64,000 nt of DNA from Flavisolibacter longurius (GTDB lineage Bacteria > Bacteroidota > Bacteroidia > Chitinophagales > Chitinophagaceae). The DNA lies in assembly GCA_013327885.1 (NCBI GenBank), contig JABUMY010000019.1:62001-126000 (forward strand), read 5' to 3'. Made by a program: the position numbers and the translations under genes. Of this stretch, positions 1 to 64,000 are shown in pieces. Every line of letters begins with the position of its first letter. The first letter of the stretch is position 1. The notes beneath the pieces were generated by a model. It did not search any database. It had not been told where the DNA came from and worked only from the letters and a program-made list of their open reading frames with translations.

Positions 1-84
1 CACATCCGTGAATTTATATTCATACACATCAAACACGGCACACAAAAAACCCTCGAAACTGCCATTGTAAACAATCGTTTGCAT
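1..84 (-). CDS. Partial: TIGR03915-type DNA repair/metabolism protein (N-terminus only)
   Basis: An ATG at 84..82 opens 28 codons that run off the left edge of the window. The product begins MQTIVYNGSFEGFLCAVFD. As I recall it, this start (YDGSFEGFL-AVFD-like) is the signature of the TIGR03915 family, whose gene normally sits beside the TIGR03916 radical SAM gene. Here the radical SAM stop codon lies only 3 bases upstream, so the two are almost certainly co-transcribed. The family is thought to act in DNA repair or modification, but its chemistry is not established. Only about a tenth of the protein is visible, so the assignment rests on the short N-terminal match plus the neighbour. Confidence 0.7.
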   Translation of the reverse strand, partial: MQTIVYNGSFEGFLCAVFDVYEYKFTDV

Positions 85-87
85 TGT

Positions 88-1344
88 TTAAAACAGGTTT
101 AATTGTGGTGAATGATTGGCAGCGTATTTGGTTTGCGAACTGGCCAGGATAAAATTCCGTATCTGGTCAGGCGTGTAATCTTTGGGACGAAAATCATCGG
201 CCTTCAGGTTCAAGAAATAACGGGCACGGTTAGCCGCAATGTTGAACTTCTTCAGATGGTCCCAGGTAAGCTTCCGGAACTTACGGGCCTCCCAGATCTT
301 TTGCGCCGATTGAATACCGATACCCGGTACCCGTTTGATAATTTCAAGGTCGGCGTTATTAATGTCCACGGGAAACTGGTGCAGGTTGCGCAGGGCCCAG
401 CCCAACTTGGGATCGATCTGCATATCCAGGAAAGGATCATCCGGCGTAACGATTTCATCTACGCCAAAGCCATAATTGCGCAGGAGCCAGTCTGCCTGGT
501 AAAGACGGTTTTCCCGCACCATAGGTACCGGTGTGCCAATGGCCGGCAGACGATTGTCATTGCTTATGGGCACATAGCCCGAATAATAAACCCGCTTCAG
601 TTTCATCTGGCTGTAAAACAGGCCGGCCATTTTCAGGATCTGCCAGTCGCTTTCCGGCGTGGCACCAATCACCATTTGGGTGCTTTGTCCGGCCGGCGCA
701 AAAAGCGGCGCTTTTACCACTGCTTTTTTCTCTTCGCGGCGGGCTATGATCTCGTTCTTCAGAAAGGTCATGGGCTTGATCATGTCTTCCCGCTTTTTAT
801 CGGGTGCCAGCAGCTTGAGGCTTTGCTCAGTTGGCATCTCTACGTTCACCGACAAACGGTCGGCATAAAGGCCAGCCTCCCGCAAAAGTTCATCGCTGGC
901 ACCTGGAATTGTTTTCAAATGAATGTACCCGTTAAAAGCATGCTCGGTACGCAGTTTTTTTGCAATCAGCACCAGCCGCTCCATTGTATAATCGGCATTG
1001 CTGAAAATGCCGGAACTCAGGAACAGTCCTTCAATATAATTGCGGCGGTAAAAATTGATGGTGAGGTCAACCACTTCCTGCACGGTAAAGGCAGCCCGCT
1101 TTACATCGTTGCTCTTCCGGCTAACGCAATAGGCACAATCAAAAATGCAATGGTTGGTCAGCAAAATTTTTAAGAGAGAAACACAGCGGCCATCCTCGGT
1201 GTAAGCATGGCAAATACCCATTCCTTCCGCATTTCCTAACCCCTTGTTTTCGTTCTTTCGCTTGCTGCCGCTCGATGAGCAGGATACGTCGTATTTAGCA
1301 GCATCGGCAAGTATCGACAACTTCTCCAGCACCCGTTCATTCAT
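88..1344 (-). CDS. Putative DNA modification/repair radical SAM protein (TIGR03916-like)
   Basis: This 418-residue protein carries the radical SAM cluster motif CIFDCAYC (Cys66, Cys70, Cys73), which binds a 4Fe-4S cluster and S-adenosylmethionine. Near the C-terminus, residues about 325-355 form a helix-hairpin-helix with the sequence VPGIGIQSAQKIW, a typical non-specific DNA-binding element. The length and the radical SAM plus HhH layout match the TIGR03916 family, which is predicted to act on DNA; its exact reaction is unknown. The protein ends in QLNLF, which matches the sliding-clamp binding consensus QL[SD]LF. The partner gene begins 3 bases downstream. Family identity is secure; substrate is inference. 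Confidence 0.88.
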   Translation of the reverse strand: MNERVLEKLSILADAAKYDVSCSSSGSKRKNENKGLGNAEGMGICHAYTEDGRCVSLLKILLTNHCIFDCAYCVSRKSNDVKRAAFTVQEVVDLTINFYRRNYIEGLFLSSGIFSNADYTMERLVLIAKKLRTEHAFNGYIHLKTIPGASDELLREAGLYADRLSVNVEMPTEQSLKLLAPDKKREDMIKPMTFLKNEIIARREEKKAVVKAPLFAPAGQSTQMVIGATPESDWQILKMAGLFYSQMKLKRVYYSGYVPISNDNRLPAIGTPVPMVRENRLYQADWLLRNYGFGVDEIVTPDDPFLDMQIDPKLGWALRNLHQFPVDINNADLEIIKRVPGIGIQSAQKIWEARKFRKLTWDHLKKFNIAANRARYFLNLKADDFRPKDYTPDQIRNFILASSQTKYAANHSPQLNLF

Positions 1345-1445
1345 CTTTTAAAATTACTAAAAATAGTAGCAAAAAACGGTGCTGAAATGCAGTAGTTTTC
1401 TTAATAAAAAGTTCTGTTGAATAAGGCTGTTTTCAGAGGGAAAAA

Positions 1446-1976
1446 TCATTCCACAAAGCCATCTTCCGGCTTGCGCAAAAGGGCCGAAATTTTAGCGATG
1501 TGATGGTCATCGTGTTCGGCTACAAAATAGAGCGAATCGATAAGCCGCATGGGTTGCTGCAGCCGCGGGTGAAGGGAGGTCAAACCCAAGGTACCCTTGT
1601 CAAAACTATAAATGACTTCGAGCATTTTTTGGCGCTCGATGACAAAGGTTTGCAAGAGCCTTTCCAGGCTTTTTTCATTGTGGCCGGCTTCAAAGGTTTT
1701 CCGGTTGGTAAGGTCGGCCGTGGTGAGAGTTGTCTTGCCGTCGAGAAAGTCCTGCAAGCGCTGCCACCACAAGCTTTCAAGGTCGGATAAATGACCCAGG
1801 TGTTCCTTCACCGACCAACCGTTCTTGCTTTGGCTGCACGCTTCTTCATCGGCAGTGGCCAGGATAGCTTGCAGGCGAAAAAAGCTTCCTTCGAGGCGAC
1901 TAAAAATAACTGGGAAAAGGCTCACCGGGAAGTCAAAATGAAAGCTGCGTTCGAACCAGGGTGTTTGCGGAATCAT
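1446..1976 (-). CDS. DinB-like metal-binding protein
   Basis: This 176-residue protein has the DinB/DUF664-type four-helix layout. Two His clusters lie where this superfamily places its divalent metal site: EHLGHL (His59, His62) and EHDDHH (His155, His158, His159). DinB-like proteins are often thiol transferases (bacillithiol or mycothiol dependent) or stress proteins, but many have no known substrate. The gene stands alone on the minus strand with 100 or more bases on both sides. A second, distant DinB-like gene lies at 17790. The fold call is good; any catalytic role is unproven. Confidence 0.75.
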   Translation of the reverse strand: MIPQTPWFERSFHFDFPVSLFPVIFSRLEGSFFRLQAILATADEEACSQSKNGWSVKEHLGHLSDLESLWWQRLQDFLDGKTTLTTADLTNRKTFEAGHNEKSLERLLQTFVIERQKMLEVIYSFDKGTLGLTSLHPRLQQPMRLIDSLYFVAEHDDHHIAKISALLRKPEDGFVE

Positions 1977-1993
1977 ATTCTAAGATAGCAAAA

Positions 1994-2161
1994 CGTAAGA
2001 CGAGAAACGAGAAACCGGTGTGTTATCTATTTTCAATACGTATTACGATAGCTTGTTTTGGCTGTTCAACTCGTGAACTTGGAAACTTGTGAACTTTTGA
2101 ATTCGTCTCAAGTCTCACGTTTCTTGTTTCTCGTTTGACGTTTCACGTTTCTCTTCTTACG
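1994..2161. repeat. Word-like inverted repeat (GAGAAACG family) with GTGAACTT core
   Basis: The segment starts with a 22-base arm (1994-2015, made of GAGAAAC words) and ends with its reverse complement (2140-2161); 20 of 22 positions pair. Between them the left part holds GTGAACTT-type words (2066-2098), and the right arm continues further as TTTCTCGTTTGACG-like words from 2121. The right arm contains the stop codon of the DUF72 gene (2157-2159). No T-run follows, so it is not a standard terminator. Confidence 0.75.
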
Positions 2162-2891
2162 TCGACGTTCCCACGAGGTATTGTAAAAACTTGGCGTTTT
2201 CGATGGCAGCGCCGGAGGCCGTGTTGTTGAAGTAGAGATAAGCTTCCTTCGTAATACTACCGGCAATTTCCTGCGCTATGCGTTGCAGAAAGCTTTCTTC
2301 GTAGGCGGAATGATACAGTTTGGGTACACCATGAAAGCGGTAATAACTGATGGGTAAATCGGTAACAGGATTGTTGATCAATCCCGGGTAACTAACCCCG
2401 CAAAAAACGATCTCCGCTTTTTGTAAAGCGGCAAATACTTCTTTGCGCCACCAGCTTATATGCCGGAACTCAATCACATTTTTGTAGCGTATGTCCATCT
2501 GGCTTATCATGGCCTGCAGCAGGCCTTCGTTGTACATTAGGGAAGGTGGCAATTGAAACAGGATTGGGCCCAGTTTCTCTTTCAAGCCGGCAGCAGCTAT
2601 GGCGTAAAAATCCTGTAGCAGGGTTTCCGTTTCCTTGAATTTTTGCAAATGAGTAATGACCTGTGGCACCTTTACTGAAAAGGTAAAATCCGGCAAGGCT
2701 TTGTCGTACCAGTTGTCAAACAATTTCTGCTCAGGAAAGCGGTAAAACGTGTTGTTGATCTCAAGGGTTGAGAAATGCTGGGCGTAAAAGGAAAACCAGT
2801 TTTTGGAAGAAAGTTTTTCGGGGTAGAAAGCGCCTTTCCACTCTTTGTAATAAAACCCAGAGCAACCGATATGCCACTTGATGTGCCGCAT
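2157..2891 (-). CDS. DUF72 family protein (YecE-like)
   Basis: The 244-residue product opens IKWHIGCSGFYYKEWKGAFYP and continues with FSTLEINNTFYRFP, both hallmark stretches of DUF72, a TIM-barrel family of about 240 residues. The later blocks PILFQLPPS and IEFRHISWW also match the family. DUF72 proteins are widespread, and neither reaction nor substrate is known. The gene uses the ATG at 2891. Its stop codon lies inside a word-like inverted repeat, and it is flanked on the other side by a second repeat of a different word family, so it is transcriptionally isolated from its neighbours. Confidence 0.85.
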   Translation of the reverse strand: MRHIKWHIGCSGFYYKEWKGAFYPEKLSSKNWFSFYAQHFSTLEINNTFYRFPEQKLFDNWYDKALPDFTFSVKVPQVITHLQKFKETETLLQDFYAIAAAGLKEKLGPILFQLPPSLMYNEGLLQAMISQMDIRYKNVIEFRHISWWRKEVFAALQKAEIVFCGVSYPGLINNPVTDLPISYYRFHGVPKLYHSAYEESFLQRIAQEIAGSITKEAYLYFNNTASGAAIENAKFLQYLVGTST

Positions 2892-2928
2892 GGTAGAGGG
2901 TGCAAAAAACTAATGCCAGCTTTTGTTT

Positions 2929-3016
2929 CAATAGGCAATAGACAATATACAATCAGCAAGAATGCATGAAATGAAATTCGCCAATTGCCAATTGCTTATT
3001 GTCTGTTGCCAATTGG
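2929..3016. repeat. Word-like inverted repeat (CAATAGGCAAT / GCCAATTG family)
   Basis: A left arm of GGCAATAG-type words (2930-2950) pairs with 2994-3014 at 17 of 21 positions. The right half also contains a separate GCCAATTG...CAATTGGC palindrome (2980-3016 region). It lies between the DUF72 gene and the response regulator. The exact 11-mer CAATAGGCAAT at 2929-2939 recurs inside the coding sequence at 19873-19883. Confidence 0.7.
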
Positions 3017-3017
3017 C

Positions 3018-3419
3018 TCACTGCAACCACAGCTTACTAATCGAAGTAGTCATTTCGATGAGCTTATTAAACGTATCGGGTTTGGTAATAAAACAGTTGG
3101 CGCCAAGGTCATAAACCATTTGCTTGTCACGCATGGAGGAAGAGGTGGTAAAAACAATGGTAGGAATGTGCTGGTAGCGTTTGTCGCCCTTTATTTCCCG
3201 CAGGGTTTCCCGGCCGTCTTTGCCCGGCATGTTCAGGTCCAGCATGATTAGCGAGGGAATTCGTTCTTCCATATTGCCTTCGAGGTATTCCAGTAGCTTG
3301 TCGCCGTTCTCAATAAAAATATACTCTTGTTCATCAAGGGCCGTAATAAAAGCGTCCCGGATGATCTCCCTGTCATCGGCATCATCATCTACAATCAGGA
3401 TGCGGTGTTTTTGTTTCAT
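3018..3419 (-). CDS. Single-domain response regulator (CheY-like)
   Basis: This 133-residue receiver has the acidic pocket DDD at 11-13, the phospho-acceptor Asp61 in LIMLDLNMPGKDG, a Thr/Ser position near 91 (VFTTSSS) and the conserved Lys113 in ITKPD. There is no output domain, so it must act by protein contact. I placed the start at the ATG 3419, where its ATGA overlaps the stop of the histidine kinase; a longer upstream reading would only overlap the kinase C-terminus. The overlap implies translational coupling and that this is the kinase's partner. Family and pairing are well supported. Confidence 0.9.
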   Translation of the reverse strand: MKQKHRILIVDDDADDREIIRDAFITALDEQEYIFIENGDKLLEYLEGNMEERIPSLIMLDLNMPGKDGRETLREIKGDKRYQHIPTIVFTTSSSMRDKQMVYDLGANCFITKPDTFNKLIEMTTSISKLWLQ

Positions 3420-6400
3420 GCTGGCAATATTATGGTGAAAACGGCACCCGCGTTGGGTTCGCCGTGCGCAAAAATAACACCTCCATGGTGCTCCACAATT
3501 TTTTTGCAAATGGAAAGTCCAATGCCGGAACCTTCATATTCACTGCGACCATGCAGTCGCTGAAATATAGCGAAGATCTTTTGCGCATACTCGTTTTCAA
3601 ACCCAATTCCATTGTCCCTGATGGTGAGTTTTATATATTTTTCGGCGCGGGCCAACTGGTAAGGCGCCACCTCGTAATCGTCGGCTTCGGAACTGGTGAT
3701 GGTAATGACAGGCTGCACGCCTTCCCGCACAAATTTCAGCGAATTGGCTAGCAGGTTTTGAAATAACTGGCGGAACTGAGAAGGCACAATGCTGACTTCA
3801 GGTAACGCATCGTACCGGATAATGGCGCCCTGGTTCTCTATCTTGAATTCAAGTGTCTGCACCGTTTCTTCCAGGATCTTTTGCAGGCTGCAGGTTTCAA
3901 ACGACCGGTTGCCGCTGATCATGGAAATGGAAAGCAGGTCAGAGATCATGTTCTGCATCCGTTGCGAAGCATCCACGATCTTACGCAGGTAGATTTTTCC
4001 ATCGTCACTTAGCCTGTCCAGTTGCGAGGCAACCAGCCGGTCGCCAAAGGTTGATATCTTGCGCAGCGGTTCTTTCAGGTCATGACTGGCCACGTAGGCA
4101 AATTCTTCCAGGCTAGCGTTGGACTGTTCCAGTTGCAAGGTGTTTTGCAGAATGGTGCGTTCCATTTCCTTGCGGCGGTTTATGTCGAGGGCAGCACCAA
4201 TTATTTGCAGGATCTTACCGTTTTCGTCGGTTTTAAAAACGATCTCCCTTACCAGCAGCCAGCGGTGATCGCCGTCTTTGTGCTGCATCCTGCATTCGTA
4301 CTGGATCATGCTGTCAACTTGCTGAAAGGTTTTGCTGCTTTGCTTGCGGCAGGGCAGTAGGGGAATATCTTCGGGATGGTAAAGAAACTCCGTTACATTG
4401 GCGCCTTCTTCAATGATCTCGTCGGGTAAATAACCCAGCACAAAAAATGCTTCCCGGTTAATGTAAGCCATGCTTTGCGTGGGTACATCAAACATATAGA
4501 GGATGGTGGGTGATGCATCGGCAATCTGCTGAATAAAATGTTCCTGTTCTTTGATCTTTTCGGTGGCTTCCATCTGCTCCGTCACATCCAGTGAAATATT
4601 GAGCACATGCTCAACTTTGCCTTCTTTGTTGTAGTCGAAAACGGTACCGTAGGTATGCAACCAACGGTATGTGCCTTCGCTGTTTTTTACACGGTAGGTA
4701 AATTCCACCAAAAGATCATGCTTGGTCCTTTCTTCATTGGCTTTTTCCAACGCCTTTGCATTTTGTTCCATCAGTGGCTGCAGGTCATCGGGATGAATGA
4801 TATCCAGGAAAAATGCAGTGCCTTTTTCAAGTACGGCAGCAGTAGGATAGCCCAGCAGTTTCTCCATACCCTCGCTCACAAAGGTGTACACACCGGTATT
4901 AATATTATAGGTGGCAATGATAGAAGGTGTGGCATCAGTGATCTTGCGGATGAAGGTCTGGCTTTCTTTCAGCTCCGCTTGCACGTGGAATTCTTCCGTG
5001 ATGTCCTGCGTAGTGCCTACCAGTTTTGCCGGCTTACCGGCGCTGTCAAAAACAACCTCGCCGCGGCGGTGGAGGATTTTTATTTTACCGCTTGGTAAAA
5101 ATACCTGGTGAACAATGTCCAGCGCATTGAGACCCTGCCGAGCCAATTCCAGACTTTTTTTAATACGGTCACTGTCTTTTGGATCGAGGTAGTCGTACCA
5201 TTCTTCCGGCGTCAGGGGCTGGCCCACTGGTCTTTCGTAAATGGTAAACAGCTCGTCGGACCAGGTTACTTCGTTTGTCTGCAGGTCAACCGTCCAGTTG
5301 CCAAGATGCGCCAGTGATTGCGCCTGCTTGTACAATTTTTCGCTTTCCTGCAGACGGATGATCAGTTCTTCTTTTTCGGTTACATCCTGTGCCGTTCCTA
5401 CAATACAGTTGATCTCACCCTGCGCATCCAGTTTCACATCGGTGTGCAGGATGATGTATTTTTTATTGCCGTCTTTTTTGCGAATGGCATAGCTGATACT
5501 TGTTCCCTCTTTATTCTCAAAGATCGTTCGGATGGCTTCCTGTACACGGTCTTTGTCTTCGGCAATGATGGGTGTAATAGCATCCTCAAATTTCACTGGT
5601 TCGCCAAACGGCTTTTCGTAGATAAGGTAGGTCTCATCCGACCAGAATACATCGCCTGACTTAATATCCCAGGAAAAATTTCCCATGCGGGAAAGGTCCT
5701 GCGCCTGCTTGTACAAGCGCTGGCTTTCCTCAAGTTTGTTGATCAGTTTTTGCTTTTCCGTCACATCCTGCTCTATACCCACGATGGTGCTTCGTGTACC
5801 GGCTTTATCGTAGAGCACCTGTGCCTGCGACCGCAGCCATTTGATCGTACCATCGGGACAAATGATCCGGAACGTATAATCCAGTGCTTCTTCCCTTGTC
5901 AGTTCATCCACGCCAGTTTTCACGTACTCATAATCGTTAGGATGAATAAAGGAAAGAAAACGTTCCATGGTGATCTCCTCCGATTGGGGCTCCAATCCAT
6001 AGATCCGGTAGAGCTGGTTGGTCCACTCCAGCTTGTTGTTTTTTACATACCAAACCCAGTTGCCCATGTTGGCAATTTCCTCCGCCTTTTTGTACATGGC
6101 TTCCGACCGACTGAGTTTTTTAATAAGGCGTTGCTTGTCAGCAATGGCTTTTTGCTCCATGTCGGTGTCAAGCGTGATACCGATGGTTTGCCAAACCGAG
6201 CCATCGCTGTTGCGCTTAAACACAGCTTCGTAACTGCCCAGCCATTTGTAGTCACCGTTGCGGTGCCGTACCCTGTATTTGGTGACAATGGTTTCGCCAT
6301 CCTTAGCAGAAAACGTGGCCTTCATCTGGCTGCGCATATGTTCCTGATCATCGGGATGGATGAGCAGTTCAAGGTAGTCACGACCGAGTTTGTTCAACTC

Positions 6401-7156
6401 CTGCTGTGAATAACCAATAACCGGCTCCAGGTTGTTGTTGGTATAGGTTCGCTTGCTTTCTTTACGATCGTAGATAAAAATGGCACCGGGAACGGTTTCC
6501 GCCACTTTTTGTATCACATGCGAATGTTCCTCCACGCGGCCTTTCAGAAGGTCAATGTAAGTGTTGGTGCAATAGGTGAGAAAAGTGGCGGAAAAAAAAT
6601 CAATTTCCGACACCAATGTCATGATCTCGCCGGTGTCCTGTGTGAAGTCAACAATGTATTTGTGGAGCGCCTTTTTGCGCAGGTAGTTGACCAGCGAAAC
6701 ATCATCCGCTTCAATGGCATTGCTGTCGACCAGCACCAGTGCATTTGCCCGCCAACGGTTAATGGTGCGGTTAATAAATTCACCCGTTTTGTTGTCAGCC
6801 AGCAAGGAAAGAAATTCGGCGGCGTTTTGCTGGATACGCTTATCCCTTTCTCCTTCCGGCAAGGCAACCAGGTGCTTTACAAGCGGGATGTCCATTTCCA
6901 GTCCCAGGTTGTACTGGTAGCGACAGTATTCTTCCAGCTTTTGCGAAAGGAGAAAGGCGGCATACCGGGGCAAAGCCTGCAACGTATCGATGGATGAAAA
7001 TGTAGGATCAATTGATTTCACAGATACCAGGGTGTTGGTTTCAAGAATAAAAACGATGCACAACGATAATTCGCCGGGTCGTCTCCGGTAAAGGTAAGAG
7101 AAAGCCCTTAAGTTAACAGAGGAAGAGAGGCAAGTTGCCAGATGCAGGCGCAGCAA
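3416..7156 (-). CDS. Six-PAS sensor histidine kinase
   Basis: The 1246-residue kinase has an all-helical N-terminal domain (about 55-205) without membrane spans, then six PAS/PAC units starting near residues 208, 348, 474, 600, 728 and 870. PAC-like ends such as GTAQDVTEKEEL separate them. HisKA follows with YVASHDLKEP (His1025), then HATPase with the N box near Asn1134, DNGIGFE near 1182 and GSGIGLSICKK near 1210. Only the start of the reading frame is doubtful: the first 45 or so residues look non-coding, and a GTG near residue 46 or a later start may be right. It is a soluble hybrid-free kinase feeding the coupled CheY-like regulator. The ligand is unknown. Confidence 0.9.
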   Translation of the reverse strand: MLRLHLATCLSSSVNLRAFSYLYRRRPGELSLCIVFILETNTLVSVKSIDPTFSSIDTLQALPRYAAFLLSQKLEEYCRYQYNLGLEMDIPLVKHLVALPEGERDKRIQQNAAEFLSLLADNKTGEFINRTINRWRANALVLVDSNAIEADDVSLVNYLRKKALHKYIVDFTQDTGEIMTLVSEIDFFSATFLTYCTNTYIDLLKGRVEEHSHVIQKVAETVPGAIFIYDRKESKRTYTNNNLEPVIGYSQQELNKLGRDYLELLIHPDDQEHMRSQMKATFSAKDGETIVTKYRVRHRNGDYKWLGSYEAVFKRNSDGSVWQTIGITLDTDMEQKAIADKQRLIKKLSRSEAMYKKAEEIANMGNWVWYVKNNKLEWTNQLYRIYGLEPQSEEITMERFLSFIHPNDYEYVKTGVDELTREEALDYTFRIICPDGTIKWLRSQAQVLYDKAGTRSTIVGIEQDVTEKQKLINKLEESQRLYKQAQDLSRMGNFSWDIKSGDVFWSDETYLIYEKPFGEPVKFEDAITPIIAEDKDRVQEAIRTIFENKEGTSISYAIRKKDGNKKYIILHTDVKLDAQGEINCIVGTAQDVTEKEELIIRLQESEKLYKQAQSLAHLGNWTVDLQTNEVTWSDELFTIYERPVGQPLTPEEWYDYLDPKDSDRIKKSLELARQGLNALDIVHQVFLPSGKIKILHRRGEVVFDSAGKPAKLVGTTQDITEEFHVQAELKESQTFIRKITDATPSIIATYNINTGVYTFVSEGMEKLLGYPTAAVLEKGTAFFLDIIHPDDLQPLMEQNAKALEKANEERTKHDLLVEFTYRVKNSEGTYRWLHTYGTVFDYNKEGKVEHVLNISLDVTEQMEATEKIKEQEHFIQQIADASPTILYMFDVPTQSMAYINREAFFVLGYLPDEIIEEGANVTEFLYHPEDIPLLPCRKQSSKTFQQVDSMIQYECRMQHKDGDHRWLLVREIVFKTDENGKILQIIGAALDINRRKEMERTILQNTLQLEQSNASLEEFAYVASHDLKEPLRKISTFGDRLVASQLDRLSDDGKIYLRKIVDASQRMQNMISDLLSISMISGNRSFETCSLQKILEETVQTLEFKIENQGAIIRYDALPEVSIVPSQFRQLFQNLLANSLKFVREGVQPVITITSSEADDYEVAPYQLARAEKYIKLTIRDNGIGFENEYAQKIFAIFQRLHGRSEYEGSGIGLSICKKIVEHHGGVIFAHGEPNAGAVFTIILPA

Positions 7157-7373
7157 GCATTTGTCCGCGTTCCGAAAGCAAACATTGGTTTGTCTGCGAA
7201 AAAACAGGCTGGTTTATACTCTAAAAAGTATTCTCGACAGTTTGTTACTGCCAGGGCAAGAACCAATTGGGCGTATTCCAATTACCAACAATAGCGATAC
7301 GTCTACCGCCGGGAAAAATTGTTATCGCAAAGAATTGGTGGCTGCAGTTTATAGAACCACCGCCACCGACAAC

Positions 7374-7805
7374 TCAGGGATTGAGTGAGCCTTTTTCCGC
7401 GGCTTTGTCAACATCCGAACCGGCAATGTTGTTTTTGTTTGCGAGGTCGCTGTTGGAAACATTTTGTGGCGTGCCAATTTCATCATTCTCGCCGTCTAAA
7501 GCCGAATTGGCGCCGCTGTCTGAATTGCCTGCGGCCAGGTTTGCATTGTTGTTTTCGTCGCCAAACCGCTGACTAACGCCGGATGAGTTCGGGCCGGTCG
7601 CCGCCTGCTCAACATCGGCATCTACGCGGTGCGACCCTGTGCTTTTGTGCATGATATCTTCCTTGGCAGGGTAGTGGGGATAGCCGGGAAAATCCTGGGC
7701 TGTTTTTTCATCCGGTGACTTGGCCACTTCTTTTTTGCTGTCCATTGCTTTTGAAGGATCGTTCTCCGGTATCTGGCTGGTTGTATTTTCTTCGTTGCGG
7801 TTCAT
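7374..7805 (-). CDS. Disordered hydrophilic protein with PGYPHYP motif
   Basis: This 143-residue protein is rich in Asn, Asp, Ser, Lys and Ala and has no signal peptide or membrane span, so it should be largely disordered and cytoplasmic. The one conserved-looking block is DFPGYPHYPAKEDIM (about residues 38-52) followed by HRVDAD. I recall this block from small uncharacterised proteins of Chitinophagaceae and related families. No catalytic residues can be named. It sits alone between two gaps. It may be a stress- or desiccation-related protein, but that is a guess from composition only. Confidence 0.6.
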   Translation of the reverse strand: MNRNEENTTSQIPENDPSKAMDSKKEVAKSPDEKTAQDFPGYPHYPAKEDIMHKSTGSHRVDADVEQAATGPNSSGVSQRFGDENNNANLAAGNSDSGANSALDGENDEIGTPQNVSNSDLANKNNIAGSDVDKAAEKGSLNP

Positions 7806-7854
7806 ATGCTGTTTTTGGAGAGGGATAAAAATGTTGTGCCAGCGAGGGGGAGAA

Positions 7855-7909
7855 AGAGAAACGTCAGACGAGAGACGTTAGAAGGGAAACGAGAAACGCC
7901 AAACGAGGG
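7855..7909. repeat. Word-like repeat (GAGAAACG family)
   Basis: The words AGAGAAACG, ACGAGAGACG, GGAAACGAG, GAAACGCC and AAACGAGG follow one another with small changes. It is the same word family as at 1994-2161, but here I see only one orientation. Confidence 0.65.
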
Positions 7910-8020
7910 AAAGTCGTGAGTTGTTGTAGATGAATAGAAATGTTGATGGTTTTTTTCTATCTATCATTTTGTATTTACAAATTGAATTAAGCTTTTTGAT
8001 GCAAATGAAACTAGGAGGTG

Positions 8021-8089
8021 TAGTTCGGCTAAAGCCGCTACAGGAGAAGATTTAGAGTGATTGGCTTTCCCCCAGCTAAAGCTGCGGGG
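8021..8089. repeat. Pair of REP-like hairpins with TAAA loops
   Basis: Hairpin 1 (8021-8040) is TAG-tt-CGGC-TAAA-GCCG-CTA. Hairpin 2 (8069-8089) is CCCC-CAGC-TAAA-GCTG-c-GGGG. Both close on the same TAAA loop but use different stem bases, as expected for related REP/BIME units kept for structure. Confidence 0.7.
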
Positions 8090-8296
8090 CAACTATTGGG
8101 TCGTTTTTGAAAATCTATTTTGCCGTGTAACTGTCAAATAAAAAAAAGTATTATTCGGGTTGCTTTTTTCGTGTCTGCCTCTTACACAGGGTGCCTTCAA
8201 TCTCTATTAAAAATTTTTGACAAATCAATTGATCAGGAGAACACTAATCAATTGCGCAATAATGAATAATAAATAACCAATAACTCTCCCTCCAAA

Positions 8297-9160
8297 CTAC
8301 TTATCCTTTGGCTCATCGGTCGCCGGTGGCGGTACCAGCATAGGCGCATCGCGGCCGGTAAGTTCGGCCATGTTGCGATCGTTGGAGATCTTACCGGTTT
8401 CTTCCAGCATGCGCATGTCTTTGGCATCCCGCAAAAATTCGGAGGCAAAAATAAATTCGTTCAGCTTTTTGCTTTTGCTGAAGATGATCTCCTTGTTGTT
8501 GCCTTCCCATTCTTTTTCGCCCTGGAAAAGGTAAATGATATGATCACCGATCTCCATTACGCTGTTCATATCGTGGGTAACCACAATGGTAGTAATGTCA
8601 TATTCAACGGTAATTTCTTTGATCAACTGGTCGATCAGGCCCGAGGTCTGCGGATCCAGTCCCGAGTTGGGCTCATCCACAAAAAGGTATTTTGGATTGA
8701 GTACAATGGCCCGTGCAATGCCCACACGCTTCATCATACCACCACTCAGCTCAGCGGGGTATTTTTTATTAGCGCCTTCGAGGTTGACTCTTTCCAGGAC
8801 TTCGTTCACCCGGTCCATTTTCTTTTTGGGGCTCCATTTGGTGAACATGTCGAGCGGGAAGATGATGTTCTCTTCCACGGTCATGCTGCTGAAAAGCGCT
8901 GAGCCCTGGAAAAGCATACCGATCTCTTTACGGACCTCTTTTTTATCTTCGGCCGACATGGTAACAAGATCTTTTCCCTGGTAAAGGATCTGCCCTTCAT
9001 CGGGCTGGAAAAGACCTACCAGGCACTTGGTGAAAACGCTCTTCCCGCTTCCGCTCGACCCGATGATCAGGTTGCAGATGCCGGGCTGGAGGTCAACATC
9101 CACACCGTTGATGATGGTCTTATCGCCAAAACTCTTTTTTACGCCTCTTACTTCAATCAT
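8297..9160 (-). CDS. mlaF: ABC transporter ATPase, MlaF type
   Basis: A 287-residue ABC ATPase with Walker A GSSGSGKS (34-41), signature LSGGM (138-142) and Walker B YLFVDEP (158-164). The sequence agrees with the MlaF/Ttg2A lipid-transport branch, and the gene starts one base after the stop of an MlaE-type permease. In this branch the complex moves phospholipids between the outer and inner membranes. The C-terminal tail beyond about residue 245 is longer than usual and ends in a Pro/Asp-rich stretch. No MlaD-type MCE gene follows in this window, so the substrate-binding partner must be encoded elsewhere. Confidence 0.87.
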   Translation of the reverse strand: MIEVRGVKKSFGDKTIINGVDVDLQPGICNLIIGSSGSGKSVFTKCLVGLFQPDEGQILYQGKDLVTMSAEDKKEVRKEIGMLFQGSALFSSMTVEENIIFPLDMFTKWSPKKKMDRVNEVLERVNLEGANKKYPAELSGGMMKRVGIARAIVLNPKYLFVDEPNSGLDPQTSGLIDQLIKEITVEYDITTIVVTHDMNSVMEIGDHIIYLFQGEKEWEGNNKEIIFSKSKKLNEFIFASEFLRDAKDMRMLEETGKISNDRNMAELTGRDAPMLVPPPATDEPKDK

Positions 9161-9161
9161 A

Positions 9162-9899
9162 TTACAACATTATAGCCGCCAGAATATAATCGGCAAACAG
9201 GATGGCTACGCAGCTTACCACAACCGATCGTGTACTGGACCGCCCGATCTCCAGCGCACCGCCTTTTACATGATAACCGTAATAAGATGGCACGCTTGAA
9301 ATAATAAAAGCAAACGTATAAGCTTTCACCATACAGAAAAACGCATTGTAAGGATCAAATCCCGCAAGCAATCCCTTGTCAAATTCATCACCCGACAATA
9401 TGCCGGTAAGCGTGCCGGCGAGCCTTCCCCCCCAAATACCTAAACCCGCTGCCAGTACCACTAACATAGGAATCACCACCAGCGCCGCCAATATTTTTGG
9501 TGCAATGAGGTAGGCTTTGGTATTGATGCCCATGATCTCCAGCGCATCGATCTGCTCCGACACCCGCATGTTTCCCAATTCACTGGCGATCTTACTACCT
9601 ACTACACCGGCCAGCACAATGCAAACAAGTGTAGGGGCAAATTCAAGGATCACCGTGTCGCGTACCACTTGTGCAATGGTGTATTTCTGGATCAGCGGAC
9701 TGGTAAGCTGGTAAGCCGTTTGCACGGTTGACACAGCGCCCATGAAAATAGAAATGATCACCACGATCCCGATGGCACCGATGCCGATCTCTGCACACTG
9801 GTGCATGAATTCCCGCCAGTACATCCGCCAGTTCTCGGGACGGGAGAACATGCTTTTGATCATCAGTAAAAACTTGCCCAGTTCCGCAAAGAATTTCAT
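9162..9899 (-). CDS. mlaE: ABC transporter permease, MlaE type
   Basis: This 245-residue membrane protein carries the MlaE-defining stretch ELGNMRVSEQIDALEIMGI (about 107-125) between hydrophobic segments at roughly 35-60, 85-105, 135-165 and near the C-terminus. It is the permease of a lipid-transport ABC system together with the ATPase gene that begins one base downstream of its stop codon. The upstream gene, maeB, ends only 24 bases away on the same strand, which suggests one transcript. The start is the ATG at 9899. Confidence 0.9.
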   Translation of the reverse strand: MKFFAELGKFLLMIKSMFSRPENWRMYWREFMHQCAEIGIGAIGIVVIISIFMGAVSTVQTAYQLTSPLIQKYTIAQVVRDTVILEFAPTLVCIVLAGVVGSKIASELGNMRVSEQIDALEIMGINTKAYLIAPKILAALVVIPMLVVLAAGLGIWGGRLAGTLTGILSGDEFDKGLLAGFDPYNAFFCMVKAYTFAFIISSVPSYYGYHVKGGALEIGRSSTRSVVVSCVAILFADYILAAIML

Positions 9900-9923
9900 A
9901 CGTCTTTATTCGGTTTCTTTCTG

Positions 9924-12272
9924 TTAATTCCCGGCTCTTTCGCCCCCACGCCGGCGCTTCCACCAGGGCGACCGCTCCACGACATTGGTGGTGGCGGCGT
10001 TCTGGCTTTTCATCTGGGCATCCACAACGGCAATCACGGCCATGTTGGCAATGTTGCGTACCGAGGAGCCAAGCTGAAGCACATGCACAGGCTTCTTCAA
10101 GCCTAATAAAATCGGGCCAATGGCGTCGGCCGCTCCCAGTTCTTTTAATAAGTTGTAGGCGATGTTACCCGATGACAGGTTCGGAAAGATAAGCGTGTTC
10201 ACGTCTTTGTCCACCAACTCGCTGAACGGGTAATTTTCCTTCATCAGCTCTTTGTTGAACGCCACGCTGGCCTGCATTTCGCCATCAACAATCAGGTTGG
10301 GCATTTGCTGTTTGATCAGGTCTCTTGCCCTGGAAACCATGCGGGCCTCCGGCGAAGCCGATGCACCAAAGTTGGAATAGCTTAGCATGGCAATGCGCGG
10401 AATGATGTTGAAGTTCCGCACTTCTTTGGCCACCAGCATGGTGATCTCCGCCAGTTCTTCAGAAGTGGGATTGAAGTTTACCGTTGTATCGGCCAAAAAG
10501 ATGGGACCTTTTTTGGTGAGCATAAGGTACATGCCCGCAATCTTGTTCACGCCTTCCTCCACGCCAATGCATTGCAGGGCCGGACGAATAGTATCGGGGT
10601 AATTTTTGGTAAGACCAGAGATCATGGCATCCGCATCGCCGCACTCCACCATCATACAGCCGAAATAGTTGCGGTCCTTCATTACTTTTTTGCCTTCGTA
10701 AGCATTAAAGCCTTTGCGCTGCCGCTTTTTGAAAAAGATCTCGGCGTACTGGTTGCGCTTTTCTTCCATGGCATCGCTGCGCGGATCGAAAATGGGAATG
10801 CCTTCGAGGTCAATGCCGTTGGACTGCGCTATGCTGCGGATCTTTGTTTCATCGCCAAGCAGGATGGGGTATCCTATGCCTTCGTCGAAAGTGATCTGCG
10901 CTGCTTTAAGAATTTTGACATTATCGGCTTCCGAAAAAACGATGCGCCGCGGATCACGTCTGGCCTTGCTGCCCAATACACGCATTACCTGGTTGTCGAG
11001 ACCTAAACGTTTGTTCAGGTCCGTTACATAACCATCCCAATCGATAATGGGCTTTTGTGCCAGGCCACTTTCAATGGCGGCTTTAGCCACGGCCGGCGCT
11101 ACGGTTGCCAGCAGGCGGGGATCAAGCGGCTTGGGGATAATATAGTCGGGGCCAAACGAAATGGTTTTGGCATTATAGGCAAGGTTGACAATATCGGGAA
11201 CCGGCGTTTGCGCCAACTCAGCAAGGCAATGCACGGCCGCCAGCTTCATGGCCTCGTTGATCTGCGTAGCCCGAACGTCCAATGCGCCGCGAAAAATATA
11301 CGGGAAGCCCAATACATTGTTTACCTGGTTGGGATAATCGCTCCGGCCTGTGGCCATGATCACATCGCGGCGAGCCGTGGTAGCATCTTCCCAACTGATC
11401 TCCGGGTCGGGATTGGCCATGGCAAAAACAATCGGGTTTTTCGCCATGCTTTTGACCATATCCTGCGTCACCACGTTGCCGATGCTGAGGCCGACAAATA
11501 CGTCGGCGTCTTTTAGGGCCGATGCAAGGGTAGCATCCGGCTTGGCGTTGGCAAACTTTCGCTTGAACTCTTCCAGGTCGGTCCGTTCCTTTGTCAGCGG
11601 ACCTTTGATATCAAATACATTGAAGTTTTCCGGCCGTGCACCCAGCGATACATACAGGTTGATACAGGCCATGGCGGCGGCGCCGGCGCCGTTTATCACA
11701 AACCGTACTTTATCGATCTTTTTCTTTTGCAGTTGCAAGGCATTCAGCAAGGCGGCAGACGAAATGATGGCTGTGCCGTGCTGGTCGTCGTGCATCACCG
11801 GGATCGACAATTGTTCCCGCAGCGCCTTCTCAATGATAAAGCATTCCGGCGCTTTGATGTCCTCTAAGTTGATACCACCGAATGTGGGTTCCAGCGCCTT
11901 TACGATCTGTATGAATTTTTCCGGGTCCGTTTCGGCGATCTCGATATCAAATACATCGATGTCGGCAAAAATTTTGAACAGAACGCCTTTTCCTTCCATC
12001 ACGGGCTTGCTGGCCTCGGGGCCGATATCGCCCAATCCCAGCACTGCCGTTCCGTTGCTGATTACCGCTACCAGGTTTCCCTTGGCGGTATATTGGTAAA
12101 CGCTTTCTTTGTTGGCCGCTATTTCTTTACAAGGTTCGGCAACACCGGGGGAGTAGGCAAGCGAAAGGTCCCGCTGTGTTTTTGCCTCTTTGGTTGGTAC
12201 TACTTCAATCTTCCCGGGTCTTCCCTTCGAATGGTATTCCAAAGCCTGTTGCTTGCGTAAGTCTTTATGCAT
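9924..12272 (-). CDS. maeB: NADP-dependent malic enzyme with phosphotransacetylase-like domain (MaeB type)
   Basis: The 782-residue protein has the two-part MaeB layout. The N-terminal malic enzyme part includes LAYSPGVAEPC, the catalytic/metal segment INLEDIKAPECF and HDDQHGTAI, and a nucleotide fold with INGAGAAAM (about 195-205). From about residue 440 a phosphate acetyltransferase-like domain follows (RRIVFSEADN, KNYPDTIRP, ILLGLKKPVHVL); in MaeB this part is regulatory, sensing acetyl-CoA, rather than catalytic. It oxidatively decarboxylates malate to pyruvate with reduction of NADP. Length matches the family. It heads the minus-strand run maeB-mlaE-mlaF; the functional link to lipid transport, if any, is not evident. 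Confidence 0.93.
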   Translation of the reverse strand: MHKDLRKQQALEYHSKGRPGKIEVVPTKEAKTQRDLSLAYSPGVAEPCKEIAANKESVYQYTAKGNLVAVISNGTAVLGLGDIGPEASKPVMEGKGVLFKIFADIDVFDIEIAETDPEKFIQIVKALEPTFGGINLEDIKAPECFIIEKALREQLSIPVMHDDQHGTAIISSAALLNALQLQKKKIDKVRFVINGAGAAAMACINLYVSLGARPENFNVFDIKGPLTKERTDLEEFKRKFANAKPDATLASALKDADVFVGLSIGNVVTQDMVKSMAKNPIVFAMANPDPEISWEDATTARRDVIMATGRSDYPNQVNNVLGFPYIFRGALDVRATQINEAMKLAAVHCLAELAQTPVPDIVNLAYNAKTISFGPDYIIPKPLDPRLLATVAPAVAKAAIESGLAQKPIIDWDGYVTDLNKRLGLDNQVMRVLGSKARRDPRRIVFSEADNVKILKAAQITFDEGIGYPILLGDETKIRSIAQSNGIDLEGIPIFDPRSDAMEEKRNQYAEIFFKKRQRKGFNAYEGKKVMKDRNYFGCMMVECGDADAMISGLTKNYPDTIRPALQCIGVEEGVNKIAGMYLMLTKKGPIFLADTTVNFNPTSEELAEITMLVAKEVRNFNIIPRIAMLSYSNFGASASPEARMVSRARDLIKQQMPNLIVDGEMQASVAFNKELMKENYPFSELVDKDVNTLIFPNLSSGNIAYNLLKELGAADAIGPILLGLKKPVHVLQLGSSVRNIANMAVIAVVDAQMKSQNAATTNVVERSPWWKRRRGGERAGN

Positions 12273-12437
12273 GTTCCTCTATTTCGGCAGAAACCCGCCT
12301 GCAAACCGGGGGTTTGCTCTTTTTTTGGTTTTAAATTCAGGTTGCAAGGTAATTGAAAACCATTTTCTTTCGATATCGGAATAGTCAAGCGGCCGATGTG
12401 CGGCAGGGACAAGGTTTCATTTTCTCGCCAGGATTTT

Positions 12438-12445
12438 TATTTTTG
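12438..12445 (+). promoter_or_regulatory. Possible Bacteroidota -7 box (TATTTTTG)
   Basis: TATTTTTG fits the Bacteroidota -7 consensus TAnnTTTG. It lies 15 bases before the ATG at 12461, which would give a very short leader. No convincing -33 TTG element is seen at the right spacing. Confidence 0.35.
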
Positions 12446-12460
12446 TACCAACATCTACCT

Positions 12461-13942
12461 ATGAAATTAACATCCATTACCCTGCTTACCCTTTTATTTT
12501 ATTGCGATTTGGCCATTGCCCAAACACCGCTTTCCGAAGTTGTTTTTGAATACGCTAACGCTTCTTCCGGAACTACCTACCCACTTTCAGGAAAAACCTA
12601 TCGTTTTGGTACCAACGCCAGCAACAAGCAAAACAAGCAGCAGGCCGTGGGCCTAAAACATAGCGGCCAAACACTTTTGTACAACATGTTTGTTGATGGT
12701 GAAGTAAAGGTTCGCCGTTCAAACAACGCGGTTGCTTCGGGCCGGAAAACACTGGTTTGGATGGAGTCGGTGGAAAGCGGTAATACCTATAACATTCTGC
12801 CCGATTACCAGCACGAGATGGAGGCTTTCCTCAACGGAAGGACCATCAACCAGGGCACCGATAATTTATTTGGCAACAAAGACGATGGTAGCGGTAACAA
12901 CAACAATATTGAGCGGGTCGACTGGATCGTTGGTTCCGGCCTGCGGTCGGCCAATGTTGTGCAGTCGGGTTTTGCTATTTTGGAACGGGGTAATGATAAT
13001 GAACATGACCCGTTTTGCATTGCGGCCATCCTGGAGGTTGATGCAGCGGGTAATCCAACAAGCTACGGAAAGATCGTTCGTGTGGCAGAAAGTCATTACG
13101 GCAACCTTCCATCTTCCACGGTGAGTTATTCTATCCTGCGCAAAGAAGAAGGCGAGCCAAGACTTTTCCGCTCCACACAAGGCACGCAAAAGCGGGGTGG
13201 CGTTTTTATTTCGTTGCAAAGCCTTGGGCTGAAAGCTGGGCAGGCCTTTTATGGTTATTCGCTTTTTGCCAACGACCTGCCGGTTTCGGCAACGCCGGCC
13301 AACCTGGTGAATTACACCGATCCAAAATTTTTCCCTCGGACCACTTCGGCCAACACTGGCGAAGGCGGCATTGACCTGATTGCCATCACGGGCCTTTTTA
13401 ACTCCTCGACAGTTGCCATAACGTTGCCGGTTAAACTAAAATCGTTTAAGGCTGAGCGGCAGGCAAGGGGTGTGTTATTGGAATGGAACCTTACGCAGGC
13501 AGAAAGCCTGGAGCGGATTGAAATTGAAAAAAGCAGCGACGGTCAGCAATTTCAAAAACTTGTTGAATTGAAAGCAGGCCAAATGGCTTATACCTATGGA
13601 GAAGCTGGTGGCAACAAACTGTTCTACCGGTTACGGCTAGTGGAAAAAGACGGCACTGCCATTTATTCAGCCATAAAAACAGTGGGTAGTTCTGATGCGG
13701 TCGCCATAAACCTGGCTGCGCATTTTTCCGGCAGCGAAGTCAGGCTTTCGTTTTGGGACAAAGCACCACAGCCATTAACGCTAACAATTGTTGACATGCA
13801 AGGACGTGTACTTTGCAAAAAAGAGATTGTAAGCAAAGCGGGAACAAATAACGTTTCTTTCCCCTGTCTGCCATTTAAAGGTGCAGCCGTTTTGGTACTG
13901 ACCGGTAACCTTATGAAAGCGCAGTGTTATTTGTTCAACTGA
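12461..13942 (+). CDS. Secreted protein with T9SS-type C-terminal sorting domain
   Basis: I start the gene at the ATG 12461 because it opens a clean signal peptide (MKLTSITLLTLLFYCDLAIAQ) cut near residue 21; the frame is open further upstream but that part does not look coding. The 493-residue product has an N-terminal beta-rich region of no family I can name (VVFEYANASSG onward). It continues with a fibronectin-like block typical of T9SS cargo, beginning LPVKLKSFKAERQARG and ending in FYRLRLVEKDG, and a type A-like sorting domain at the end (LTIVDMQGRVL). It is probably exported and anchored to or released from the cell surface. The last 16 bases overlap the end of the convergent amidohydrolase gene. 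Confidence 0.75.
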   Translation: MKLTSITLLTLLFYCDLAIAQTPLSEVVFEYANASSGTTYPLSGKTYRFGTNASNKQNKQQAVGLKHSGQTLLYNMFVDGEVKVRRSNNAVASGRKTLVWMESVESGNTYNILPDYQHEMEAFLNGRTINQGTDNLFGNKDDGSGNNNNIERVDWIVGSGLRSANVVQSGFAILERGNDNEHDPFCIAAILEVDAAGNPTSYGKIVRVAESHYGNLPSSTVSYSILRKEEGEPRLFRSTQGTQKRGGVFISLQSLGLKAGQAFYGYSLFANDLPVSATPANLVNYTDPKFFPRTTSANTGEGGIDLIAITGLFNSSTVAITLPVKLKSFKAERQARGVLLEWNLTQAESLERIEIEKSSDGQQFQKLVELKAGQMAYTYGEAGGNKLFYRLRLVEKDGTAIYSAIKTVGSSDAVAINLAAHFSGSEVRLSFWDKAPQPLTLTIVDMQGRVLCKKEIVSKAGTNNVSFPCLPFKGAAVLVLTGNLMKAQCYLFN

Positions 13943-15114
13943 CCCAACGCACCAAACAGCGCCATCAGGCCAATGCCGGTTTCAATGGCGGCTTCGTCGA
14001 TGTTGAAGGTAGGTGTGTGCACACCAGCCGTGATCCCTTTTTCCTTGTTGGCAGTGCCTAGCCGGTAAAAGCAGCCCGGGATCTTTTGCGAATAAAAGCC
14101 AAAGTCCTCGGCACCCATCCGCACTTCGGTTTCCTCTACTTTTTCTTGTCCCATATAAGTCTGGGCCAGTTGTCTCGCCACTTCGTGCAGGCCTTCGTGG
14201 TTGTACACGGTAGGATAGCCCACATCAATGTGCACATCGGCTTCGGCTCCCATGGCAGTTACCAACTCAGTCGTGTGTTTGCGGATGATTTCGTGTGCCC
14301 TTTCCCGCCAGGTTTCATCCATTGCCCGGAACGTTCCCATTAGCTTAACTTCTGAAGGAATCACGTTGGTCGTAAAGCCTCCTCGAAATGAACAAATCGA
14401 AAGCACAGAAGGTGAAAGTGGATTGCAGTTACGGCTGATGACCTGTTGCAGGCTTACAATCAGGTTTGATGCAATGAGTATCGTATCTGCAGTGAGATGC
14501 GGTGCGGCGGCATGACCGCCTTTGCTGCGGATAGTGATGTACAATTCATCAGCGCTGGCCATCACCTTGCCACTGCGAAAACTGACTTTGCCCACTTCCA
14601 GTTGCGGGTTTACATGCAAGCCGAAGATGGCCTCGGGAGCCGGGTTTTCTAAAACGCCTTCTTTGATGAGCAGACTGGCGCCGCCGGGGTTTCGCTCTTC
14701 ACCGGGTTGAAAAATAAGCTTCACGGTACCATCCCATTCGTCCCGAGTTTCGGAAAGAATTTTAGCAGCGCCTAACAAACAGGTCGTGTGTACGTCGTGT
14801 CCGCAGGCATGCATAACGCCGGGGTTTTGTGATTTGTAGGGAACGTCATTTTCTTCAATGATGGGCAGAGCGTCCATATCGGCCCGCAAGGCAATGGTTT
14901 TTGCTGATGGATTCCTGCCTTCGATGATGCCGATGACACCGGTGGTGGCTTTTGTTTCGAAGGGTATGTTGTATTCGGCCAGTTTTTGCTGAACGTATTT
15001 TGCTGTTTCAAATTCCTGGTAGCTGAGTTCGGGATGGGCGTGGAGGTGGCGGCGCACATCAATAAATTGCGGGGCGTATGCCTTTGCCAGGGATTTTATT
15101 TTTTGCTGAAGCAT
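13927..15114 (-). CDS. M20 family amidohydrolase / N-acyl-amino-acid hydrolase
   Basis: With the ATG at 15114 the product is 395 residues, the normal length of the family; another in-frame ATG lies 9 codons earlier. Metal-binding and catalytic elements of M20D peptidases are present: MHACGHDVH (101-109, Cys104 and His106), the Glu pair in FQPGEE (139-140) and MGAEDFGFY near the C-terminus. RRHLHAHPELS near the start is diagnostic. These zinc or manganese enzymes hydrolyse N-acyl or conjugated amino acids; some act on hippurate or IAA-amino acids. The specific substrate cannot be read from sequence. It overlaps the end of the convergent secreted-protein gene by 16 bases. Confidence 0.9.
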   Translation of the reverse strand: MLQQKIKSLAKAYAPQFIDVRRHLHAHPELSYQEFETAKYVQQKLAEYNIPFETKATTGVIGIIEGRNPSAKTIALRADMDALPIIEENDVPYKSQNPGVMHACGHDVHTTCLLGAAKILSETRDEWDGTVKLIFQPGEERNPGGASLLIKEGVLENPAPEAIFGLHVNPQLEVGKVSFRSGKVMASADELYITIRSKGGHAAAPHLTADTILIASNLIVSLQQVISRNCNPLSPSVLSICSFRGGFTTNVIPSEVKLMGTFRAMDETWRERAHEIIRKHTTELVTAMGAEADVHIDVGYPTVYNHEGLHEVARQLAQTYMGQEKVEETEVRMGAEDFGFYSQKIPGCFYRLGTANKEKGITAGVHTPTFNIDEAAIETGIGLMALFGALGQLNK

Positions 15115-15317
15115 GGGCAAAGATAGGAGTGGGGTTTGCAAATGAAGGGGGAATGGTTTGGGGGTTGATGGGTTGGGAATATGGTTTGGTTGGTATTTGA
15201 GGGAAGTAGAATTTTCGCTTTCGTGAACGATAGATTATTAGGCTCTCGTAGGGACAGGCTCCTGGCATGTCCTAATACTTTCTATCGCAGGCAGTCATTT
15301 CGTTAGGTTGTTTTTCT

Positions 15318-15376
15318 ACCTTTTGTCTCCCCAAAAGGTGGAGCCAAAAATTCAAGGCAAATCCAATGCTCCGCTG
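15318..15376. repeat. Dispersed 59-bp repeat, copy A
   Basis: The element matches 58369-58427 at 54 of 59 positions. It opens with a hairpin: stem ACCTTTTG / CAAAAGGT around loop TCTCCC. Right after it, sequence ATCCAATGCTCCGCTG runs into a GC-rich hairpin. The two copies differ at both bases of the loop-closing pair, in a compensatory way. Confidence 0.8.
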
Positions 15377-15408
15377 AGGCCCCTCCCAGCCTCCCCCAAC
15401 GGGGGAGG
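15377..15408. repeat. GC-rich REP-like hairpin, copy 1
   Basis: The stem CCTCCCCC / GGGGGAGG closes on the loop AAC (15390-15408), preceded by CCCCTCCCAG. Its reverse complement has the same order (hairpin, GCTGGG, AGG) as the element at 15645-15672, so the two form an inverted pair. Confidence 0.65.
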
Positions 15409-15515
15409 AGAATCGCTCCGTAATAAAATTACGGTTAGCCCATTTGCAATAAGGCGCTGAACCGGAGGGATTAGGGAAATGGAAGGGTGTATTGTTTTCT
15501 CATTTGAGAATTGAT

Positions 15516-15549
15516 CATTGTGTATTGAACATTGTGTATTGAACATTGA
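15516..15549. repeat. Tandem 14-bp direct repeat (CATTGTGTATTGAA)
   Basis: CATTGTGTATTGAA occurs twice back to back (15516-15529 and 15530-15543), followed by a partial third copy CATTGA. It is another of the word-like intergenic families and sits in the 559-bp gap between the amidohydrolase and the DUF2911 gene. Apart from this and the hairpins listed, I see no gene in that gap. Confidence 0.75.
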
Positions 15550-15564
15550 GAATTCTATTGACGT

Positions 15565-15605
15565 AAAAAAACGAAAAGCCTCCGCCAGAAAAACTGACAG
15601 AGGCT
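15565..15605 (-). terminator. Rho-independent terminator after the DUF2911 gene
   Basis: Read on the minus strand, a 12-bp stem AGCCTCTGTCAG / CTGGCGGAGGCT (two G-U pairs) with a TTTTT loop is followed by TTTCGTTTTTTT. It lies about 70 bases after the stop at 15674. Confidence 0.8.
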
Positions 15606-15644
15606 GAAATGTATTATGCAAAAGCAAGGGTCTGTGCATGGGTC

Positions 15645-15672
15645 ACCCCTCCACCGGAGGGGCTGGGGAGGC
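15645..15672. repeat. GC-rich REP-like hairpin, copy 2 (inverted)
   Basis: The stem CCCCTCC / GGAGGGG with loop ACC (15646-15662) is followed by CTGGGGAGGC. It is an inverted relative of the 15377-15408 element and ends 2 bases before the DUF2911 stop codon. Confidence 0.65.
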
Positions 15673-15673
15673 T

Positions 15674-16783
15674 TTAATTCACATCCTCCCCCTTCTTTAA
15701 CTTTTCAATCATCGTTGCCAGCGAAGTTTTGTTCAGGTTATCCGGTGCTTTGGGCAGGGCTTGTTCGGCAAACTTGAGCGCATTTTTGTAGTCGCCGTTG
15801 GCGGAGTAGCCCCTGGCCATACCAACCAGCGTGGTAAACTGTGCCGGGTTTTTTTTGTAGTTAGCCTGGAAAACCGCCATGGCTTCTCTGGCTTTTTTCT
15901 GGGCCAAAAGGCTACGGGCATAACCATGCAATTCGTTCATATTCGCAAGCGGCATTGCTTCCTGCATAACAGCCGCGGCTTCTTCGCTTCGTCCAAGCTT
16001 ATCGAGGATTTGCGCCTTGACGGATTTAGGACCAAACTGCATGTTGCCGCCAAACGATGGACCGGACGCACTGTCGGCCCACTGCAAGGCCTGTTCAAGA
16101 TTGACATTGCGCTGCAGGCACCATTGGGCAGCTTGCATCCAGGGCAGCCAGAAAAAGCCACGCTGCGTACGCAATTCGTTTTGGAACGACGCCACCTGGT
16201 GGGCAACATAATCCGTTTCTACACGGAAAGGAATGGCCAGTTTCTCCCACAGTAATGCAATTGTTGCTGCATTTTCGGTTTGATCCATGAACTCGTAGCG
16301 AAGCCATTCGGCACTGGTGGTGGTTGCCACAGGTTTTACGGTTACCCTCAGCGCATCTTCTTTTTCATTGTAATAATAACTGCCCCAATCCGAAGCGTTG
16401 TTGGAAAAGATTAGCGTGGCTTCGGCAGGACCATACGCAATAAAAAAACCATATTTTCCTTTTTTGAGCGGCTTGCCTTCAATGGTCACGTCGTTGGAAA
16501 ATTCGATGGTTGTGGCCTCGTTGGCGCCAGCACGCCAGGGGGCGGCCTTGCTGTTGCCAAAACCCTGGTCTGTGTAGCCAACAGGTACAAGTTCGCCCCA
16601 TATCTTTCCTTCGCGGCCTTTGACGGCCGGACGGTCGTAGCGGATAGTGACATCAGTCAAACCGATTCGTTCGGCCACCATGGCTTTTTTATTGCCGCCG
16701 CTGGGCAGTTGGGTTAGGGTAATCTGTGCAAGGGACTGGTAACAGAGGCCCAGGAAAAAGATCCCGGTCAGAATACGTTTCAT
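15674..16783 (-). CDS. Secreted DUF2911 protein with TPR-like C-terminus
   Basis: The 369-residue product starts with a signal peptide (MKRILTGIFFLGLCYQSLAQ). Residues about 28-170 are DUF2911, recognised by VTIRYDRPAVKGREGKIWG, WRAGANEATTIEFS and GKYGFF. From about 230 the chain is helical and ends in TPR-like repeats (FTTLVGMARGYSANGDYKNALKFA). DUF2911 proteins are common exported proteins of Bacteroidota without a known function. The start is the ATG at 16783, and a strong terminator follows. Nothing links it to its neighbours. Confidence 0.85.
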   Translation of the reverse strand: MKRILTGIFFLGLCYQSLAQITLTQLPSGGNKKAMVAERIGLTDVTIRYDRPAVKGREGKIWGELVPVGYTDQGFGNSKAAPWRAGANEATTIEFSNDVTIEGKPLKKGKYGFFIAYGPAEATLIFSNNASDWGSYYYNEKEDALRVTVKPVATTTSAEWLRYEFMDQTENAATIALLWEKLAIPFRVETDYVAHQVASFQNELRTQRGFFWLPWMQAAQWCLQRNVNLEQALQWADSASGPSFGGNMQFGPKSVKAQILDKLGRSEEAAAVMQEAMPLANMNELHGYARSLLAQKKAREAMAVFQANYKKNPAQFTTLVGMARGYSANGDYKNALKFAEQALPKAPDNLNKTSLATMIEKLKKGEDVN

Positions 16784-17160
16784 GATGGTTGTTTTGCACT
16801 AAATTTCTTTTAATATGTTGTTGCTTTTTGTAGCTATTGGATTGATGCGAAAAATAGAAAAAGGGCGGTTAGAGAAGGGGATGAGCGGCGCTGATCGCAA
16901 GTAATTGCTGAGCGATTTTGGAACGGTGATAAAAATGATACGATAACATCGTTTTTCGGGCAGGTGCAAATACAGTACTGTGTAAAAGCCGATGCAGTGT
17001 GAAGGTTATTGTTTTGTCCATTTCCAGCGGACAAGAATCAATATGAATGAAGTGAAAACAGAATAAATTTTATTTTCATGTTACTTAAAGTTGCTTGCGC
17101 TGTGACAAAAATTTAGGGTCTGAAGAAATTAAAGCACACCGAAAACGACACTTGTCAAAC
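16784..17160. other. Gap of 377 bp without a recognisable gene
   Basis: The gap separates divergent genes and must contain both promoters, but I find no exact TAnnTTTG box, no strong hairpin and no word-like repeat in it. Confidence 0.5.
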
Positions 17161-17646
17161 ATGAAAAATAACGAACCAAACCTAACACTCAGGCCAACAG
17201 AAATTTCTGACCTCGACGTTCTGTTTCAATTTCAACTGGACAAAGAAGGTGGCTACCTGGCCGCTTTTATGCCAAAAGATCCGGCAGACAAAGCCGCTTA
17301 CCTGTCCAAGCATACTCGGTTGCTGAAGGATCCAACGATAAACAATCAAACCATCCTTCTTGAAAATACTGTTGTGGGTAGCATTGCAAAATTTGAAATA
17401 GAAGGCGATGCCGAGATCACCTATTGGATTGACCGAAACCATTGGGGAAAAGGCATTGCGACGAAGGCACTAAAACAGTTCCTGTCCATTGAGAGCACCA
17501 GGCCTTTATACGGGAGGGTTGCTTTTGACAACTTCGGTTCGCAAAAAGTATTGGAAAAGGCTGGCTTTGTTAAAACAGGGTCGGACAAAGGATTTGCCAA
17601 TGCAAGGCAAATGGAAATAGAGGAGTTTATTTATAGGCTTGACTAA
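17161..17646 (+). CDS. GNAT family N-acetyltransferase (RimJ/RimL-like)
   Basis: The ATG at 17161 gives 161 residues starting just before the first strand (LTLRPTEISDLDVLF), the normal place for this fold; the frame stays open for 22 codons upstream. The acetyl-CoA loop is represented by ITYWIDRNHWGKGIATKAL and the last core strand by GRVAFDNFGSQKVLEKAGF. This is the RimJ/RimL-type subfamily that acetylates amino groups of proteins or small molecules. The acceptor is unknown. It is a single gene preceded by a 377-bp gap. Confidence 0.85.
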   Translation: MKNNEPNLTLRPTEISDLDVLFQFQLDKEGGYLAAFMPKDPADKAAYLSKHTRLLKDPTINNQTILLENTVVGSIAKFEIEGDAEITYWIDRNHWGKGIATKALKQFLSIESTRPLYGRVAFDNFGSQKVLEKAGFVKTGSDKGFANARQMEIEEFIYRLD

Positions 17647-17789
17647 TGGTGACCATTGATCAAAATATTTTAGCTCTTTTCATCACGACCGTGTAGTACA
17701 GTAAGTAAACAAGTTTCGTGACCTGGCTGATTTGCAAAACCCAACGCAATCGCCTTTCCTCTTTTTTGCTTTTACACTAACTTCAATCC

Positions 17790-18266
17790 ATGACCCGGAA
17801 CCTTTTTCTTGCCAGTCGCCTTCGCGAAGTGCTGCTCAACGGGCAATGGATCGCCAATACCAATTTCAAAGAGCAGGTTCAAAGTGTCAACTGGCTGCAG
17901 GCTACGCATAAAGTCGAAAGTCTCAACACAATTGCTGCCCTCACCTTTCATATCAATTATTACCTGGCCGGATTGCTCTTTGCCTTTCAAACAGGCAGGC
18001 TCGAGATCCGCGACAAATACAGCTTTGACCTGCCGCCCATAAAAGACGCTGGGGACTGGGAAGCCTTGGTTGCAGAATTTTTACAAAACGCTGAAAACTT
18101 TGCGTCGGCGGTTGAGCAAATCGATGACGATCTTTTTGAACGGCCGTTCATCGATGAAAAATACGGCACTTATCTGCGAAATATCGAAGGGGTGATCGAA
18201 CACAGCAATTATCACCTCGGGCAGGTAGTGCTGCTTCGCAAATTAGTGACGCAAAACCTTTCCTAA
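17790..18266 (+). CDS. DinB-like protein
   Basis: A 158-residue helical protein with the His pattern of the DinB superfamily: LTFHINYYLAGLL in the second helix and VIEHSNYHLGQVVLLRKL in the last. These would form the metal site. The sequence is only remotely like the DinB gene at 1446, so it is a separate lineage. Bacteroidota carry many such proteins of unknown substrate. The gene is flanked on both sides by short gaps and small GNAT genes on the same strand, which could be one transcription unit, although the gaps exceed 100 bases. Confidence 0.75.
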   Translation: MTRNLFLASRLREVLLNGQWIANTNFKEQVQSVNWLQATHKVESLNTIAALTFHINYYLAGLLFAFQTGRLEIRDKYSFDLPPIKDAGDWEALVAEFLQNAENFASAVEQIDDDLFERPFIDEKYGTYLRNIEGVIEHSNYHLGQVVLLRKLVTQNLS

Positions 18267-18369
18267 CCCTTGCAAACAAAGCAACGGTTACGACAATGCG
18301 TTTTTTGCTGATTGATTAACAGGTTGGGTTTGCCAAAAAAGTGATCCATCACCTTTAAAAAGAGTGGAC

Positions 18370-18816
18370 ATGGATATTAAAATTAACGTTCTTGAACAGG
18401 GAGACTTATCCGAACTGAAAGAACTGCTGGCTGTATTTGAAACGGAATTTGAGATGAAGGATTTTACGCCGCCGGCAGATGACCACCTGCAAGCTTTGCT
18501 GGCAAAAGATAGCTTTTATGCCATCACGGCCAAGGTAGGGGGAAAGGTGATTGGCGGGCTGACGATCTATGTGCTCGATCAGTATTATTCCACAAAACCG
18601 CTGGCCTATATCTATGACCTTGCTATTTTAAAAAGCTACCAGCGAAAAGGAATCGGAAAAAAATTTATGGCCTTTACAACCGATTTTTTCCGGCAGAAAG
18701 GTTTTGCCGAAGTATTTGTGCAGGCAGACAGGGTAGATGGTTATGCGTTGAATTTTTACCGCCTTACCAATCCCACCAACGAAGAAGACGTGGTGCATTT
18801 TTATTACACACTCTGA
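18370..18816 (+). CDS. AAC(3)-I-like GNAT acetyltransferase
   Basis: From the ATG at 18370 the product is 148 residues (a GTG two codons earlier is also possible). It is a GNAT whose details resemble AAC(3)-I aminoglycoside acetyltransferases: AYIYDLAILKSYQRKGIG for the acetyl-CoA loop, VFVQADRVDGYALNFY for the following strand and helix, and EEDVVHFYYTL at the end, where AAC(3)-I has an EEVMHFDI-like ending. AAC(3)-I enzymes acetylate the 3-amino group of gentamicin-type drugs. A chromosomal relative in an environmental bacterium may have another substrate. It converges on dcd. Confidence 0.75.
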   Translation: MDIKINVLEQGDLSELKELLAVFETEFEMKDFTPPADDHLQALLAKDSFYAITAKVGGKVIGGLTIYVLDQYYSTKPLAYIYDLAILKSYQRKGIGKKFMAFTTDFFRQKGFAEVFVQADRVDGYALNFYRLTNPTNEEDVVHFYYTL

Positions 18817-18875
18817 CCTTTCGTTCACAGTACCAACGATGAATTACTGCCTTGCAGAAAGGTTTTGCCTATTGC

Positions 18876-19412
18876 TTAAAACGAATTCTTCCACATCATA
18901 CTTTCCACGGGGCGGTTGGGCTGCCCGCTGTATTTAGCGTTGGCTTTTTGGTTGTATTTTACTTCAATCTCCCCGTCAACCGGGAAATAGATCAGTTGTC
19001 CTACAGGCATGCCGGCATACACTTTCACCGGTTGCTTAACGGATATCTCCAGCGTCCAGTTGCCGCAAAAACCAACATCACCTTTACCAGCGGTAGCGTG
19101 AATATCAATGCCCAGTCGTCCCGTAGACGATTTGCCTTCCAAAAAAGGCACATGCGCATGGGTTTCGGTGTATTCCATGGTCACACCCAGGTAAAAGATA
19201 TGGGGATAGAGGACGAAGCCGTCTTCAGGTATCTCGAAGGTTTCAATTTCGTTGTGCTTTTTGGCGTCCAAAATGTGCTCACGATAGGTGGCCAGCATTT
19301 TTCCCAGGTGCACATCATAGCTGTTGCTGCCCAAACATTCTCTTTTGTAGGGTTCAATTTTAATCGTTCCCTTCTCTATTTCTTCCAGAATGCGCTTATC
19401 GGATAAAATCAT
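18876..19412 (-). CDS. dcd: dCTP deaminase
   Basis: The true start is the ATG at 19412, which gives the standard 178-residue enzyme beginning MILSDKRILEEIEKG; the frame remains open far upstream over the divergent gene but that part is not protein-like. Diagnostic blocks are LGSNSYDVHLG, FLEGKSSTGRLGI (90-102), GDVGFCGNWTLEIS with the catalytic Glu near 122 and MPVGQLIYF. The enzyme deaminates dCTP to dUTP, a step towards dTTP. It is divergent from the phosphopantetheinyl transferase gene, with 69 bases between the two starts. Confidence 0.93.
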   Translation of the reverse strand: MILSDKRILEEIEKGTIKIEPYKRECLGSNSYDVHLGKMLATYREHILDAKKHNEIETFEIPEDGFVLYPHIFYLGVTMEYTETHAHVPFLEGKSSTGRLGIDIHATAGKGDVGFCGNWTLEISVKQPVKVYAGMPVGQLIYFPVDGEIEVKYNQKANAKYSGQPNRPVESMMWKNSF

Positions 19413-19435
19413 GCGTATTTTGAATTTTGCCTTTA

Positions 19436-19443
19436 TACTTTTG
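19436..19443 (+). promoter_or_regulatory. Possible -7 box (TACTTTTG) for the phosphopantetheinyl transferase gene
   Basis: TACTTTTG matches the Bacteroidota -7 consensus TAnnTTTG exactly and lies 38 bases before the ATG at 19482. No well-spaced -33 element is obvious. Confidence 0.45.
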
Positions 19444-19481
19444 ATTGCGGACGGAGCAAAATAACTGGTAAATAGCAAACG

Positions 19482-20144
19482 ATGCCCATTTTTTTTCAAC
19501 AGGATATTGACGGGGACACAAAACTGGCAGTCTGGAAGATTGAAGAGGAGGAGTCCTTTTTTAGCGTGCCGCTGCATCGCGACATAACCCATCCTCACAA
19601 GCGGCTGCAACACCTGGCCGGCCGTTATCTGTTGCGGCATCTTTTCCCGGCATTTCCGCTTGAACTGATAAAAGTTGCCGATACCCGCAAGCCTTATCTT
19701 GATGACGAGGCCTACCATTTTTCCATTTCGCACTGCAGCGACTATGCGGCAGCCATCGTCAGCCGCAGCAAAAGGGTGGGTGTGGATATTGAGCTTCCTT
19801 CGCCAAAAGTGGAGCGGATCAAAGAAAAGTTTTTGCACCCAGATGAATTGGCTGAAGTCAATCGGCAAAGAGCAATAGGCAATGGGCAAATGGAAAGCCT
19901 TTTGGGCAGGCAATCGGAATTGGAACTGGCCCGGCTTACACTGTTATGGTCGGCAAAAGAAGCGGTGTACAAATGGTGGAGCTATGGCAGTGTTGATTTC
20001 AGCGAAATGATAAGGCTGCAGCCTTCCGTACTGCAGCCTTCGGGTTCGTACCCTGGACGCTTTCTTGCCAGGGAAGAAGAGCACCCGCTAACCATTCACT
20101 ACCGTTTATTTAACGGCCTTTCGCTGGCCTGGGTGGTAAAATAA
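19482..20144 (+). CDS. 4'-phosphopantetheinyl transferase (Sfp-like)
   Basis: This 220-residue protein has the two Sfp-type motifs: VGVDIE (99-104; Asp102 and Glu104 for magnesium) and LLWSAKEAVYKWW (154-166; Glu160, Lys164). It transfers phosphopantetheine from CoA to carrier proteins of fatty-acid, polyketide or peptide synthesis. Between the motifs, residues about 126-137 (NRQRAIGNGQM) are encoded by a word-like repeat (19859-19893) that otherwise lies between genes, so the repeat seems to have inserted in frame. A short direct repeat CTGCAGCCTTC occurs twice at 20016 and 20031. The stop codon abuts the stop of the convergent DUF2130 gene. Confidence 0.88.
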   Translation: MPIFFQQDIDGDTKLAVWKIEEEESFFSVPLHRDITHPHKRLQHLAGRYLLRHLFPAFPLELIKVADTRKPYLDDEAYHFSISHCSDYAAAIVSRSKRVGVDIELPSPKVERIKEKFLHPDELAEVNRQRAIGNGQMESLLGRQSELELARLTLLWSAKEAVYKWWSYGSVDFSEMIRLQPSVLQPSGSYPGRFLAREEEHPLTIHYRLFNGLSLAWVVK

Positions 20145-21467
20145 TTATTTCATCAGGAGTGGTTGTTCTTCTTCCTCATCTGCGCCGTTGTCCAGCAGGG
20201 GAATGTTGCCTACCGATGCTCCCGCAATGCCTTTGATGGAACCATAAAGGCCGGATGTGCTGATAAGCACTTTTTGTAATTGCTTTTCGCGTTCCTTCCA
20301 CAGCTTTTCCATTTGTATGCGCTCTTTGTCAATGGAAACTTTCATCGATAAAAAACCTTCCACGATGGTTTCCATCTGCTGGCGAAACTCGTTACCAGTA
20401 AGGTAATCGTAAAGCAACTGCATTTTTTCGCCTTTGTTCTCTTCCCCTTTCTTAGTTTCGGCAATGCGAATGATGGTATGCCGCATGGCGGTTGTCAGCG
20501 CAATCACTTCGCTGAACGAACAGATCCAAATGCCATCGAGTTCGCCAAAGCATTTAAAGTCTTTGGGATAAGCCTGCGTCACAAGGATCGCCACATCGGC
20601 GCCCTGGCTGCGCATGTCGTTCTTTAATTTTTCGATCCAGCTTTGCTGGAAGGTTTTGGTGCGCTTGCTTTCAAAAATGATCTTACCGCAATCGTGGCCA
20701 AGATGATTGCGTACGGTTTGCATGCAGTCAGCGCCTTCCACACCTTTGCCTACTTCGCCGACAATATCAAACGGAAAATGATCTTTCAGCAATTCTTCCA
20801 GGAGTAATTCCTGCACTTCGCCCTGGCGTTGCATTGATCCCTGCTCGGCACGTTTTTTCATTTCCTCAATCAGCTTTTTTTGCTCTTCGAGCTGCATTTG
20901 CAGATCTTTCATCCGAAAGAGGTGTTCTTCTTCTTTCACGGCCAGGCGCTGGGCTTCGTCGCGGCGCAGCTGGTCCAAAAGGCTCGCCTTTTCCTGCAAC
21001 AGCTTTTTCTGCACCTGCAGCTCAAGTTCCGACTCTTTTGTGGCCAGCTCTTTTTCGCGGCGCATAAAATCCAGCTCCCTTTGTTGTGCCGATTTAAGCT
21101 TGGCTTCTTTTTCCTGGTCGGCTTCTTTTAAAATGCGCAACTGGTTTTCAAAATCCTGCGAAACGGACTTGCGGATCTGCTGTTGCAATTCGGCCTGCAG
21201 CTTTTCTTTTTCGGCCTGGGCTTGTTGCTCCATTTTCTGCCGCTCCTGCAGCAGTCGCTCCTGGAAGATCTCGTTTTGCTTTTTGCGCTTCTCTTCAAAC
21301 TCGGCTTGCTGGGCCGCCAGTTTGTTGCGTTCGGCGTCTATGCTGGAAAGCGATTGCTGTAATTTTTGTTCGTATTCCCGCTTGATCTTTTGCTCTACAT
21401 CAGAAGACAACACCTGCTCCACGTCAAAAGCATGTGTACACTGGGGACATTTTATATGCGTAGCCAT
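20145..21467 (-). CDS. DUF2130 family coiled-coil protein
   Basis: The ATG at 21467 gives 440 residues, typical of DUF2130. The protein opens with a CPQC pair in MATHIKCPQCTHAFD, resembling half a zinc ribbon, then has a long Glu/Lys/Gln-rich coiled coil (about 25-225). The DUF2130 core follows (KDHFPFDIVGEVGKGVEGAD, IIFESKRTKTFQQSW, VTQAYPKDF), which recalls nuclease-like folds. Function is unknown. The region between its start and the upstream dehydrogenase gene contains a terminator, so it should have its own promoter. Confidence 0.85.
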   Translation of the reverse strand: MATHIKCPQCTHAFDVEQVLSSDVEQKIKREYEQKLQQSLSSIDAERNKLAAQQAEFEEKRKKQNEIFQERLLQERQKMEQQAQAEKEKLQAELQQQIRKSVSQDFENQLRILKEADQEKEAKLKSAQQRELDFMRREKELATKESELELQVQKKLLQEKASLLDQLRRDEAQRLAVKEEEHLFRMKDLQMQLEEQKKLIEEMKKRAEQGSMQRQGEVQELLLEELLKDHFPFDIVGEVGKGVEGADCMQTVRNHLGHDCGKIIFESKRTKTFQQSWIEKLKNDMRSQGADVAILVTQAYPKDFKCFGELDGIWICSFSEVIALTTAMRHTIIRIAETKKGEENKGEKMQLLYDYLTGNEFRQQMETIVEGFLSMKVSIDKERIQMEKLWKEREKQLQKVLISTSGLYGSIKGIAGASVGNIPLLDNGADEEEEQPLLMK

Positions 21468-21533
21468 TGCGGTTCTTTTGGGCAAATTAACGCCTCTTCC
21501 TAAAAATTTTAGCGAATGTGGAAAAAGATTGCA

Positions 21534-21558
21534 TAAAAAAAGTCCCGCATGGCGGGAC
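21534..21558 (-). terminator. Rho-independent terminator after the alcohol dehydrogenase gene
   Basis: On the minus strand, GTCCCGC-CAT-GCGGGAC is followed by TTTTTTT. It starts 24 bases after the stop codon at 21582. Confidence 0.85.
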
Positions 21559-21581
21559 GTATACCTTGTTGTTTCAGGCAT

Positions 21582-22667
21582 TTATAACGTAGCCATGTCA
21601 ATCACAAAGCGGTATTTAACATCGCTTTTCTCCATCCGTTCGTACGCCTGGTTGATATCCTGCATGGGTATTACTTCCACATCAGACGTGATATTGTTTT
21701 CAGCGCAATAGTCCAGCATTTCCTGGGTTTCGGCAATGCCGCCAATAAGCGAACTACCTACCACTTTCCCCTGGAAGATAAAAGGAATGGAGGCGACCTG
21801 GATGGGATCGGGCGGTACGCCGAGGCAAATTAGGGTGCCTTTTGATTTCAACATACTGATGTAAGGGTTGTAGTCGTGGTTGGAAGCGATGGTATCCAAA
21901 ATATAATGAAAACTGTTGCCGGCTTTTTGTACTTGTTCTTCATCGGTTGATAAGAGAAAATTTTGCGCTCCCAGGTTTCGGGCATCTTCCCGTTTGTGCG
22001 GCGATGTACTGATCACCGTTACATCGGCGCCCAAGGAAACGGCAAATTTTATGGCCATATGTCCCAATCCGCCTAATCCTACAATGCCCACTTTATGTCC
22101 TTTACCGATTTTCCATCGACGTATAGGAGAGTAGGTGGTGATGCCAGCGCAAAGGAGCGGCGCTACTTTCTCCAGCGGCAAATTGTTTTTTACCCTCAAT
22201 ACAAAATCTTCGTTCACCACAATCTGGTTCGAATAGCCGCCGTAGGTGATGCCACCGGTTTCTTTTTCGGGGAAACCGTAGGTGAACGTCGGACCGTTGA
22301 GGCAATACTGTTGCTGGCCATCGTTGCAGTTTTCACAAACCCGGCAGGACTCCACCATACAGCCAACACCAACGGTTTCTCCTTCTTTAAATTTTTTTAC
22401 ATGTTCGCCAACGCTTGTTACAACACCCACGATCTCATGGCCGGGAACCATGGGATAAACGGAAAGACCCCAGTCGTTCCTGCTAAGGTGAATGTCCGTA
22501 TGACAAACACCACAATACCTGATCTCGATTAGTACATCATGGGGACCGATGGCCCGGCGATTAAAGTTCCAGGGTGCCAGCGGTGTTGTGCTTGACTTTG
22601 CTGCATACGCTTTGGAGGGGATGGTGCCGGCAGTACCGGGCGCCACCTGGACGTTTGTTTCCTGCAT
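21582..22667 (-). CDS. Zinc-dependent NAD(P) alcohol dehydrogenase (YahK/CAD type)
   Basis: A 361-residue medium-chain dehydrogenase. The catalytic zinc site is seen in CGVCHTDIH and GHEIVGVV, the structural zinc site in the four Cys of CRVCENCNDGQQQYC, and the cofactor fold in GIVGLGGLGHMA. STSPHKREDA after the second strand suggests NADP preference, as in YahK and cinnamyl alcohol dehydrogenase relatives. These enzymes reduce a broad range of aldehydes. The gene is followed by its own terminator and is divergent from the SPW gene. Confidence 0.9.
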   Translation of the reverse strand: MQETNVQVAPGTAGTIPSKAYAAKSSTTPLAPWNFNRRAIGPHDVLIEIRYCGVCHTDIHLSRNDWGLSVYPMVPGHEIVGVVTSVGEHVKKFKEGETVGVGCMVESCRVCENCNDGQQQYCLNGPTFTYGFPEKETGGITYGGYSNQIVVNEDFVLRVKNNLPLEKVAPLLCAGITTYSPIRRWKIGKGHKVGIVGLGGLGHMAIKFAVSLGADVTVISTSPHKREDARNLGAQNFLLSTDEEQVQKAGNSFHYILDTIASNHDYNPYISMLKSKGTLICLGVPPDPIQVASIPFIFQGKVVGSSLIGGIAETQEMLDYCAENNITSDVEVIPMQDINQAYERMEKSDVKYRFVIDMATL

Positions 22668-22850
22668 AAAAATTTGTTTTTAAGATGAATGATGGCGGTG
22701 CTTTTACAGGCGGTTCACAGCGGGGGGACTCCTTTAAAGTTAGGCTGATTTCCAGAGAATAATAAATTAGGAATAAAAAAATTTGTAGGCCCTGGCAATA
22801 CTGTGGCACATTATATGGAGAAATGGTGGGTGAATTAAAATTTGAGGAAT

Positions 22851-23243
22851 ATGAGATTATCGACGAAGGTGCATGGATATCTGGATTATGGGGTAGGAGC
22901 GTTGCTGATAGCTGCGCCTTGGCTTTTTGGTTTTGACCGGCGCGGGGCCGAAACCTGGGTACCGGTGCTACTGGGTGCCGGTGCAATTTTTTACAGCCTG
23001 TTCACCGATTATGAGTTGGGCGTTGTCAGCGGTATATCGATGCGTACCCACCTGGTGCTTGACTTGATGAATGGATTTATCCTGGCGCTTTCGCCCTGGA
23101 TCTTTGGCTTTGCTGATTATGTATACCTGCCGCACCTCGTTTTGGGTATACTGGAAATTGGTGTTGTGCTCATCACCAACCGTCAGCCCGACTATGGCCC
23201 TAGCCATAAAACACAGGAACCTTCCAGGTCGATACATGCGTAA
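22851..23243 (+). CDS. SPW repeat integral membrane protein
   Basis: The ATG at 22851 gives 130 residues; a TTG three codons upstream is the other option. Two copies of the SPW motif are present (APWLFGF and SPWIFGF), each at the end of a hydrophobic helix, with four membrane spans in all. SPW proteins are small inner-membrane proteins of unknown function. The gene ends just before the inverted repeat at 23254-23341, beyond which the convergent treY::malQ gene ends. Confidence 0.82.
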   Translation: MRLSTKVHGYLDYGVGALLIAAPWLFGFDRRGAETWVPVLLGAGAIFYSLFTDYELGVVSGISMRTHLVLDLMNGFILALSPWIFGFADYVYLPHLVLGILEIGVVLITNRQPDYGPSHKTQEPSRSIHA

Positions 23244-23253
23244 GGACTGGTAG

Positions 23254-23341
23254 TGAGATATTGGGATATTGCGATATTCGTTCTTCATTTAGCGGCACTG
23301 ATAAATGACCATTTCCAATATCCCGATATCCCAATATCTCA
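23254..23341. repeat. Word-like inverted repeat (GATATTGG family) between convergent genes
   Basis: A 25-base arm (23254-23278, words GATATTGGGATATTGCGATATT) pairs with 23317-23341 at 23 of 25 positions around a 38-base loop. More GATATTGG-type words continue to about 23363. It could stop transcription from both sides, but no T-run is present. Confidence 0.8.
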
Positions 23342-23370
23342 ATATCCAATTATCCCAATATCCTCACTCT

Positions 23371-26300
23371 TCACTCCCTGTTATACACCCTTGTCCATTC
23401 CAGCAACAGCCGTTCGGTTGCAGAATTGAGCTGACCCTGTTTTAGCCGCCACGACCAATTGTTCTGTGCCGATGAAGGCACATTCATCCGGGCTGATTCG
23501 TCCAATCCCAATACATCCTGTATCGGCAAAACTGCGATGGAAGCCACCGAACTGTAGGCCAGCCGTGCCAGCACAAGGTGAACGTTGTGCTCACCCACTT
23601 CCATCCCGGCATATTGCCGTATGCGGCTCTTGACATCCTCGCCGGCTTCGGTGCGAAACCAGCCCACGGTTGTGTTGTTGTCATGCGTGCCGGTATATAC
23701 CAAAAAGTTCTTTTCGTAATTGTGCGGAATGTAATCCGAATGGGGCATGTCGCCGCCAAAAGCAAATTGCAGCACCTTCATGCCCGGCAAGCGAAACGCA
23801 TCACGCAGGTGAAGCACATCGGCATCAATATCGCCAAGGTCTTCGGCCACAAAAGGCAGGTCGCCCAATGCCATTTCCACCGCCTGGAAAAACTCAGCCC
23901 CCGGCCCCGGCACCCATTTGCCTTTGCGGGCTGTTTGCTCGCCTTCGGGCACTTCCCAATAAGCGGCAAAAGCACGAAAATGATCCAGTCGCACCAGGTC
24001 AAACAATTCAATGTTCTTTCGCAAGCGGCCTATCCACCACGCATAACCGTTTTCTTTTAGCACATCCCAGCGAAATACCGGCATACCCCACAACTGCCCG
24101 TCATCGCTGAACGCATCCGGCGGTACGCCAGCCACACCGGTGCGTTTGCCCTCTTCATCTACGGCGAAAATTTCCCTTGCTGCCCACACATCACTGGAAT
24201 CGTACGAAATATAAAACGGCAGATCGCCAATAAAGCGGATGTTGCGTTTGTTGCAGTATGACCGCAGGTCGTGCCATTGCTGCGCAAAAATGAACTGCAG
24301 CCATTTGATCTTTTTGATCTCTCGGCTGTGTTTTTGCCCGAACTTTTTCAGGGCTTCCTCATCGCGTTTTTTGAATTCATCCGGCCAGTCAAACCAGGGT
24401 TTGCCTTCGTGTACCTTTTTGAGTTGCATATAGAGGGCAAAATCATCCAGCCATTCTTTTTCGGTTTTAATGAATAACCTGAATGCGTCGTGCAGCGGGT
24501 GTTCTTTGTCGTGCAGGAAAGCAGCAAAGGCGATCTCAAACATTTCTTCTTTCACTCTTTCTGCTTCTGCAAAATCAGTATGGGCCTCTTTCGGCAGTCG
24601 CCTTGTTCGCAGGTCTTCTGCTTGTAGAAGCCCCTCTTTTACCAGCAGTTCCGGTGAGATAAGCAAGGGATAACCTGCCTTGCTCGAAAGCGCACTGTAG
24701 GGTGAATAACCCTGGCCTTCTTCGGTTGGATTCAGCGGAAGCAACTGCCAGAATTTTTGCTTGGTGCGGTACAAAAAATCGGCAAACTGTTTGGCCTCCG
24801 GCCCCATATCGCCAATGCCAAATGCTGACGGAAGCGAAGAAATGTGTACCAACAAACCGGCCCCGCGAATATTGGTCTCCTGTCTTGCTTTTAAAATGGC
24901 CACCGGGAAGTGACTGAACAGGTCAGCCGCCAGCAGGCCTTTGCCTTTTTCTACCTGGCTGCGGGTAAACACGGTCTCGAGGCTACTTTCAATTTCTTTT
25001 GGTAAGATGATCTTCGTATCCTTCCAGTCGATCTCGAAAAAAGTTTTTTCCTGCTCTTTGCAAAGAAGGGCGTTGTGTAGGGGAACCGCCACCACCTGCA
25101 CGGCCGATTTGTGCCGGCGGGCAAAAGCCAGCACATGATTTTTATAAGCACCTTCCACGCCCAGCGGAATGTATTCGCCTTCAGCAAAAAGATCCGGGTT
25201 GGTTTTGCGCAGCTGCAGCAGTTGTTGCGTCAGCCAAAGTTTTACGTGTGCGCTGTACCGTGTTTCCCATAATTCACTAAACAAATCGTCTTCGCTTTTG
25301 CCTTCAAATGATTGCAGCACTTGCTGCCGCTTTTCATAATCCACCGGGCGGCGATTATCGGGGTCAACAAAGCTGAAATCCCAGAACTCGCAACCCTGGT
25401 ACACATCAGGCACACCAGGACAAGTTGCTTTCAGCACCAGTTGCGACAGCGAATTGATGATGCCGTGGTCAGCGATCTTTTCGATAAAAGCGCTAAAGCT
25501 TTTCCAAAAAGCGCCTTTCTTGTCTAACAGCGCAAGGGCAAATGCTTTGACACCTTCTTCGTAGGTTGTATTGGGCTCTGTCCAGTTGGAATGCACCTTG
25601 GCTTCCCGCAGGGCTTTTTGCAGGTAGTCCTGTATGCGGGTGGCAAATGCATCTTCGTCTTCGCCGGGCATAGGGTAGTTGCCAACAAGCACCTGGTACA
25701 AAAAATATTCATCATTGTCGTCCGGTGCACCGCCTTTTTTCAGGTCTTTATTCAATTCCCGCCATTCGGTTACATGGGCCAGCCATTCTACGTGCAGGTC
25801 GGTAAGCACATTCAGCCGGGCACGGGTGTCTTCGCCACGTTTGGTGTCGTGCGTAGAGCTGCCATTGAGCGACAGCGGCCAGGCTTCTTTGCGAGCCAAC
25901 ATCTTGCGATGAAAGCCATCCACCGTATCGCCAAATGCTTCCGGTGCATCACCCACTTCGTTGTGCCCGATAAAGCGGTGGTAGGTGTACATCAGGGTAT
26001 CTTCCACGCCTTTGGCCATCAGCGGACCGGTAAACTGCATCATTCGCTGGTAAAACTGCCGTATGCGATCGTTCAGGTCTGCATTGTTTTCGTGCGGACG
26101 GTGAAGCAACACGGCCTCCAATACGCCAACGGCTTCACCCGATTCGCCGGCCCGGCGCAAGGCTTGAAGAATATCGCGAACACCTTTTTCTTCCTCACCA
26201 CTCAGCGGTACCTGTTCGCCATAAAAACGATAAACAGGGAACCGGATAAGAAATTCACCAATGGCCGATTTAAGGTCGTCCGAAGGAATGCGGGCCAGTT

Positions 26301-27582
26301 GCCGTTTGTCAGCAAGGTTCAACTGAAGAAAAAGCTGGTAAAGATTTTCCAGTTCACCACCCATGTGCTCATAAAGGATATGAGATTTTTTGTTATGAAT
26401 TTGCTGGTGAAGGGAAGTGTAGTCACCGGTCAGCTCTTCGTAAAATTCTGTAAAGGCAGCTTTGCTTTCGTTGCGGGTAAAAAGGTTGTTCACCATCGAA
26501 AGAAAGTCATAGCCGCTATTGCCCTGTACCGGCCAATGGGAGGGAAGGTCTTCGCCCGGCTCCAGTATTTTTTCCACGATGATATAGGCTTCGTCGCCGG
26601 CCATGGCCCGCAGGCGTTGCAGGTATTCGGTAGGGTTGTAAAGGCCATCGATATGATCGATGCGCAACCCCTGGAAAAGGCCTTCCTCCACTAACTGCCG
26701 GGTAAAGGCATGATGGGTTTCTAACACCGACTGATCCTGGATGTTGAGGCAGATAAGACCGTTCACCGTAAAAAAACGACGGTAGTTGATGCGGCTGTCG
26801 GTTTCCTGCCAGTGGCAAAGCCGGTAATATTGTTCGCTGGCAAGCTGCTTGAGCTTTGCTTTGTCGCTGTTAATGGCGGCAAGGGCACTGTTAATTGAAG
26901 CCTTTACCGTCTCATTCTTCAGCAGCGATTGCAACTGCAACAGCAGCTCATTCCAACTCGCCAGCAACGCACTGCTTTCTTCCTGCTGGTGTATCTGTTC
27001 AATCTGCTCTGCAAGACTTTTGGTGGCATCATTACTCTCGGCCGCTTCCAAAACCGCGAGGTAAGAATAGATCTTCAGCGGGTAATATCTATCAAAATAT
27101 TTTAGCACAAACCGGCCGCCTTCATAAGCCAGTTGCAGTTCACCTTTTTCAATTACAGCATCCAGCGTATCACCCAAAAAAGGCACCATCAGCTTTCCTT
27201 TGAACAGTCGTGTGTTCCATGTAATGTCAAAGAAAGGTGCATACACCGACTGCTCGCCTTTTTCCAGTACATCCATCAGCCAGGTGTTGCGGTGGTCAAA
27301 TGCCATGTGGTTGGGCACAATGTCCTGCAACCATTGAATGCCGGCATCGGCCAGCTTTTGGCGCACGGCGCGGAAGGATTCTTCACTTCCAATCTCCGGG
27401 TTGATGACCAGCGGATTAACGGCATCGTAGCCATGGGCGCTGCCGGGCACAGCTTCGAAAATGGGCGAAGCGTAAACGGTGCTGACGCCTAATTGGCGTA
27501 GATAAGGAATGATCTTCTCCAGGTCCTGCAGCGTAAACTCTTTGTGGAATTGGATCCTGTATGTTGAAACCGGGTTAAACAT
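23371..27582 (-). CDS. treY: Fusion of malto-oligosyltrehalose synthase (TreY) and 4-alpha-glucanotransferase (MalQ)
   Basis: One 1403-codon frame encodes two enzymes. Residues 1 to about 890 are TreY: STYRIQFHKEF at the start, DIVPNHMAFD, GLRIDHIDGLYNP (nucleophile Asp309), IIVEKILEPGE (acid Glu337) and STHDTKRGEDTRAR. TreY turns the reducing end of a maltodextrin into a trehalose unit. Residues about 906-1403 are MalQ: GAGLLVHISSLPS, GYSPYSALSSKAG, LVRLDHFRAF (Asp1200), VAEDLG (Glu1247) and THDNNT (Asp1301). MalQ transfers glucan segments between chains. All catalytic residues are present in both halves. It is the last gene of the treX-treZ-treY::malQ run, 30 bases after treZ. Confidence 0.93.
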   Translation of the reverse strand: MFNPVSTYRIQFHKEFTLQDLEKIIPYLRQLGVSTVYASPIFEAVPGSAHGYDAVNPLVINPEIGSEESFRAVRQKLADAGIQWLQDIVPNHMAFDHRNTWLMDVLEKGEQSVYAPFFDITWNTRLFKGKLMVPFLGDTLDAVIEKGELQLAYEGGRFVLKYFDRYYPLKIYSYLAVLEAAESNDATKSLAEQIEQIHQQEESSALLASWNELLLQLQSLLKNETVKASINSALAAINSDKAKLKQLASEQYYRLCHWQETDSRINYRRFFTVNGLICLNIQDQSVLETHHAFTRQLVEEGLFQGLRIDHIDGLYNPTEYLQRLRAMAGDEAYIIVEKILEPGEDLPSHWPVQGNSGYDFLSMVNNLFTRNESKAAFTEFYEELTGDYTSLHQQIHNKKSHILYEHMGGELENLYQLFLQLNLADKRQLARIPSDDLKSAIGEFLIRFPVYRFYGEQVPLSGEEEKGVRDILQALRRAGESGEAVGVLEAVLLHRPHENNADLNDRIRQFYQRMMQFTGPLMAKGVEDTLMYTYHRFIGHNEVGDAPEAFGDTVDGFHRKMLARKEAWPLSLNGSSTHDTKRGEDTRARLNVLTDLHVEWLAHVTEWRELNKDLKKGGAPDDNDEYFLYQVLVGNYPMPGEDEDAFATRIQDYLQKALREAKVHSNWTEPNTTYEEGVKAFALALLDKKGAFWKSFSAFIEKIADHGIINSLSQLVLKATCPGVPDVYQGCEFWDFSFVDPDNRRPVDYEKRQQVLQSFEGKSEDDLFSELWETRYSAHVKLWLTQQLLQLRKTNPDLFAEGEYIPLGVEGAYKNHVLAFARRHKSAVQVVAVPLHNALLCKEQEKTFFEIDWKDTKIILPKEIESSLETVFTRSQVEKGKGLLAADLFSHFPVAILKARQETNIRGAGLLVHISSLPSAFGIGDMGPEAKQFADFLYRTKQKFWQLLPLNPTEEGQGYSPYSALSSKAGYPLLISPELLVKEGLLQAEDLRTRRLPKEAHTDFAEAERVKEEMFEIAFAAFLHDKEHPLHDAFRLFIKTEKEWLDDFALYMQLKKVHEGKPWFDWPDEFKKRDEEALKKFGQKHSREIKKIKWLQFIFAQQWHDLRSYCNKRNIRFIGDLPFYISYDSSDVWAAREIFAVDEEGKRTGVAGVPPDAFSDDGQLWGMPVFRWDVLKENGYAWWIGRLRKNIELFDLVRLDHFRAFAAYWEVPEGEQTARKGKWVPGPGAEFFQAVEMALGDLPFVAEDLGDIDADVLHLRDAFRLPGMKVLQFAFGGDMPHSDYIPHNYEKNFLVYTGTHDNNTTVGWFRTEAGEDVKSRIRQYAGMEVGEHNVHLVLARLAYSSVASIAVLPIQDVLGLDESARMNVPSSAQNNWSWRLKQGQLNSATERLLLEWTRVYNRE

Positions 27583-27612
27583 GATTAGGTTATTAAAAGA
27601 GAATAGGTGTTT

Positions 27613-29439
27613 TTAGTTTTTGTGTTGCACCACCACCACCGTTCGTGGCGCTAGTTGCAGGCTGCCGGCCTGCCGTGTTGCTGTACCGGGACCGCCCCAA
27701 ATCGTATCGGCGGAATCGAGCAAAACCTGCCATTCATCGGGGTTGTCGAGTCCAAAAACGCGGGGCTCTTCGGCAAAGTTCAGCAGGCAAATAACCTTCG
27801 TGGCCTCCTGCCAACGGTGAAGCACAATCGTTTTATCATCGGCGTTGGCCGTAACAGTCAGGTTTCTACGGTCGGGTTTTTTCAGGGCACTGTTTTCTTT
27901 GCGCAGCCGGATCAGTGTTTTGTAAAAATCCAGCATGGTTTTGTGCTGTTCTTCGTGCAGCAGGTGCCATTGTAATTTGGAGGCTTTGAAAGTTGCTTCC
28001 GCCATCGGGTCCGGGGCTTCGCCTTCGGCATGAAATGCGGCAAATTCCGCCTTGCGGCCCCTGCGTACGGCTTCCGCTAAATCAGGATCGGTATGGCTGA
28101 CAAAATACTGGAAGGGATTGGGTTCGCTCCATTCTTCTCCCATAAACAACATGGGCAAAAAAGGGCTGAGCATCACAGCCGCCGCGAGCAGCTTTTGTGT
28201 TTCAAAACTTACCAATTGACTGGTGCGTTCACCCAACATGCGGTTGCCTACCTGGTCGTGGTTTTGCGAAAAAACAATGAACTGTTGCCCGGGTGAATTT
28301 TCGGCTTTCACACCAAAAGTTTTGTTGCGGTGCGCCGACCATTGCCCGTCATACACGTAGGCATCCCGGTAGGCTTTTGCCAGGTGACCGATCCCGGTAA
28401 AATCGGAATAATAACCCGTGCCTGCCTGCCCGGTGCTCACCCGCAAAGCATGGTGAAATTCATCTACCCACTGTGCATCCATGCCGTAACCCCCTTTTTC
28501 CACCGGGTTGATAAAACGGGTGTCGTTCAGGTCGAGTTCTACGATCAGGTAGTGCTTTTTTCCTGTTTGTACCATCAGCTCATTTACCCGCAGGCGAATT
28601 TCCTGCAGGATGTGCACCGGGCTAAAATCTTTGATGGCATGAACCGCATCGAGCCGCAATGCATCGATGTGAAAATCGCGGAACCACATCAGCGCATTCT
28701 CAATAAAATATCTTCTGACACCATCGCTCCACTGGTCGTCGAAATTGATGGCATGTCCCCAGGGTGTATTGTACCTGGCGGTAAAATAGGGCCCGAATGC
28801 GCCGAGGTAAGCACCTTCCGGTCCCAGGTGATTGTACACCACGTCGAGAATAACAGCCAGGCCTTTTTGGTGACAGGCATTGACAAATGCCTGTAATCCC
28901 CGCGGACCCCCGTAGCTGTCTTGTACAGCAAAGGGAAAAGCGCCATCGTAACCCCAATTCCGGTCGCCAGGAAACTGTGCCACGGGCATGATCTCAATGG
29001 CTGTGATACCCAGTTCAACCAGGTGATCCAGTTTTTCCGCTGCAGCGGCAAAAGTGCCTTCTTCGCTAAACGTACCAACATGCAATTCGTAAAGAATATA
29101 ATCTTCCAGCGTAAGGTTGGCCCATTGCCCTTCCTGCCAGTTGAATGCCTGCAGGTTCACCGCTTCTGATTCGTTGTGCACACCGTTGGGTTGCGAGAGG
29201 GAAGCAGGATCGGGTAGCGGTGCGCCGTCATCCACTTTTATCTTGTATAAACTGCTTTCTTTAATTGCTGTTGATGTGCAGTGCCAGTAACCCATTTCTC
29301 CTTTTTCCAGGGGAATGCTGCCGCCATTTGTTTGTAATGAAACAGCATTGGCCAGCGGCGACCACACGGTGATCTCCGCACTGCCATGTTCAGTGAAATT
29401 GATTCCAATACCGCGTTTGGAAACATCCAGGTGCTTCAT
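27613..29439 (-). CDS. treZ: Malto-oligosyltrehalose trehalohydrolase (TreZ)
   Basis: From the ATG at 29439 the product is 608 residues; an ATG five codons earlier would overlap the treX stop. It is a GH13 enzyme with an N-terminal sandwich domain, then YELHVGTFSEEGTF, the diagnostic FPGDRNWGYDGAFPFAVQ, HIDALRLDAVHAI (nucleophile Asp), LIVELDLND (acid Glu) and SQNHDQVGNR. TreZ releases trehalose from the end made by TreY. The gene lies between treX and the treY::malQ fusion, in the order in which the pathway works. Confidence 0.94.
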   Translation of the reverse strand: MKHLDVSKRGIGINFTEHGSAEITVWSPLANAVSLQTNGGSIPLEKGEMGYWHCTSTAIKESSLYKIKVDDGAPLPDPASLSQPNGVHNESEAVNLQAFNWQEGQWANLTLEDYILYELHVGTFSEEGTFAAAAEKLDHLVELGITAIEIMPVAQFPGDRNWGYDGAFPFAVQDSYGGPRGLQAFVNACHQKGLAVILDVVYNHLGPEGAYLGAFGPYFTARYNTPWGHAINFDDQWSDGVRRYFIENALMWFRDFHIDALRLDAVHAIKDFSPVHILQEIRLRVNELMVQTGKKHYLIVELDLNDTRFINPVEKGGYGMDAQWVDEFHHALRVSTGQAGTGYYSDFTGIGHLAKAYRDAYVYDGQWSAHRNKTFGVKAENSPGQQFIVFSQNHDQVGNRMLGERTSQLVSFETQKLLAAAVMLSPFLPMLFMGEEWSEPNPFQYFVSHTDPDLAEAVRRGRKAEFAAFHAEGEAPDPMAEATFKASKLQWHLLHEEQHKTMLDFYKTLIRLRKENSALKKPDRRNLTVTANADDKTIVLHRWQEATKVICLLNFAEEPRVFGLDNPDEWQVLLDSADTIWGGPGTATRQAGSLQLAPRTVVVVQHKN

Positions 29440-29441
29440 AC

Positions 29442-31568
29442 TTATTTGCTCCATTCTTTTAAAAGCACAATCGAACGGCCTTCAATGGTGATGGTTTTTT
29501 TGGCTGGCACCATCTCGCCGGTTTCTTCAAAGTAATCAATAGCGGTATCAAGGATCTTTGTCCAGCGCCGGCCAAACTTTTGTGGCGGCAGCAGGAAATT
29601 TATCGAATCGTGGTAGGCGTTAAAGATGAGAAAGAAGTCATCGTCAACGATCTTTTCGCCTTTGGGCCCGGGAGATGGAATGGCTTTTCCATTCAGGAAA
29701 ATGCCCAACGTTTTGGCATAGTCATCCCGCCAGTTCTCTTCGGTCATTTGTTCGCCGTCGGGCCTGAACCAGGCGATGTCTTCCACATCAACACCTTTGT
29801 AGGGTTGGCCTTTGAACCAGCGGCGCCTGTTGAATACGGGATGCCGCCGTGCAAAATGAATGATCTTTTTGCTGAAGGTGAGCAGGTCTAAATCAGCAGC
29901 TTCCCAATCTACCCAGGAGATCTCGTTGTCCTGGCAATACGCATTGTTGTTGCCGCCTTGCGTTCGGCCCAATTCATCGCCGGCTACCAGCATGGGCACA
30001 CCCTGTGAAAGAAAGAGCGTGGTTAAAAAGTTACGCACCTGTTTTTTGCGCAGAAGCGTAATGGCCGGCACATCGGTCTCGCCTTCGTAACCGCAGTTCC
30101 AGCTCCGGTTGTGACTCTCGCCATCGTTGTTGCCTTCGCCATTGGCTTCGTTGTGTTTTTCGTTGTACGAAACAAGATCGCGGAGGGTAAAGCCGTCGTG
30201 CGCCGTAATAAAATTGATGCTGGCCGTTGGCTGCCGGTTGTTGTCTTCGTACAGGTCCGGACTACCGGTGAAGCGCAGGGCAAATTCGCCCAGCATGCTT
30301 TCGGCACCCCGCCAATAATCCCGCATGCAGTCGCGGTACTTTCCGTTCCATTCGGCCCATCCGGGCGGGAAGTTGCCCACCTGGTAACCGCCTTCGCCAA
30401 TGTCCCAGGGTTCTGCAATCAGCTTTACTTGCGAGATCACCGGGTCCTGGTGAATGATATCAAAAAAAGATCCCAGGCGGTCTACCTCGTGCAGCTCTCT
30501 TGCCAGCGAGGCAGCCAGGTCAAAGCGAAAGCCATCGACGTGCATCTCCAGCACCCAATACCGCAGGCTGTCCATGATCAGTCGTAGTACCGGCGGCATC
30601 ATGGCATTAAGCGTATTGCCGGTGCCGGTATAATCCATGTAGTACCGCTTATCATCAGTAAGACGATAATACGACAGGTTGTCGATGCCGCGGAACGAAA
30701 GCGTCGGCCCCAGGTGGTTGCCCTCCGCCGTATGGTTGTACACCACGTCAAGGATCACTTCAATACCGGCCTTGTGCAGTTCTTTTACCATGGCTTTGAA
30801 CTCGTACACCTGTTCGCCGAGATAACCCTTGCTGGCGTAGCGCACATCCGGTGCAAAAAAACCAATGGTGTTGTAACCCCAGAAGTTTGTAAGGCCTTTA
30901 TCGGCCAAAAATTTATCCAGCACAAAATGATGAACCGGCATCAGCTCGATGGCTGAAATGCCCAATTCTTTCAGGTATTGAATGGTGACCGGGTGGCCGA
31001 TGGCAGCATAAGTACCACGGATCTCTTCCGGTATGGCCGGGTGCAATTTGGTGAAGCCTTTTACATGAGTTTCGTAGATGATGCTACGGTGATAAGGAAT
31101 GCGCGGCAGCTTGTCGCCTTCCCAATCAAACCGCGGATCGATCACAACTGATTTGGGAATGAACGGCGCACTGTCTGTATCGCTAAAGCTTTGGTCCTCT
31201 TCGGGATGTCCCAATTCATACCCAAAAAGAGCGTCGTTCCAGCTAATGGTTCCGGAGATGGCTTTGGCATACGGATCGATCAATAATTTACTGGGGTTGA
31301 AACGGTGACCGGCCTGTGGCTCGTAAGGCCCGTACATGCGGTAGCCATATTGCTGGCCGGGACCGAGCCCGGGAAGGTAAATATGCCAGATGCCATTGGT
31401 GCGTTCTTTCACCCGTATGCGGGTGGTTTCAACCGTTTCATCCGTTCCGTCAAAAAGACAAAGTTCAACAGCCGTGGCATTTTCACTGAACACGGCAAAA
31501 TTTACTCCCTGTCCGTCCCAATTAGCGCCGAGTGGAAATGGATAGCCTGGATAGCTGGTTACCTTCAT
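29442..31568 (-). CDS. treX: Glycogen debranching enzyme (GlgX/TreX type)
   Basis: The 708-residue GH13 isoamylase-type protein opens with a CBM48-like domain (PLGANWDGQGVNFAVFSENA). It continues with ETHVKGFTKLHP, DVVYNHTAEGN, VDGFRFDLA (nucleophile Asp), LIAEPWDIG (acid Glu) and ITAHDGFTLRDLVSYN. It cleaves alpha-1,6 branches, releasing linear dextrins. As the first gene of the operon it supplies chains to TreY and TreZ. GlgX would be the name in a glycogen context; TreX is preferred here because of its neighbours. Confidence 0.92.
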   Translation of the reverse strand: MKVTSYPGYPFPLGANWDGQGVNFAVFSENATAVELCLFDGTDETVETTRIRVKERTNGIWHIYLPGLGPGQQYGYRMYGPYEPQAGHRFNPSKLLIDPYAKAISGTISWNDALFGYELGHPEEDQSFSDTDSAPFIPKSVVIDPRFDWEGDKLPRIPYHRSIIYETHVKGFTKLHPAIPEEIRGTYAAIGHPVTIQYLKELGISAIELMPVHHFVLDKFLADKGLTNFWGYNTIGFFAPDVRYASKGYLGEQVYEFKAMVKELHKAGIEVILDVVYNHTAEGNHLGPTLSFRGIDNLSYYRLTDDKRYYMDYTGTGNTLNAMMPPVLRLIMDSLRYWVLEMHVDGFRFDLAASLARELHEVDRLGSFFDIIHQDPVISQVKLIAEPWDIGEGGYQVGNFPPGWAEWNGKYRDCMRDYWRGAESMLGEFALRFTGSPDLYEDNNRQPTASINFITAHDGFTLRDLVSYNEKHNEANGEGNNDGESHNRSWNCGYEGETDVPAITLLRKKQVRNFLTTLFLSQGVPMLVAGDELGRTQGGNNNAYCQDNEISWVDWEAADLDLLTFSKKIIHFARRHPVFNRRRWFKGQPYKGVDVEDIAWFRPDGEQMTEENWRDDYAKTLGIFLNGKAIPSPGPKGEKIVDDDFFLIFNAYHDSINFLLPPQKFGRRWTKILDTAIDYFEETGEMVPAKKTITIEGRSIVLLKEWSK

Positions 31569-31653
31569 GTGGAAGTTTGAATTTTTTGTGGATGTCTGCT
31601 AGTGTTTTCAATTTTCCTGCCAAGACAAGCGGGGCAGTTGGAGACGATTAGCG

Positions 31654-31678
31654 GGATAATGAGATATTGGAATATTTG
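31654..31678. repeat. Single GATATTGG-type word element
   Basis: GATAATGAGATATTGGAATATTT repeats the words of the 23254 element and shares TGAGATATTGG with it exactly. Only one arm is present here. It lies just upstream of the antitoxin gene. Confidence 0.5.
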
Positions 31679-31727
31679 TTGTCGGGAGCAAAAAATAAGA
31701 TTGCTTTACATTTACACAAACGGTTTC

Positions 31728-31979
31728 ATGGAAGCGCACAATTCAGCATACGATATTTCGCAATACTGGTTGAAGCTGACGGCTGCACAGCAGGAGTCTA
31801 TTCTTTCGGTTGTGAAAAATTTTGTACTGGCAAACGAAAGCCAAACAGAGGCTACCGTTCTTTCCGCAGAAGAAATGGAAAGAATTTGGAAAGACCGCGA
31901 AGATTACCTGAATGGTATTGGGAAAAACTATTCACGGGAAGAAGCCAGGGCCTACATTTTACGCAATCAAACAAAATGA
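31728..31979 (+). CDS. Antitoxin of a type II toxin-antitoxin pair
   Basis: The ATG at 31728 gives 83 residues; the open frame upstream crosses a repeat and is unlikely to be translated. The C-terminal half is charged (LSAEEMERIWKDREDYLNG...YSREEARAYI), like small antitoxins that fold on their toxin. The N-terminal half (ISQYWLKLTAAQQESILSVVKNF) is a short helical part found in Bacteroidota addiction-module proteins paired with RelE/ParE toxins. The stop overlaps the toxin start (ATGA). The call depends largely on the neighbour. Confidence 0.7.
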   Translation: MEAHNSAYDISQYWLKLTAAQQESILSVVKNFVLANESQTEATVLSAEEMERIWKDREDYLNGIGKNYSREEARAYILRNQTK

Positions 31980-32278
31980 AGTTTCGCATTATTGAAAGGC
32001 AGGAGGCCGTCGATAATGTTTTGCAGGCTTTTAATTGGTACGAATCCCAAAAGGAAGGGCTGGGATTTGCCTTTCTTCAATCGTTAGACCAATTCTATGA
32101 TTCCCTTGAACGCAATCCGGAAGCCTATTCTTTTTTACAGAAACCATTGCGCCAGGGAAAAATTGAAACGTTCCCATATGTTGTTGTATTTGAAATACAG
32201 GATACAACTGTCATAATTTTTAAAATCTTCAATACACACCAGGAACCCGGTAAAAAAATAGGCGGCACAAAATTTTAA
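31976..32278 (+). CDS. RelE/ParE family toxin
   Basis: A 100-residue protein starting at the ATG that overlaps the antitoxin stop. It follows the ParE/RelE fold: ERQEAVDNVLQAFNWYESQKEGLG for the helical hairpin, FLQSLDQFYDSLERNPEAY for the second pair, then strands PYVVVFEIQDTTVIIFKIFNT. In ParE-type toxins the target is DNA gyrase, in RelE-type mRNA on the ribosome; the sequence does not decide which. It is shielded by the upstream antitoxin. The pair may serve phage defence or genome stabilisation. Confidence 0.8.
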   Translation: MKFRIIERQEAVDNVLQAFNWYESQKEGLGFAFLQSLDQFYDSLERNPEAYSFLQKPLRQGKIETFPYVVVFEIQDTTVIIFKIFNTHQEPGKKIGGTKF

Positions 32279-32326
32279 GAATCTTCACACAATAATCCGT
32301 ACCGCATTTTCATTAGTGGTTTGCAG

Positions 32327-32334
32327 TACATTTA
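32327..32334 (+). promoter_or_regulatory. Possible -7 box (TACATTTA) for the FHA/PP2C/kinase locus
   Basis: TACATTTA matches seven of eight positions of TAnnTTTG and lies 19 bases before the ATG at 32353. The -33 element is not clear. Confidence 0.3.
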
Positions 32335-32352
32335 TGGCACTAACTCTCTTGC

Positions 32353-33342
32353 ATGAAGTCAAAACAATCTTTCTGGCAACGCATAGGCCTGCATGATTTT
32401 TTTCTGAAAAAGGAAGCCGAACGTACTGACACGGCGCCGCCATCCCTTACACCCAACGATGTGTACCATTATATCATTGAAAAGTTCAGGGAATCGGTCA
32501 AAGACCTTTCGTTTGCCGAACGGGTGGTGTTCTACCACGAATACATCATCTGCCTCAACCCCGACGATTACCGCCTTTTTATGGAAAACAAAAAAGGCAT
32601 TTTTGGTATCATCGTTCACGAATCGCTGAAAAAAATTTACGGCCTGCTGAAGGAATACCGTGCCCTCGGCAAAACGGTGGAACCTTCCGCCAGTCGCTGG
32701 ATCTTTCGCTTTGTTTCGCATCCCGAATACGCCAGCGGCGATATCAGCTTTATCGGTAAGCTGCTCCCCGACAGTGCACCCAATACACAAACGGCCGAAA
32801 ACCTGCGGGTGACCTTTATTCCAAGGCAAACTGGCATTGCACAAACCTTCGACATCAACCCCGATATTTTAAAAGGATTTCATTTTTACAGCGAAGGTTA
32901 TTACGAAGTGCCTTACCGCGAAGACCTGGTGCTCGACGAACGGCAGATCCGGAACACGCCGGGTGCCGCTTCGCCAACAGCAAATGGGTCTGCTGGTGCT
33001 TTAGCACGGTTTGAGACCATTGTGCCCGACAAAGAATTTGCGGGAAAAAAAATCGAATATTTTATGCGGGATGAAACGATCACCGTGAGCGGAAAAGACG
33101 AAACAGCGGAGGGTAGCCAGGTATTCAAGATCCCTTCCGACTGGGTCAATTCGCCCCACTTGAAGATCCGTTTCAGCAAGGACGAAAACAAATTCTTCCT
33201 GGTATCCTTCGGCGAAAAAACAGTGCTGAATGAAAGAGAGGTGGTGCGTTGCAAAGAAGACGCACCGCAGTGGACAGAGTTGCCGTTCAACTCCCGCATT
33301 TTACTTAACGGCATCGTAGGCGTAAACATCTTTAAACCATAA
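32353..33342 (+). CDS. FhaA-like protein: DUF3662-like N-domain plus degenerate FHA-like C-domain
   Basis: This 329-residue cytoplasmic protein opens the envelope-signalling locus. The segment VVFYHEYIICLNPDDYRLF (about 56-74) and the helices after it resemble the N-terminal DUF3662 domain of actinobacterial FhaA (pattern Y-V-L-PEDY-L). The C-terminal 100 residues (from about 230: YFMRDETITVSG, HLKIRFSKDENKFFLVS, ELPFNSRILLNG) have the strand order of an FHA domain but lack the GR and SxxH phosphothreonine-binding residues. So it may bind partners without phosphothreonine recognition. Both calls come from pattern memory, not from a search. The next gene begins 2 bases downstream. Confidence 0.6.
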   Translation: MKSKQSFWQRIGLHDFFLKKEAERTDTAPPSLTPNDVYHYIIEKFRESVKDLSFAERVVFYHEYIICLNPDDYRLFMENKKGIFGIIVHESLKKIYGLLKEYRALGKTVEPSASRWIFRFVSHPEYASGDISFIGKLLPDSAPNTQTAENLRVTFIPRQTGIAQTFDINPDILKGFHFYSEGYYEVPYREDLVLDERQIRNTPGAASPTANGSAGALARFETIVPDKEFAGKKIEYFMRDETITVSGKDETAEGSQVFKIPSDWVNSPHLKIRFSKDENKFFLVSFGEKTVLNEREVVRCKEDAPQWTELPFNSRILLNGIVGVNIFKP

Positions 33343-33344
33343 CC

Positions 33345-33443
33345 ATGTCGGCAGTTATTTCTCTGGTACTCCTGGGTATTTGTGTGTTTATGCTCATTGC
33401 CCATTTTGCTGAAATCAAAAACACCCACAAAAAGAATGGCTGA
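33345..33443 (+). CDS. 32-residue single-span membrane peptide
   Basis: A complete ATG-to-TGA frame begins 2 bases after the FHA-like gene and overlaps the PP2C start by 8 bases. It encodes MSAVISLVLLGICVFMLIAH, one membrane helix of about 20 residues, then a short basic tail (EIKNTHKKNG). The tight packing between two genes of a conserved-looking locus argues for a real small protein that is translationally coupled to the phosphatase. It could be a membrane adaptor or just a coupling device. No homologue comes to mind. Confidence 0.55.
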   Translation: MSAVISLVLLGICVFMLIAHFAEIKNTHKKNG

Positions 33444-34842
33444 ACATTTTTTTGGCCTTACCAATACAGGCAGGATCCGCGACAACAATGAAGACAGTTT
33501 TTTGGCTGAAGCCCTGCCCAATGGCTGGATCGTGGCCTGCGTGATCGACGGCGTTGGTGGGTACGAAGGTGGCGAGGTGGCCGCCGAAATTGCCAGGGAA
33601 ACCATTTACGAAACGGTTCAGCAGCCGGGCAGCGACCCGCAGCAAATGCTCCGGCAAGGACTGCTGAGAGCCAATGCCGCCATCTACAATGAAAAGCTGC
33701 ACAACAGCGGCAAAGAGCAAATGGCTTGTGTGCTGACGGTTGCGCTGGTGGATGTGGACAACAACCAGTTTTATTATGCGCATGTTGGCGATACAAGGCT
33801 TTACCTGCTTCGCGACCAGTCGTTGGTGAAGGTGACGAAAGACCATTCCTTCGTTGGATTTTTAGAAGATAGTGGCCGCCTTACCGAGCAGGAAGCCATG
33901 GCGCATCCCAAGCGAAACGAGATCAACAAAGCGCTGGGCTTCGACCCGCAACTCGAATGGAAGGAAGATTATATTGAAACCGGCTCCTCACCGTTTTTAC
34001 CCGGTGATATGCTGATGCTTTGCAGCGATGGCCTTACCGACCTGGTGAACAACAGGGAAATGACAGGCATCCTGCTTGCCGGCGATTCGCTGGCTGCAAC
34101 AGCAGAAGCCCTTGTGGATGCTGCCAATGTTGCCGGCGGCAAGGACAATATAACGGTGGTGATTGTACGTAACGCCAAAAAGCCGCTGAAAATAAAGGCC
34201 ACCAAACCCGTTCTGTCAAAAAAAAACGAAAGGCGTGAAAAGGTAGTGGCTTCTCCTGATGAGCAAAAAGAGGTAATAACCCAACAAGCAGCACCTTTAA
34301 AAAAACGTAGTAGCGCAATTGTGCCTTTGCTCTTTGTCCTTTGCTTATTGCTGGCAGCGGCCTGTGTTTGGTTGTTTTTGCGGCAACAAAATGGGGAGGA
34401 AAATAACAGGACAGAAACGGCCGTTTATTCACCCAATGCAGGCGAAAAACTGCTGGCCGACAGCCTGGGCATGGCCGTTGGCGCTCTTACGGTTACCGAT
34501 TCACTTTCTGGTAGTCCCGTGATCATTGGCGATACGCTTTTTATTCGCCAGGATACGCTGCGGATCAACGGTAACGGTATGATCCTGCAAAGCGATTCTT
34601 CCTACACCGGTCCTGCATTCTTTGCTACGGTCAACAACAAGGTTCTCTTGCTGGAAAATATCGTGTTCAAAGATTTTGCAACAGCCATTGTCCTGCAAGG
34701 AAGGGGACTGCAACTCCGGAATGTGCAGTTTCTCAACTGTGCCGTACCGGTGTTGCGGCAGGTGCTGTTACCGGCAGAGCAAAGCCTTACCGGCACGCTG
34801 CGTGATACAATGATCCTCAGAAACGATTCGTTACCCAAATAA
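33436..34842 (+). CDS. Membrane-anchored PP2C protein phosphatase with beta-helix-like ectodomain (PstP-like)
   Basis: From the ATG at 33436 the product is 468 residues. Residues 5-246 form a PP2C phosphatase with RDNNED, VIDGVGG (Asp38), AHVGDTRLYLL, LCSDGLTDLV (Asp198) and GGKDNIT (Asp237), all metal ligands intact. A basic linker leads to one membrane span (293-315). Beyond it, residues about 320-468 show short strand repeats with stacked Asn and hydrophobic positions (ILQSDSSY, LLLENIVFKDF, LQLRNVQFLNC), as in a small parallel beta-helix. In actinobacteria PstP removes phosphates from the PknA/B kinases and their cell-wall targets; here the kinases lie 5-8 kb downstream. The ectodomain is not known to me from other PP2C proteins. 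Confidence 0.87.
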   Translation: MAEHFFGLTNTGRIRDNNEDSFLAEALPNGWIVACVIDGVGGYEGGEVAAEIARETIYETVQQPGSDPQQMLRQGLLRANAAIYNEKLHNSGKEQMACVLTVALVDVDNNQFYYAHVGDTRLYLLRDQSLVKVTKDHSFVGFLEDSGRLTEQEAMAHPKRNEINKALGFDPQLEWKEDYIETGSSPFLPGDMLMLCSDGLTDLVNNREMTGILLAGDSLAATAEALVDAANVAGGKDNITVVIVRNAKKPLKIKATKPVLSKKNERREKVVASPDEQKEVITQQAAPLKKRSSAIVPLLFVLCLLLAAACVWLFLRQQNGEENNRTETAVYSPNAGEKLLADSLGMAVGALTVTDSLSGSPVIIGDTLFIRQDTLRINGNGMILQSDSSYTGPAFFATVNNKVLLLENIVFKDFATAIVLQGRGLQLRNVQFLNCAVPVLRQVLLPAEQSLTGTLRDTMILRNDSLPK

Positions 34843-34850
34843 TTCACACC

Positions 34851-37800
34851 ATGGCTTCCTTTATCAGGAGTAGAAATATTGAACGTGTTTTTCTTTTGTC
34901 GCTGGGTGCAGCCCTGCTTTATCTTTTTATCCAGCTGTTTGCCGTGCTCGAAAAAGATTTCCAGGAAGTGCCCAGGCGGTTGGGAGATGGGTCGATGATC
35001 AACCTGAACGATCCCAATACAGCCGATAACCTGGCTGCTTTGCTGCAGAAAGGATTTTATTTTGAAGACCGTCGGGATATTGAGCTGATCCGCTCCGCAG
35101 CCGCGCAAGGCTTTCCCAAGTTTGAAGAGATCGACAACATCGGCGAACTGAATAAAAAGGCCTTTGAAGTCACAACCGAAGAAGCCTATGCAAGAGGTGG
35201 TGAATCGTTTCGCAAACGGGCCAGGCTTTCGCGGGCCCTCGTTGGCTTTAGCGGCAACGATTCGCTGCGCTTTGACATAGAGAAAAAAGCACCACCGGCG
35301 TTGCCGGCAACGGTTGATGTAGCCCTGGGACAACATGCCATCAAAGGAAAGGTGCAAACAAAAGAAGAATCAGCGCTTGGCGGTGTGCTGGTTCGGTTAC
35401 GCATGATCATTCCGCAAGACAGCTTGTACAGTGAATCGGTGCAGGACGAGGGACGAACCGTTCAGCAGAATACGGCTACCTTGCAAAAAACCTTTCGGCT
35501 CGATTCGTTCAACAAGCGGCAGCTGGTTTCCCTTGCTGCCTATGCCCGAACGGATGCCGATGGAAAATTTTCATTCAATGGTCTGCCCGATAACAAAGCC
35601 TATGAACTGATTCCCCTGCAACCGGGTTACCAGTTTGGTTCATCGCAAGGCCTGGAAGAGTTGAAGGAAGACCGCAGTTTCACATTTACCCAGTCGCCGC
35701 ACACCATCCGGCTTTTCTCCACTTATGATTTCAATAACCTGCGCAAGGAAAAAGCACTTATCGTCCGTACACCCGACGAGGTGGCCAAATGGTACTGGAC
35801 CATCGTGATCGTGTTTTTTGCCTCCTTTCTTCTCCTGCACTTTTTTCTTTCGTTTCGCTTTCCAACGGCCGATCAGTTGATCTTGCCCTTGTTGATGTTG
35901 CTCGTCGGTATTTCGTTTCTAACCTTGTTATCATTACAAGACCCGCTCCGGGACCGCTTTTTTGGCAAGAGCACCCTTTTCTTTTTTGTAGGAGGAATGG
36001 TGGGCATCGCTGTGTTGCAGCTTTTTAACCTGCGAAAATTTACTACCGACTCGGGTTTGTTCCGCCTCTTTCTTTTTCGCGGCGATCCGAAGGCTGCCAA
36101 CGGTTGGCCATGGGCGTTAGGTGCCGCCGGCTTGCTGTTTCTTACCATCCTGTTTGGTACAGGCCCGGAAGGCAGCGGTGTAAAAGTGAACCTGTTTGGT
36201 TTCCAGCCCAGCGAGATCGTGAAGTTCCTGCTCATTGTTTTTCTTGCCGGTTATTTTACCGCCAATGAAAAATTTATTTCGGAGTATGGTCGCTGGCAAA
36301 AGCGCTGGCAGTTTTTTGCTTTTGCCCTGATCGCCATCCTGGTCACAATTTTCCTCTTTCTTATTCTTGGTGACCTGGGCCCGGCCATGGTGGCCTGCTT
36401 TACGTTTATTATCCTGTTCTCATTTTCCCGCGGCGATTTTGCCTACGCAGTTGGCACGGCCGCTGTTTATGCCCTTACCATCTGGTTGCTTGATAACAAT
36501 GTTTGGCTGGCAACAGCCATAACGGTTGTACTGCTTGCCCTGGTCATGCTGTTTATAAAAAAGCAACTGGCCGAATCTGCCGTTATGCTGTTGGTGGTAA
36601 TGGCGGGCTTTCTTTTACTTGATAAAGTGCCGCTCCTGGGCAGGTTGTTTCCTGGGCCTATTCAGCGGCTTATCGACCGAAAATCCATCTGGCAGGATCC
36701 CTGGAATAATGAAGTGTACGGCGGCGACCAGATCGCCAACGGTCTTTGGGCCATGAGCAGCGGCGGTGTAGAAGGGCAGGGCATTGGCGAAGGCTTTGCC
36801 AAAACCATCCCTGAAGCGCATACCGATATGATCCTGCCTTCGATGGGCGAAGAGTTTGGCTGGGCCGGTATCATCTGCATTTTTATTGCCTTTTTGATCT
36901 ACCTGCACCGTTCTATCCTAATCGGCCGGCAAACCGGTACACCCTTCCTGTTTTATCTCTGCGCCGGCATTGGCATTTGCACGTTTGTGCAGTTCCTCCT
37001 CATCGCCGGCGGCTCGGTAGGCGCCCTGCCGCTTTCCGGCGTTTCGCTGCCGTTTATGAGTTATGGCGGTTCGTCGCTGATCGCCAATATGCTGGCCGCA
37101 GGTTTCCTGCTTTCAGCTTCTATTATCCAGGGCTCGCCAGTACAAATGAAATACATTGCCCGGCAGCAGGACCGCAACATTATGCCGGCCCTGATCGCAG
37201 CTATCATAGGCGTTACGATGCTGGGTGTCAACATTGGCCAGTACCTTTTCAATCCTTCGCATTGGGTGGTGCAACCGGCGCTGGTGGCCGACCGAAGCGG
37301 TGCCCGTATGTTCAGTTACAATCCCCGCATTGCTGTTTTGATGAACCGCATCGGCGCCGGTAACCTGCTTGACAGGAAAGGACGGGTGCTGGCTACCGGT
37401 AACCCACAGGGGTTTTTGCAGCAGCAGGACAGCCTCATTTCCGCGGGCCTTGACCCGGCGGCTTTGCAAGCCCTTTCGCACAAGCGCCTCGACCGCTATT
37501 ATCCCTTTTACGAATCCATGTTTTTTTGGGTAGGAGATATGAACACCGGCGCTTTTATGGGCAGCACCAATGGCTATTTTGCCGAGTATGAGCACATGGC
37601 CGAATTGCGTGGCTTCCCGGCACCGGAAACAAAGTTTGATGTAAAAGCAAGCCGCTTCCGCGAGAACCGTTTTCTTCCACGGGTTGAAACTGAAATGACG
37701 GTGGCCCGCCGGGATTTCCAGGCATTGGCAACGCTGCTGCTGGCCGGGATCAACAGCGAGGAGGTGGAGAAATTCAAGCAGCGCAACCGCGACGTACACA

Positions 37801-38915
37801 TGACGGTGGATGCAGCCATGCAAACGCAGTTGCAGCAAAGCCTGCAGAACCTGGATACCTTAAAGAACAGTCGCATATCGATTGTGATCATGGAAGACAA
37901 CACCGGCGATGTGCTGGCATCAGCCTCTTACCCGGCAGCCCCTGTGAACGACAGGGAGATGATGTCGCTGACCAATGCCGAGCAAAACAGCCTGCCATAT
38001 TTTATCACCACCGAAGACCTTGGCTTTACCCATGCCACGCAACCTGGTTCTACAGCTAAGCTGATAACGGCAGCAGCCGCCTTCAACAAACTGGGACTGG
38101 CAGCTGCCAAAAAAACCATCGCCGTACGGCCGGGTGACCTTATCCGCACCCGTGGAGAAGAACCCGACGAAGCCGGTAATATTTCCATTCAGCGGGGTAT
38201 TGTTCGCTCCAACAACCCGTTCTTTATCCGCCTGGCCAACGAAGAGCGGCTGGAAGAAGAAATGGGTGATATCTACCTGAAGGCAGGCCTGTTCTTACGC
38301 GGGGTGGGCGGCTATTATTATGACACTGATTTCACCCCAACGGCCCGGCAGGAACGCTGGAAGGACATCTGGCGGGAAACCGAGTTTGCGAGCATCCGGT
38401 CGTACAACCGCAATGACATTCGCAAAACCCGCGGCCGTGGTATTTCGGGTATGGCCTGGGGACAGGGTGAGCTGATTTCCACGCCGGCTTCCATGGCCAG
38501 GGTGGCATCGGCCATTGCCAACGGCGGCACTCTTATGCACAACCGCTATATCTGGAAGATCAGCGATTCCACGCTGCCGATGCAAGAAGGCGTTGCCCTC
38601 TTAAAAGAACCGCAGGCAGCCGCTTTTTTAACCCAATACATGAAAGAGCAAAGCGCCAACAAAGCTGCCCGTCTTGGCCTGGTGGTAGCCGGCAAAACCG
38701 GTACTCCCGAGCGGATTGTGAAAGGCGAACGCATCAACGATGGCTGGTATGTATTTTTTGCCCCAAAAGGGCAGGGCCCCGGCCATGTTGTGGTTTGTAT
38801 CCGCATTGAAAAAACAAGGGGTTCCAGCGTGGCTGTTCGCCTTGCTGGCTCGCATGTGGTTCCGGTTTTAAAGCGTTTTGGTTACGTCAAAAGCTTTGGT
38901 GAGAAGCTGAATTAA
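34851..38915 (+). CDS. Fused SEDS glycosyltransferase (FtsW/RodA) and penicillin-binding transpeptidase
   Basis: A single 1354-residue polypeptide. Residues 12-34 are a membrane span; about 150-260 contain a carboxypeptidase-regulatory-like sandwich (HAIKGKVQTKEE, DADGKFSFNGLP). From about 315 to 795 there is a full FtsW/RodA domain with QPSEIVKF, GDLGPAMV, EAHTDMILPSMGEEFGWAG (Asp659) and PLSGVSLPFMSYGGSS. After a further span, residues about 980-1345 are a class B penicillin-binding transpeptidase with STAK (Ser1067, Lys1070), SNN (1120-1122) and KTGT (1282-1285). Glycan polymerisation and cross-linking are thus physically joined. It starts 8 bases after the PP2C gene. Confidence 0.92.
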   Translation: MASFIRSRNIERVFLLSLGAALLYLFIQLFAVLEKDFQEVPRRLGDGSMINLNDPNTADNLAALLQKGFYFEDRRDIELIRSAAAQGFPKFEEIDNIGELNKKAFEVTTEEAYARGGESFRKRARLSRALVGFSGNDSLRFDIEKKAPPALPATVDVALGQHAIKGKVQTKEESALGGVLVRLRMIIPQDSLYSESVQDEGRTVQQNTATLQKTFRLDSFNKRQLVSLAAYARTDADGKFSFNGLPDNKAYELIPLQPGYQFGSSQGLEELKEDRSFTFTQSPHTIRLFSTYDFNNLRKEKALIVRTPDEVAKWYWTIVIVFFASFLLLHFFLSFRFPTADQLILPLLMLLVGISFLTLLSLQDPLRDRFFGKSTLFFFVGGMVGIAVLQLFNLRKFTTDSGLFRLFLFRGDPKAANGWPWALGAAGLLFLTILFGTGPEGSGVKVNLFGFQPSEIVKFLLIVFLAGYFTANEKFISEYGRWQKRWQFFAFALIAILVTIFLFLILGDLGPAMVACFTFIILFSFSRGDFAYAVGTAAVYALTIWLLDNNVWLATAITVVLLALVMLFIKKQLAESAVMLLVVMAGFLLLDKVPLLGRLFPGPIQRLIDRKSIWQDPWNNEVYGGDQIANGLWAMSSGGVEGQGIGEGFAKTIPEAHTDMILPSMGEEFGWAGIICIFIAFLIYLHRSILIGRQTGTPFLFYLCAGIGICTFVQFLLIAGGSVGALPLSGVSLPFMSYGGSSLIANMLAAGFLLSASIIQGSPVQMKYIARQQDRNIMPALIAAIIGVTMLGVNIGQYLFNPSHWVVQPALVADRSGARMFSYNPRIAVLMNRIGAGNLLDRKGRVLATGNPQGFLQQQDSLISAGLDPAALQALSHKRLDRYYPFYESMFFWVGDMNTGAFMGSTNGYFAEYEHMAELRGFPAPETKFDVKASRFRENRFLPRVETEMTVARRDFQALATLLLAGINSEEVEKFKQRNRDVHMTVDAAMQTQLQQSLQNLDTLKNSRISIVIMEDNTGDVLASASYPAAPVNDREMMSLTNAEQNSLPYFITTEDLGFTHATQPGSTAKLITAAAAFNKLGLAAAKKTIAVRPGDLIRTRGEEPDEAGNISIQRGIVRSNNPFFIRLANEERLEEEMGDIYLKAGLFLRGVGGYYYDTDFTPTARQERWKDIWRETEFASIRSYNRNDIRKTRGRGISGMAWGQGELISTPASMARVASAIANGGTLMHNRYIWKISDSTLPMQEGVALLKEPQAAAFLTQYMKEQSANKAARLGLVVAGKTGTPERIVKGERINDGWYVFFAPKGQGPGHVVVCIRIEKTRGSSVAVRLAGSHVVPVLKRFGYVKSFGEKLN

Positions 38916-39054
38916 TACTAAAGGGATCGTTTGAGAAATTTGGCAAGTAGCCCCGGCCTTTTCTTTGACCTTTTTCTTTTTGTTTGAAAAACTGGACTGT
39001 TTCTTGAATAATGTATCATCATACTTAACGAAAAAAACCTAAGCCGCCATCACT

Positions 39055-39840
39055 ATGTTTGATTTGTTTAAACAAAAAGAAGAAGCCTCGGCTCCGGATG
39101 TCAAAACCACCCGGCACCAACTGTTGCAATTTGTAAAAGAACAATTGCAAAAATGGGAGGGAGGCGAAGGCGCCAACATTCGCGGCCTGCAGCTTTTTTT
39201 AGCGCCGTCGGAAGAAGAGCGTCACCTCTACCAGGCCGCGGTGTACGCCGACCAGGAAGGAAAGTTTAAAGACGAAGAAGTGCAGCGTATATCGGATGAT
39301 TATGCCCTGGACCTGCCGCAGGATTACCAACTGGATATTTTGTTTGTAGAAGCGCTTCCAGGTGAAGCCGTGAAAGCCAGGGATCTGCCGGTGGCACTGC
39401 ATGTGTCCACCCGCAAAAAGCCAACGCTGACGGCCCTGACAAAAGGATTTGTCCGCGTGGTAAATGGAGAGGCCGAACAGGAAGTATATGCGCTTACCGA
39501 CAAAAGCGGGAGGGTTTGTATAGGCCGCGAAAAACGGGTGCAAACATCGGAAGGGTTCATGCGGGAAAACAACATTGCCTTTCCTTCAACAAGCCGCAAC
39601 AATAGCAACAAATACGTCAGTAGGCAGCATGCGCACATAGAATGGAACAAGGATGTAGGTGGGTTTTTCCTGTATGCGGATGAAGGCGGTATTCCGCCCC
39701 GCAACAAGATAAAAGTGCAGACGGCCACCGGAGATATCATCCGCCTGCAATCGACCCACGTGGGCCATCATTTGCAGGAGGGTGACCAGATCATTTTGGG
39801 TGAATCGGCCCTGCTGCAGTTTAGTTATTTGGAGGGATGA
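39055..39840 (+). CDS. FHA domain protein
   Basis: A 261-residue protein. Its C-terminal FHA domain (about 148-258) keeps the phosphothreonine-binding residues: CIGRE (Gly157, Arg158) and VSRQHAHIEW (Ser189, His192), followed by NKIKVQ and LQEGDQIILGES. The N-terminal half (about 20-120; LQLFLAPSEEERHLYQAAVYAD) is another alpha/beta unit that may be a divergent DUF3662 domain. Unlike the FHA-like protein at 32353, this one should read phosphothreonine, most simply on the kinases encoded next to it. It lies 139 bases after the FtsW-PBP gene. Confidence 0.85.
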   Translation: MFDLFKQKEEASAPDVKTTRHQLLQFVKEQLQKWEGGEGANIRGLQLFLAPSEEERHLYQAAVYADQEGKFKDEEVQRISDDYALDLPQDYQLDILFVEALPGEAVKARDLPVALHVSTRKKPTLTALTKGFVRVVNGEAEQEVYALTDKSGRVCIGREKRVQTSEGFMRENNIAFPSTSRNNSNKYVSRQHAHIEWNKDVGGFFLYADEGGIPPRNKIKVQTATGDIIRLQSTHVGHHLQEGDQIILGESALLQFSYLEG

Positions 39841-39843
39841 GAG

Positions 39844-40023
39844 TAGGTTGATTGGTTGATGAGTTAATAGGTTAATGGGTTAACAAGTTAGAAGGTTAAT
39901 AGGTTAGTAGGTTGACGGGTTGAATGGTTGAATTGTTGATGGGGTGAAAGGACAATGTGTGATAAATGATCTGCCTGTTTTGTATTAAACCTAGTAACCA
40001 ATTAACCAAATGACTTATTAACT
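39844..40023. repeat. Word-like repeat array (GGTTAATA / GGTTGATG family) with inverted tail
   Basis: About a dozen GGTT-based words (GGTTGATT, GGTTAATG, GGTTAATA, GGTTAGTA, GGTTGACG) follow one another from 39846 to 39947. After a 36-base spacer the complement appears (39984-40023: AACC, AACCA, ATTAACC, TTATTAAC). It fills most of the gap between the FHA gene and the first kinase. It looks telomere-like but is interstitial and irregular. Confidence 0.75.
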
Positions 40024-40055
40024 AAAAAACGCCGTCACTATAAAAACAACAGACC

Positions 40056-41756
40056 GTGTCAAAAGTGTTTATGATTACTGAGGGGTTAGAGAACATGGGT
40101 GCCATTAAAACAGGTGGCCAGGGTTCGGTGTACAAAGGCAAGCGGGTGGGAGAGATCATCACGGCCATCAAGCTTTTGCCAACGCCCATTCTTTCCCCCG
40201 ATGAAAACAATGCTCACTACCGTGATTTTACCAACGAAGTAAAAAAGCTGCAGCGGGTAAACGAAGAGCCCAATCCCAACATCGTTAAATTTCTCAGCTA
40301 CGGCGTCAGCGAAACCGGAGCCTTTCCGTTCATCGAGATGGAGTACATCGATGGACCCGATCTTGGCGAACTGCTGAAAGAGCCGGGTACGCCGCTATTT
40401 ACCGTTAAAGAAGTGATACGGGTTGCCGAGCATCTTTCGCATGCACTGGCGCATTGCCATAAGCTGGATGTAAAGCACGGCGATATCAAAAGCAACAACG
40501 TAAAATACAACCGTCACACCGGTAACTACGTGCTGCTTGATTTTGGCCTGGCCATTCTTTCCGATGAAGAGCGACGCACATCACTACGGCACGCCGGTGC
40601 CATTGAATTTATGGCGCCCGAGCAAAACGAGGGGCGCATGTTCTTTCAAACCGATGTGTACAGTTTTGGCATTGTACTTTACGAATTGCTTGCGGGCAAA
40701 GTGCCTTTCCCGCTTGATGGCAACAGCGAAACGGCCCGCAACCGCGTGATGGTTGCCCACATGGAAACACCGCCACCAGACTTGCTGTCGCTGCGGGCTG
40801 CCGCCCTGCCAGCTGACTGGCCGGAAAATAAAAAAGCACTGGAAATGCAGGTGCCGGAGTGGTTGCTGAAACTGGTGTACCGATGCCTGGAAAAAAAGCC
40901 GGAAGACCGTTTTACTAACGGTATTGAGCTGCATGAATTTATTTGCCAGCATCACCTGTATACCGCCGAAGTTGCCGGCATTGTGCAAAACGAAGACAAC
41001 AAATGGCAGGCGGTAATTGCTGAAAAAGACTACGAACTGCAGGACCTGAAAGCCATCGTTTCCAGGCAGGATAAAGAGCTGCAGATGATGCGGCAAAAAA
41101 GTTTTCAGCCGCAGACGGAGCCTGTGGAAATAAAAAGAGGCGTTTCGCGATCGGCTTTTAATGCGGTGTTGCTGCTGCTCTTTGTAGTGGGTGCGCTTGC
41201 TGTGTACGGACTCTTCTTTAACCGTCCCGTTGTTGGTGGTGTTACCACGGGATCGCTTTCAAAAAAATCTGCGACTTCAGGCAACGACTCGGAAACCGAA
41301 AACCGCATTTCTGAAAACAGTGGTGCAGCAAAACAGCCGGAAGAAAAAAAGGACAAGCCCGTCGCAACAAAAGAAACATCACCACTCACTAAAAAAGAAA
41401 TTGCTGTTGGCGAAACCGGTGTAAAAACGGAACAAACTTCCGCACAAAAAGATTCCGCTTCTTCACCCAATACCGATAGAGCCGAAGACAATGAGACGGC
41501 AACCGAGGACGAAGCGGAAGATCCGGTAAAAGCGCCGGTGAAAAAAACGGATCATTACAAAGTTCGTGACAAGGCTTATTTCCACAATGAACCGGATGCT
41601 GCCACCAAACGCAGGGCCTTTATCATTCATTGGAATGATGCGATCCTGGTTCCACAGGATGAGAAAAACGGCTTTATCTATGTTGTATTTACCAACCACC
41701 TGGGCCAGGTAAGCCGCGGTTGGCTGTCAAAAAATGACCTGGAAAAAGTCAATTGA
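40056..41756 (+). CDS. Membrane Ser/Thr protein kinase with SH3-like ectodomain, paralogue 1
   Basis: The start is the GTG at 40056, supported by alignment with the next gene (MSKVFMITEG against MAKVFTITEG). In the 566 residues, 1-300 form a kinase: glycine loop TGGQGSVYKG (19-28), Lys39 in AIKLL, HGDIKSNN (Asp143, Asn148), DFG (162-164) and MAPEQ. The catalytic loop reads HGD, not HRD. A coiled region leads to a membrane span (368-388), then a Ser/Glu/Lys-rich disordered linker and a terminal SH3-like domain (about 498-563: DKAYFHNEPD, GWLSKNDL). The layout matches PknB kinases except that SH3-like replaces PASTA. Confidence 0.88.
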   Translation: MSKVFMITEGLENMGAIKTGGQGSVYKGKRVGEIITAIKLLPTPILSPDENNAHYRDFTNEVKKLQRVNEEPNPNIVKFLSYGVSETGAFPFIEMEYIDGPDLGELLKEPGTPLFTVKEVIRVAEHLSHALAHCHKLDVKHGDIKSNNVKYNRHTGNYVLLDFGLAILSDEERRTSLRHAGAIEFMAPEQNEGRMFFQTDVYSFGIVLYELLAGKVPFPLDGNSETARNRVMVAHMETPPPDLLSLRAAALPADWPENKKALEMQVPEWLLKLVYRCLEKKPEDRFTNGIELHEFICQHHLYTAEVAGIVQNEDNKWQAVIAEKDYELQDLKAIVSRQDKELQMMRQKSFQPQTEPVEIKRGVSRSAFNAVLLLLFVVGALAVYGLFFNRPVVGGVTTGSLSKKSATSGNDSETENRISENSGAAKQPEEKKDKPVATKETSPLTKKEIAVGETGVKTEQTSAQKDSASSPNTDRAEDNETATEDEAEDPVKAPVKKTDHYKVRDKAYFHNEPDAATKRRAFIIHWNDAILVPQDEKNGFIYVVFTNHLGQVSRGWLSKNDLEKVN

Positions 41757-41836
41757 TGGCTATTCTTTTCCTGCAGTGCTTGTTAATTCCACTGCCTGTT
41801 TCCGTGCGGTATGCCCCTGCGTCTTAAATTTACGCA

Positions 41837-43753
41837 ATGGCAAAAGTGTTTACCATAACGGAAGGCCTGGAAAATATGGGTGCCCTCAAAACCGGGGGGC
41901 AGGGTTCTGTATACAAAGCAAGGCGAACAGGAGAGATCATCACCGCAGTAAAGCTGCTGCCCACACCAATCTACAGCGAAAGCGAACAGGATAAGAATTT
42001 TATATCGTTTCAGAACGAAGTAAAAAAGCTAAAAAAAGTAAACGAGGAGCCCAATCCCAACGTGGTGAAGATCCTCAACTATGGCGTCACGGATTCAGGT
42101 TCATTTCCCTTTATCGAAATGGAGTTTATTGAAGGTCCCGACCTGGAAGAACTGCTCAAAGCACCCAATGAACCCATTTTCACCATCAAGGAAACCCTTC
42201 GTCTTGCCGAGCATCTTTCGCATGCGCTGGCGCATTGTCACAAAGTGGATGTAAAGCATGGCGATATCAAAAGCAACAATGTAAAATACAACCGTCATAC
42301 CGGTAACTACGTGCTGCTTGATTTTGGCCTTGCGGTCATGAGTGACGAGCAGCGACGTACATCACTACGGCACGCCGGTGCCATCGAGTTTATGGCACCG
42401 GAACAAAGCGAAGGGCAATTGCTGTTTCAAACCGATGTGTATGGTTTTGGTGTGATCCTTTTTGAATTGCTGGCCGGGCAGGTACCGTTTCCGTTGAAGG
42501 ATGGCAGCGAATCGGCAAGGAACATGGTGATGCTGGCCCATTTGGAGGCCACGCCGCCCGACCTGAAAGAACTGCGGCGGCAAAACCTTCCTGATGCCTG
42601 GAGCGCCGATAAAAAAGAAAAAGAGCTGCAGGTGCCGGAATGGCTGCTGAGCCTTATTTACCGCTGCCTGCGCAAAAAACCCGAGGAGCGATTTGCCAAC
42701 GGGAACGAGTTGTACAATTTTATCGTGTCGAGCAGCGTGGCTGTGCAGCGGGCCGAGATCCTTTCTGATCACAACCCTTGGCAGTACCAGGCTGAAAAAC
42801 TGTTAAAAGAAAAGCAGCAGTTGCAGCAGCAACTGGCGCAAAAAGATGCGGAGTTGCAGCGCTTGCGGTCACAGCCCGTGCTGGATGGCCCCGAACGCAT
42901 TCCCGGCCAGGATGATTACAGGGGCAACCGCAAAAAAAACACAGCGTGGATCGCGGCTTTCCTGGTGACCTTGCTGGTGGCCAGCGGTTTGGCTTATGCG
43001 CTGATTGCATCTTCGAAGGAGGAGAAAAAACCGCAGCAGCAAACTGAAACACCGGTGACCGCTATTCAGCCGCCACGGCAAACATCACCAATGGGCGTTT
43101 ACCGGGTAACGGCTGCCAAAACATTTTTTCATAACAAGCCGGAACCCAGTACACGCCGCAATGCGTTTTTATCAAAAGGCGACCCGATTACTGCACTTGA
43201 CGAGCAGGCGGGCTTTGTGTACACCGAGTTTACCAATAGCCGCGGACAAACCTCAAAGGGTTGGCTGCGACTGGACAACCTGCAAACGCAGGATGAATGG
43301 GATGCACAGAAGTTGCAGGAGCAGAACCGTCCGCCCACCCAGGAAGAAATCAGGACGCAACTTACCATGGCAACCGGTTACCTGCGGACAAATCAACTGG
43401 AAGAAGCACTTACCATCTATAATTTTCTTACGCCGTTTGATGTGCCCGAAGCTTTGTACCAGGCAGGAAATTTAGCCTTGCAGGCTAAAAATAGCGCCAT
43501 CAATTGCACCGAAGGCCTGCGTATGGTCAACCGGGCCAGCGACCTAGGTTACCTGCCGGCCAAACGTACACTTGGTGTGTTGCACCTCTTTGCCGAAAAC
43601 CCGGCCTGGCTGCAGATAAATGGCTACAACCAGTGCGTTTACAACAAAGACATTGGCAAGGCCCGGCAGTTGCTGACGCAGGCAGCCAACGGCGGTGACA
43701 CCACAGCCCGCCAGCTACTGGATGAATTAAACCTTAGTAATCCACCCGAATAA
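41837..43753 (+). CDS. Membrane Ser/Thr protein kinase with SH3-like and Sel1/TPR-like ectodomain, paralogue 2
   Basis: A 638-residue paralogue of the preceding kinase, aligned without gaps over the first 190 residues with Lys39, HGD (141-143) and DFG at the same positions. The DNA near 42290-42400 is almost identical to 40510-40620, so the pair arose by tandem duplication, perhaps with gene conversion. A Gln-rich coiled coil (315-345) precedes the membrane span (369-391). Outside are an SH3-like domain (420-482; AKTFFHNKPE, GWLRLDNL) and a helical TPR/Sel1-like region (505-635; EEALTIYNFL, GYLPAKRTLGVLHLF). The latter is absent from paralogue 1. Confidence 0.88.
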   Translation: MAKVFTITEGLENMGALKTGGQGSVYKARRTGEIITAVKLLPTPIYSESEQDKNFISFQNEVKKLKKVNEEPNPNVVKILNYGVTDSGSFPFIEMEFIEGPDLEELLKAPNEPIFTIKETLRLAEHLSHALAHCHKVDVKHGDIKSNNVKYNRHTGNYVLLDFGLAVMSDEQRRTSLRHAGAIEFMAPEQSEGQLLFQTDVYGFGVILFELLAGQVPFPLKDGSESARNMVMLAHLEATPPDLKELRRQNLPDAWSADKKEKELQVPEWLLSLIYRCLRKKPEERFANGNELYNFIVSSSVAVQRAEILSDHNPWQYQAEKLLKEKQQLQQQLAQKDAELQRLRSQPVLDGPERIPGQDDYRGNRKKNTAWIAAFLVTLLVASGLAYALIASSKEEKKPQQQTETPVTAIQPPRQTSPMGVYRVTAAKTFFHNKPEPSTRRNAFLSKGDPITALDEQAGFVYTEFTNSRGQTSKGWLRLDNLQTQDEWDAQKLQEQNRPPTQEEIRTQLTMATGYLRTNQLEEALTIYNFLTPFDVPEALYQAGNLALQAKNSAINCTEGLRMVNRASDLGYLPAKRTLGVLHLFAENPAWLQINGYNQCVYNKDIGKARQLLTQAANGGDTTARQLLDELNLSNPPE

Positions 43754-43786
43754 GGTGGGTGGAACAGCGTTTGAATGGATACAAGC

Positions 43787-44290
43787 ATGAACAAGTTGCT
43801 CACTGTACTCGTTTCCTTTACTCTACTGGTTGCCTGCAACCAGCAAGCCGGTCAAAGCAAGGTGGTAGAAAAGGATTCTGTAGCGCCGCGATACTTTTAT
43901 TTTCCCAAAGCCAATGTATACATTGATTCTGCCAATAACCAGTTTCTTTTTTTAGCTACGGATGGAAAAACCTGGCAAACCGCGGAACAGATCCCGGCTG
44001 CCATGCAGGGCCTGATGGATAAAAATGTTTACATCGAAAACCCTTCGCAGCCTGTTTGGCAGGACAATGAATCGCACCGACTGGTATATTCGGCCCTGCT
44101 TTATGCCACGGCCAATGACACCACGAAAAAGGTAGCGCCAAAGCCAACCGTCAGTGCCCAGAAACCGGTAAAAGACACCGTGGAAGCCGAAAAAGAACGC
44201 AAGGGCATCGGCAAATTCTTCAATAAGATCTTCGGCAAGAAAAAGAATAAGCACAAGGCTGAAGAAGAGCCAAAAGATCAGCAAGAATAG
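43787..44290 (+). CDS. Lipoprotein at the end of the kinase locus
   Basis: With the ATG at 43787 (another lies 4 codons before) the product is 167 residues with a short lipoprotein signal ending LLVAC (Cys17). A small beta-rich domain (about 35-110: RYFYFPKANVYIDS, PVWQDNESHRLVYSALLYA) follows, then a Lys/Glu-rich tail (KFFNKIFGKKKNKH). It begins 33 bases after the kinase stop on the same strand and is likely part of the transcript. I know no function. It may be a periplasmic partner of the SH3-like ectodomains, but that is only position-based. Confidence 0.65.
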   Translation: MNKLLTVLVSFTLLVACNQQAGQSKVVEKDSVAPRYFYFPKANVYIDSANNQFLFLATDGKTWQTAEQIPAAMQGLMDKNVYIENPSQPVWQDNESHRLVYSALLYATANDTTKKVAPKPTVSAQKPVKDTVEAEKERKGIGKFFNKIFGKKKNKHKAEEEPKDQQE

Positions 44291-44402
44291 CTGCCTTTGT
44301 CCTTTTTTAGTGGATACTGTTGCTGCATAACTGTTGACAGTCCGCGCAGCATTCGCACTACTTCAAATTCAATTTTAGGTTAGTACAAAACGTTAGTGCA
44401 AC

Positions 44403-45467
44403 TTAATTATTGGCACGCAGGTATTGCACTGGCCAGGCAAATTCATCACCCAGTTCTTTTGCTGCCTGAAGGGGGAAGTAAGGATTGCGGAGCAATTCCC
44501 TTCCTAAGAAGATGAGATCAGCTTCGTCTTTTTGCAAAATATCTTCCGCCTGCTGTGCCGTTGTGATCAAACCCACCGCACCGGTCATAATGCCTGTTTG
44601 TTTTTTGATCTGCGCAGCAAAATTGGCCTGGTAGAGCGGGCCAACCGCAATGCGGGCAACGCTGCTATTGCCACCGCTGGAGCAATCAACCAGGTGTACA
44701 TTGGCCCCTTTTAGCACCGAACAAAGTTTTACCGAATCTTCAATCGTCCAGCCGCCTTCGGCCCAATCAGAAGCCGAGATACGAACAAAGAGGGGGAGGT
44801 CTTTCGGCAATACATCCTGTACAATAGCAACGATCTCCAGCAAAAGCCGGATACGGTTGTCAAAGCTGCCGCCGTATTGGTCGGTGCGCTGGTTGCTTAA
44901 GGGTGAATAAAATTCGTGCAACAAATAGCCATGCGCCGCATGGATCTCGATGACCTCGAAACCGGCTTCCAGTGCCCGCTTTGTTGCCGCACGAAAATCA
45001 TCTTTTAATTTTTGAATGCCGGCATCATCCAGCGCAAGTGGTGTGTGCATCCCATCCTTAAACGGAATGGCGCTGGGGCCAACCGTTTGCCAGGCGCCTT
45101 CCTCCGGTGCCAGCGAGTGTCCGCCTTTCCACGGCGAATGCGTGCTTGCCTTGCGTCCGGCATGTGCCAATTGAATACCGGCGACAGCGACTTGCGATTT
45201 CAGAAAGCTTGTGATGCGTTTCAGGAAAGGAATATGTGCTTCATCCCAGATGCCAAGGTCGTCGGGAGTGATCCTGCCTTCGGGAGATACGGCCGTTGCC
45301 TCGGTAATGATCAGGCCTGCGCCGCCCACCGCCCTTGTTCCCAGGTGCACCAGGTGCCAGTCGTTGGCAAAGCCATCGACACTGCTATATTCGCACATGG
45401 GTGAAACGGTTATCCGGTTGCGGAGAGTGATCGATCCAATTGTAAGGGGTTCAAATAATTTCGCCAT
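44403..45467 (-). CDS. Old Yellow Enzyme, NADH:flavin oxidoreductase (YqjM/NamA type)
   Basis: A 354-residue FMN enzyme with the YqjM-type signature: LTLRNR-like TLRNRITVSPMCEYSS at the start, WHLVHLGTRAVGGAGLI, QLAHAGRKAS, IEIHAAHGYLLHEFYSPL and FLGRELLRNP. The Cys in PMCEYS tunes the flavin in this subclass. Such enzymes reduce activated C=C bonds (enones, nitro compounds) with NADPH, often in detoxification. It stands alone, convergent with the kinase locus and divergent from nothing close by. Confidence 0.92.
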   Translation of the reverse strand: MAKLFEPLTIGSITLRNRITVSPMCEYSSVDGFANDWHLVHLGTRAVGGAGLIITEATAVSPEGRITPDDLGIWDEAHIPFLKRITSFLKSQVAVAGIQLAHAGRKASTHSPWKGGHSLAPEEGAWQTVGPSAIPFKDGMHTPLALDDAGIQKLKDDFRAATKRALEAGFEVIEIHAAHGYLLHEFYSPLSNQRTDQYGGSFDNRIRLLLEIVAIVQDVLPKDLPLFVRISASDWAEGGWTIEDSVKLCSVLKGANVHLVDCSSGGNSSVARIAVGPLYQANFAAQIKKQTGIMTGAVGLITTAQQAEDILQKDEADLIFLGRELLRNPYFPLQAAKELGDEFAWPVQYLRANN

Positions 45468-45786
45468 GACAAAGAAGTTGTTGCAAAGTTCTTTCCAGAA
45501 AAATGAGCGAAGGGATAATTTAAGACTTGCTCCAAAAAAAAGAGACGTTGTAAGAACAAAGCAATGCAGGATAATTCACATTGACTCCTTGTGCTTTTTC
45601 ATTCTTCGAAGGAGTGAGGTTAACTTTTTTCAATCAATTCATTTCTATTTTCCTGTCGTAATAAAGAGCAGTTTGATTGAGATAAGTTGTTAAGACCGTC
45701 CAACTGCTTAGGCCAGGAGCGATCGTTTACAAGTCGGGAACGGAAAAAGATGTTTGAATCGATAGCGGTTATTTTTCGGCAACGCC
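45468..45786. other. Gap of about 320 bp without a recognisable gene
   Basis: This holds the promoter of the Old Yellow Enzyme gene. I see no repeat and no protein-like frame; the tandem terminators at 45787-45860 close the gap. Confidence 0.5.
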
Positions 45787-45820
45787 AAAAAAATTGACCC
45801 TGTAAAGAGTCAATTTTTTT
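45787..45820. terminator. Bidirectional rho-independent terminator
   Basis: A perfect 12-bp stem AAAAAAATTGAC / GTCAATTTTTTT encloses a 10-base loop. Each arm supplies the T-run for one strand. It lies 64 bases after the stop of the minus-strand phosphatase-fold gene. Confidence 0.8.
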
Positions 45821-45830
45821 GCGAATAAAA

Positions 45831-45860
45831 AACACATCTGCAAGGTGTGTTTCTCTTTTT
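45831..45860 (+). terminator. Second terminator-like hairpin
   Basis: AACACATC / GGTGTGTT with loop TGCAA (one G-U pair) is followed by TCTCTTTTT. It stands 10 bases after the first terminator. Confidence 0.6.
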
Positions 45861-45884
45861 AGCCGATCGCTACCCTGCAGATCA

Positions 45885-46805
45885 TCACGCCATCTGCGAA
45901 GCAGCATGCTTGCGAAAAGCCAGGCCAGTTTCTTTTTTAGATGTGCCGGCAAAAAGTTGTTCGGTAGCAAAGCCGGTCTTTTCGCCTTTTTCATTTAAGC
46001 TGATGTCAAGCTTGCCCAGCATGCTGCCTTCTTTGCCCGCATGGGTCAGCACCACATCGTGGCCGCAACTATTCTTAATGACATGTGTGTTGTAAGTAAA
46101 CCGCTCATCCTGCGCTGAGATCACAACATCGATATGAGCGGATGCCGCGGCTAAGCTGAAATTGTCCCATCCAGTTTTGCTGTTCTTCAAAAGCAAATGC
46201 GAAAGCAATACTACCAACTGGCATTGGTGTACTTGCTTCAGCCTTTCGGCACGGCCGTTTACGTCGACCAATACTTTCCGAAAAGAACCTACGCCCATTT
46301 CCTCTTTTCCACCCACGCCAATCACACCAATGCGCAGGCTTCCTTTGCGGAGAATGCGGTCGCCGGTAAGCGATTCAGTTGCCCGGTGGTTAGCGGCAAC
46401 AGCAGACAAGTGGCTGCGGTCTGCCAGCTTTGCAAAATAGTCGGGCCCGTGTTGCATGTCGGAAGTTCCCGGTGTGATCAGATCATAACCGGTGGCCTTC
46501 ATGACCTTATAAAAATGTAAGTCTTCAATTGATTTTGCGGTGCCGTTTTGCAGGATGTTGCCGGAGTCAAGCAACAAAACATTTTTTGCGGAACGCCGAA
46601 CTTCTTTTACCAAATCAGTTACGGCATTGATACCCCCTGTTGCATCGCCGATATTTCCGTTAAAACCATTAGTGTATAAAATAGTGAGCGTATTCTGTTG
46701 CTGTGAATCAGTAGCCGTTCCGGCGATTGCCTGCAGGGGCTTTAGAAAACCAACAGCACCAAGTGTCAGGGAAGATTGGGTGAGAAACTTTCTACGGGTA
46801 GGCAT
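45885..46805 (-). CDS. Tat-exported 5'-nucleotidase-fold protein with lost metal ligands
   Basis: The ATG at 46805 gives 306 residues starting with a Tat signal (TRRKFLTQSSLTLGAVGFL). The body follows the order of the N-terminal metallophosphatase domain of 5'-nucleotidases, but key motifs are changed. The usual TNDxHG is TNGFNG (45-50), the usual D-GD is DSGN (80-83), and GNHEFD is GTSDMQ (113-118). The block that is normally GGHSH reads VVISAQDE. The strand pattern remains (VLLLDSGNIL, LRIGVIGVGGK, VVLTHAGKEGSMLGKLDI). The gene is intact, so it probably encodes a non-catalytic binding protein rather than being a pseudogene. Confidence 0.72.
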   Translation of the reverse strand: MPTRRKFLTQSSLTLGAVGFLKPLQAIAGTATDSQQQNTLTILYTNGFNGNIGDATGGINAVTDLVKEVRRSAKNVLLLDSGNILQNGTAKSIEDLHFYKVMKATGYDLITPGTSDMQHGPDYFAKLADRSHLSAVAANHRATESLTGDRILRKGSLRIGVIGVGGKEEMGVGSFRKVLVDVNGRAERLKQVHQCQLVVLLSHLLLKNSKTGWDNFSLAAASAHIDVVISAQDERFTYNTHVIKNSCGHDVVLTHAGKEGSMLGKLDISLNEKGEKTGFATEQLFAGTSKKETGLAFRKHAASQMA

Positions 46806-46986
46806 GACTGTTTTTCGCTTGATTGGATTGAAAATTGAATTCGGGCACAATGATAATTTTTCCTTTCGAGGAAAACGAATGAATTGACTTCTTTTCAAAA
46901 AAAAGAAATTAGCAGTTGGATTTACCGGATTAGTTTTCTTTTTTTGTGCCCGTTTCACCAATACTTTAAAAAACCAATTACCGCTT

Positions 46987-47490
46987 ATGGCCGAGCCTTT
47001 TTTATCCGAGATCAGGCTTTTCTCTTTCAACTTTCCACCGAAAGGCTGGGCACTTTGCAACGGGCAATTTCTTCCCATCAATCAAAACCAGGCGCTGTTT
47101 GCTTTGCTGGGCACCACGTACGGCGGCAACGGGCAAACCAACTTTGCCCTGCCTAATTTCCGGGGAAAGGCACCCATTCATTTTGGTACCGGGCATACCC
47201 TTGGCGAAACAGGAGGGCAGGAGGCGCAAACCATTACGATGCAGCAAATGCCGACGCATACACACCGTGTTACAGCCACCAGCAACCCGGCAACAACCAC
47301 CAATCCCAGTGGTAACATGCTGGCCGACACCAAGCCGTCAGAATTGTATCATCCAACAGACGGCCAGGTAGCCATGGGACCTACTATGGTAACGAATATT
47401 GGCGGCAGCCAGCCGCACCAAAACATGCAGCCCTTTTTGGCTTTAAATTTTTGCATTGCCCTGCAAGGCATTTTTCCCAGTCCAAATTAA
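46987..47490 (+). CDS. Phage tail collar domain protein 1 (MdpB/microcystin-dependent protein type)
   Basis: The 167-residue protein starts MAEPFLSEIRLFSFNF and carries the tail-collar signature GWALCNGQFLPI (about 19-30) and LGTTYGGNGQTNFALPNF (37-54). It ends in PHQNMQPFLALNFCIALQG. The fold is that of the foot domain of phage short tail fibres. In bacteria such genes come in groups of two to four and are named microcystin-dependent proteins; their role is unknown. It lacks a signal peptide. Next to it lie two paralogues, 12 and 5 bases apart, all on the plus strand. Confidence 0.85.
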   Translation: MAEPFLSEIRLFSFNFPPKGWALCNGQFLPINQNQALFALLGTTYGGNGQTNFALPNFRGKAPIHFGTGHTLGETGGQEAQTITMQQMPTHTHRVTATSNPATTTNPSGNMLADTKPSELYHPTDGQVAMGPTMVTNIGGSQPHQNMQPFLALNFCIALQGIFPSPN

Positions 47491-47502
47491 ATTTCAAGAC
47501 CT

Positions 47503-48024
47503 ATGGCACAACCTTATGTAGGCGAGATCCGGATGTTTGCCGGCAACTTTGCCCCAGCCGGCTGGATGTTTTGCGACGGGCAGCTTTTGCCCATTTCAGA
47601 AAACGAGACGTTATTCCAGTTGATCGGCACCACTTATGGCGGCGACGGGGAAGAGACCTTTGCCCTCCCCAACCTGCAAAGCCGCGTTCCCATTCATTTT
47701 GGCACCTCCAACCAGTCGGGCTATAACTATCAATTGGCTGAAACAGGCGGGGTTGAAGAAGTCACACTATCCACGCAGCAGATACCGTCACACTCACATG
47801 TGGCTATCGGCAGTTCGGGTACCGGCAGCAGTTCTGTGCCCGCAAACGGTCTGTTTGCCAGCAGCACTTCCAAGGCTGTGTATAAAAGTGGCGCCTCCCC
47901 GGTAAACATGCACCCGAACACCCTTACACCGGCCGGTGGCTCACAACCGCATACCAACATGCAGCCTTTCCTCTGCATTCATTTTATCATCTCACTCTTT
48001 GGCATTTTTCCAAGTCAAACCTGA
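47503..48024 (+). CDS. Phage tail collar domain protein 2
   Basis: A 173-residue paralogue of the previous gene: PYVGEIRMFAGNFAPAGW, FCDGQLLPIS, IGTTYGGDGEETFALPNL, then a variable Ser/Thr/Gly-rich middle (about 88-130) and PHTNMQPFLCIHFIISLFG at the end. The middle region differs most among the three paralogues, as would be expected of a binding tip. It starts 12 bases after the first collar gene and ends 5 bases before the third. Confidence 0.85.
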   Translation: MAQPYVGEIRMFAGNFAPAGWMFCDGQLLPISENETLFQLIGTTYGGDGEETFALPNLQSRVPIHFGTSNQSGYNYQLAETGGVEEVTLSTQQIPSHSHVAIGSSGTGSSSVPANGLFASSTSKAVYKSGASPVNMHPNTLTPAGGSQPHTNMQPFLCIHFIISLFGIFPSQT

Positions 48025-48029
48025 TTTTT

Positions 48030-48542
48030 ATGGCAGATCCTTTTGTAGCTGAAATACGCATTTTCCCTTTCAACTTTGCTCCCAGAGGCTGGGCCTTTTG
48101 TAACGGGCAGATTTTACCGCTTTCACAAAACACCGCACTGTTTGCTTTGCTGGGAACCACTTATGGCGGCGATGGGAAAAGCAACTTTGCCCTGCCGGAC
48201 CTGCAAGGCAACGTTCCCATGCATCCCGGTCAGGGGCAAGGGTTAAGCCTGCGTGACCTTGGTGAAACAGGCGGATCCGAAACGGTAACCCTGTTAGAAT
48301 CGGAAATGCCGGTGCACACACATAACCTGGTGGCATCTGGCCAGGTGGCTTTATCAAATAACCCTTCGGGCAATTTGCCGGCAAGGGCCACCATTTATAC
48401 CGATAACACATCGGCGCAGGTGCAGATGGCGCCTACAGCCCTGGCACCGGCAGGCGGCAGCCTTCCGCACAACAACATGATGCCTTACCTGACCGTCAAT
48501 TTTTGTATTGCCTTACAGGGCGTTTTTCCGCCACGCTGGTAA
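48030..48542 (+). CDS. Phage tail collar domain protein 3
   Basis: A 170-residue paralogue: DPFVAEIRIFPFNFAPRGW, FCNGQILPLSQ, LGTTYGGDGKSNFALPDLQG and PHNNMMPYLTVNFCIALQG. The central block (VPMHPGQGQGLSLRDLGETGG) is also shared in outline by the other two. The three genes probably form homo- or heterotrimers, since phage collar domains are trimeric. The end overlaps the potential ATG of the GNAT gene by 40 bases, which points to a single transcript. Confidence 0.85.
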   Translation: MADPFVAEIRIFPFNFAPRGWAFCNGQILPLSQNTALFALLGTTYGGDGKSNFALPDLQGNVPMHPGQGQGLSLRDLGETGGSETVTLLESEMPVHTHNLVASGQVALSNNPSGNLPARATIYTDNTSAQVQMAPTALAPAGGSLPHNNMMPYLTVNFCIALQGVFPPRW

Positions 48543-49093
48543 AAAGCTGTACAAATTTGCTATTTCCGCTACGCCATAAGGCCCTTTCCCTTCGCAGCAT
48601 TACAGATGCTGACAGCAACTTGCTGTTTGCGATCTATGCCAGTACAAGGGAGATTGAAATGCAGCGGGTGCCATATTGGACCGATGGACAAAAAAAGGAG
48701 TTTCTTTTGCAACAGTTCAACGCACAGCATAACTGGTACCAACAACAATACATAGGTGCTTATTTTTTTGTGATTGAAGCAAATGGCGAACCGGCCGGCC
48801 GGCTATACCTGGCACCGGCTTTTAGCGATGGCTCTGTGCGTATCATCGATATTGCCCTGTTATCTGCCTACCGCAACAAGGGCTACGGCGAAAGCATCCT
48901 TCGTGATGTGATGGCTTTTGCAAAAGAAAATGGAAGGACTGTCACCATTCATGTGGAGAGCTTCAACCCGGCAAAACAGCTTTACCAGCGATTAGGCTTT
49001 GCACTGGCAGACCAAAAAAACGATGTGTACCACCTCTACCGCTGGCAAGCAGACGAAACAAAACACTTACCTAACGACGTTCAATACACGTAA
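48503..49093 (+). CDS. GNAT family N-acetyltransferase in the tail-collar cluster
   Basis: The ATG at 48503 gives 196 residues and a 40-base overlap with the preceding gene; a TTG at 48557 would give a more usual start just before LSLRSITDADSN. The GNAT core is clear: RIIDIALLSAYRNKGYGESIL for the acetyl-CoA loop and TIHVESFNPAKQLYQRLGF for the last strands. Bacterial tail-collar clusters often include such a gene. It may modify the collar proteins or a surface component, but nothing in the sequence shows the acceptor. The DUF6916 gene begins 2 bases after its stop. Confidence 0.82.
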   Translation: MYCLTGRFSATLVKSCTNLLFPLRHKALSLRSITDADSNLLFAIYASTREIEMQRVPYWTDGQKKEFLLQQFNAQHNWYQQQYIGAYFFVIEANGEPAGRLYLAPAFSDGSVRIIDIALLSAYRNKGYGESILRDVMAFAKENGRTVTIHVESFNPAKQLYQRLGFALADQKNDVYHLYRWQADETKHLPNDVQYT

Positions 49094-49095
49094 CA

Positions 49096-49401
49096 ATGGC
49101 CGATGAACTTTCAACCCTGGCAGCAGCCGATTTTGCACCTTATTTGAACCAGGGCTTTACAGTGCGGTTCGAACCCGGTGCAGAACTCCGAGCCCAATTA
49201 GTAGAGGTGAGAGAAACCGAAAATTATTCGCCGGCTCCGCGTAAGCCTTTTTTTATTGTGCTGCGCACCGAACAAAAAGACCGTTTTTACCCGCAGGGTA
49301 TCTATACCATTATTCATCCTGATAAAGGCGAAATAAGCCTGTTTCTTGTGCCGCTGGGTGCCGACAGCCAGGGCATGCAATACGAAGCCGTTTTTTCCTG
49401 A
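49096..49401 (+). CDS. DUF6916 family protein
   Basis: This 101-residue protein opens DELSTLAAADFAPYLNQGF, the pattern I associate with DUF6916, a small beta-sandwich found beside tail-collar genes. Later blocks are RKPFFIVLRTEQ, YPQGIYTIIHPDKGEISLFLVPLG. No signal peptide or catalytic residue is visible. Its recurring company suggests that it is a structural or chaperone part of the collar system. It ends 36 bases before the large surface-protein gene. Confidence 0.72.
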   Translation: MADELSTLAAADFAPYLNQGFTVRFEPGAELRAQLVEVRETENYSPAPRKPFFIVLRTEQKDRFYPQGIYTIIHPDKGEISLFLVPLGADSQGMQYEAVFS

Positions 49402-49437
49402 TTACACCGAAACCAGATAACCGCCAAAACCGACAAC

Positions 49438-52400
49438 ATGAAGATTTTTTACCGGACCCTATTTGTTGCAGCTATTTCCAGTACCGCTTTTTTGGTATGG
49501 GGAAAAAAGAATGTTTTTTCAGGTGATGCACCTTCGGAAGAAGTAAAGAAGGAAGCGACAGAAGAAAATACGGCAGCAGGAAGCCGTAAGGTTGTTTACC
49601 AAAAAAACGACACAACGCCAAAGAACAACCTGCGAACAGCTGCAACAGCTTCGGTAGCGGTAACAAAAACGGTTGATAAAACAACGGCAAAACCGGGTGA
49701 TACGCTTTTGTATTCGGTATCGGTAAACAATACTGGCAGCGAAACGGCAACTGGCGTGACGCTTACTGATAATGTAGATGCCAATACAACTGCTATTCCC
49801 GATTCGCTTTGGTATTCTCCCATTGCACTTGAAGATGTTTATACCAGCATCGGCAACGTGGGTATAACAGTTCCGGCAGCTGAAGGTGTGTTGAAAAACG
49901 ACCAACGCGGCATTCCGCAAGCCACCTTAAAAACGTTTAGCCGCACCAATGCAAGAGGAAGCTTTGTAACACTAAATGCCGATGGCAGCTTTGATTATAC
50001 GCCGGCTGCCGGATTTGTGGGCACCGATACCATTCAATATATTTTAGAGAACAGCATTGGGTCGGATGTGGGAGTGATCAGCATTACGATTGCGAATGCC
50101 ATTTGGTTTATCAATAACAGTTCGGCAGCAGCCGCCGAAAAGGGAACGCTGACAGAGCCATTCAAAAGTATCGCCAACTTCCAGGCGGTGAACAACGGTT
50201 CCGGTAACAATCCCAAACCGGGACAAACGATATTCATTCACGAAAGCAGCACAGCTTACAGCGGCAGCCTTACCTTGCTGAACGGGCAAAAATTGATTGG
50301 CCAGGATGCCTCCACAACCATTACAGGCATTGCTGGCATCACGCTTCCCACGTATAGCAAAGCATTACCGGAGCTGGCGCCAGTTAACGGCACGTTCGTA
50401 AACCTTACGTCAACAGGCAATACCATCACACTCGCCAGCGCCGGCACCAACTCCCTTATCCGTGGCCTTTCACTTGGCAATAAAACCGGCGTTGGTATAA
50501 CCGGTAGCAATTTTGGTACACTAAACATTGCGGAAACAAACATCACCGGCACGGGGCAGGCTCTTTCGCTATCCAACGGTACCATTGCGGCACCTGGCGC
50601 TTTGGGCCATCATTTCCAGACCTTGAGTTCCTCTTCGGGTTCCTACGGTGTAAGCCTGACCAATGTTTCCGGTTCGCTGCAAGTGGCACAAGCCAGCAGC
50701 GCCATTGCCAACAGTACCACCACTGCTTTTTATGTTTCTGGCGGAAGCATCTCCGTGCAATACCCCGGAACCATTGGTGGTGTGCGGCCTGTTGACATTC
50801 GCAATACAACCAACAGCACGTTTGCTTTTTCGGGCAATATTAGTTCCACCAGTTCCGGCATCAGCCTTTCCGGCAATACAAACGGCACCATTACATTTAG
50901 CGGCGCTGCCAAAACATTAAATACTGCTGCCAATCATGCGGTGGACATAGCTGCAAACTCAGGTACAACTGTCAATTTCACCGGTGGCAATCTTGTTATC
51001 AATACCACAACAGGCAGTGGCATCCGGTCGATCGGTGCTTTGTCAGCGCTTACCGTAACCGGAACAGGGAATACCATCACGGTTGCCGGTCCGTCTGCCT
51101 ATACGGGTGGCATGGCGCTGAACATCAGCGGGGCAACCATCGGCGCCAGTGGGCTGACTTTTCAGTCCATCGCCGCCAGCAATGCACAAAAAGGAATTTA
51201 CCTGAACCAGACCGGAAGCCTGGGCGGACTAACGGTTACGGGTACCGGAACAGCAGCATCCGGTGGCATTATTCAGAATACGGCCCTTGCCGGGATAGAG
51301 GTGACGAGTGCCACCAGCTTAAGCCTTACCAACGTCAATGTTGTTAATACCAACCGCGACAAAACAGCGCCGGGCGGCCTGGTGGTCACCGACCTGGTAG
51401 GAACCAGCCGGCTGGAAAATTGTAATATTACCAACTCGGGTGTACGCAATGGCTACATCATCAATGGCAGCGGTACGTCAACCTTACGGGTATTGAATTG
51501 TGATTTTGGATTTAGCACGGCTACGGTTGCCAATGACCTGCGCCAGGACTGTTTTGAAATGCGGGCACGCAACAATGCAAATGCCACCGTCATTCTCACC
51601 AACAGCCAGTTCAGAAGGGCGGGTACGAAAGGCATCCAGTTGTTTGCCGAGAATACAGCTACAATGACAACGGCCATTACCAATTGTACGGTGGACCGTG
51701 TAGGCGGACAAATGGCAGGGGTGGAAGTTGGTGCCAGTCAAAGTGCCGTCATGAAAGCCAATATCGATGGTAACCCGGTTATCAACGCCACCAACGAAGC
51801 AGCTATCAATGTTTATGCGGGTGGAACCACGGCCTCACGTACGGAAGCAACGGTTCGCAACAACACAAGTCTCTCAGGGAATGGTAATATAAATGCATTC
51901 ATCGATCCGGTTGTGCAGGCTTTTTCCAATGGCGATGCAAAAGCAACAGTGCTTGTCCAAAATAATGTGATCACCAATCCCGATGGCCAGGCTATTTTAA
52001 CAAGAACAACGGAAGGAACCGGAACAATGGACGCCACCGTTAACAACAATACCATTACCATTCCGGCAAACGGGCTTGATGGCATTGAAGTAAGAGCCGG
52101 CGCTGACATTACTAACACAACAAACCGCAACTGTTCTTACGTACATGATAACATCGTTACCAACAACGGAACACAGGGCGGATCGTCGTTTTATGTGCAG
52201 GCGGTAACACCAGGAACGGTTATTCAATTAAAGCAAAAAAGTGGTGCTAATGTAAATACTGTTGCCAGTTTATGGACGGCCAACACCAACACCGGAATGG
52301 TTGCCCGCTCATTTGTTGAACCAGGCGCCAGCATCCAGATCGGTACCGGCTTTACCTGTTTAACACCTACCAACACCACCGCACCGACCCAGGTAGTGGA

Positions 52401-54462
52401 AACACCGATTGAGTTTGCCACTCCTGTTGGTTCCGACAGCACTGCCAGTCAAAAGAAAGGTGAAGGCGCTGGCGTTGATAGTTCCTTCGCAAGCAATCCT
52501 GCAGAAAATGCAGGCGCACCGGTAACGGCAAAAATGGCCGGTACGTTATCGGGAGAAACGGTTACTGTTTCCAACATCACACTGCCCGCCGGAAAAATTT
52601 TGAAAGTGCAGTTCAAGGTGCGTGTCAATACACCATTCCCCGAAAACATTTGCAGCGTCATCAATAAAGCCAGCGTAAGCGGCAGCAATGTTTCGGCTAC
52701 CGAAAGCAATATGGTAACGACAAATATTTTAGTGGTGCCGGTGATCACCACCTGCCAGCCGGATATTTCGGTTACATCAGCAACATGCTCGTCCAGTCAA
52801 TCGTTTGGCATTACGGCTTCCGGTTGCCCGGCTCCGGTGTATACGTACAAGCTTTCCAACGGCGATGCCATTACATCACCTTACAATTTTCCTGTGGGTA
52901 CCAGCACCGTGCAGGCCATTGCTACCAATGTTGCCGGTGCCGATACCTGCACCTTTGTCGTTACGGTAACAGGTACCAACGCTACCTGGACTGGTGTGAC
53001 CAGTACGGATTGGGCCACGGCTTCGAACTGGAGTTGCGGTGCGGTGCCGGACATTACAACGGATGTTACCATCCAGGCAGGAGCACCCAATATGCCTGTT
53101 ATCACCGGCAATGGCGGTGCAAAAGATATTACGCTGGGAGCGGGGGCTTCGCTGGCAGTCGCCAACAATGCTACCCTTGAAGTGAAAGGTAATTTTACCA
53201 ATGCAGGCACGCTATCCGCAAACGGAACAGTGCTGTTTACAGCAGAGGGCAACCAGCAGATACCGGCTGCAACGTTCAACAGGCTTACGCTTGATGGCAG
53301 TGGCGTAAAAACCGTTTCCGGTAATGTGGTTATCAATGGCCGTCTCTCATTTGCTGACGGTATGCTGGCAACCGGCGCCAACATTTTGACACTCGGCGCT
53401 TCGGCTGACATTACCGGGGCTAGTGCGACTTCCTTTATCATTACCGGCAACACCGGTTCGGTGAAAAAGCTGGCTCTTGGCACCGGCGGTTCAAGAAGTG
53501 ATTTTGTTTTCCCTGTTGGTGTTTCAGCCTCATCCTACACACCGGCAACAGTAAGCAATACCGGTACTGTGGACAACTTTACCATTCGCCTGCTGGATAA
53601 TGTGTATAGTTCTTATACCGGCAACACGCCGAACGGTGCAGCCATCAACTCGATGGTTGTTAACAGGACCTGGTTTGTAGAGGAAGATGTGCAGGGGGGC
53701 GCTGTTGTAACGCTGACGCTGCAATGGAATACTGCAGAAGAAACGCCGCTTTTTGTCCGTGGTATGAGCTATGTGGCCCATAACACAGGGAGTGCCTGGC
53801 TGGCAGGTCCTACAGCCAATGCATCGGCAGGTTCGGAAGCTGCATCGTACACCCGTACATGGGCTGGCCTTACTTATTTCTCGCCCTTTGGTGTAGGAAG
53901 CGCAGGCAGTGCATTGCCGGTGCAACTCATTTCCTTTAAAGGTTACCCGCAGGGCAATGGCAATAAGCTGGATTGGACGGCTAGCCAGGAACAGTTGCAG
54001 CGTTACGAGATCGAACGCTCGGGTTCACAAACAGGGTTTGTTACCATAGGCGAGGTTAGGGCCCTGGGCGGAACAGCAACACTTTCGTACAATTGGGTGG
54101 ATGCTTCACCGCTGGCAGGTGATAACTTCTACCGCTTGCGGATGATTCACCCAGACGGCAAGGCCACGTACAGTGATGTGGTAAGCATCAACCGCGGAAG
54201 TGGTGTGCCTTCTGTATCGGTATATCCAACGCCGGTTGTTGGAACAACACTCTATTTGCAGCTCAACCACCTGGAAAGGGGATCCTACACAATGACGCTG
54301 TATAGCGGCGCCGGCCAGGCTGTTTTCACCCGTACGGTGCAACACAACGGTGGCTTTTCCCTGGAACAATTGCAGCTTCCCGCAACCCTTGCCAAAGGCG
54401 CTTATTCGTTGCAGCTTACCAAAGGAGACCAGCGCTTCAATAACGCCATCATCATTCAATAA
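49438..54462 (+). CDS. Giant beta-helix surface protein with DUF11 halves and T9SS sorting domain
   Basis: The 1674-residue protein has a signal peptide (MKIFYRTLFVAAISSTAFLVW). The first half of a DUF11 Ig-like domain (about 75-120; KPGDTLLYSVSVNNTGS) is followed by a cadherin-like unit (about 125-220, DGSFDYTPAAGFVGTDTIQY) and a long Asn/Thr/Gly-rich parallel beta-helix (about 225-1000). The DUF11 second half seems to come near 1035-1100 (VSNITLPAGKILKVQFKVRV), so it is split by the insert. An HYR-like unit, a second helical-sheet region (1180-1380) and a T9SS type A domain (1595-1674) close the chain. It is probably a surface adhesin or polysaccharide binder. A strong terminator follows. 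Confidence 0.82.
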   Translation: MKIFYRTLFVAAISSTAFLVWGKKNVFSGDAPSEEVKKEATEENTAAGSRKVVYQKNDTTPKNNLRTAATASVAVTKTVDKTTAKPGDTLLYSVSVNNTGSETATGVTLTDNVDANTTAIPDSLWYSPIALEDVYTSIGNVGITVPAAEGVLKNDQRGIPQATLKTFSRTNARGSFVTLNADGSFDYTPAAGFVGTDTIQYILENSIGSDVGVISITIANAIWFINNSSAAAAEKGTLTEPFKSIANFQAVNNGSGNNPKPGQTIFIHESSTAYSGSLTLLNGQKLIGQDASTTITGIAGITLPTYSKALPELAPVNGTFVNLTSTGNTITLASAGTNSLIRGLSLGNKTGVGITGSNFGTLNIAETNITGTGQALSLSNGTIAAPGALGHHFQTLSSSSGSYGVSLTNVSGSLQVAQASSAIANSTTTAFYVSGGSISVQYPGTIGGVRPVDIRNTTNSTFAFSGNISSTSSGISLSGNTNGTITFSGAAKTLNTAANHAVDIAANSGTTVNFTGGNLVINTTTGSGIRSIGALSALTVTGTGNTITVAGPSAYTGGMALNISGATIGASGLTFQSIAASNAQKGIYLNQTGSLGGLTVTGTGTAASGGIIQNTALAGIEVTSATSLSLTNVNVVNTNRDKTAPGGLVVTDLVGTSRLENCNITNSGVRNGYIINGSGTSTLRVLNCDFGFSTATVANDLRQDCFEMRARNNANATVILTNSQFRRAGTKGIQLFAENTATMTTAITNCTVDRVGGQMAGVEVGASQSAVMKANIDGNPVINATNEAAINVYAGGTTASRTEATVRNNTSLSGNGNINAFIDPVVQAFSNGDAKATVLVQNNVITNPDGQAILTRTTEGTGTMDATVNNNTITIPANGLDGIEVRAGADITNTTNRNCSYVHDNIVTNNGTQGGSSFYVQAVTPGTVIQLKQKSGANVNTVASLWTANTNTGMVARSFVEPGASIQIGTGFTCLTPTNTTAPTQVVETPIEFATPVGSDSTASQKKGEGAGVDSSFASNPAENAGAPVTAKMAGTLSGETVTVSNITLPAGKILKVQFKVRVNTPFPENICSVINKASVSGSNVSATESNMVTTNILVVPVITTCQPDISVTSATCSSSQSFGITASGCPAPVYTYKLSNGDAITSPYNFPVGTSTVQAIATNVAGADTCTFVVTVTGTNATWTGVTSTDWATASNWSCGAVPDITTDVTIQAGAPNMPVITGNGGAKDITLGAGASLAVANNATLEVKGNFTNAGTLSANGTVLFTAEGNQQIPAATFNRLTLDGSGVKTVSGNVVINGRLSFADGMLATGANILTLGASADITGASATSFIITGNTGSVKKLALGTGGSRSDFVFPVGVSASSYTPATVSNTGTVDNFTIRLLDNVYSSYTGNTPNGAAINSMVVNRTWFVEEDVQGGAVVTLTLQWNTAEETPLFVRGMSYVAHNTGSAWLAGPTANASAGSEAASYTRTWAGLTYFSPFGVGSAGSALPVQLISFKGYPQGNGNKLDWTASQEQLQRYEIERSGSQTGFVTIGEVRALGGTATLSYNWVDASPLAGDNFYRLRMIHPDGKATYSDVVSINRGSGVPSVSVYPTPVVGTTLYLQLNHLERGSYTMTLYSGAGQAVFTRTVQHNGGFSLEQLQLPATLAKGAYSLQLTKGDQRFNNAIIIQ

Positions 54463-54478
54463 AACAACTTTCATTACT

Positions 54479-54508
54479 AAAAAGAGCCCTGCTTGCAGGG
54501 CTCTTTTT
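54479..54508. terminator. Strong bidirectional terminator
   Basis: A perfect 14-bp stem AAAAAGAGCCCTGC / GCAGGGCTCTTTTT with loop TT stands 17 bases after the surface-protein stop. The A-run and T-run let it act on both strands, so it may also stop guaD transcription. Confidence 0.92.
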
Positions 54509-54715
54509 AGTTGGCTAAAAGCGAAAATTATACGGTGAGTGACGAGTGGTCTGTGGTAAGAAAATAGCATACATCTCAATCAGAAGTTTCATCCAATACC
54601 AAAGTGCAGTCTCTACCGCTTTGCATCGCAATCAACTTCGTCCTGCAGTAACCCGTTCTTTAAAAAAGAAGGAAAAGATTGTTGTATAAACCTCCCAACC
54701 CCTAACCCCAAACCG

Positions 54716-55189
54716 TCAATACAACTCTTTATTCTCCCGCTTTTCCCATTCATCAAACACCTTGATCGCTTCTTCGCGGTAGAGAGGTTGAATGGGTATC
54801 TTCCGGTTTTCCGGGCTGCTGCAAACTTCTTCGTAGATCATAGAATCATCAAAGCCGATTTTTGCAGCGTCCTGACGGGTGTTGGCGTAATAGATCTTTT
54901 TGGGCCGGGCCCAGTAAAGGGCACCCAGGCACATGGGACAGGGTTCGCAACTGGTGAAAACCTCGCAGTCGTCGAGCTGGTGTTGCCCCAGGGTTTGGCA
55001 GGCATCGCGAATGGCCACCACTTCTGCATGCGCGGTGGGATCGTTTTGCAGGAGCACCTTGTTGTTGCCCCGGCCAACGATGGCATCATCTTTCACGATT
55101 ACGCATCCAAATGGCCCGCCTTCGTTGTTTTCGCTGCCCTGGCGGGAGAGTTCAATCGCTGCCTGCATAAATTTTTCTTCACGTGTCAT
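54716..55189 (-). CDS. guaD: Guanine deaminase (CDA-superfamily)
   Basis: The ATG at 55189 gives 157 residues, the length of the small GuaD type; the frame is open upstream but not protein-like. It aligns from memory closely with Bacillus GuaD: NDPTAHAEVVAIRDAC (zinc ligand His54, proton shuttle Glu56), QLDDCEVFTSCEPCPMCLGA (zinc ligands Cys84, Cys87) and ALYWARPKKIYYA with GFDDSMIYEE. It hydrolyses guanine to xanthine. A tRNA adenosine deaminase is the other family with this zinc motif, but the GFDDS block favours guanine. The gene is divergent from the YdiJ-like dehydrogenase. Confidence 0.87.
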   Translation of the reverse strand: MTREEKFMQAAIELSRQGSENNEGGPFGCVIVKDDAIVGRGNNKVLLQNDPTAHAEVVAIRDACQTLGQHQLDDCEVFTSCEPCPMCLGALYWARPKKIYYANTRQDAAKIGFDDSMIYEEVCSSPENRKIPIQPLYREEAIKVFDEWEKRENKELY

Positions 55190-55322
55190 AACAAAATTTC
55201 TATTGTTGAAAATTACAACGTTTTGTGGCGATGCTATGATCTCTGCTGTCAAACCGGCCGTGGGCTTGCCTGTCATGTTCAAACAGCCTGCTTGAAAAAA
55301 GGATGCAAGCCCCGCTTCTTTT

Positions 55323-58316
55323 TTGCCGGCAAGTGCCCCGGTCATAAATTTGAGCATCTTGAACCATCATCTTACCGAAGAACAACAAAAAAGTTTAGCC
55401 ACGCTGCAACAGGCGCTGGAAGGAGAGCTTTTCTACGACGATACCATGCGCCTGCTTTATGCTACGGATGCTTCGGCTTACCGTGAGTTGCCGCTGGCTG
55501 TCGCCATTCCCAAAACCGAGAACGACCTGAAAAGGCTGATCCGCTTTGCCCGGGAAGAAAAAACGTCGCTGATTCCCCGGACCGCCGGCACATCGCTTGC
55601 CGGGCAGGTTGTAGGGAAGGGAATCGTTGTGGATGTGTCGAAGCATTTCACCGAGATCCTTGAATTGAACAAAGAAGAAAGATGGGTAAGGGTGCAACCC
55701 GGCGTGATCCGTGATGAACTGAATATTTTTTTGCGGCCGCACGGTTTGTTGTTTGGTCCTGAAACTTCTACGGCCAACCGGGCTATGATCGGCGGCATGG
55801 TGGGCAATAATTCCTGCGGCTCTAATTCGGTCGTGTACCGAAGCACCCGCGAGCATTTGCTCGAAGTAAAAGCGCTGTTAAGCGATGGCTCGGAAGCGGA
55901 ATTCAAAGCGCTAAGCCTTGACGAATTTCACCAAAAATGTGAAGGCGAAACGCTGGAAGCAAAGATTTATAAATCGGTTCGGTCGCTGCTTGGCAATTAC
56001 GACAACGCGGAAGAGATAAAAAGAGAATTTCCTAAAAAATCGATTGAGCGGCGCAACACAGGTTATGCCGTTGACCTATTGCTGGAAACAGCGCCGTTTA
56101 CCGCTGGTGGTCCTGATTTTAATTTTTGTTCCCTTATTGCCGGGTCAGAAGGAACGCTGGCTTTTATTACCGAGATAAAGCTGAACGTGGTGCCGCTGCC
56201 GCCTAAAGAGGTGGGACTGCTTTGCGTGCATTTCAATAACATCGACGAATCCCTGCACGCTAACCTCATTGCCTTGAAATACGGTCCGAGCGCCAGTGAG
56301 CTGATCGACCACTTTATCCTCGAATGCACCAAGGACAATATCGAGCAACGCAAGAACCGCTTTTTTGTACAGGGTGATCCCGGCGCTATCCTGGTTGTGG
56401 AATTTACCCGGGAGACAAGGGAAGAAATAACAGCGATTGCAAATAGGGTGGAAGAAGAAATGCGAGCGGCTGGCCTGGGCTATCATTTTCCGCTCCTGTT
56501 TGGCGACGATACCAAAAAAATATGGACACTGCGCAAAGCTGGCCTGGGCTTGCTAAGCAACCTGCCTGGTGATGAAAAAGCGGTTCCCGTGATTGAAGAC
56601 ACGGCCGTGGACGTGGAAGACCTGCCGGCTTACATCCGTGAGTTCAACGAGATCCTGAAAAAGCACAACCTGTATTCGGTGCACTATGCGCATGCCGGCT
56701 CGGGTGAGTTGCACTTGCGACCTATCATCAATTTAAAAATGGAAGAGGGCAATCGCTTGTTCCGGGTGATTGCAGAAGAAATTGCCGTGCTGGTAAAAAA
56801 ATACAAAGGCTCTCTCAGCGGTGAGCATGGCGATGGTCGGCTGCGCGGCGAGTTTATCCGGCAGATGGTAGGAGAGAAGGCCTATGAACTCCTGAAAAAG
56901 ATCAAGACCACCTGGGACCCGGATAATATTTTCAACCCGAACAAGATCGTGGATACGCCGTCGATGAACGACATGCTGCGGTACACACCGGGACAGGTCA
57001 CACCAAATTTTAAAACCGTTTTCCGGTTTCACAACCAGGATATTTTGCAGCACGCCGAGCAATGCAACGGCTCCGGCGACTGCCGCAAATCGCAGCTTTC
57101 GGGTGGCACCATGTGTCCATCGTTCATGGCTACACGTGATGAGAGAGACACGACAAGGGCACGTGCCAACATCCTGCGTGAAATGCTGACCAATAGCACA
57201 AAGGCCAACCGCTTCGACCACAAAGAAATCTTGGACGTGATGGACCTTTGTATCAGTTGCAAAGGCTGTAAATCGGAGTGTCCATCCAATGTGGATATGG
57301 CCAAGCTGAAAGCCGAGTTCCTCCAGCAGTATTACGATGCCAACGGGGTCCCTTTCCGTTCGCGGCTGATCGCCAATTTCAGTAATTCGTCAAAGTTGGG
57401 TGCGCTGGTGCCTTCGCTTTACAATTTCGCCATGACAACTCCCGGCGTCAGCACCCTGGTAAAAAAAGTTTCGGGTTTTGCCGAAAAGCGGTCCATGCCA
57501 ACGCTTTACAAAACCACCTTGCGCAACTGGTGGAAGAAACACCGGTCGCAACCGGCAAGGAACAACCAGCAAGTGACAAAAAGAAAGGTCTACCTGTTCT
57601 GTGATGAGTTCACCAATTTTAACGATACGGAGATCGGCATCAAAACAATTTTGCTCCTGGAAAAACTAGGCTATGAAGTGGCGATTCCCGAACACGAAGA
57701 AAGTGGCCGTGCCTGGCTGTCGAAAGGATTGGTAAGGGCAGCGAAAAAGATTGCCAATAGAAACATCGAGGCCCTTTCGCCTTTGGTAAGCAGCGAAACA
57801 CCGCTGATTGGTATTGAGCCTTCGGCAATCCTGACCTTCCGCGATGAATACATTGATTTGGCTGAAGATGACAAGCTGGGAAAGGCCCGCAACCTTGCCA
57901 AAAATACCTGGCTGATCGACGAATTCCTGGCGCAGGAAATGGAAAGCGGCGCCATTGATGCTGCTCTTTTTACTTCGGCAACAAAGCGTATCAAGCTGCA
58001 CGGGCATTGCCAGCAGAAAGCCATGTCTTCCGTATTGCCTTCGGTGAAGCTTTTGTCTTTCCCCGCCAACTATTCTGTCGAGGTCATTCCTTCGGGTTGC
58101 TGTGGTATGGCGGGTTCGTTCGGCTACGAAAAAGAGCATTATGATATTTCGATGAAAATAGGGGAGTTGGTTCTGCTGCCGGCAGTAAGGGCCAGCGCGG
58201 CTGATGTTATTATTGCGGCGCCGGGGACGAGTTGTCGGCACCAGATCAAGGATGGGGCGGGGCGGAAGGCGCTGCATCCGGTGGAGGTGCTGTATGAAGC
58301 GTTGGGGGAGAAGTAG
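55323..58316 (+). CDS. YdiJ-like FAD/iron-sulfur dehydrogenase (D-2-hydroxyacid type)
   Basis: About 997 residues in the fused GlcD-GlcF layout. An FAD PCMH domain (about 55-290: PRTAGTSLAGQ, MVGNNSCGSN) and a C-terminal oxidase half follow the start. There are then ferredoxin-like Cys sets (CNGSGDCRK, and CISCKGCKSECPSNVDM) and a C-terminal CCG-type domain (GHCQQKAM, SGCCGMAGSFGYEKEHY). E. coli YdiJ, of similar length, oxidises D-2-hydroxyglutarate; lactate or glycolate are alternatives. No ATG fits the start: TTG at 55323 (used here) or 55350 is likely, since the first Met at residue 42 lies inside the FAD domain. Confidence 0.88.
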   Translation: MPASAPVINLSILNHHLTEEQQKSLATLQQALEGELFYDDTMRLLYATDASAYRELPLAVAIPKTENDLKRLIRFAREEKTSLIPRTAGTSLAGQVVGKGIVVDVSKHFTEILELNKEERWVRVQPGVIRDELNIFLRPHGLLFGPETSTANRAMIGGMVGNNSCGSNSVVYRSTREHLLEVKALLSDGSEAEFKALSLDEFHQKCEGETLEAKIYKSVRSLLGNYDNAEEIKREFPKKSIERRNTGYAVDLLLETAPFTAGGPDFNFCSLIAGSEGTLAFITEIKLNVVPLPPKEVGLLCVHFNNIDESLHANLIALKYGPSASELIDHFILECTKDNIEQRKNRFFVQGDPGAILVVEFTRETREEITAIANRVEEEMRAAGLGYHFPLLFGDDTKKIWTLRKAGLGLLSNLPGDEKAVPVIEDTAVDVEDLPAYIREFNEILKKHNLYSVHYAHAGSGELHLRPIINLKMEEGNRLFRVIAEEIAVLVKKYKGSLSGEHGDGRLRGEFIRQMVGEKAYELLKKIKTTWDPDNIFNPNKIVDTPSMNDMLRYTPGQVTPNFKTVFRFHNQDILQHAEQCNGSGDCRKSQLSGGTMCPSFMATRDERDTTRARANILREMLTNSTKANRFDHKEILDVMDLCISCKGCKSECPSNVDMAKLKAEFLQQYYDANGVPFRSRLIANFSNSSKLGALVPSLYNFAMTTPGVSTLVKKVSGFAEKRSMPTLYKTTLRNWWKKHRSQPARNNQQVTKRKVYLFCDEFTNFNDTEIGIKTILLLEKLGYEVAIPEHEESGRAWLSKGLVRAAKKIANRNIEALSPLVSSETPLIGIEPSAILTFRDEYIDLAEDDKLGKARNLAKNTWLIDEFLAQEMESGAIDAALFTSATKRIKLHGHCQQKAMSSVLPSVKLLSFPANYSVEVIPSGCCGMAGSFGYEKEHYDISMKIGELVLLPAVRASAADVIIAAPGTSCRHQIKDGAGRKALHPVEVLYEALGEK

Positions 58317-58368
58317 TATTGTAGGGTTGCTTTTCGATTTGGCCTTTCTTTTCTGTAGGCCGTTTTCC

Positions 58369-58427
58369 ACCTTTTCTCTCCCGAAAAGGTGGAGCCAAAA
58401 GTTCAAGCCAAATCCAACGCTCCGCTG
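58369..58427. repeat. Dispersed 59-bp repeat, copy B
   Basis: This copy opens with the stem ACCTTTTC / GAAAAGGT around the loop TCTCCC. A second hairpin follows (58410-58432), AAATCCA / TGGATTT, which is incomplete in copy A. Identity with 15318-15376 is 54 of 59. Confidence 0.8.
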
Positions 58428-58993
58428 GATTTGCCAGGGCCGGCGCACAATAGCCTTTCTTTATTGGTTGAGTGGTTCACTTTGTAAGCATTCTTTCTTT
58501 TGCGCTGCATTCTTCACGCTGCGTTGCTTGATACAAATAAAATTACCGGCTGATTAAGCAAGAAACGGCAGGCGCTGTATTGCGCTATTCTTTTCTTAAA
58601 GCAAATAGAAACGTTAGAACATGCGCAATAAGGCGCTGAACCAGTGGGCTGGGGGAAATAGAGTAGAGAACCGCTTCCTGCTTTGATGATTTTTACATTT
58701 CAAATTGCCCACGGAACGTTTTGAATTGAAAATTGAATCGTGAGAATTAGGCGATGAGATTTGAGTATTGAAAATTATTTTTTGAACATTTACTCCTGCA
58801 TTCTTTTGAAATGTTGAAATAGCGATGGGAACCTCCATCTTACGCTTACCTAACCTGTCTTCCTTAAACCAACATCCCCTCCTTGGAGAGGCGACCTAAC
58901 GATTGTTATTGTTGTAATGAGTCGGGGTGGGTTGATAAGGCCCAAAAACACACCTAACCTAAATTCGGAGTCAGAACAAAACCAATAAACATT

Positions 58994-59082
58994 GAACCCC
59001 TTTCGGGGTTCTGGTATCAGCTTCTTCATTCCATCACCGGGTTTCACCCGGCGCTATTCAAATTGAAGCCCATTCAGGCTTC
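58994..59082. repeat. Triple-hairpin element
   Basis: Three hairpins follow in order: GAACCCC-TTTC-GGGGTTC (58994-59011), CCGGGT-TTC-ACCCGG (59037-59051) and GAAGCC-CATTCA-GGCTTC (59065-59082). The linkers are 25 and 13 bases. It has the look of a REP/BIME cluster; I recall similar text in other Bacteroidota. Confidence 0.72.
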
Positions 59083-59226
59083 TGTATAAGAGATAAGATG
59101 AGGTAACGAACATTTCGTAGAACTAAATTTTTCTTACAATGATGTGATGTTAAGGACAACACTTGTTTCAAGTGAATTGGCGCATGTTTTCCTTTTTCTA
59201 CATATTCATGTTTTTGCCTCCCACAA

Positions 59227-59284
59227 CTCGTGAACAAGTGAACATGTAAACTTGTAAACTTACAAGGTAGTGATCTTGTAAACG
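59227..59284. repeat. Word-like repeat (GTGAACTT / TGTAAACTT family)
   Basis: Words CGTGAACAA, GTGAACAT, GTAAACTT, GTAAACTT follow one another, then CTTGTAAACTTACAAG makes a small hairpin (59251-59266). It resembles the core of the 1994-2161 element (2066-2098) and abuts the cupin gene. Confidence 0.65.
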
Positions 59285-59297
59285 AACCAAGCTACAC

Positions 59298-59795
59298 CTA
59301 CCGGCATAGCCTTTCAATAATCGCTCTGTGTTCGGGGTAACGCTTTGCTAATTCATCCTTCTTTGCCATTTCAAAATCCCGGAAATCAAAACCCGGCGAA
59401 ACGGTACAGCCGGCTAGGGTAAATGGTGTGCCGGTTGCCGGTTCGGCTGCAAACCAGGCCCCTGCCGGCATTACCACCTGGAACTGCGCTTCGCCTTTTA
59501 GGGTATTGCCCAACGTGAGACACTGGTAGCCGCCCGTTTCCGTAATGACATGCAACCATAGTTCACCACCTGCATAAAAATGCCAGATCTCGTCACTTTT
59601 AATGCGGTGAAAAGCAGAAAAATCGCCGCTTTGCAACAGGTAATAAATGGAAGTCGAAAAATGCCGGTCTCCATCGAAAACAGGTGCCAGGCAATCGGCC
59701 GCGATCGTTCCGGATGAACGGTATATTTCTTTGTAAAATCCTCCTTCGGGGTGGGGCACCAATTGCAGGTGATGGATAAGCTGTTCTGCGGTCAT
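59298..59795 (-). CDS. Cupin protein of the DUF985 family
   Basis: A 165-residue cupin-type barrel. HPEGGFYKEIYRSSG at the start, SIYYLLQSGDFSAFHRIKSDE, WHFYAGGELWLHVI and GFDFRDFEMA near the end are the conserved blocks of DUF985 (cupin_5). His and Glu in FHRIKSDEIWHF are the probable metal ligands. Family members are uncharacterised and may bind small metabolites. It ends in TAG 2 bases inside the window of the MFS gene's downstream region and the two could be co-transcribed, as only 9 bases separate them. Confidence 0.82.
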   Translation of the reverse strand: MTAEQLIHHLQLVPHPEGGFYKEIYRSSGTIAADCLAPVFDGDRHFSTSIYYLLQSGDFSAFHRIKSDEIWHFYAGGELWLHVITETGGYQCLTLGNTLKGEAQFQVVMPAGAWFAAEPATGTPFTLAGCTVSPGFDFRDFEMAKKDELAKRYPEHRAIIERLCR

Positions 59796-59804
59796 GGTGC
59801 CAAA

Positions 59805-60989
59805 TTACACGGAAAGCGGGCTCCTTTCTTTCTTCTTTTGAAAAAGCAAATATACCCACCCTAAAATGGCGGTAAGTGCACAACCATAAAATACTGGCGG
59901 GATCATTTTTAGCTGGTCGCGAAACACCCAGCCGGCGCCCATGGCACCAAGGCCAATGCCAGCTTCCAGCGCAATGTACATGGTAGCCATTCCACGGCCA
60001 CGGTGGGCATCATCACTCAGGTCGGCTGTCCACGCTGAAAGTGCTGGCGAGAATAAACCCGTTCCCAGTCCGTAAATAAAAGCACCTGTCATTAGCCAGG
60101 CAACCGAATTGGCCAGGCCCAGTGCCGCCACCGAAACGGTAATGAGCAACAGGGCGATCTTCAACACATAAACCCGCCCTTTCCGGTCGGACAGCTTGCC
60201 TGCAAACAACCGTACCAACAGCGATGCCACGGTGAACACCACGTAAAAAGCACCTTTGTTTTTAACGCCCAGGCTTTCACTCCAGTCGGGGATAAGCGTA
60301 AGAATAGCGCCATAGCTGATATAGCCTAAAAACGTAATGAGGGCAGCCGGCCACACCAGGGGTTCAAACACATCCACCCATTTTATTTTTAAATGGCTGA
60401 CGCGAAACGATTCTGTTTTGGGATGCGTTTCTTTCATATTGAGCAGGATGGCAATAGAGAGCAGCGCAAAAAACGAGGAACAATAAAACAAGGCATCGAT
60501 GGGAAAGCTACCCGTGATCCATCCACCCAATGCAGGACCAATGGCAAGTCCCGTACTAAAGCAAAGACCATGAATGCCCATGGCCTCACCCCAGCGGTGC
60601 GCCGGTATCAGGTCGGCAATATAAGCCGCGGTGGCCGTGGGTTTAAAGCCAGTGGAAAAGCCGTGCAGTAAACGTAAAAGGAGGAATCCTGCAACAGTTG
60701 TCAAAAGGGGATAAAGCAGGCTACACACCACGCAAACGAGCGAGCCGATAGCCATTACCGGTACCCGTCCAACCGTATCGGTAAGCTTGCCGCTGAAAGG
60801 GCGGGAGAGACCCGCCGTGATGGTGAACAGTCCAATGATGTAACCTTTGTACTCGCCACCGCCCAATCCGCTCAGGTAAGCCGGCAGTTCGGGAATCAGC
60901 ATGTTAAAGCTGGTAGAGAAGAAAAACGAGCTGGCGCAAAGGAGCCAAAACTTTACGGTATAAATAGAGCTTTTCTGGTAGCGCTGCAT
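59805..60989 (-). CDS. MFS transporter
   Basis: With the ATG at 60989 the protein has 394 residues and 12 hydrophobic segments, standard for the major facilitator superfamily. GLSRPFSGKLTDTVGRVPVM is the loop 2-3 motif, LHGFSTGFKPTATAAYIADL the fourth helix and RLFAGKLSDRKGRVYVLK the second-half counterpart. It looks like the drug/metabolite exporter branch (YfcJ/quinolone-type), but the substrate is open. It is 9 bases upstream of the DUF985 cupin on the same strand; a small lipoprotein gene lies 67 bases before it. Confidence 0.85.
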   Translation of the reverse strand: MQRYQKSSIYTVKFWLLCASSFFFSTSFNMLIPELPAYLSGLGGGEYKGYIIGLFTITAGLSRPFSGKLTDTVGRVPVMAIGSLVCVVCSLLYPLLTTVAGFLLLRLLHGFSTGFKPTATAAYIADLIPAHRWGEAMGIHGLCFSTGLAIGPALGGWITGSFPIDALFYCSSFFALLSIAILLNMKETHPKTESFRVSHLKIKWVDVFEPLVWPAALITFLGYISYGAILTLIPDWSESLGVKNKGAFYVVFTVASLLVRLFAGKLSDRKGRVYVLKIALLLITVSVAALGLANSVAWLMTGAFIYGLGTGLFSPALSAWTADLSDDAHRGRGMATMYIALEAGIGLGAMGAGWVFRDQLKMIPPVFYGCALTAILGWVYLLFQKKKERSPLSV

Positions 60990-61056
60990 GGTAAGAGGCG
61001 CAAAGGTAGCGCAGGATAAAGCCGGGGAGGAAGCGAATCGGCGTTTGAAAAAAACG

Positions 61057-61266
61057 TTACAATGCTTTACAGGAAGAGGTGATAGGATCGCCGTTGTTGT
61101 CTTTTTGTGCTTTTTGCCATTCGGCAAGGTTGGTGGTGCAAGGATACTGGATGGAAGCCGGCAAGCCACCGGCATAGGTCATTTCACATTCATAGCACTT
61201 GGGTACTTCCTCTTCTTTTGAACAGGCTGTTGCGGCAAACAAAAAAACAAAAACTATTTTTTTCAT
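61057..61266 (-). CDS. Small Cys-rich lipoprotein
   Basis: A 69-residue protein with a signal ending AATAC (lipid-bearing Cys15). The mature part holds KCYECEM (Cys24, Cys27), a third Cys in YPCTTN and a fourth in SSCKAL at the end, so two disulfides are possible. Small lipoproteins of this type are common in Bacteroidota and have no known function. It stands apart from the MFS gene by 67 bases and its start faces a long gap with a hairpin. Confidence 0.68.
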   Translation of the reverse strand: MKKIVFVFLFAATACSKEEEVPKCYECEMTYAGGLPASIQYPCTTNLAEWQKAQKDNNGDPITSSCKAL

Positions 61267-61340
61267 ACGGAAGAAGTACAGAAAAAGGTGGTAATCATCA
61301 AGGCTGTTTCAGGGTTAAACTTACAATCCATTTGCCGATT

Positions 61341-61379
61341 GGCAATGATGCAGCGTTTACCACTGCATTGCCCTTTTTT
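61341..61379 (+). terminator. Terminator-like hairpin upstream of a gene (possible attenuator)
   Basis: GGCAATGATGCAG pairs with CTGCATTGCC (a 2-base AT bulge) and TTTTTT follows. There is no plus-strand gene before it for 2.8 kb, yet it lies 63 bases before the plus-strand gene at 61442. Confidence 0.55.
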
Positions 61380-61441
61380 AAATCGTTAACATATTCTTGT
61401 TATGCAATGGTGCAGGATGCAATATTTTTACGGGCAGAGAC

Positions 61442-61843
61442 ATGCGGCGTAACACCTCATATTGGCTAAAACAGATTGGTTGCTGGATCCTTTTCCTGCA
61501 ACTGCTCAACCTGTCAATAGATCCGCCGCAGGTCGATGCTGTTTTTCAAACAAGATCGGCGCAGCAGGCAGCCGTCTCCTTCAACGAAAAGGAAACTGTT
61601 TTTGAATATGTTTCCGAGGAGTTGCTTGCCCTGGACATTCCCGACACCGAAGAGCAGGACGTGGAAAAGTCCGTTCATGCGCTTGAATTGTATTTTTCGC
61701 AATCGCCTTCTTTTACCCTGGCAGTACCTGAACTGCCTCTTCAGCATCTTGGCTTTTATGCCAACCGTTTTTCCTGCTGGACATCACGGCCACATGCACC
61801 GCCACCGAAGGACTATTCTTCTTTCTCTTTTTTACTTGTTTAA
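61442..61843 (+). CDS. Uncharacterised protein with N-terminal membrane segment
   Basis: The ATG at 61442 gives 133 residues. Residues 10-28 (IGCWILFLQLLNLSIDPP) are hydrophobic, like the start of small proteins that I recall next to genes of the following family in other Bacteroidota. The rest is acidic in the centre (EYVSEELLALDIPDTEEQDVEKS) and ends in CWTSRPHAPPPKDYSS. The pattern suggests a periplasmic or membrane-bound protein with no known domain. It lies 121 bases before the next gene on the same strand. Confidence 0.6.
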   Translation: MRRNTSYWLKQIGCWILFLQLLNLSIDPPQVDAVFQTRSAQQAAVSFNEKETVFEYVSEELLALDIPDTEEQDVEKSVHALELYFSQSPSFTLAVPELPLQHLGFYANRFSCWTSRPHAPPPKDYSSFSFLLV

Positions 61844-61964
61844 TCACGCTTACCTCTTGTGCAAAGGCATTCGTGCCTGAAGGATTGAACTGGCAACCAG
61901 CCAGTGACTCGTTTTTATGGTGAGATATCCCTTCCCACAGGCGATGCATTTTTTAAAACTATCT

Positions 61965-62843
61965 ATGATCAATAAACGTTTTTATTCAGTTTTCATTTTG
62001 TGCATATCCGTTACCTGTTTTGCCGGTACTATTGATTCTTTACCGCGATCTGCACTCTCCATGACCAGTGCAGTTGCCGTAAAGACTGATACCGTTGTAA
62101 AGCCGGTAAAATTGCTGCATGCCGAGCCGCTGTACATTGACCTGATCCGCGACCTCGGTGCACACAAGGGAGAAAAGGAATGGAACATTGGTCTCGGGCT
62201 TACCGACCGGAACCGCTATGACGCCTATACGGCGCTGGTTGAATATGAATTTGCACCGGTAAACCGCCTGGGATTTGAAATTGAAATGCCTTTTACGTTT
62301 TATACGCCGGTGCAAGGGCATTCCTCAAGGGATTCTATTCCTGGCAGTAAGCTTAATAGCCTGAAATTGGCCAGCCAATGGTCTTTTCTTGTCTCTGAAA
62401 AATGGCAGACCACCATGGCCCTCGGTTATATCCATGAATTTGAATTGCCTTCTTTTCGCGATTACAAAAACAACTTCGGATTGGAAGGGCATGTTTTTAA
62501 TCCCTTCCTGGTCGTGGCACGGCGGTGGGGTAATAAGTTTCATTCGCTCCTATATACAGGCCCGGCCATAACAAAGCACCGGCAGGTGGCAGCACATGTC
62601 AACTGGCAGGTCAATACCAGCATGCACTACACCATTCCGGGTACCCGCAATTTCATTGGCGTTGAATTCAACAAAGAAGTGAAAAAGCAGGATTTCGACA
62701 TGACCATCCGTCCGCAATTGCGGGTAAGCGTGGCCGACAACCTGTTGGTAGGAATTGTTACCGGTATTCCCATCAAACGGGAAGCGGAGCGCTTCAGTAC
62801 GTTTATCCGTCTCATCTATGAGCCCAGGCACAAGCACAGTTAG
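61965..62843 (+). CDS. Conserved Bacteroidota envelope protein (HAEPLYIDLIRDLG family)
   Basis: The ATG at 61965 gives 292 residues with a signal peptide (MINKRFYSVFILCISVTCFA). The mature part begins with the conserved block LLHAEPLYIDLIRDLGAHKG and EWNIGLGLTDR, then alternates aromatic and polar residues in strands (YTALVEYEFAPVNRLGFEIE, KLASQWSFLVSEKWQTTMAL, IRPQLRVSVADNLLVGIVTG), as outer-membrane beta-barrels do. The family is known to me only as conserved hypothetical proteins. Its neighbour at 61442 is probably a partner. Confidence 0.68.
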   Translation: MINKRFYSVFILCISVTCFAGTIDSLPRSALSMTSAVAVKTDTVVKPVKLLHAEPLYIDLIRDLGAHKGEKEWNIGLGLTDRNRYDAYTALVEYEFAPVNRLGFEIEMPFTFYTPVQGHSSRDSIPGSKLNSLKLASQWSFLVSEKWQTTMALGYIHEFELPSFRDYKNNFGLEGHVFNPFLVVARRWGNKFHSLLYTGPAITKHRQVAAHVNWQVNTSMHYTIPGTRNFIGVEFNKEVKKQDFDMTIRPQLRVSVADNLLVGIVTGIPIKREAERFSTFIRLIYEPRHKHS

Positions 62844-62924
62844 CGTGGCCGTTTTTACAGCCCTGGCACCGTCACCCGATGAACGAATTAGCGAACAGAT
62901 TGTTTAACCAAAAGATTGAATTTT

Positions 62925-63206
62925 ATGAATCGATTTACGATGATTTCATTTGAATACAGCAACGTGATACACTATTGCCTCGTGCGGTTCAAAGCCTTGC
63001 AAAAGCACAATGAATACGCGATAACCATCATGAACGGAGAATTGGAAAAGCTGCTCTTTGGCAACCATGTCATCTGTGAAAGGGATGGCTTTCTTTTCCT
63101 GGAAGCGAGGGGCAACGACCTGCAACAGGCGATCAAAGAAAGAATAGCTGTAAACCTTTCCAAGCTCTTAAATATTCCGCTGAAACGAAGCAAGGAAACA
63201 ACCTAG
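62925..63206 (+). CDS. Small uncharacterised protein (LytTR-like or response partner not evident)
   Basis: The ATG at 62925 gives 93 residues. The sequence is mixed alpha/beta (FEYSNVIHYCLVRFKALQKH, YAITIMNGELEKLLFGNHV, DLQQAIKERIAVNLSKLLNIP) with no signal and no domain that I recognise. The frame's codon use and amino-acid balance look protein-like from about residue 8 onward. It follows the envelope-protein gene by 81 bases and is followed by an inverted-repeat hairpin that probably ends the transcript. Function unknown. Confidence 0.6.
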   Translation: MNRFTMISFEYSNVIHYCLVRFKALQKHNEYAITIMNGELEKLLFGNHVICERDGFLFLEARGNDLQQAIKERIAVNLSKLLNIPLKRSKETT

Positions 63207-63211
63207 CGGCT

Positions 63212-63259
63212 AACAGGCAACAGGCTTTGCGTTTCAGTTTCTTAAGCCTGTTGCCTGTT
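63212..63259. repeat. Perfect 16-bp inverted repeat made of AACAGGC words
   Basis: AACAGGCAACAGGCTT (63212-63227) pairs without mismatch with AAGCCTGTTGCCTGTT (63244-63259) around a 16-base loop. Each arm is itself a doubled word. It lies 5 bases after the stop of the gene at 62925 and may end that transcript. Confidence 0.82.
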
Positions 63260-63383
63260 GATAAACAATCTCTCAGCATTGCTGTAAGGGAAAACGCTAC
63301 AGCTACACCTGAATAGGCTAAAATCCTTGCCCAGCATGGTTTGAGGCCATTTTTAGACAACCGAAGTTTTGTACATTCGGGTT

Positions 63384-64000
63384 ATGCCGCCCGCCATTTT
63401 GTATTATGCCATCCCGGGATTTGTCTTGCTGCTGGCAATAGAGGCCCTGTTTGCCTACCGCGAAAACCGGCACCTTTACGAAAAGAAGGATACCTTGAGC
63501 AGCCTCGCACTGGGCATTGGCAATGTGGTGGTGGGCTTTGTTACCAAGGCTATGATCTTCGGCCTTTTTCTTTTCCTTTACCAATACCGCATTTTTGAGC
63601 TTAACCCCGCTACCTGGTGGTTTTGGGTGCTGCTCTTTTTTGCCGACGATTTTTCTTATTACTGGTTTCACCGCTCAGCCCACAATGTCGGTTGGTTCTG
63701 GGCTTCGCATGTGGTGCATCATTCCTCGCAGCATTACAACCTGGCGGCGGCTTTGCGGCAAACCTGGACGGGTAATGCCACCGGCTCGTTTTTATTTTGG
63801 GCCTGGTTGCCGCTGGTCGGTTTTCACCCGGTCTGGGTGTTGTTTATGCAACAGGTCAGCCTTATCTACCAGTTTTGGATACACACCGAATGGATACAAA
63901 AATTACCACGACCACTGGAGGCTGTACTGAATACGCCATCCCATCACCGGGTGCACCACGGCACTGACCTGAAATATTTGGATAAAAACCACGGCGGTAT
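63384..64000 (+). CDS. Partial: sterol desaturase / fatty acid hydroxylase family protein
   Basis: The ATG at 63384 begins a frame that stays open to the window end (205 codons). Two or more hydrophobic spans (AILYYAIPGFVLLLAIEALF; FELNPATWWFWVLLFFADDF) precede the three His clusters of the family: HRSAH, HVVHHSSQHYN and HHRVHHG. These bind two iron atoms and hydroxylate or desaturate a lipid tail. In bacteria this family acts on fatty acids, carotenoids or sterol-like lipids. The C-terminal part is missing, so the subclass cannot be decided. Confidence 0.9.
   Translation, partial: MPPAILYYAIPGFVLLLAIEALFAYRENRHLYEKKDTLSSLALGIGNVVVGFVTKAMIFGLFLFLYQYRIFELNPATWWFWVLLFFADDFSYYWFHRSAHNVGWFWASHVVHHSSQHYNLAAALRQTWTGNATGSFLFWAWLPLVGFHPVWVLFMQQVSLIYQFWIHTEWIQKLPRPLEAVLNTPSHHRVHHGTDLKYLDKNHGG

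Follow-up and report, generated by a model that had tools for sequence, protein, structure and literature searches.

A Bacteroidota cassette combining a fused SEDS-PBP protein with FHA, PP2C and Ser/Thr kinase genes resembles the actinobacterial fhaA-pknB locus

Actinobacteria and Firmicutes are known to have loci in which Ser/Thr kinases are linked to the synthesis of the cell wall (PMC6554272). The same source states that the linkage of pstP, rodA, pbpA and a PASTA kinase gene is conserved throughout Actinobacteria. In mycobacteria, PbpA is a substrate of PknB, and MviN is a target of FhaA (PMC3989709). A Gram-negative version of such a locus, with a SEDS protein of the same group, would suggest that the phospho-control came with the enzyme. 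A literature search of open-licence PMC papers found none on the Bacteroidota cassette described here.

Gene content and spread of the locus

The window analyzed was a 64,000-nucleotide stretch of a Flavisolibacter longurius contig. Eight genes, all on the + strand, occupy positions 32353-44290 and are separated by 2, -8, 8, 139, 215, 80 and 21 bases. The start of the PP2C gene overlaps the end of the membrane peptide gene by 8 bases, and a longer PP2C frame is possible from a GTG at 33382. The features are:

32353..33342, + strand: FHA-1 (FhaL1, 329 aa); structure model, FHA match, relatives
33345..33443, + strand: 32-residue single-span membrane peptide; hydropathy, relatives
33436..34842, + strand: PP2C phosphatase with one span (~295-313); PF13672, 2.1e-14
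34851..38915, + strand: 1354-aa fusion of a SEDS glycosyltransferase with a class B PBP transpeptidase; PF01098, PF00905
39055..39840, + strand: FHA-2 (261 aa); PF00498, structure model, motifs
39844..39948, + strand: degenerate short tandem repeats with a period of 8, 16 or 24 between FHA-2 and kinase 1; Tandem Repeats Finder
40056..41756, + strand: kinase 1 (566 aa) with one span (370-388); PF00069, 6.6e-34
41837..43753, + strand: kinase 2 (638 aa) with one span (372-390); PF00069, 3.6e-33
43775..44290, + strand: lipoprotein (171 aa) with an LVAC lipobox read by eye; ORF

The open reading frames, Pfam matches and relatives bore out the first-pass annotation, which had described a cluster of eight genes on one strand with short gaps. 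Pfam and the predicted spans likewise supported the PP2C, the fused FtsW/RodA-PBP protein and the two membrane Ser/Thr kinases that it had named. Related loci were surveyed as the best 80 of 244. The tiny membrane peptide proved to be real and conserved, recurring in 69 of these 80 at a loose threshold (E up to 0.1). The lipoprotein is present in the locus as claimed, but its association is loose (11 of the best 80 of the 244 loci); it had no Pfam match at E up to 1 and is a weakly tied passenger of the cassette.

The survey of locus conservation in Bacteroidota showed that the genes stay together. Both FHA genes, the PP2C, the SEDS-PBP fusion and a kinase were found in all 61 related loci with more than 23 kb of sequence, whereas seven neighboring genes of the window recurred in just 0-2 of the same 61. 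In its own genome, the Pfam matches amount in total to two FHA, five Pkinase and three PP2C_2. Conservation and the rarity of these matches together make chance clustering unlikely. Gene order was compared in 10 loci of one cassette lineage (lineage 1) and five of another (lineage 2), with the PP2C of one locus missed by an overlap filter. Order differs between the two lineages, each of which has the synthase within the cassette, and the membrane peptide was listed in 10/10 lineage-1 and 0/5 lineage-2 loci.

Within the family, 11 of the 147 genomes carried the cassette; among 395 relatives, two scans detected it in 9 and 10. One version is carried by a Spirosoma plasmid, and among the hosts are many isolates of Flavisolibacter, Mucilaginibacter and Pedobacter that have been named and sequenced and are not known to be harmful. 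The genome under study encodes its own RodA and FtsW elsewhere, with PBP2 adjoining RodA, and the cassette is extra to them. This patchy spread, together with the separate RodA-PBP2 and FtsW, argues against a general form of the cell-wall growth checkpoint that had been proposed for the locus, and for an accessory synthase. We consider it probable that these genes encode an accessory synthase of peptidoglycan governed by a phosphorylation switch of its own, and that its core shares descent with the FHA-linked SEDS-PBP systems of actinobacteria and clostridia and has been passed on as a cassette. The cassette is not universal among its hosts, so deletions should be possible in them, whereas the mycobacterial kinases are essential. 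In a special case of this reading, the synthase would serve stress or drug tolerance, the switch boosting its activity once the cell's regular synthases are inhibited. Its accessory and patchy nature, its presence on the Spirosoma plasmid and its being additional to RodA-PBP2 and FtsW are all consistent with that narrower role, which we regard as possible although rather unlikely.

FHA proteins, phosphatase and kinases

FHA-2 has a canonical FHA domain (PF00498, 2.2e-4) in which the IGR, SRxH and Asn motifs are intact. Its structure model (pLDDT 85.7) gave an FHA match with Z 15.3, and the motifs were kept in 79 of 79 FHA-2 proteins from the best 80 of the 244 loci, confirming the earlier description of an FHA protein with intact phosphothreonine residues. 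For its N-terminal domain, kin were not found; hhalign of this domain, and of the N-terminal domains of FHA-1 and FHA-2 against each other, gave no match.

FHA-1, or FhaL1, is present in 78 of the best 80 of the 244 loci. The window protein had no Pfam match at E up to 1, and PF00498 was matched in 5 of 14 relatives. In its structure model (pLDDT 72.6), the N-terminal domain (~residues 34-136) is predicted to run helix-strand-helix-helix-strand-strand, and the C-terminal domain (~215-329) to adopt an FHA fold (Z 14.7, rmsd 1.9 over 101 residues). The Arg and Ser with which FHA domains usually bind phosphothreonine are replaced in the window protein. Among 78 lineage-1 FhaL1 proteins the motif reads VNxxH in 63, VSxxH in six and VDxxH in two, and is missing from seven; both residues are kept in all five lineage-2 rows of the alignment. 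Judging from these replacements, FhaL1 of the window's lineage has probably lost phosphothreonine binding.

The FHA fold thus agrees with the FHA-like protein that had been annotated, but the DUF3662-like start ascribed to it is suggestive only. Pfam FhaA_N (PF12401) was silent in the genome of the window at E up to 10 and in a scan of viral contigs, and in 18 FhaL1-carrying genomes it gave four weak places, none of them at FhaL1. When the start of FhaL1 was aligned with FhaA_N by hhalign, none of 150 column shuffles scored as high as its 19.9, but among 213 windows of real decoys 7 reached that score; in local mode, the real decoys rose to 40 against 23 for FhaL1 and 20.6 for reversed FhaA_N. 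With the FhaA_N profile, the FhaL1 copies had a median rank of 138.5 and a best rank of 3 among 1208 scored of 2028 ORFs, ranks that amount to about one observation because the copies are kin, and 7 of 330 other length-matched ORFs reached the FhaL1 median. In the reverse direction, a profile of the FhaL1 N-terminal domain placed the Tsukamurella FhaA third (E 14) among 690 actinobacterial ORFs, with no other FhaA in the top 12. Fold searches with FhaL1 and FHA-2 returned FHA domains nearly throughout; 2LC0, the N-terminal domain of FhaA, was not among the matches listed, which is uninformative because the FHA domain fills the list.

The PP2C also matched NF033484 (2.5e-60, below the cut-off of that model). 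Its periplasmic C-terminal domain is perhaps a beta-helix, a weak reading from a Pect-lyase match of 0.099, below cut-off. The PP2Cs of both cassette lineages formed one clade in a 15-row tree (99/99). According to Pfam and span prediction, each kinase consists of a cytoplasmic Ser/Thr kinase, one span and a periplasmic tail. Both have a Pkinase domain with the Lys, HxD and DFG of Hanks-type enzymes, kinase 1 being of the HGD type; across the best 80 of the 244 loci, HGD was found in 119 and DFG in 120 of 120 kinases. The periplasmic end of kinase 1 looks SH3b-like by inspection, and kinase 2 has an SH3b-like stretch (TIGR04211 SH3, 0.0021, below cut-off) followed by a further C-terminal region. 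For this reading of the tails, Pfam gave no match (E up to 0.05) in the families listed and no solved relative was found, so that the putative SH3b assignment comes from that one sub-threshold NCBIfam match and inspection. A scan of 23 kinases, of which 21 came from Bacteroidota, detected PASTA in one, and neither kinase of the window has it; the positive must be the PknB of the actinobacterium Tsukamurella, the only PASTA-annotated kinase in the set. Muropeptide sensing by the known route is therefore not transferable to the window kinases. The two cassette lineages carry different kinases, and the sensor parts vary. By eye, some lineage-2 kinase tails resemble carbohydrate-binding folds.

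Ancestry of the fused synthase

The fused protein matched SEDS (PF01098, 2e-46) and transpeptidase (PF00905, 1e-22) families. Its SEDS half has the conserved His-Thr-Asp region, whose Asp is catalytic, as PEAHTD at 654, and its class B PBP half carries the SxxK, SxN and KTG motifs as GSTAK at 1066, SNN at 1120 and KTGT at 1282. Thirteen hydrophobic stretches were seen. Ahead of the SEDS part lie one span at the N-terminus and a periplasmic stretch resembling transthyretin (CarboxypepD_reg, 0.0046, below cut-off). In the best 80 of the 244 loci, truncated copies included, PEAHTD was kept in 79, PG[ST]TxK in 78, K[TS]GT in 79 and SNN in 80. The two halves are fused in congeners too; one congeneric copy holds an internal TGA and was left out of the alignment.

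In trees of 44 and 47 rows, the SEDS part grouped with RodA of the actinobacterial locus and a clostridial FHA-linked SEDS (split 100/95). These trees held seven of the many lineage-1 and six lineage-2 proteins, without the Arthrobacter RodA, which is broken in its record; in the second, the Rhizobium and Fusobacterium rows were removed and five rows added. AU tests rejected union of the SEDS part with Bacteroidota RodA (p 0.00016 twice) and FtsW (p 0.027, 0.026), and union with actinobacterial RodA alone was not rejected (p 0.39). Within the 20-row SEDS group, the link of the fused proteins to the actinobacterial or the clostridial members was not resolved (60/29). Two long SEDS branches, of 1.63 and 1.01 changes per column, make some pull between them possible. 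Of the NCBIfam models, the FtsW-like one gave 162 bits and the RodA-like one 144, each well below its cut-off, and the best solved match was a canonical FtsW.

For the PBP half, AU tests rejected union with Bacteroidota PBP2 (p 0.013) and, narrowly, FtsI (p 0.041); union with actinobacterial and clostridial PBPs together was not rejected (p 0.39), and p was 0.07 with the actinobacterial ones alone. The tree included one of six lineage-2 proteins (five were missed by a motif cut), five actinobacterial PBPs, and FtsI from two of four regions fetched, none from the genome of the window. In the best tree, the fused PBPs were not grouped with actinobacterial PBPs, and the Monoglobus pectinilyticus PBP was the best profile match among those scanned (63.6 bits).

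The first-pass annotation had left a choice between transfer and independent assembly. The SEDS grouping and the AU rejections favor a shared origin of the core, whether transferred or anciently inherited, over assembly from host enzymes; the host's own RodA or FtsW probably did not give rise to it. Independent assembly, in which a Bacteroidota duplicate of RodA-PBP2 (or FtsW-FtsI) was joined to kinases and FHA proteins and the actinobacterial likeness is convergence, is thus unlikely. It would be compatible with the kinase and PP2C trees, which had no resolution at depth and no resolved link to PknA/PknB or PstP (one kinase/PP2C region of the genome itself was missing from them, and its included copies have very long branches), with the single PASTA-positive kinase and the failure to find Pfam FhaA_N, and with the different gene orders of the lineages. 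Against it stand the rejection of all four Bacteroidota enzyme families and the near-identity of the lineage-1 order to the actinobacterial one.

Proposed function and comparison with known systems

We infer the phosphorylation targets, the signal, the direction of control and the role of the synthase as follows. The SEDS half would polymerize lipid II and the PBP half would cross-link the strands. The membrane kinases, with their periplasmic tails, would be activated by some signal from the envelope; their targets would be threonines on the cytoplasmic parts of the synthase, on the kinases themselves or on partners. FHA-2 would dock on the phosphothreonine and, assisted by FHA-1 as a further adaptor, switch or place the synthase; the membrane PP2C would reset the switch. 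More tentatively, the enzyme may belong to a SEDS class distinct from both RodA and FtsW, a third one that moves together with FHA, kinase and PP2C genes across Gram-positive and Gram-negative phyla, a proposal we put at somewhat less than even. In Bacteroidota it would be a single-chain polymerase-transpeptidase on a mobile cassette, in which sensor kinases are exchanged between lineages and the synthase, PP2C and FHA adaptors are kept. A SEDS-PBP that occurs naturally as one chain lends itself to studies of the coupling and switching of its two halves.

That the signaling genes serve another system, such as secretion or polysaccharide, and are merely co-transcribed with the synthase is quite improbable: in other bacteria such FHA-kinase-PP2C sets govern type VI secretion, and the possible beta-helix of the PP2C and the carbohydrate-binding look of some lineage-2 tails would suit such a role, but none of 17 window proteins scanned matched type VI families, the seven neighbors tested each recur in at most two of 61 loci, and both lineages hold the synthase within the cassette. 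Three of the 17 scanned proteins have phage tail collar domains.

The type VI FHA-kinase-PP2C module shares its three signaling protein types with the cassette, and one PP2C among the sequences compared lies in a T6SS cluster. The cassette differs in having no type VI genes beside it among the window proteins scanned and in its likely substrate, a cell-wall synthase. The canonical RodA-PBP2 and FtsW-FtsI pairs also combine a SEDS glycosyltransferase with a class B PBP bearing the usual motifs, but as separate polypeptides, on the other side of the SEDS split and, as far as read, without dedicated phospho-signaling neighbors. In the clostridial operon of Monoglobus pectinilyticus, an FHA gene adjoins SEDS and PBP genes and the SEDS protein belongs to the same group; there, SEDS and PBP are separate genes, and no kinase or PP2C is annotated in the 5.7 kb seen.

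The actinobacterial fhaA-fhaB-pstP-rodA-pbpA-pknA-pknB locus was compared in Tsukamurella and Actinomyces oris. The proposed mirroring of this locus holds for the gene linkage and the SEDS grouping, but not for the fusion of SEDS and PBP or for the PASTA-free kinases of the window. Unlike the actinobacterial locus, the cassette is accessory and patchy, has an extra tiny membrane peptide, and has no FHA protein on which FhaA_N is established. In both, two FHA proteins, a membrane PP2C, a SEDS protein, a class B PBP and kinases are encoded codirectionally, and the lineage-1 order of FHA, PP2C, SEDS, PBP and kinase equals the actinobacterial one except that the second FHA gene has moved.

Layout and conservation of the cassette

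Eight genes lie in a row in the window, with intergenic gaps of 2, -8, 8, 139, 215, 80 and 21 bases in gene order. These genes and the neighboring features are listed below.

23371-31568, minus strand: three large genes adjoining the cassette; their inspected translations have a trehalose synthesis/glycogen debranching look
31979-32278, plus strand: ParE-type toxin gene (PF05016, 3.9e-5), directly upstream of the cassette
32353-44290, plus strand: the cassette, consisting of FHA-1 (329 aa), membrane peptide (32 residues), PP2C, SEDS-PBP (1354 aa), FHA-2 (261 aa), two kinases and a lipoprotein
46987-48542, plus strand: three tandem small phage tail collar proteins (PF07484, 1e-27 to 1e-28)
49438-54462, plus strand: protein of 1674 aa ending in a type IX secretion sorting tail (PF18962, 6.5e-6, slightly below the cut-off)

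Within the cassette, Pfam matched the PP2C, an FHA domain in the second FHA gene, two Pkinase domains, and SEDS and transpeptidase in the single 1354-aa chain. FHA-1 and the lipoprotein had no matches in Pfam or NCBIfam at E values up to 1. The PP2C and both kinases each have a single span and a periplasmic tail. The SEDS-PBP protein has 13 hydrophobic stretches; between the first of these and the SEDS part lie some 280 residues with weak matches of transthyretin-like type, and one span separates the SEDS part from the PBP part. Its motifs are PEAHTD (position 654), GSTAK (1066), SNN (1120) and KTGT (1282). Among the best 80 of 244 relatives, a sample that takes in incomplete copies, they were retained as PEAHTD in 79/80, PG[ST]TxK in 78/80, SNN in 80/80 and K[TS]GT in 79/80.

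SEDS-PBP is present in 16 of the 18 genomes of the genus, two of the 16 copies being broken at contig ends; completeness is 78% and 62% for the two genomes that lack it. All 15 congeneric loci (window excluded) have FHA-1, PP2C and SEDS-PBP. FHA-2 and a kinase were found in 13, the remaining two stopping at a contig edge; the membrane peptide was found in 11 and the lipoprotein in 10. A scan of an 84,980-species collection produced the 244 SEDS-PBP relatives, of which the best 80 were used for counts. All 80 are titled Bacteroidota, and their genera include Flavisolibacter, Segetibacter, Ferruginibacter, Ginsengibacter, Cnuella, Mucilaginibacter, Pedobacter and Hufsiella; the F. longurius protein from this collection is 91% identical to that of the window. 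These 80 loci hold FHA-1 (78), the peptide (69), PP2C (80), FHA-2 (79), a kinase (75) and the lipoprotein (11). The survey of Bacteroidota loci upheld the grouping of the genes: FHA-1, PP2C, FHA-2 and a kinase were each present in all 61 loci with more than 23 kb of sequence, which were selected by their SEDS-PBP, and the lipoprotein in 9. In contrast, of seven window neighbors tested in the same 61 loci, treZ, glgX and an old-yellow-enzyme gene were found in two each and one more in a single locus, while the toxin-antitoxin ORFs and the tail-collar gene were found in none. glgX is retained in 4/15 congeneric loci. The conserved unit is the cassette and not the surrounding region.

Other features of the surroundings were observed. 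The ORF upstream of the ParE-type toxin gene, ending at 31979, is a possible antitoxin. A relative was seen adjacent to the cassette at a single congeneric locus (L034) and in 0/80 of the best 80 of 244 loci; tail collar relatives occur near the cassette in locus L041 and likewise in 0/80. The trehalose/glycogen-type genes stay beside the cassette in close relatives only. The host genome (G000, 5.75 Mb) holds two further kinase-PP2C clusters, G000:C17:341-4254, which includes its only other Pfam FHA match, and G000:C51:188632-190377.

The two FHA proteins

The first-pass annotation had assigned intact phosphothreonine residues to one FHA protein, and this was confirmed for FHA-2, where IGR, SRxH and Asn are kept in 79/79 (best 80 of 244 loci). 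Its predicted structure (pLDDT 85.7) matched an FHA fold with Z 15.3. In the FHA-1 model (pLDDT 72.6), residues 215-329 adopt an FHA fold, with a match at Z 14.7 and rmsd 1.9 over 101 residues; against 3oun, the FHA domain from mycobacterial FhaA, Z was 12.6. The N-terminal domains of both models share the order helix, strand, helix, helix, strand, strand. In lineage 1, the window-type cassettes, the phosphothreonine residues of FHA-1 are altered (VNxxH in 63/78 and VSxxH in 6/78 loci from the best 80 of 244). Arg and SxxH are retained in all five rows of lineage 2, the diverged Bacteroidota cassettes, in a 14-member FHA-1 alignment; Pfam FHA matched 5/14 members (best 2e-5), the output not naming which five.

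FHA-1 had also been described as FHA-like with a DUF3662-like start. The FHA fold stood, and kinship of the start with DUF3662 (FhaA_N) is suggestive, each score on its own being below significance. The Pfam DUF3662/FhaA_N model found no match at the start of FHA-1. A global hhalign comparison with five actinobacterial FhaA_N sequences scored 19.9 over 99 columns, a level reached by 0/150 column shuffles (maximum 8.3) and by 7/213 decoy windows from other parts of in-house alignments, all seven from one PBP region. In local mode the decoys outscored FHA-1 (maximum 40 versus 23). With an FhaA_N HMM, the FHA-1 relatives had a median of 2.0 bits, reached by 7/330 other ORFs of like length; without length matching, their median rank was 138.5 of 1208 scored. 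The reverse search of 690 actinobacterial ORFs with an FHA-1 profile placed one FhaA third (E 14) and the others outside the top 12.

Kinship of the synthase and a second lineage

The host genome encodes separate FtsW (contig C33) and RodA (C11), with PBP2 adjoining RodA. The actinobacterial comparison loci were drawn from plasmid-collection records; in Tsukamurella and Actinomyces oris the order is DUF3662-FHA, FHA, PP2C, RodA, PBP, kinase, PknB, the Tsukamurella PP2C being unannotated in its record and detected in this analysis. The proposed actinobacteria-like gene set on one strand was recognized in the window, with FHA, PP2C, SEDS, PBP, FHA and kinases all present. In a 44-row maximum-likelihood SEDS tree, a branch at 100/95 separated 20 rows (13 fused Bacteroidota proteins, 6 RodA of actinobacterial loci and 1 clostridial FHA-linked SEDS) from 24 rows of RodA, FtsW and SpoVE; a 47-row tree with changed outgroups gave the same split, and the long branches call for caution on the grouping. 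The order inside the 20-row side was not resolved by the tree. In family scoring, the SEDS part comes out closer to FtsW than to RodA. The clostridium Monoglobus pectinilyticus (L188) has an FHA-SEDS-PBP operon whose SEDS falls in the 20-row side; of the scanned PBPs from outside Bacteroidota, its PBP matched the profile best.

AU tests rejected the union of the fused SEDS with Bacteroidota RodA (p 0.00016 and 0.00016) and FtsW (p 0.027 and 0.026), and did not reject that with actinobacterial RodA (p 0.39). The PBP half was likewise rejected with Bacteroidota PBP2 (p 0.013) and FtsI (p 0.041), and not with actinobacterial plus clostridial PBPs (p 0.39), a grouping that the best tree itself lacks. 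Arrival of the cassette by transfer, as first suggested, is compatible with these results; old inheritance with loss fits as well. Independent assembly, the other origin first suggested, is disfavored for the synthase by the rejected unions with its Bacteroidota counterparts.

FHA-1 was found in 11/147 genomes of the family (8/100 genera), in 9/395 of the phylum and, with a wider profile, in 10/395 of the class. Lineage-2 loci have the order FHA-1, PP2C, kinase(s), SEDS-PBP, FHA-2, with FHA-2 detected in 3/5; the SEDS-PBP proteins of these five are 39-41% identical to that of the window. A sixth, complete with FHA-2, is on the 137-kb plasmid unnamed7 of Spirosoma oryzicola (L182), a sign of mobility. 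The kinase motif is HGD in 119/120 lineage-1 kinases (best 80 of 244 loci) and HRD in lineage 2. The kinases of the two lineages form no single resolved clade, whereas their PP2C proteins form one (99/99, 15-row tree). The sensor kinase seems exchangeable. By eye, the periplasmic tails of the lineage-2 kinases in loci L072, L073 and L074 have a jelly-roll carbohydrate-binding look.

Proposed working and comparison with known systems

A periplasmic cue would act on the kinase tails, and the kinases would phosphorylate cytoplasmic threonines of the synthase or its partners. FHA-2 would read the phosphothreonines, FHA-1 and the small membrane peptide may hold the complex, and PP2C would reset it. 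We infer all phosphorylation steps at the Bacteroidota cassette. The term "growth checkpoint" used in the first-pass annotation overstates the case because the cassette is accessory. A literature search of open-licence papers found no published account of it. In mycobacteria, PMC3989709 describes PbpA as a PknB phosphorylation target and FhaA as acting on MviN following PknB transphosphorylation. PMC6554272 reports linkage of pstP, rodA, pbpA and a PASTA kinase throughout Actinobacteria, and of pknB and fhaA in a subset of Firmicutes.

Among 23 scanned kinases a single one carried PASTA, and this must be Tsukamurella PknB, which is annotated with it; since it is the only one, the Bacteroidota kinases must, judging by domain content, sense their cue by means other than PASTA. 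The actinobacterial locus is of the same kind as the Bacteroidota cassette. However, it has separate RodA and PbpA, which are fused in one protein in Bacteroidota, and a PASTA kinase, which the cassette lacks. Because these two defining features fail, the cassette is not counted as a member of the actinobacterial type.
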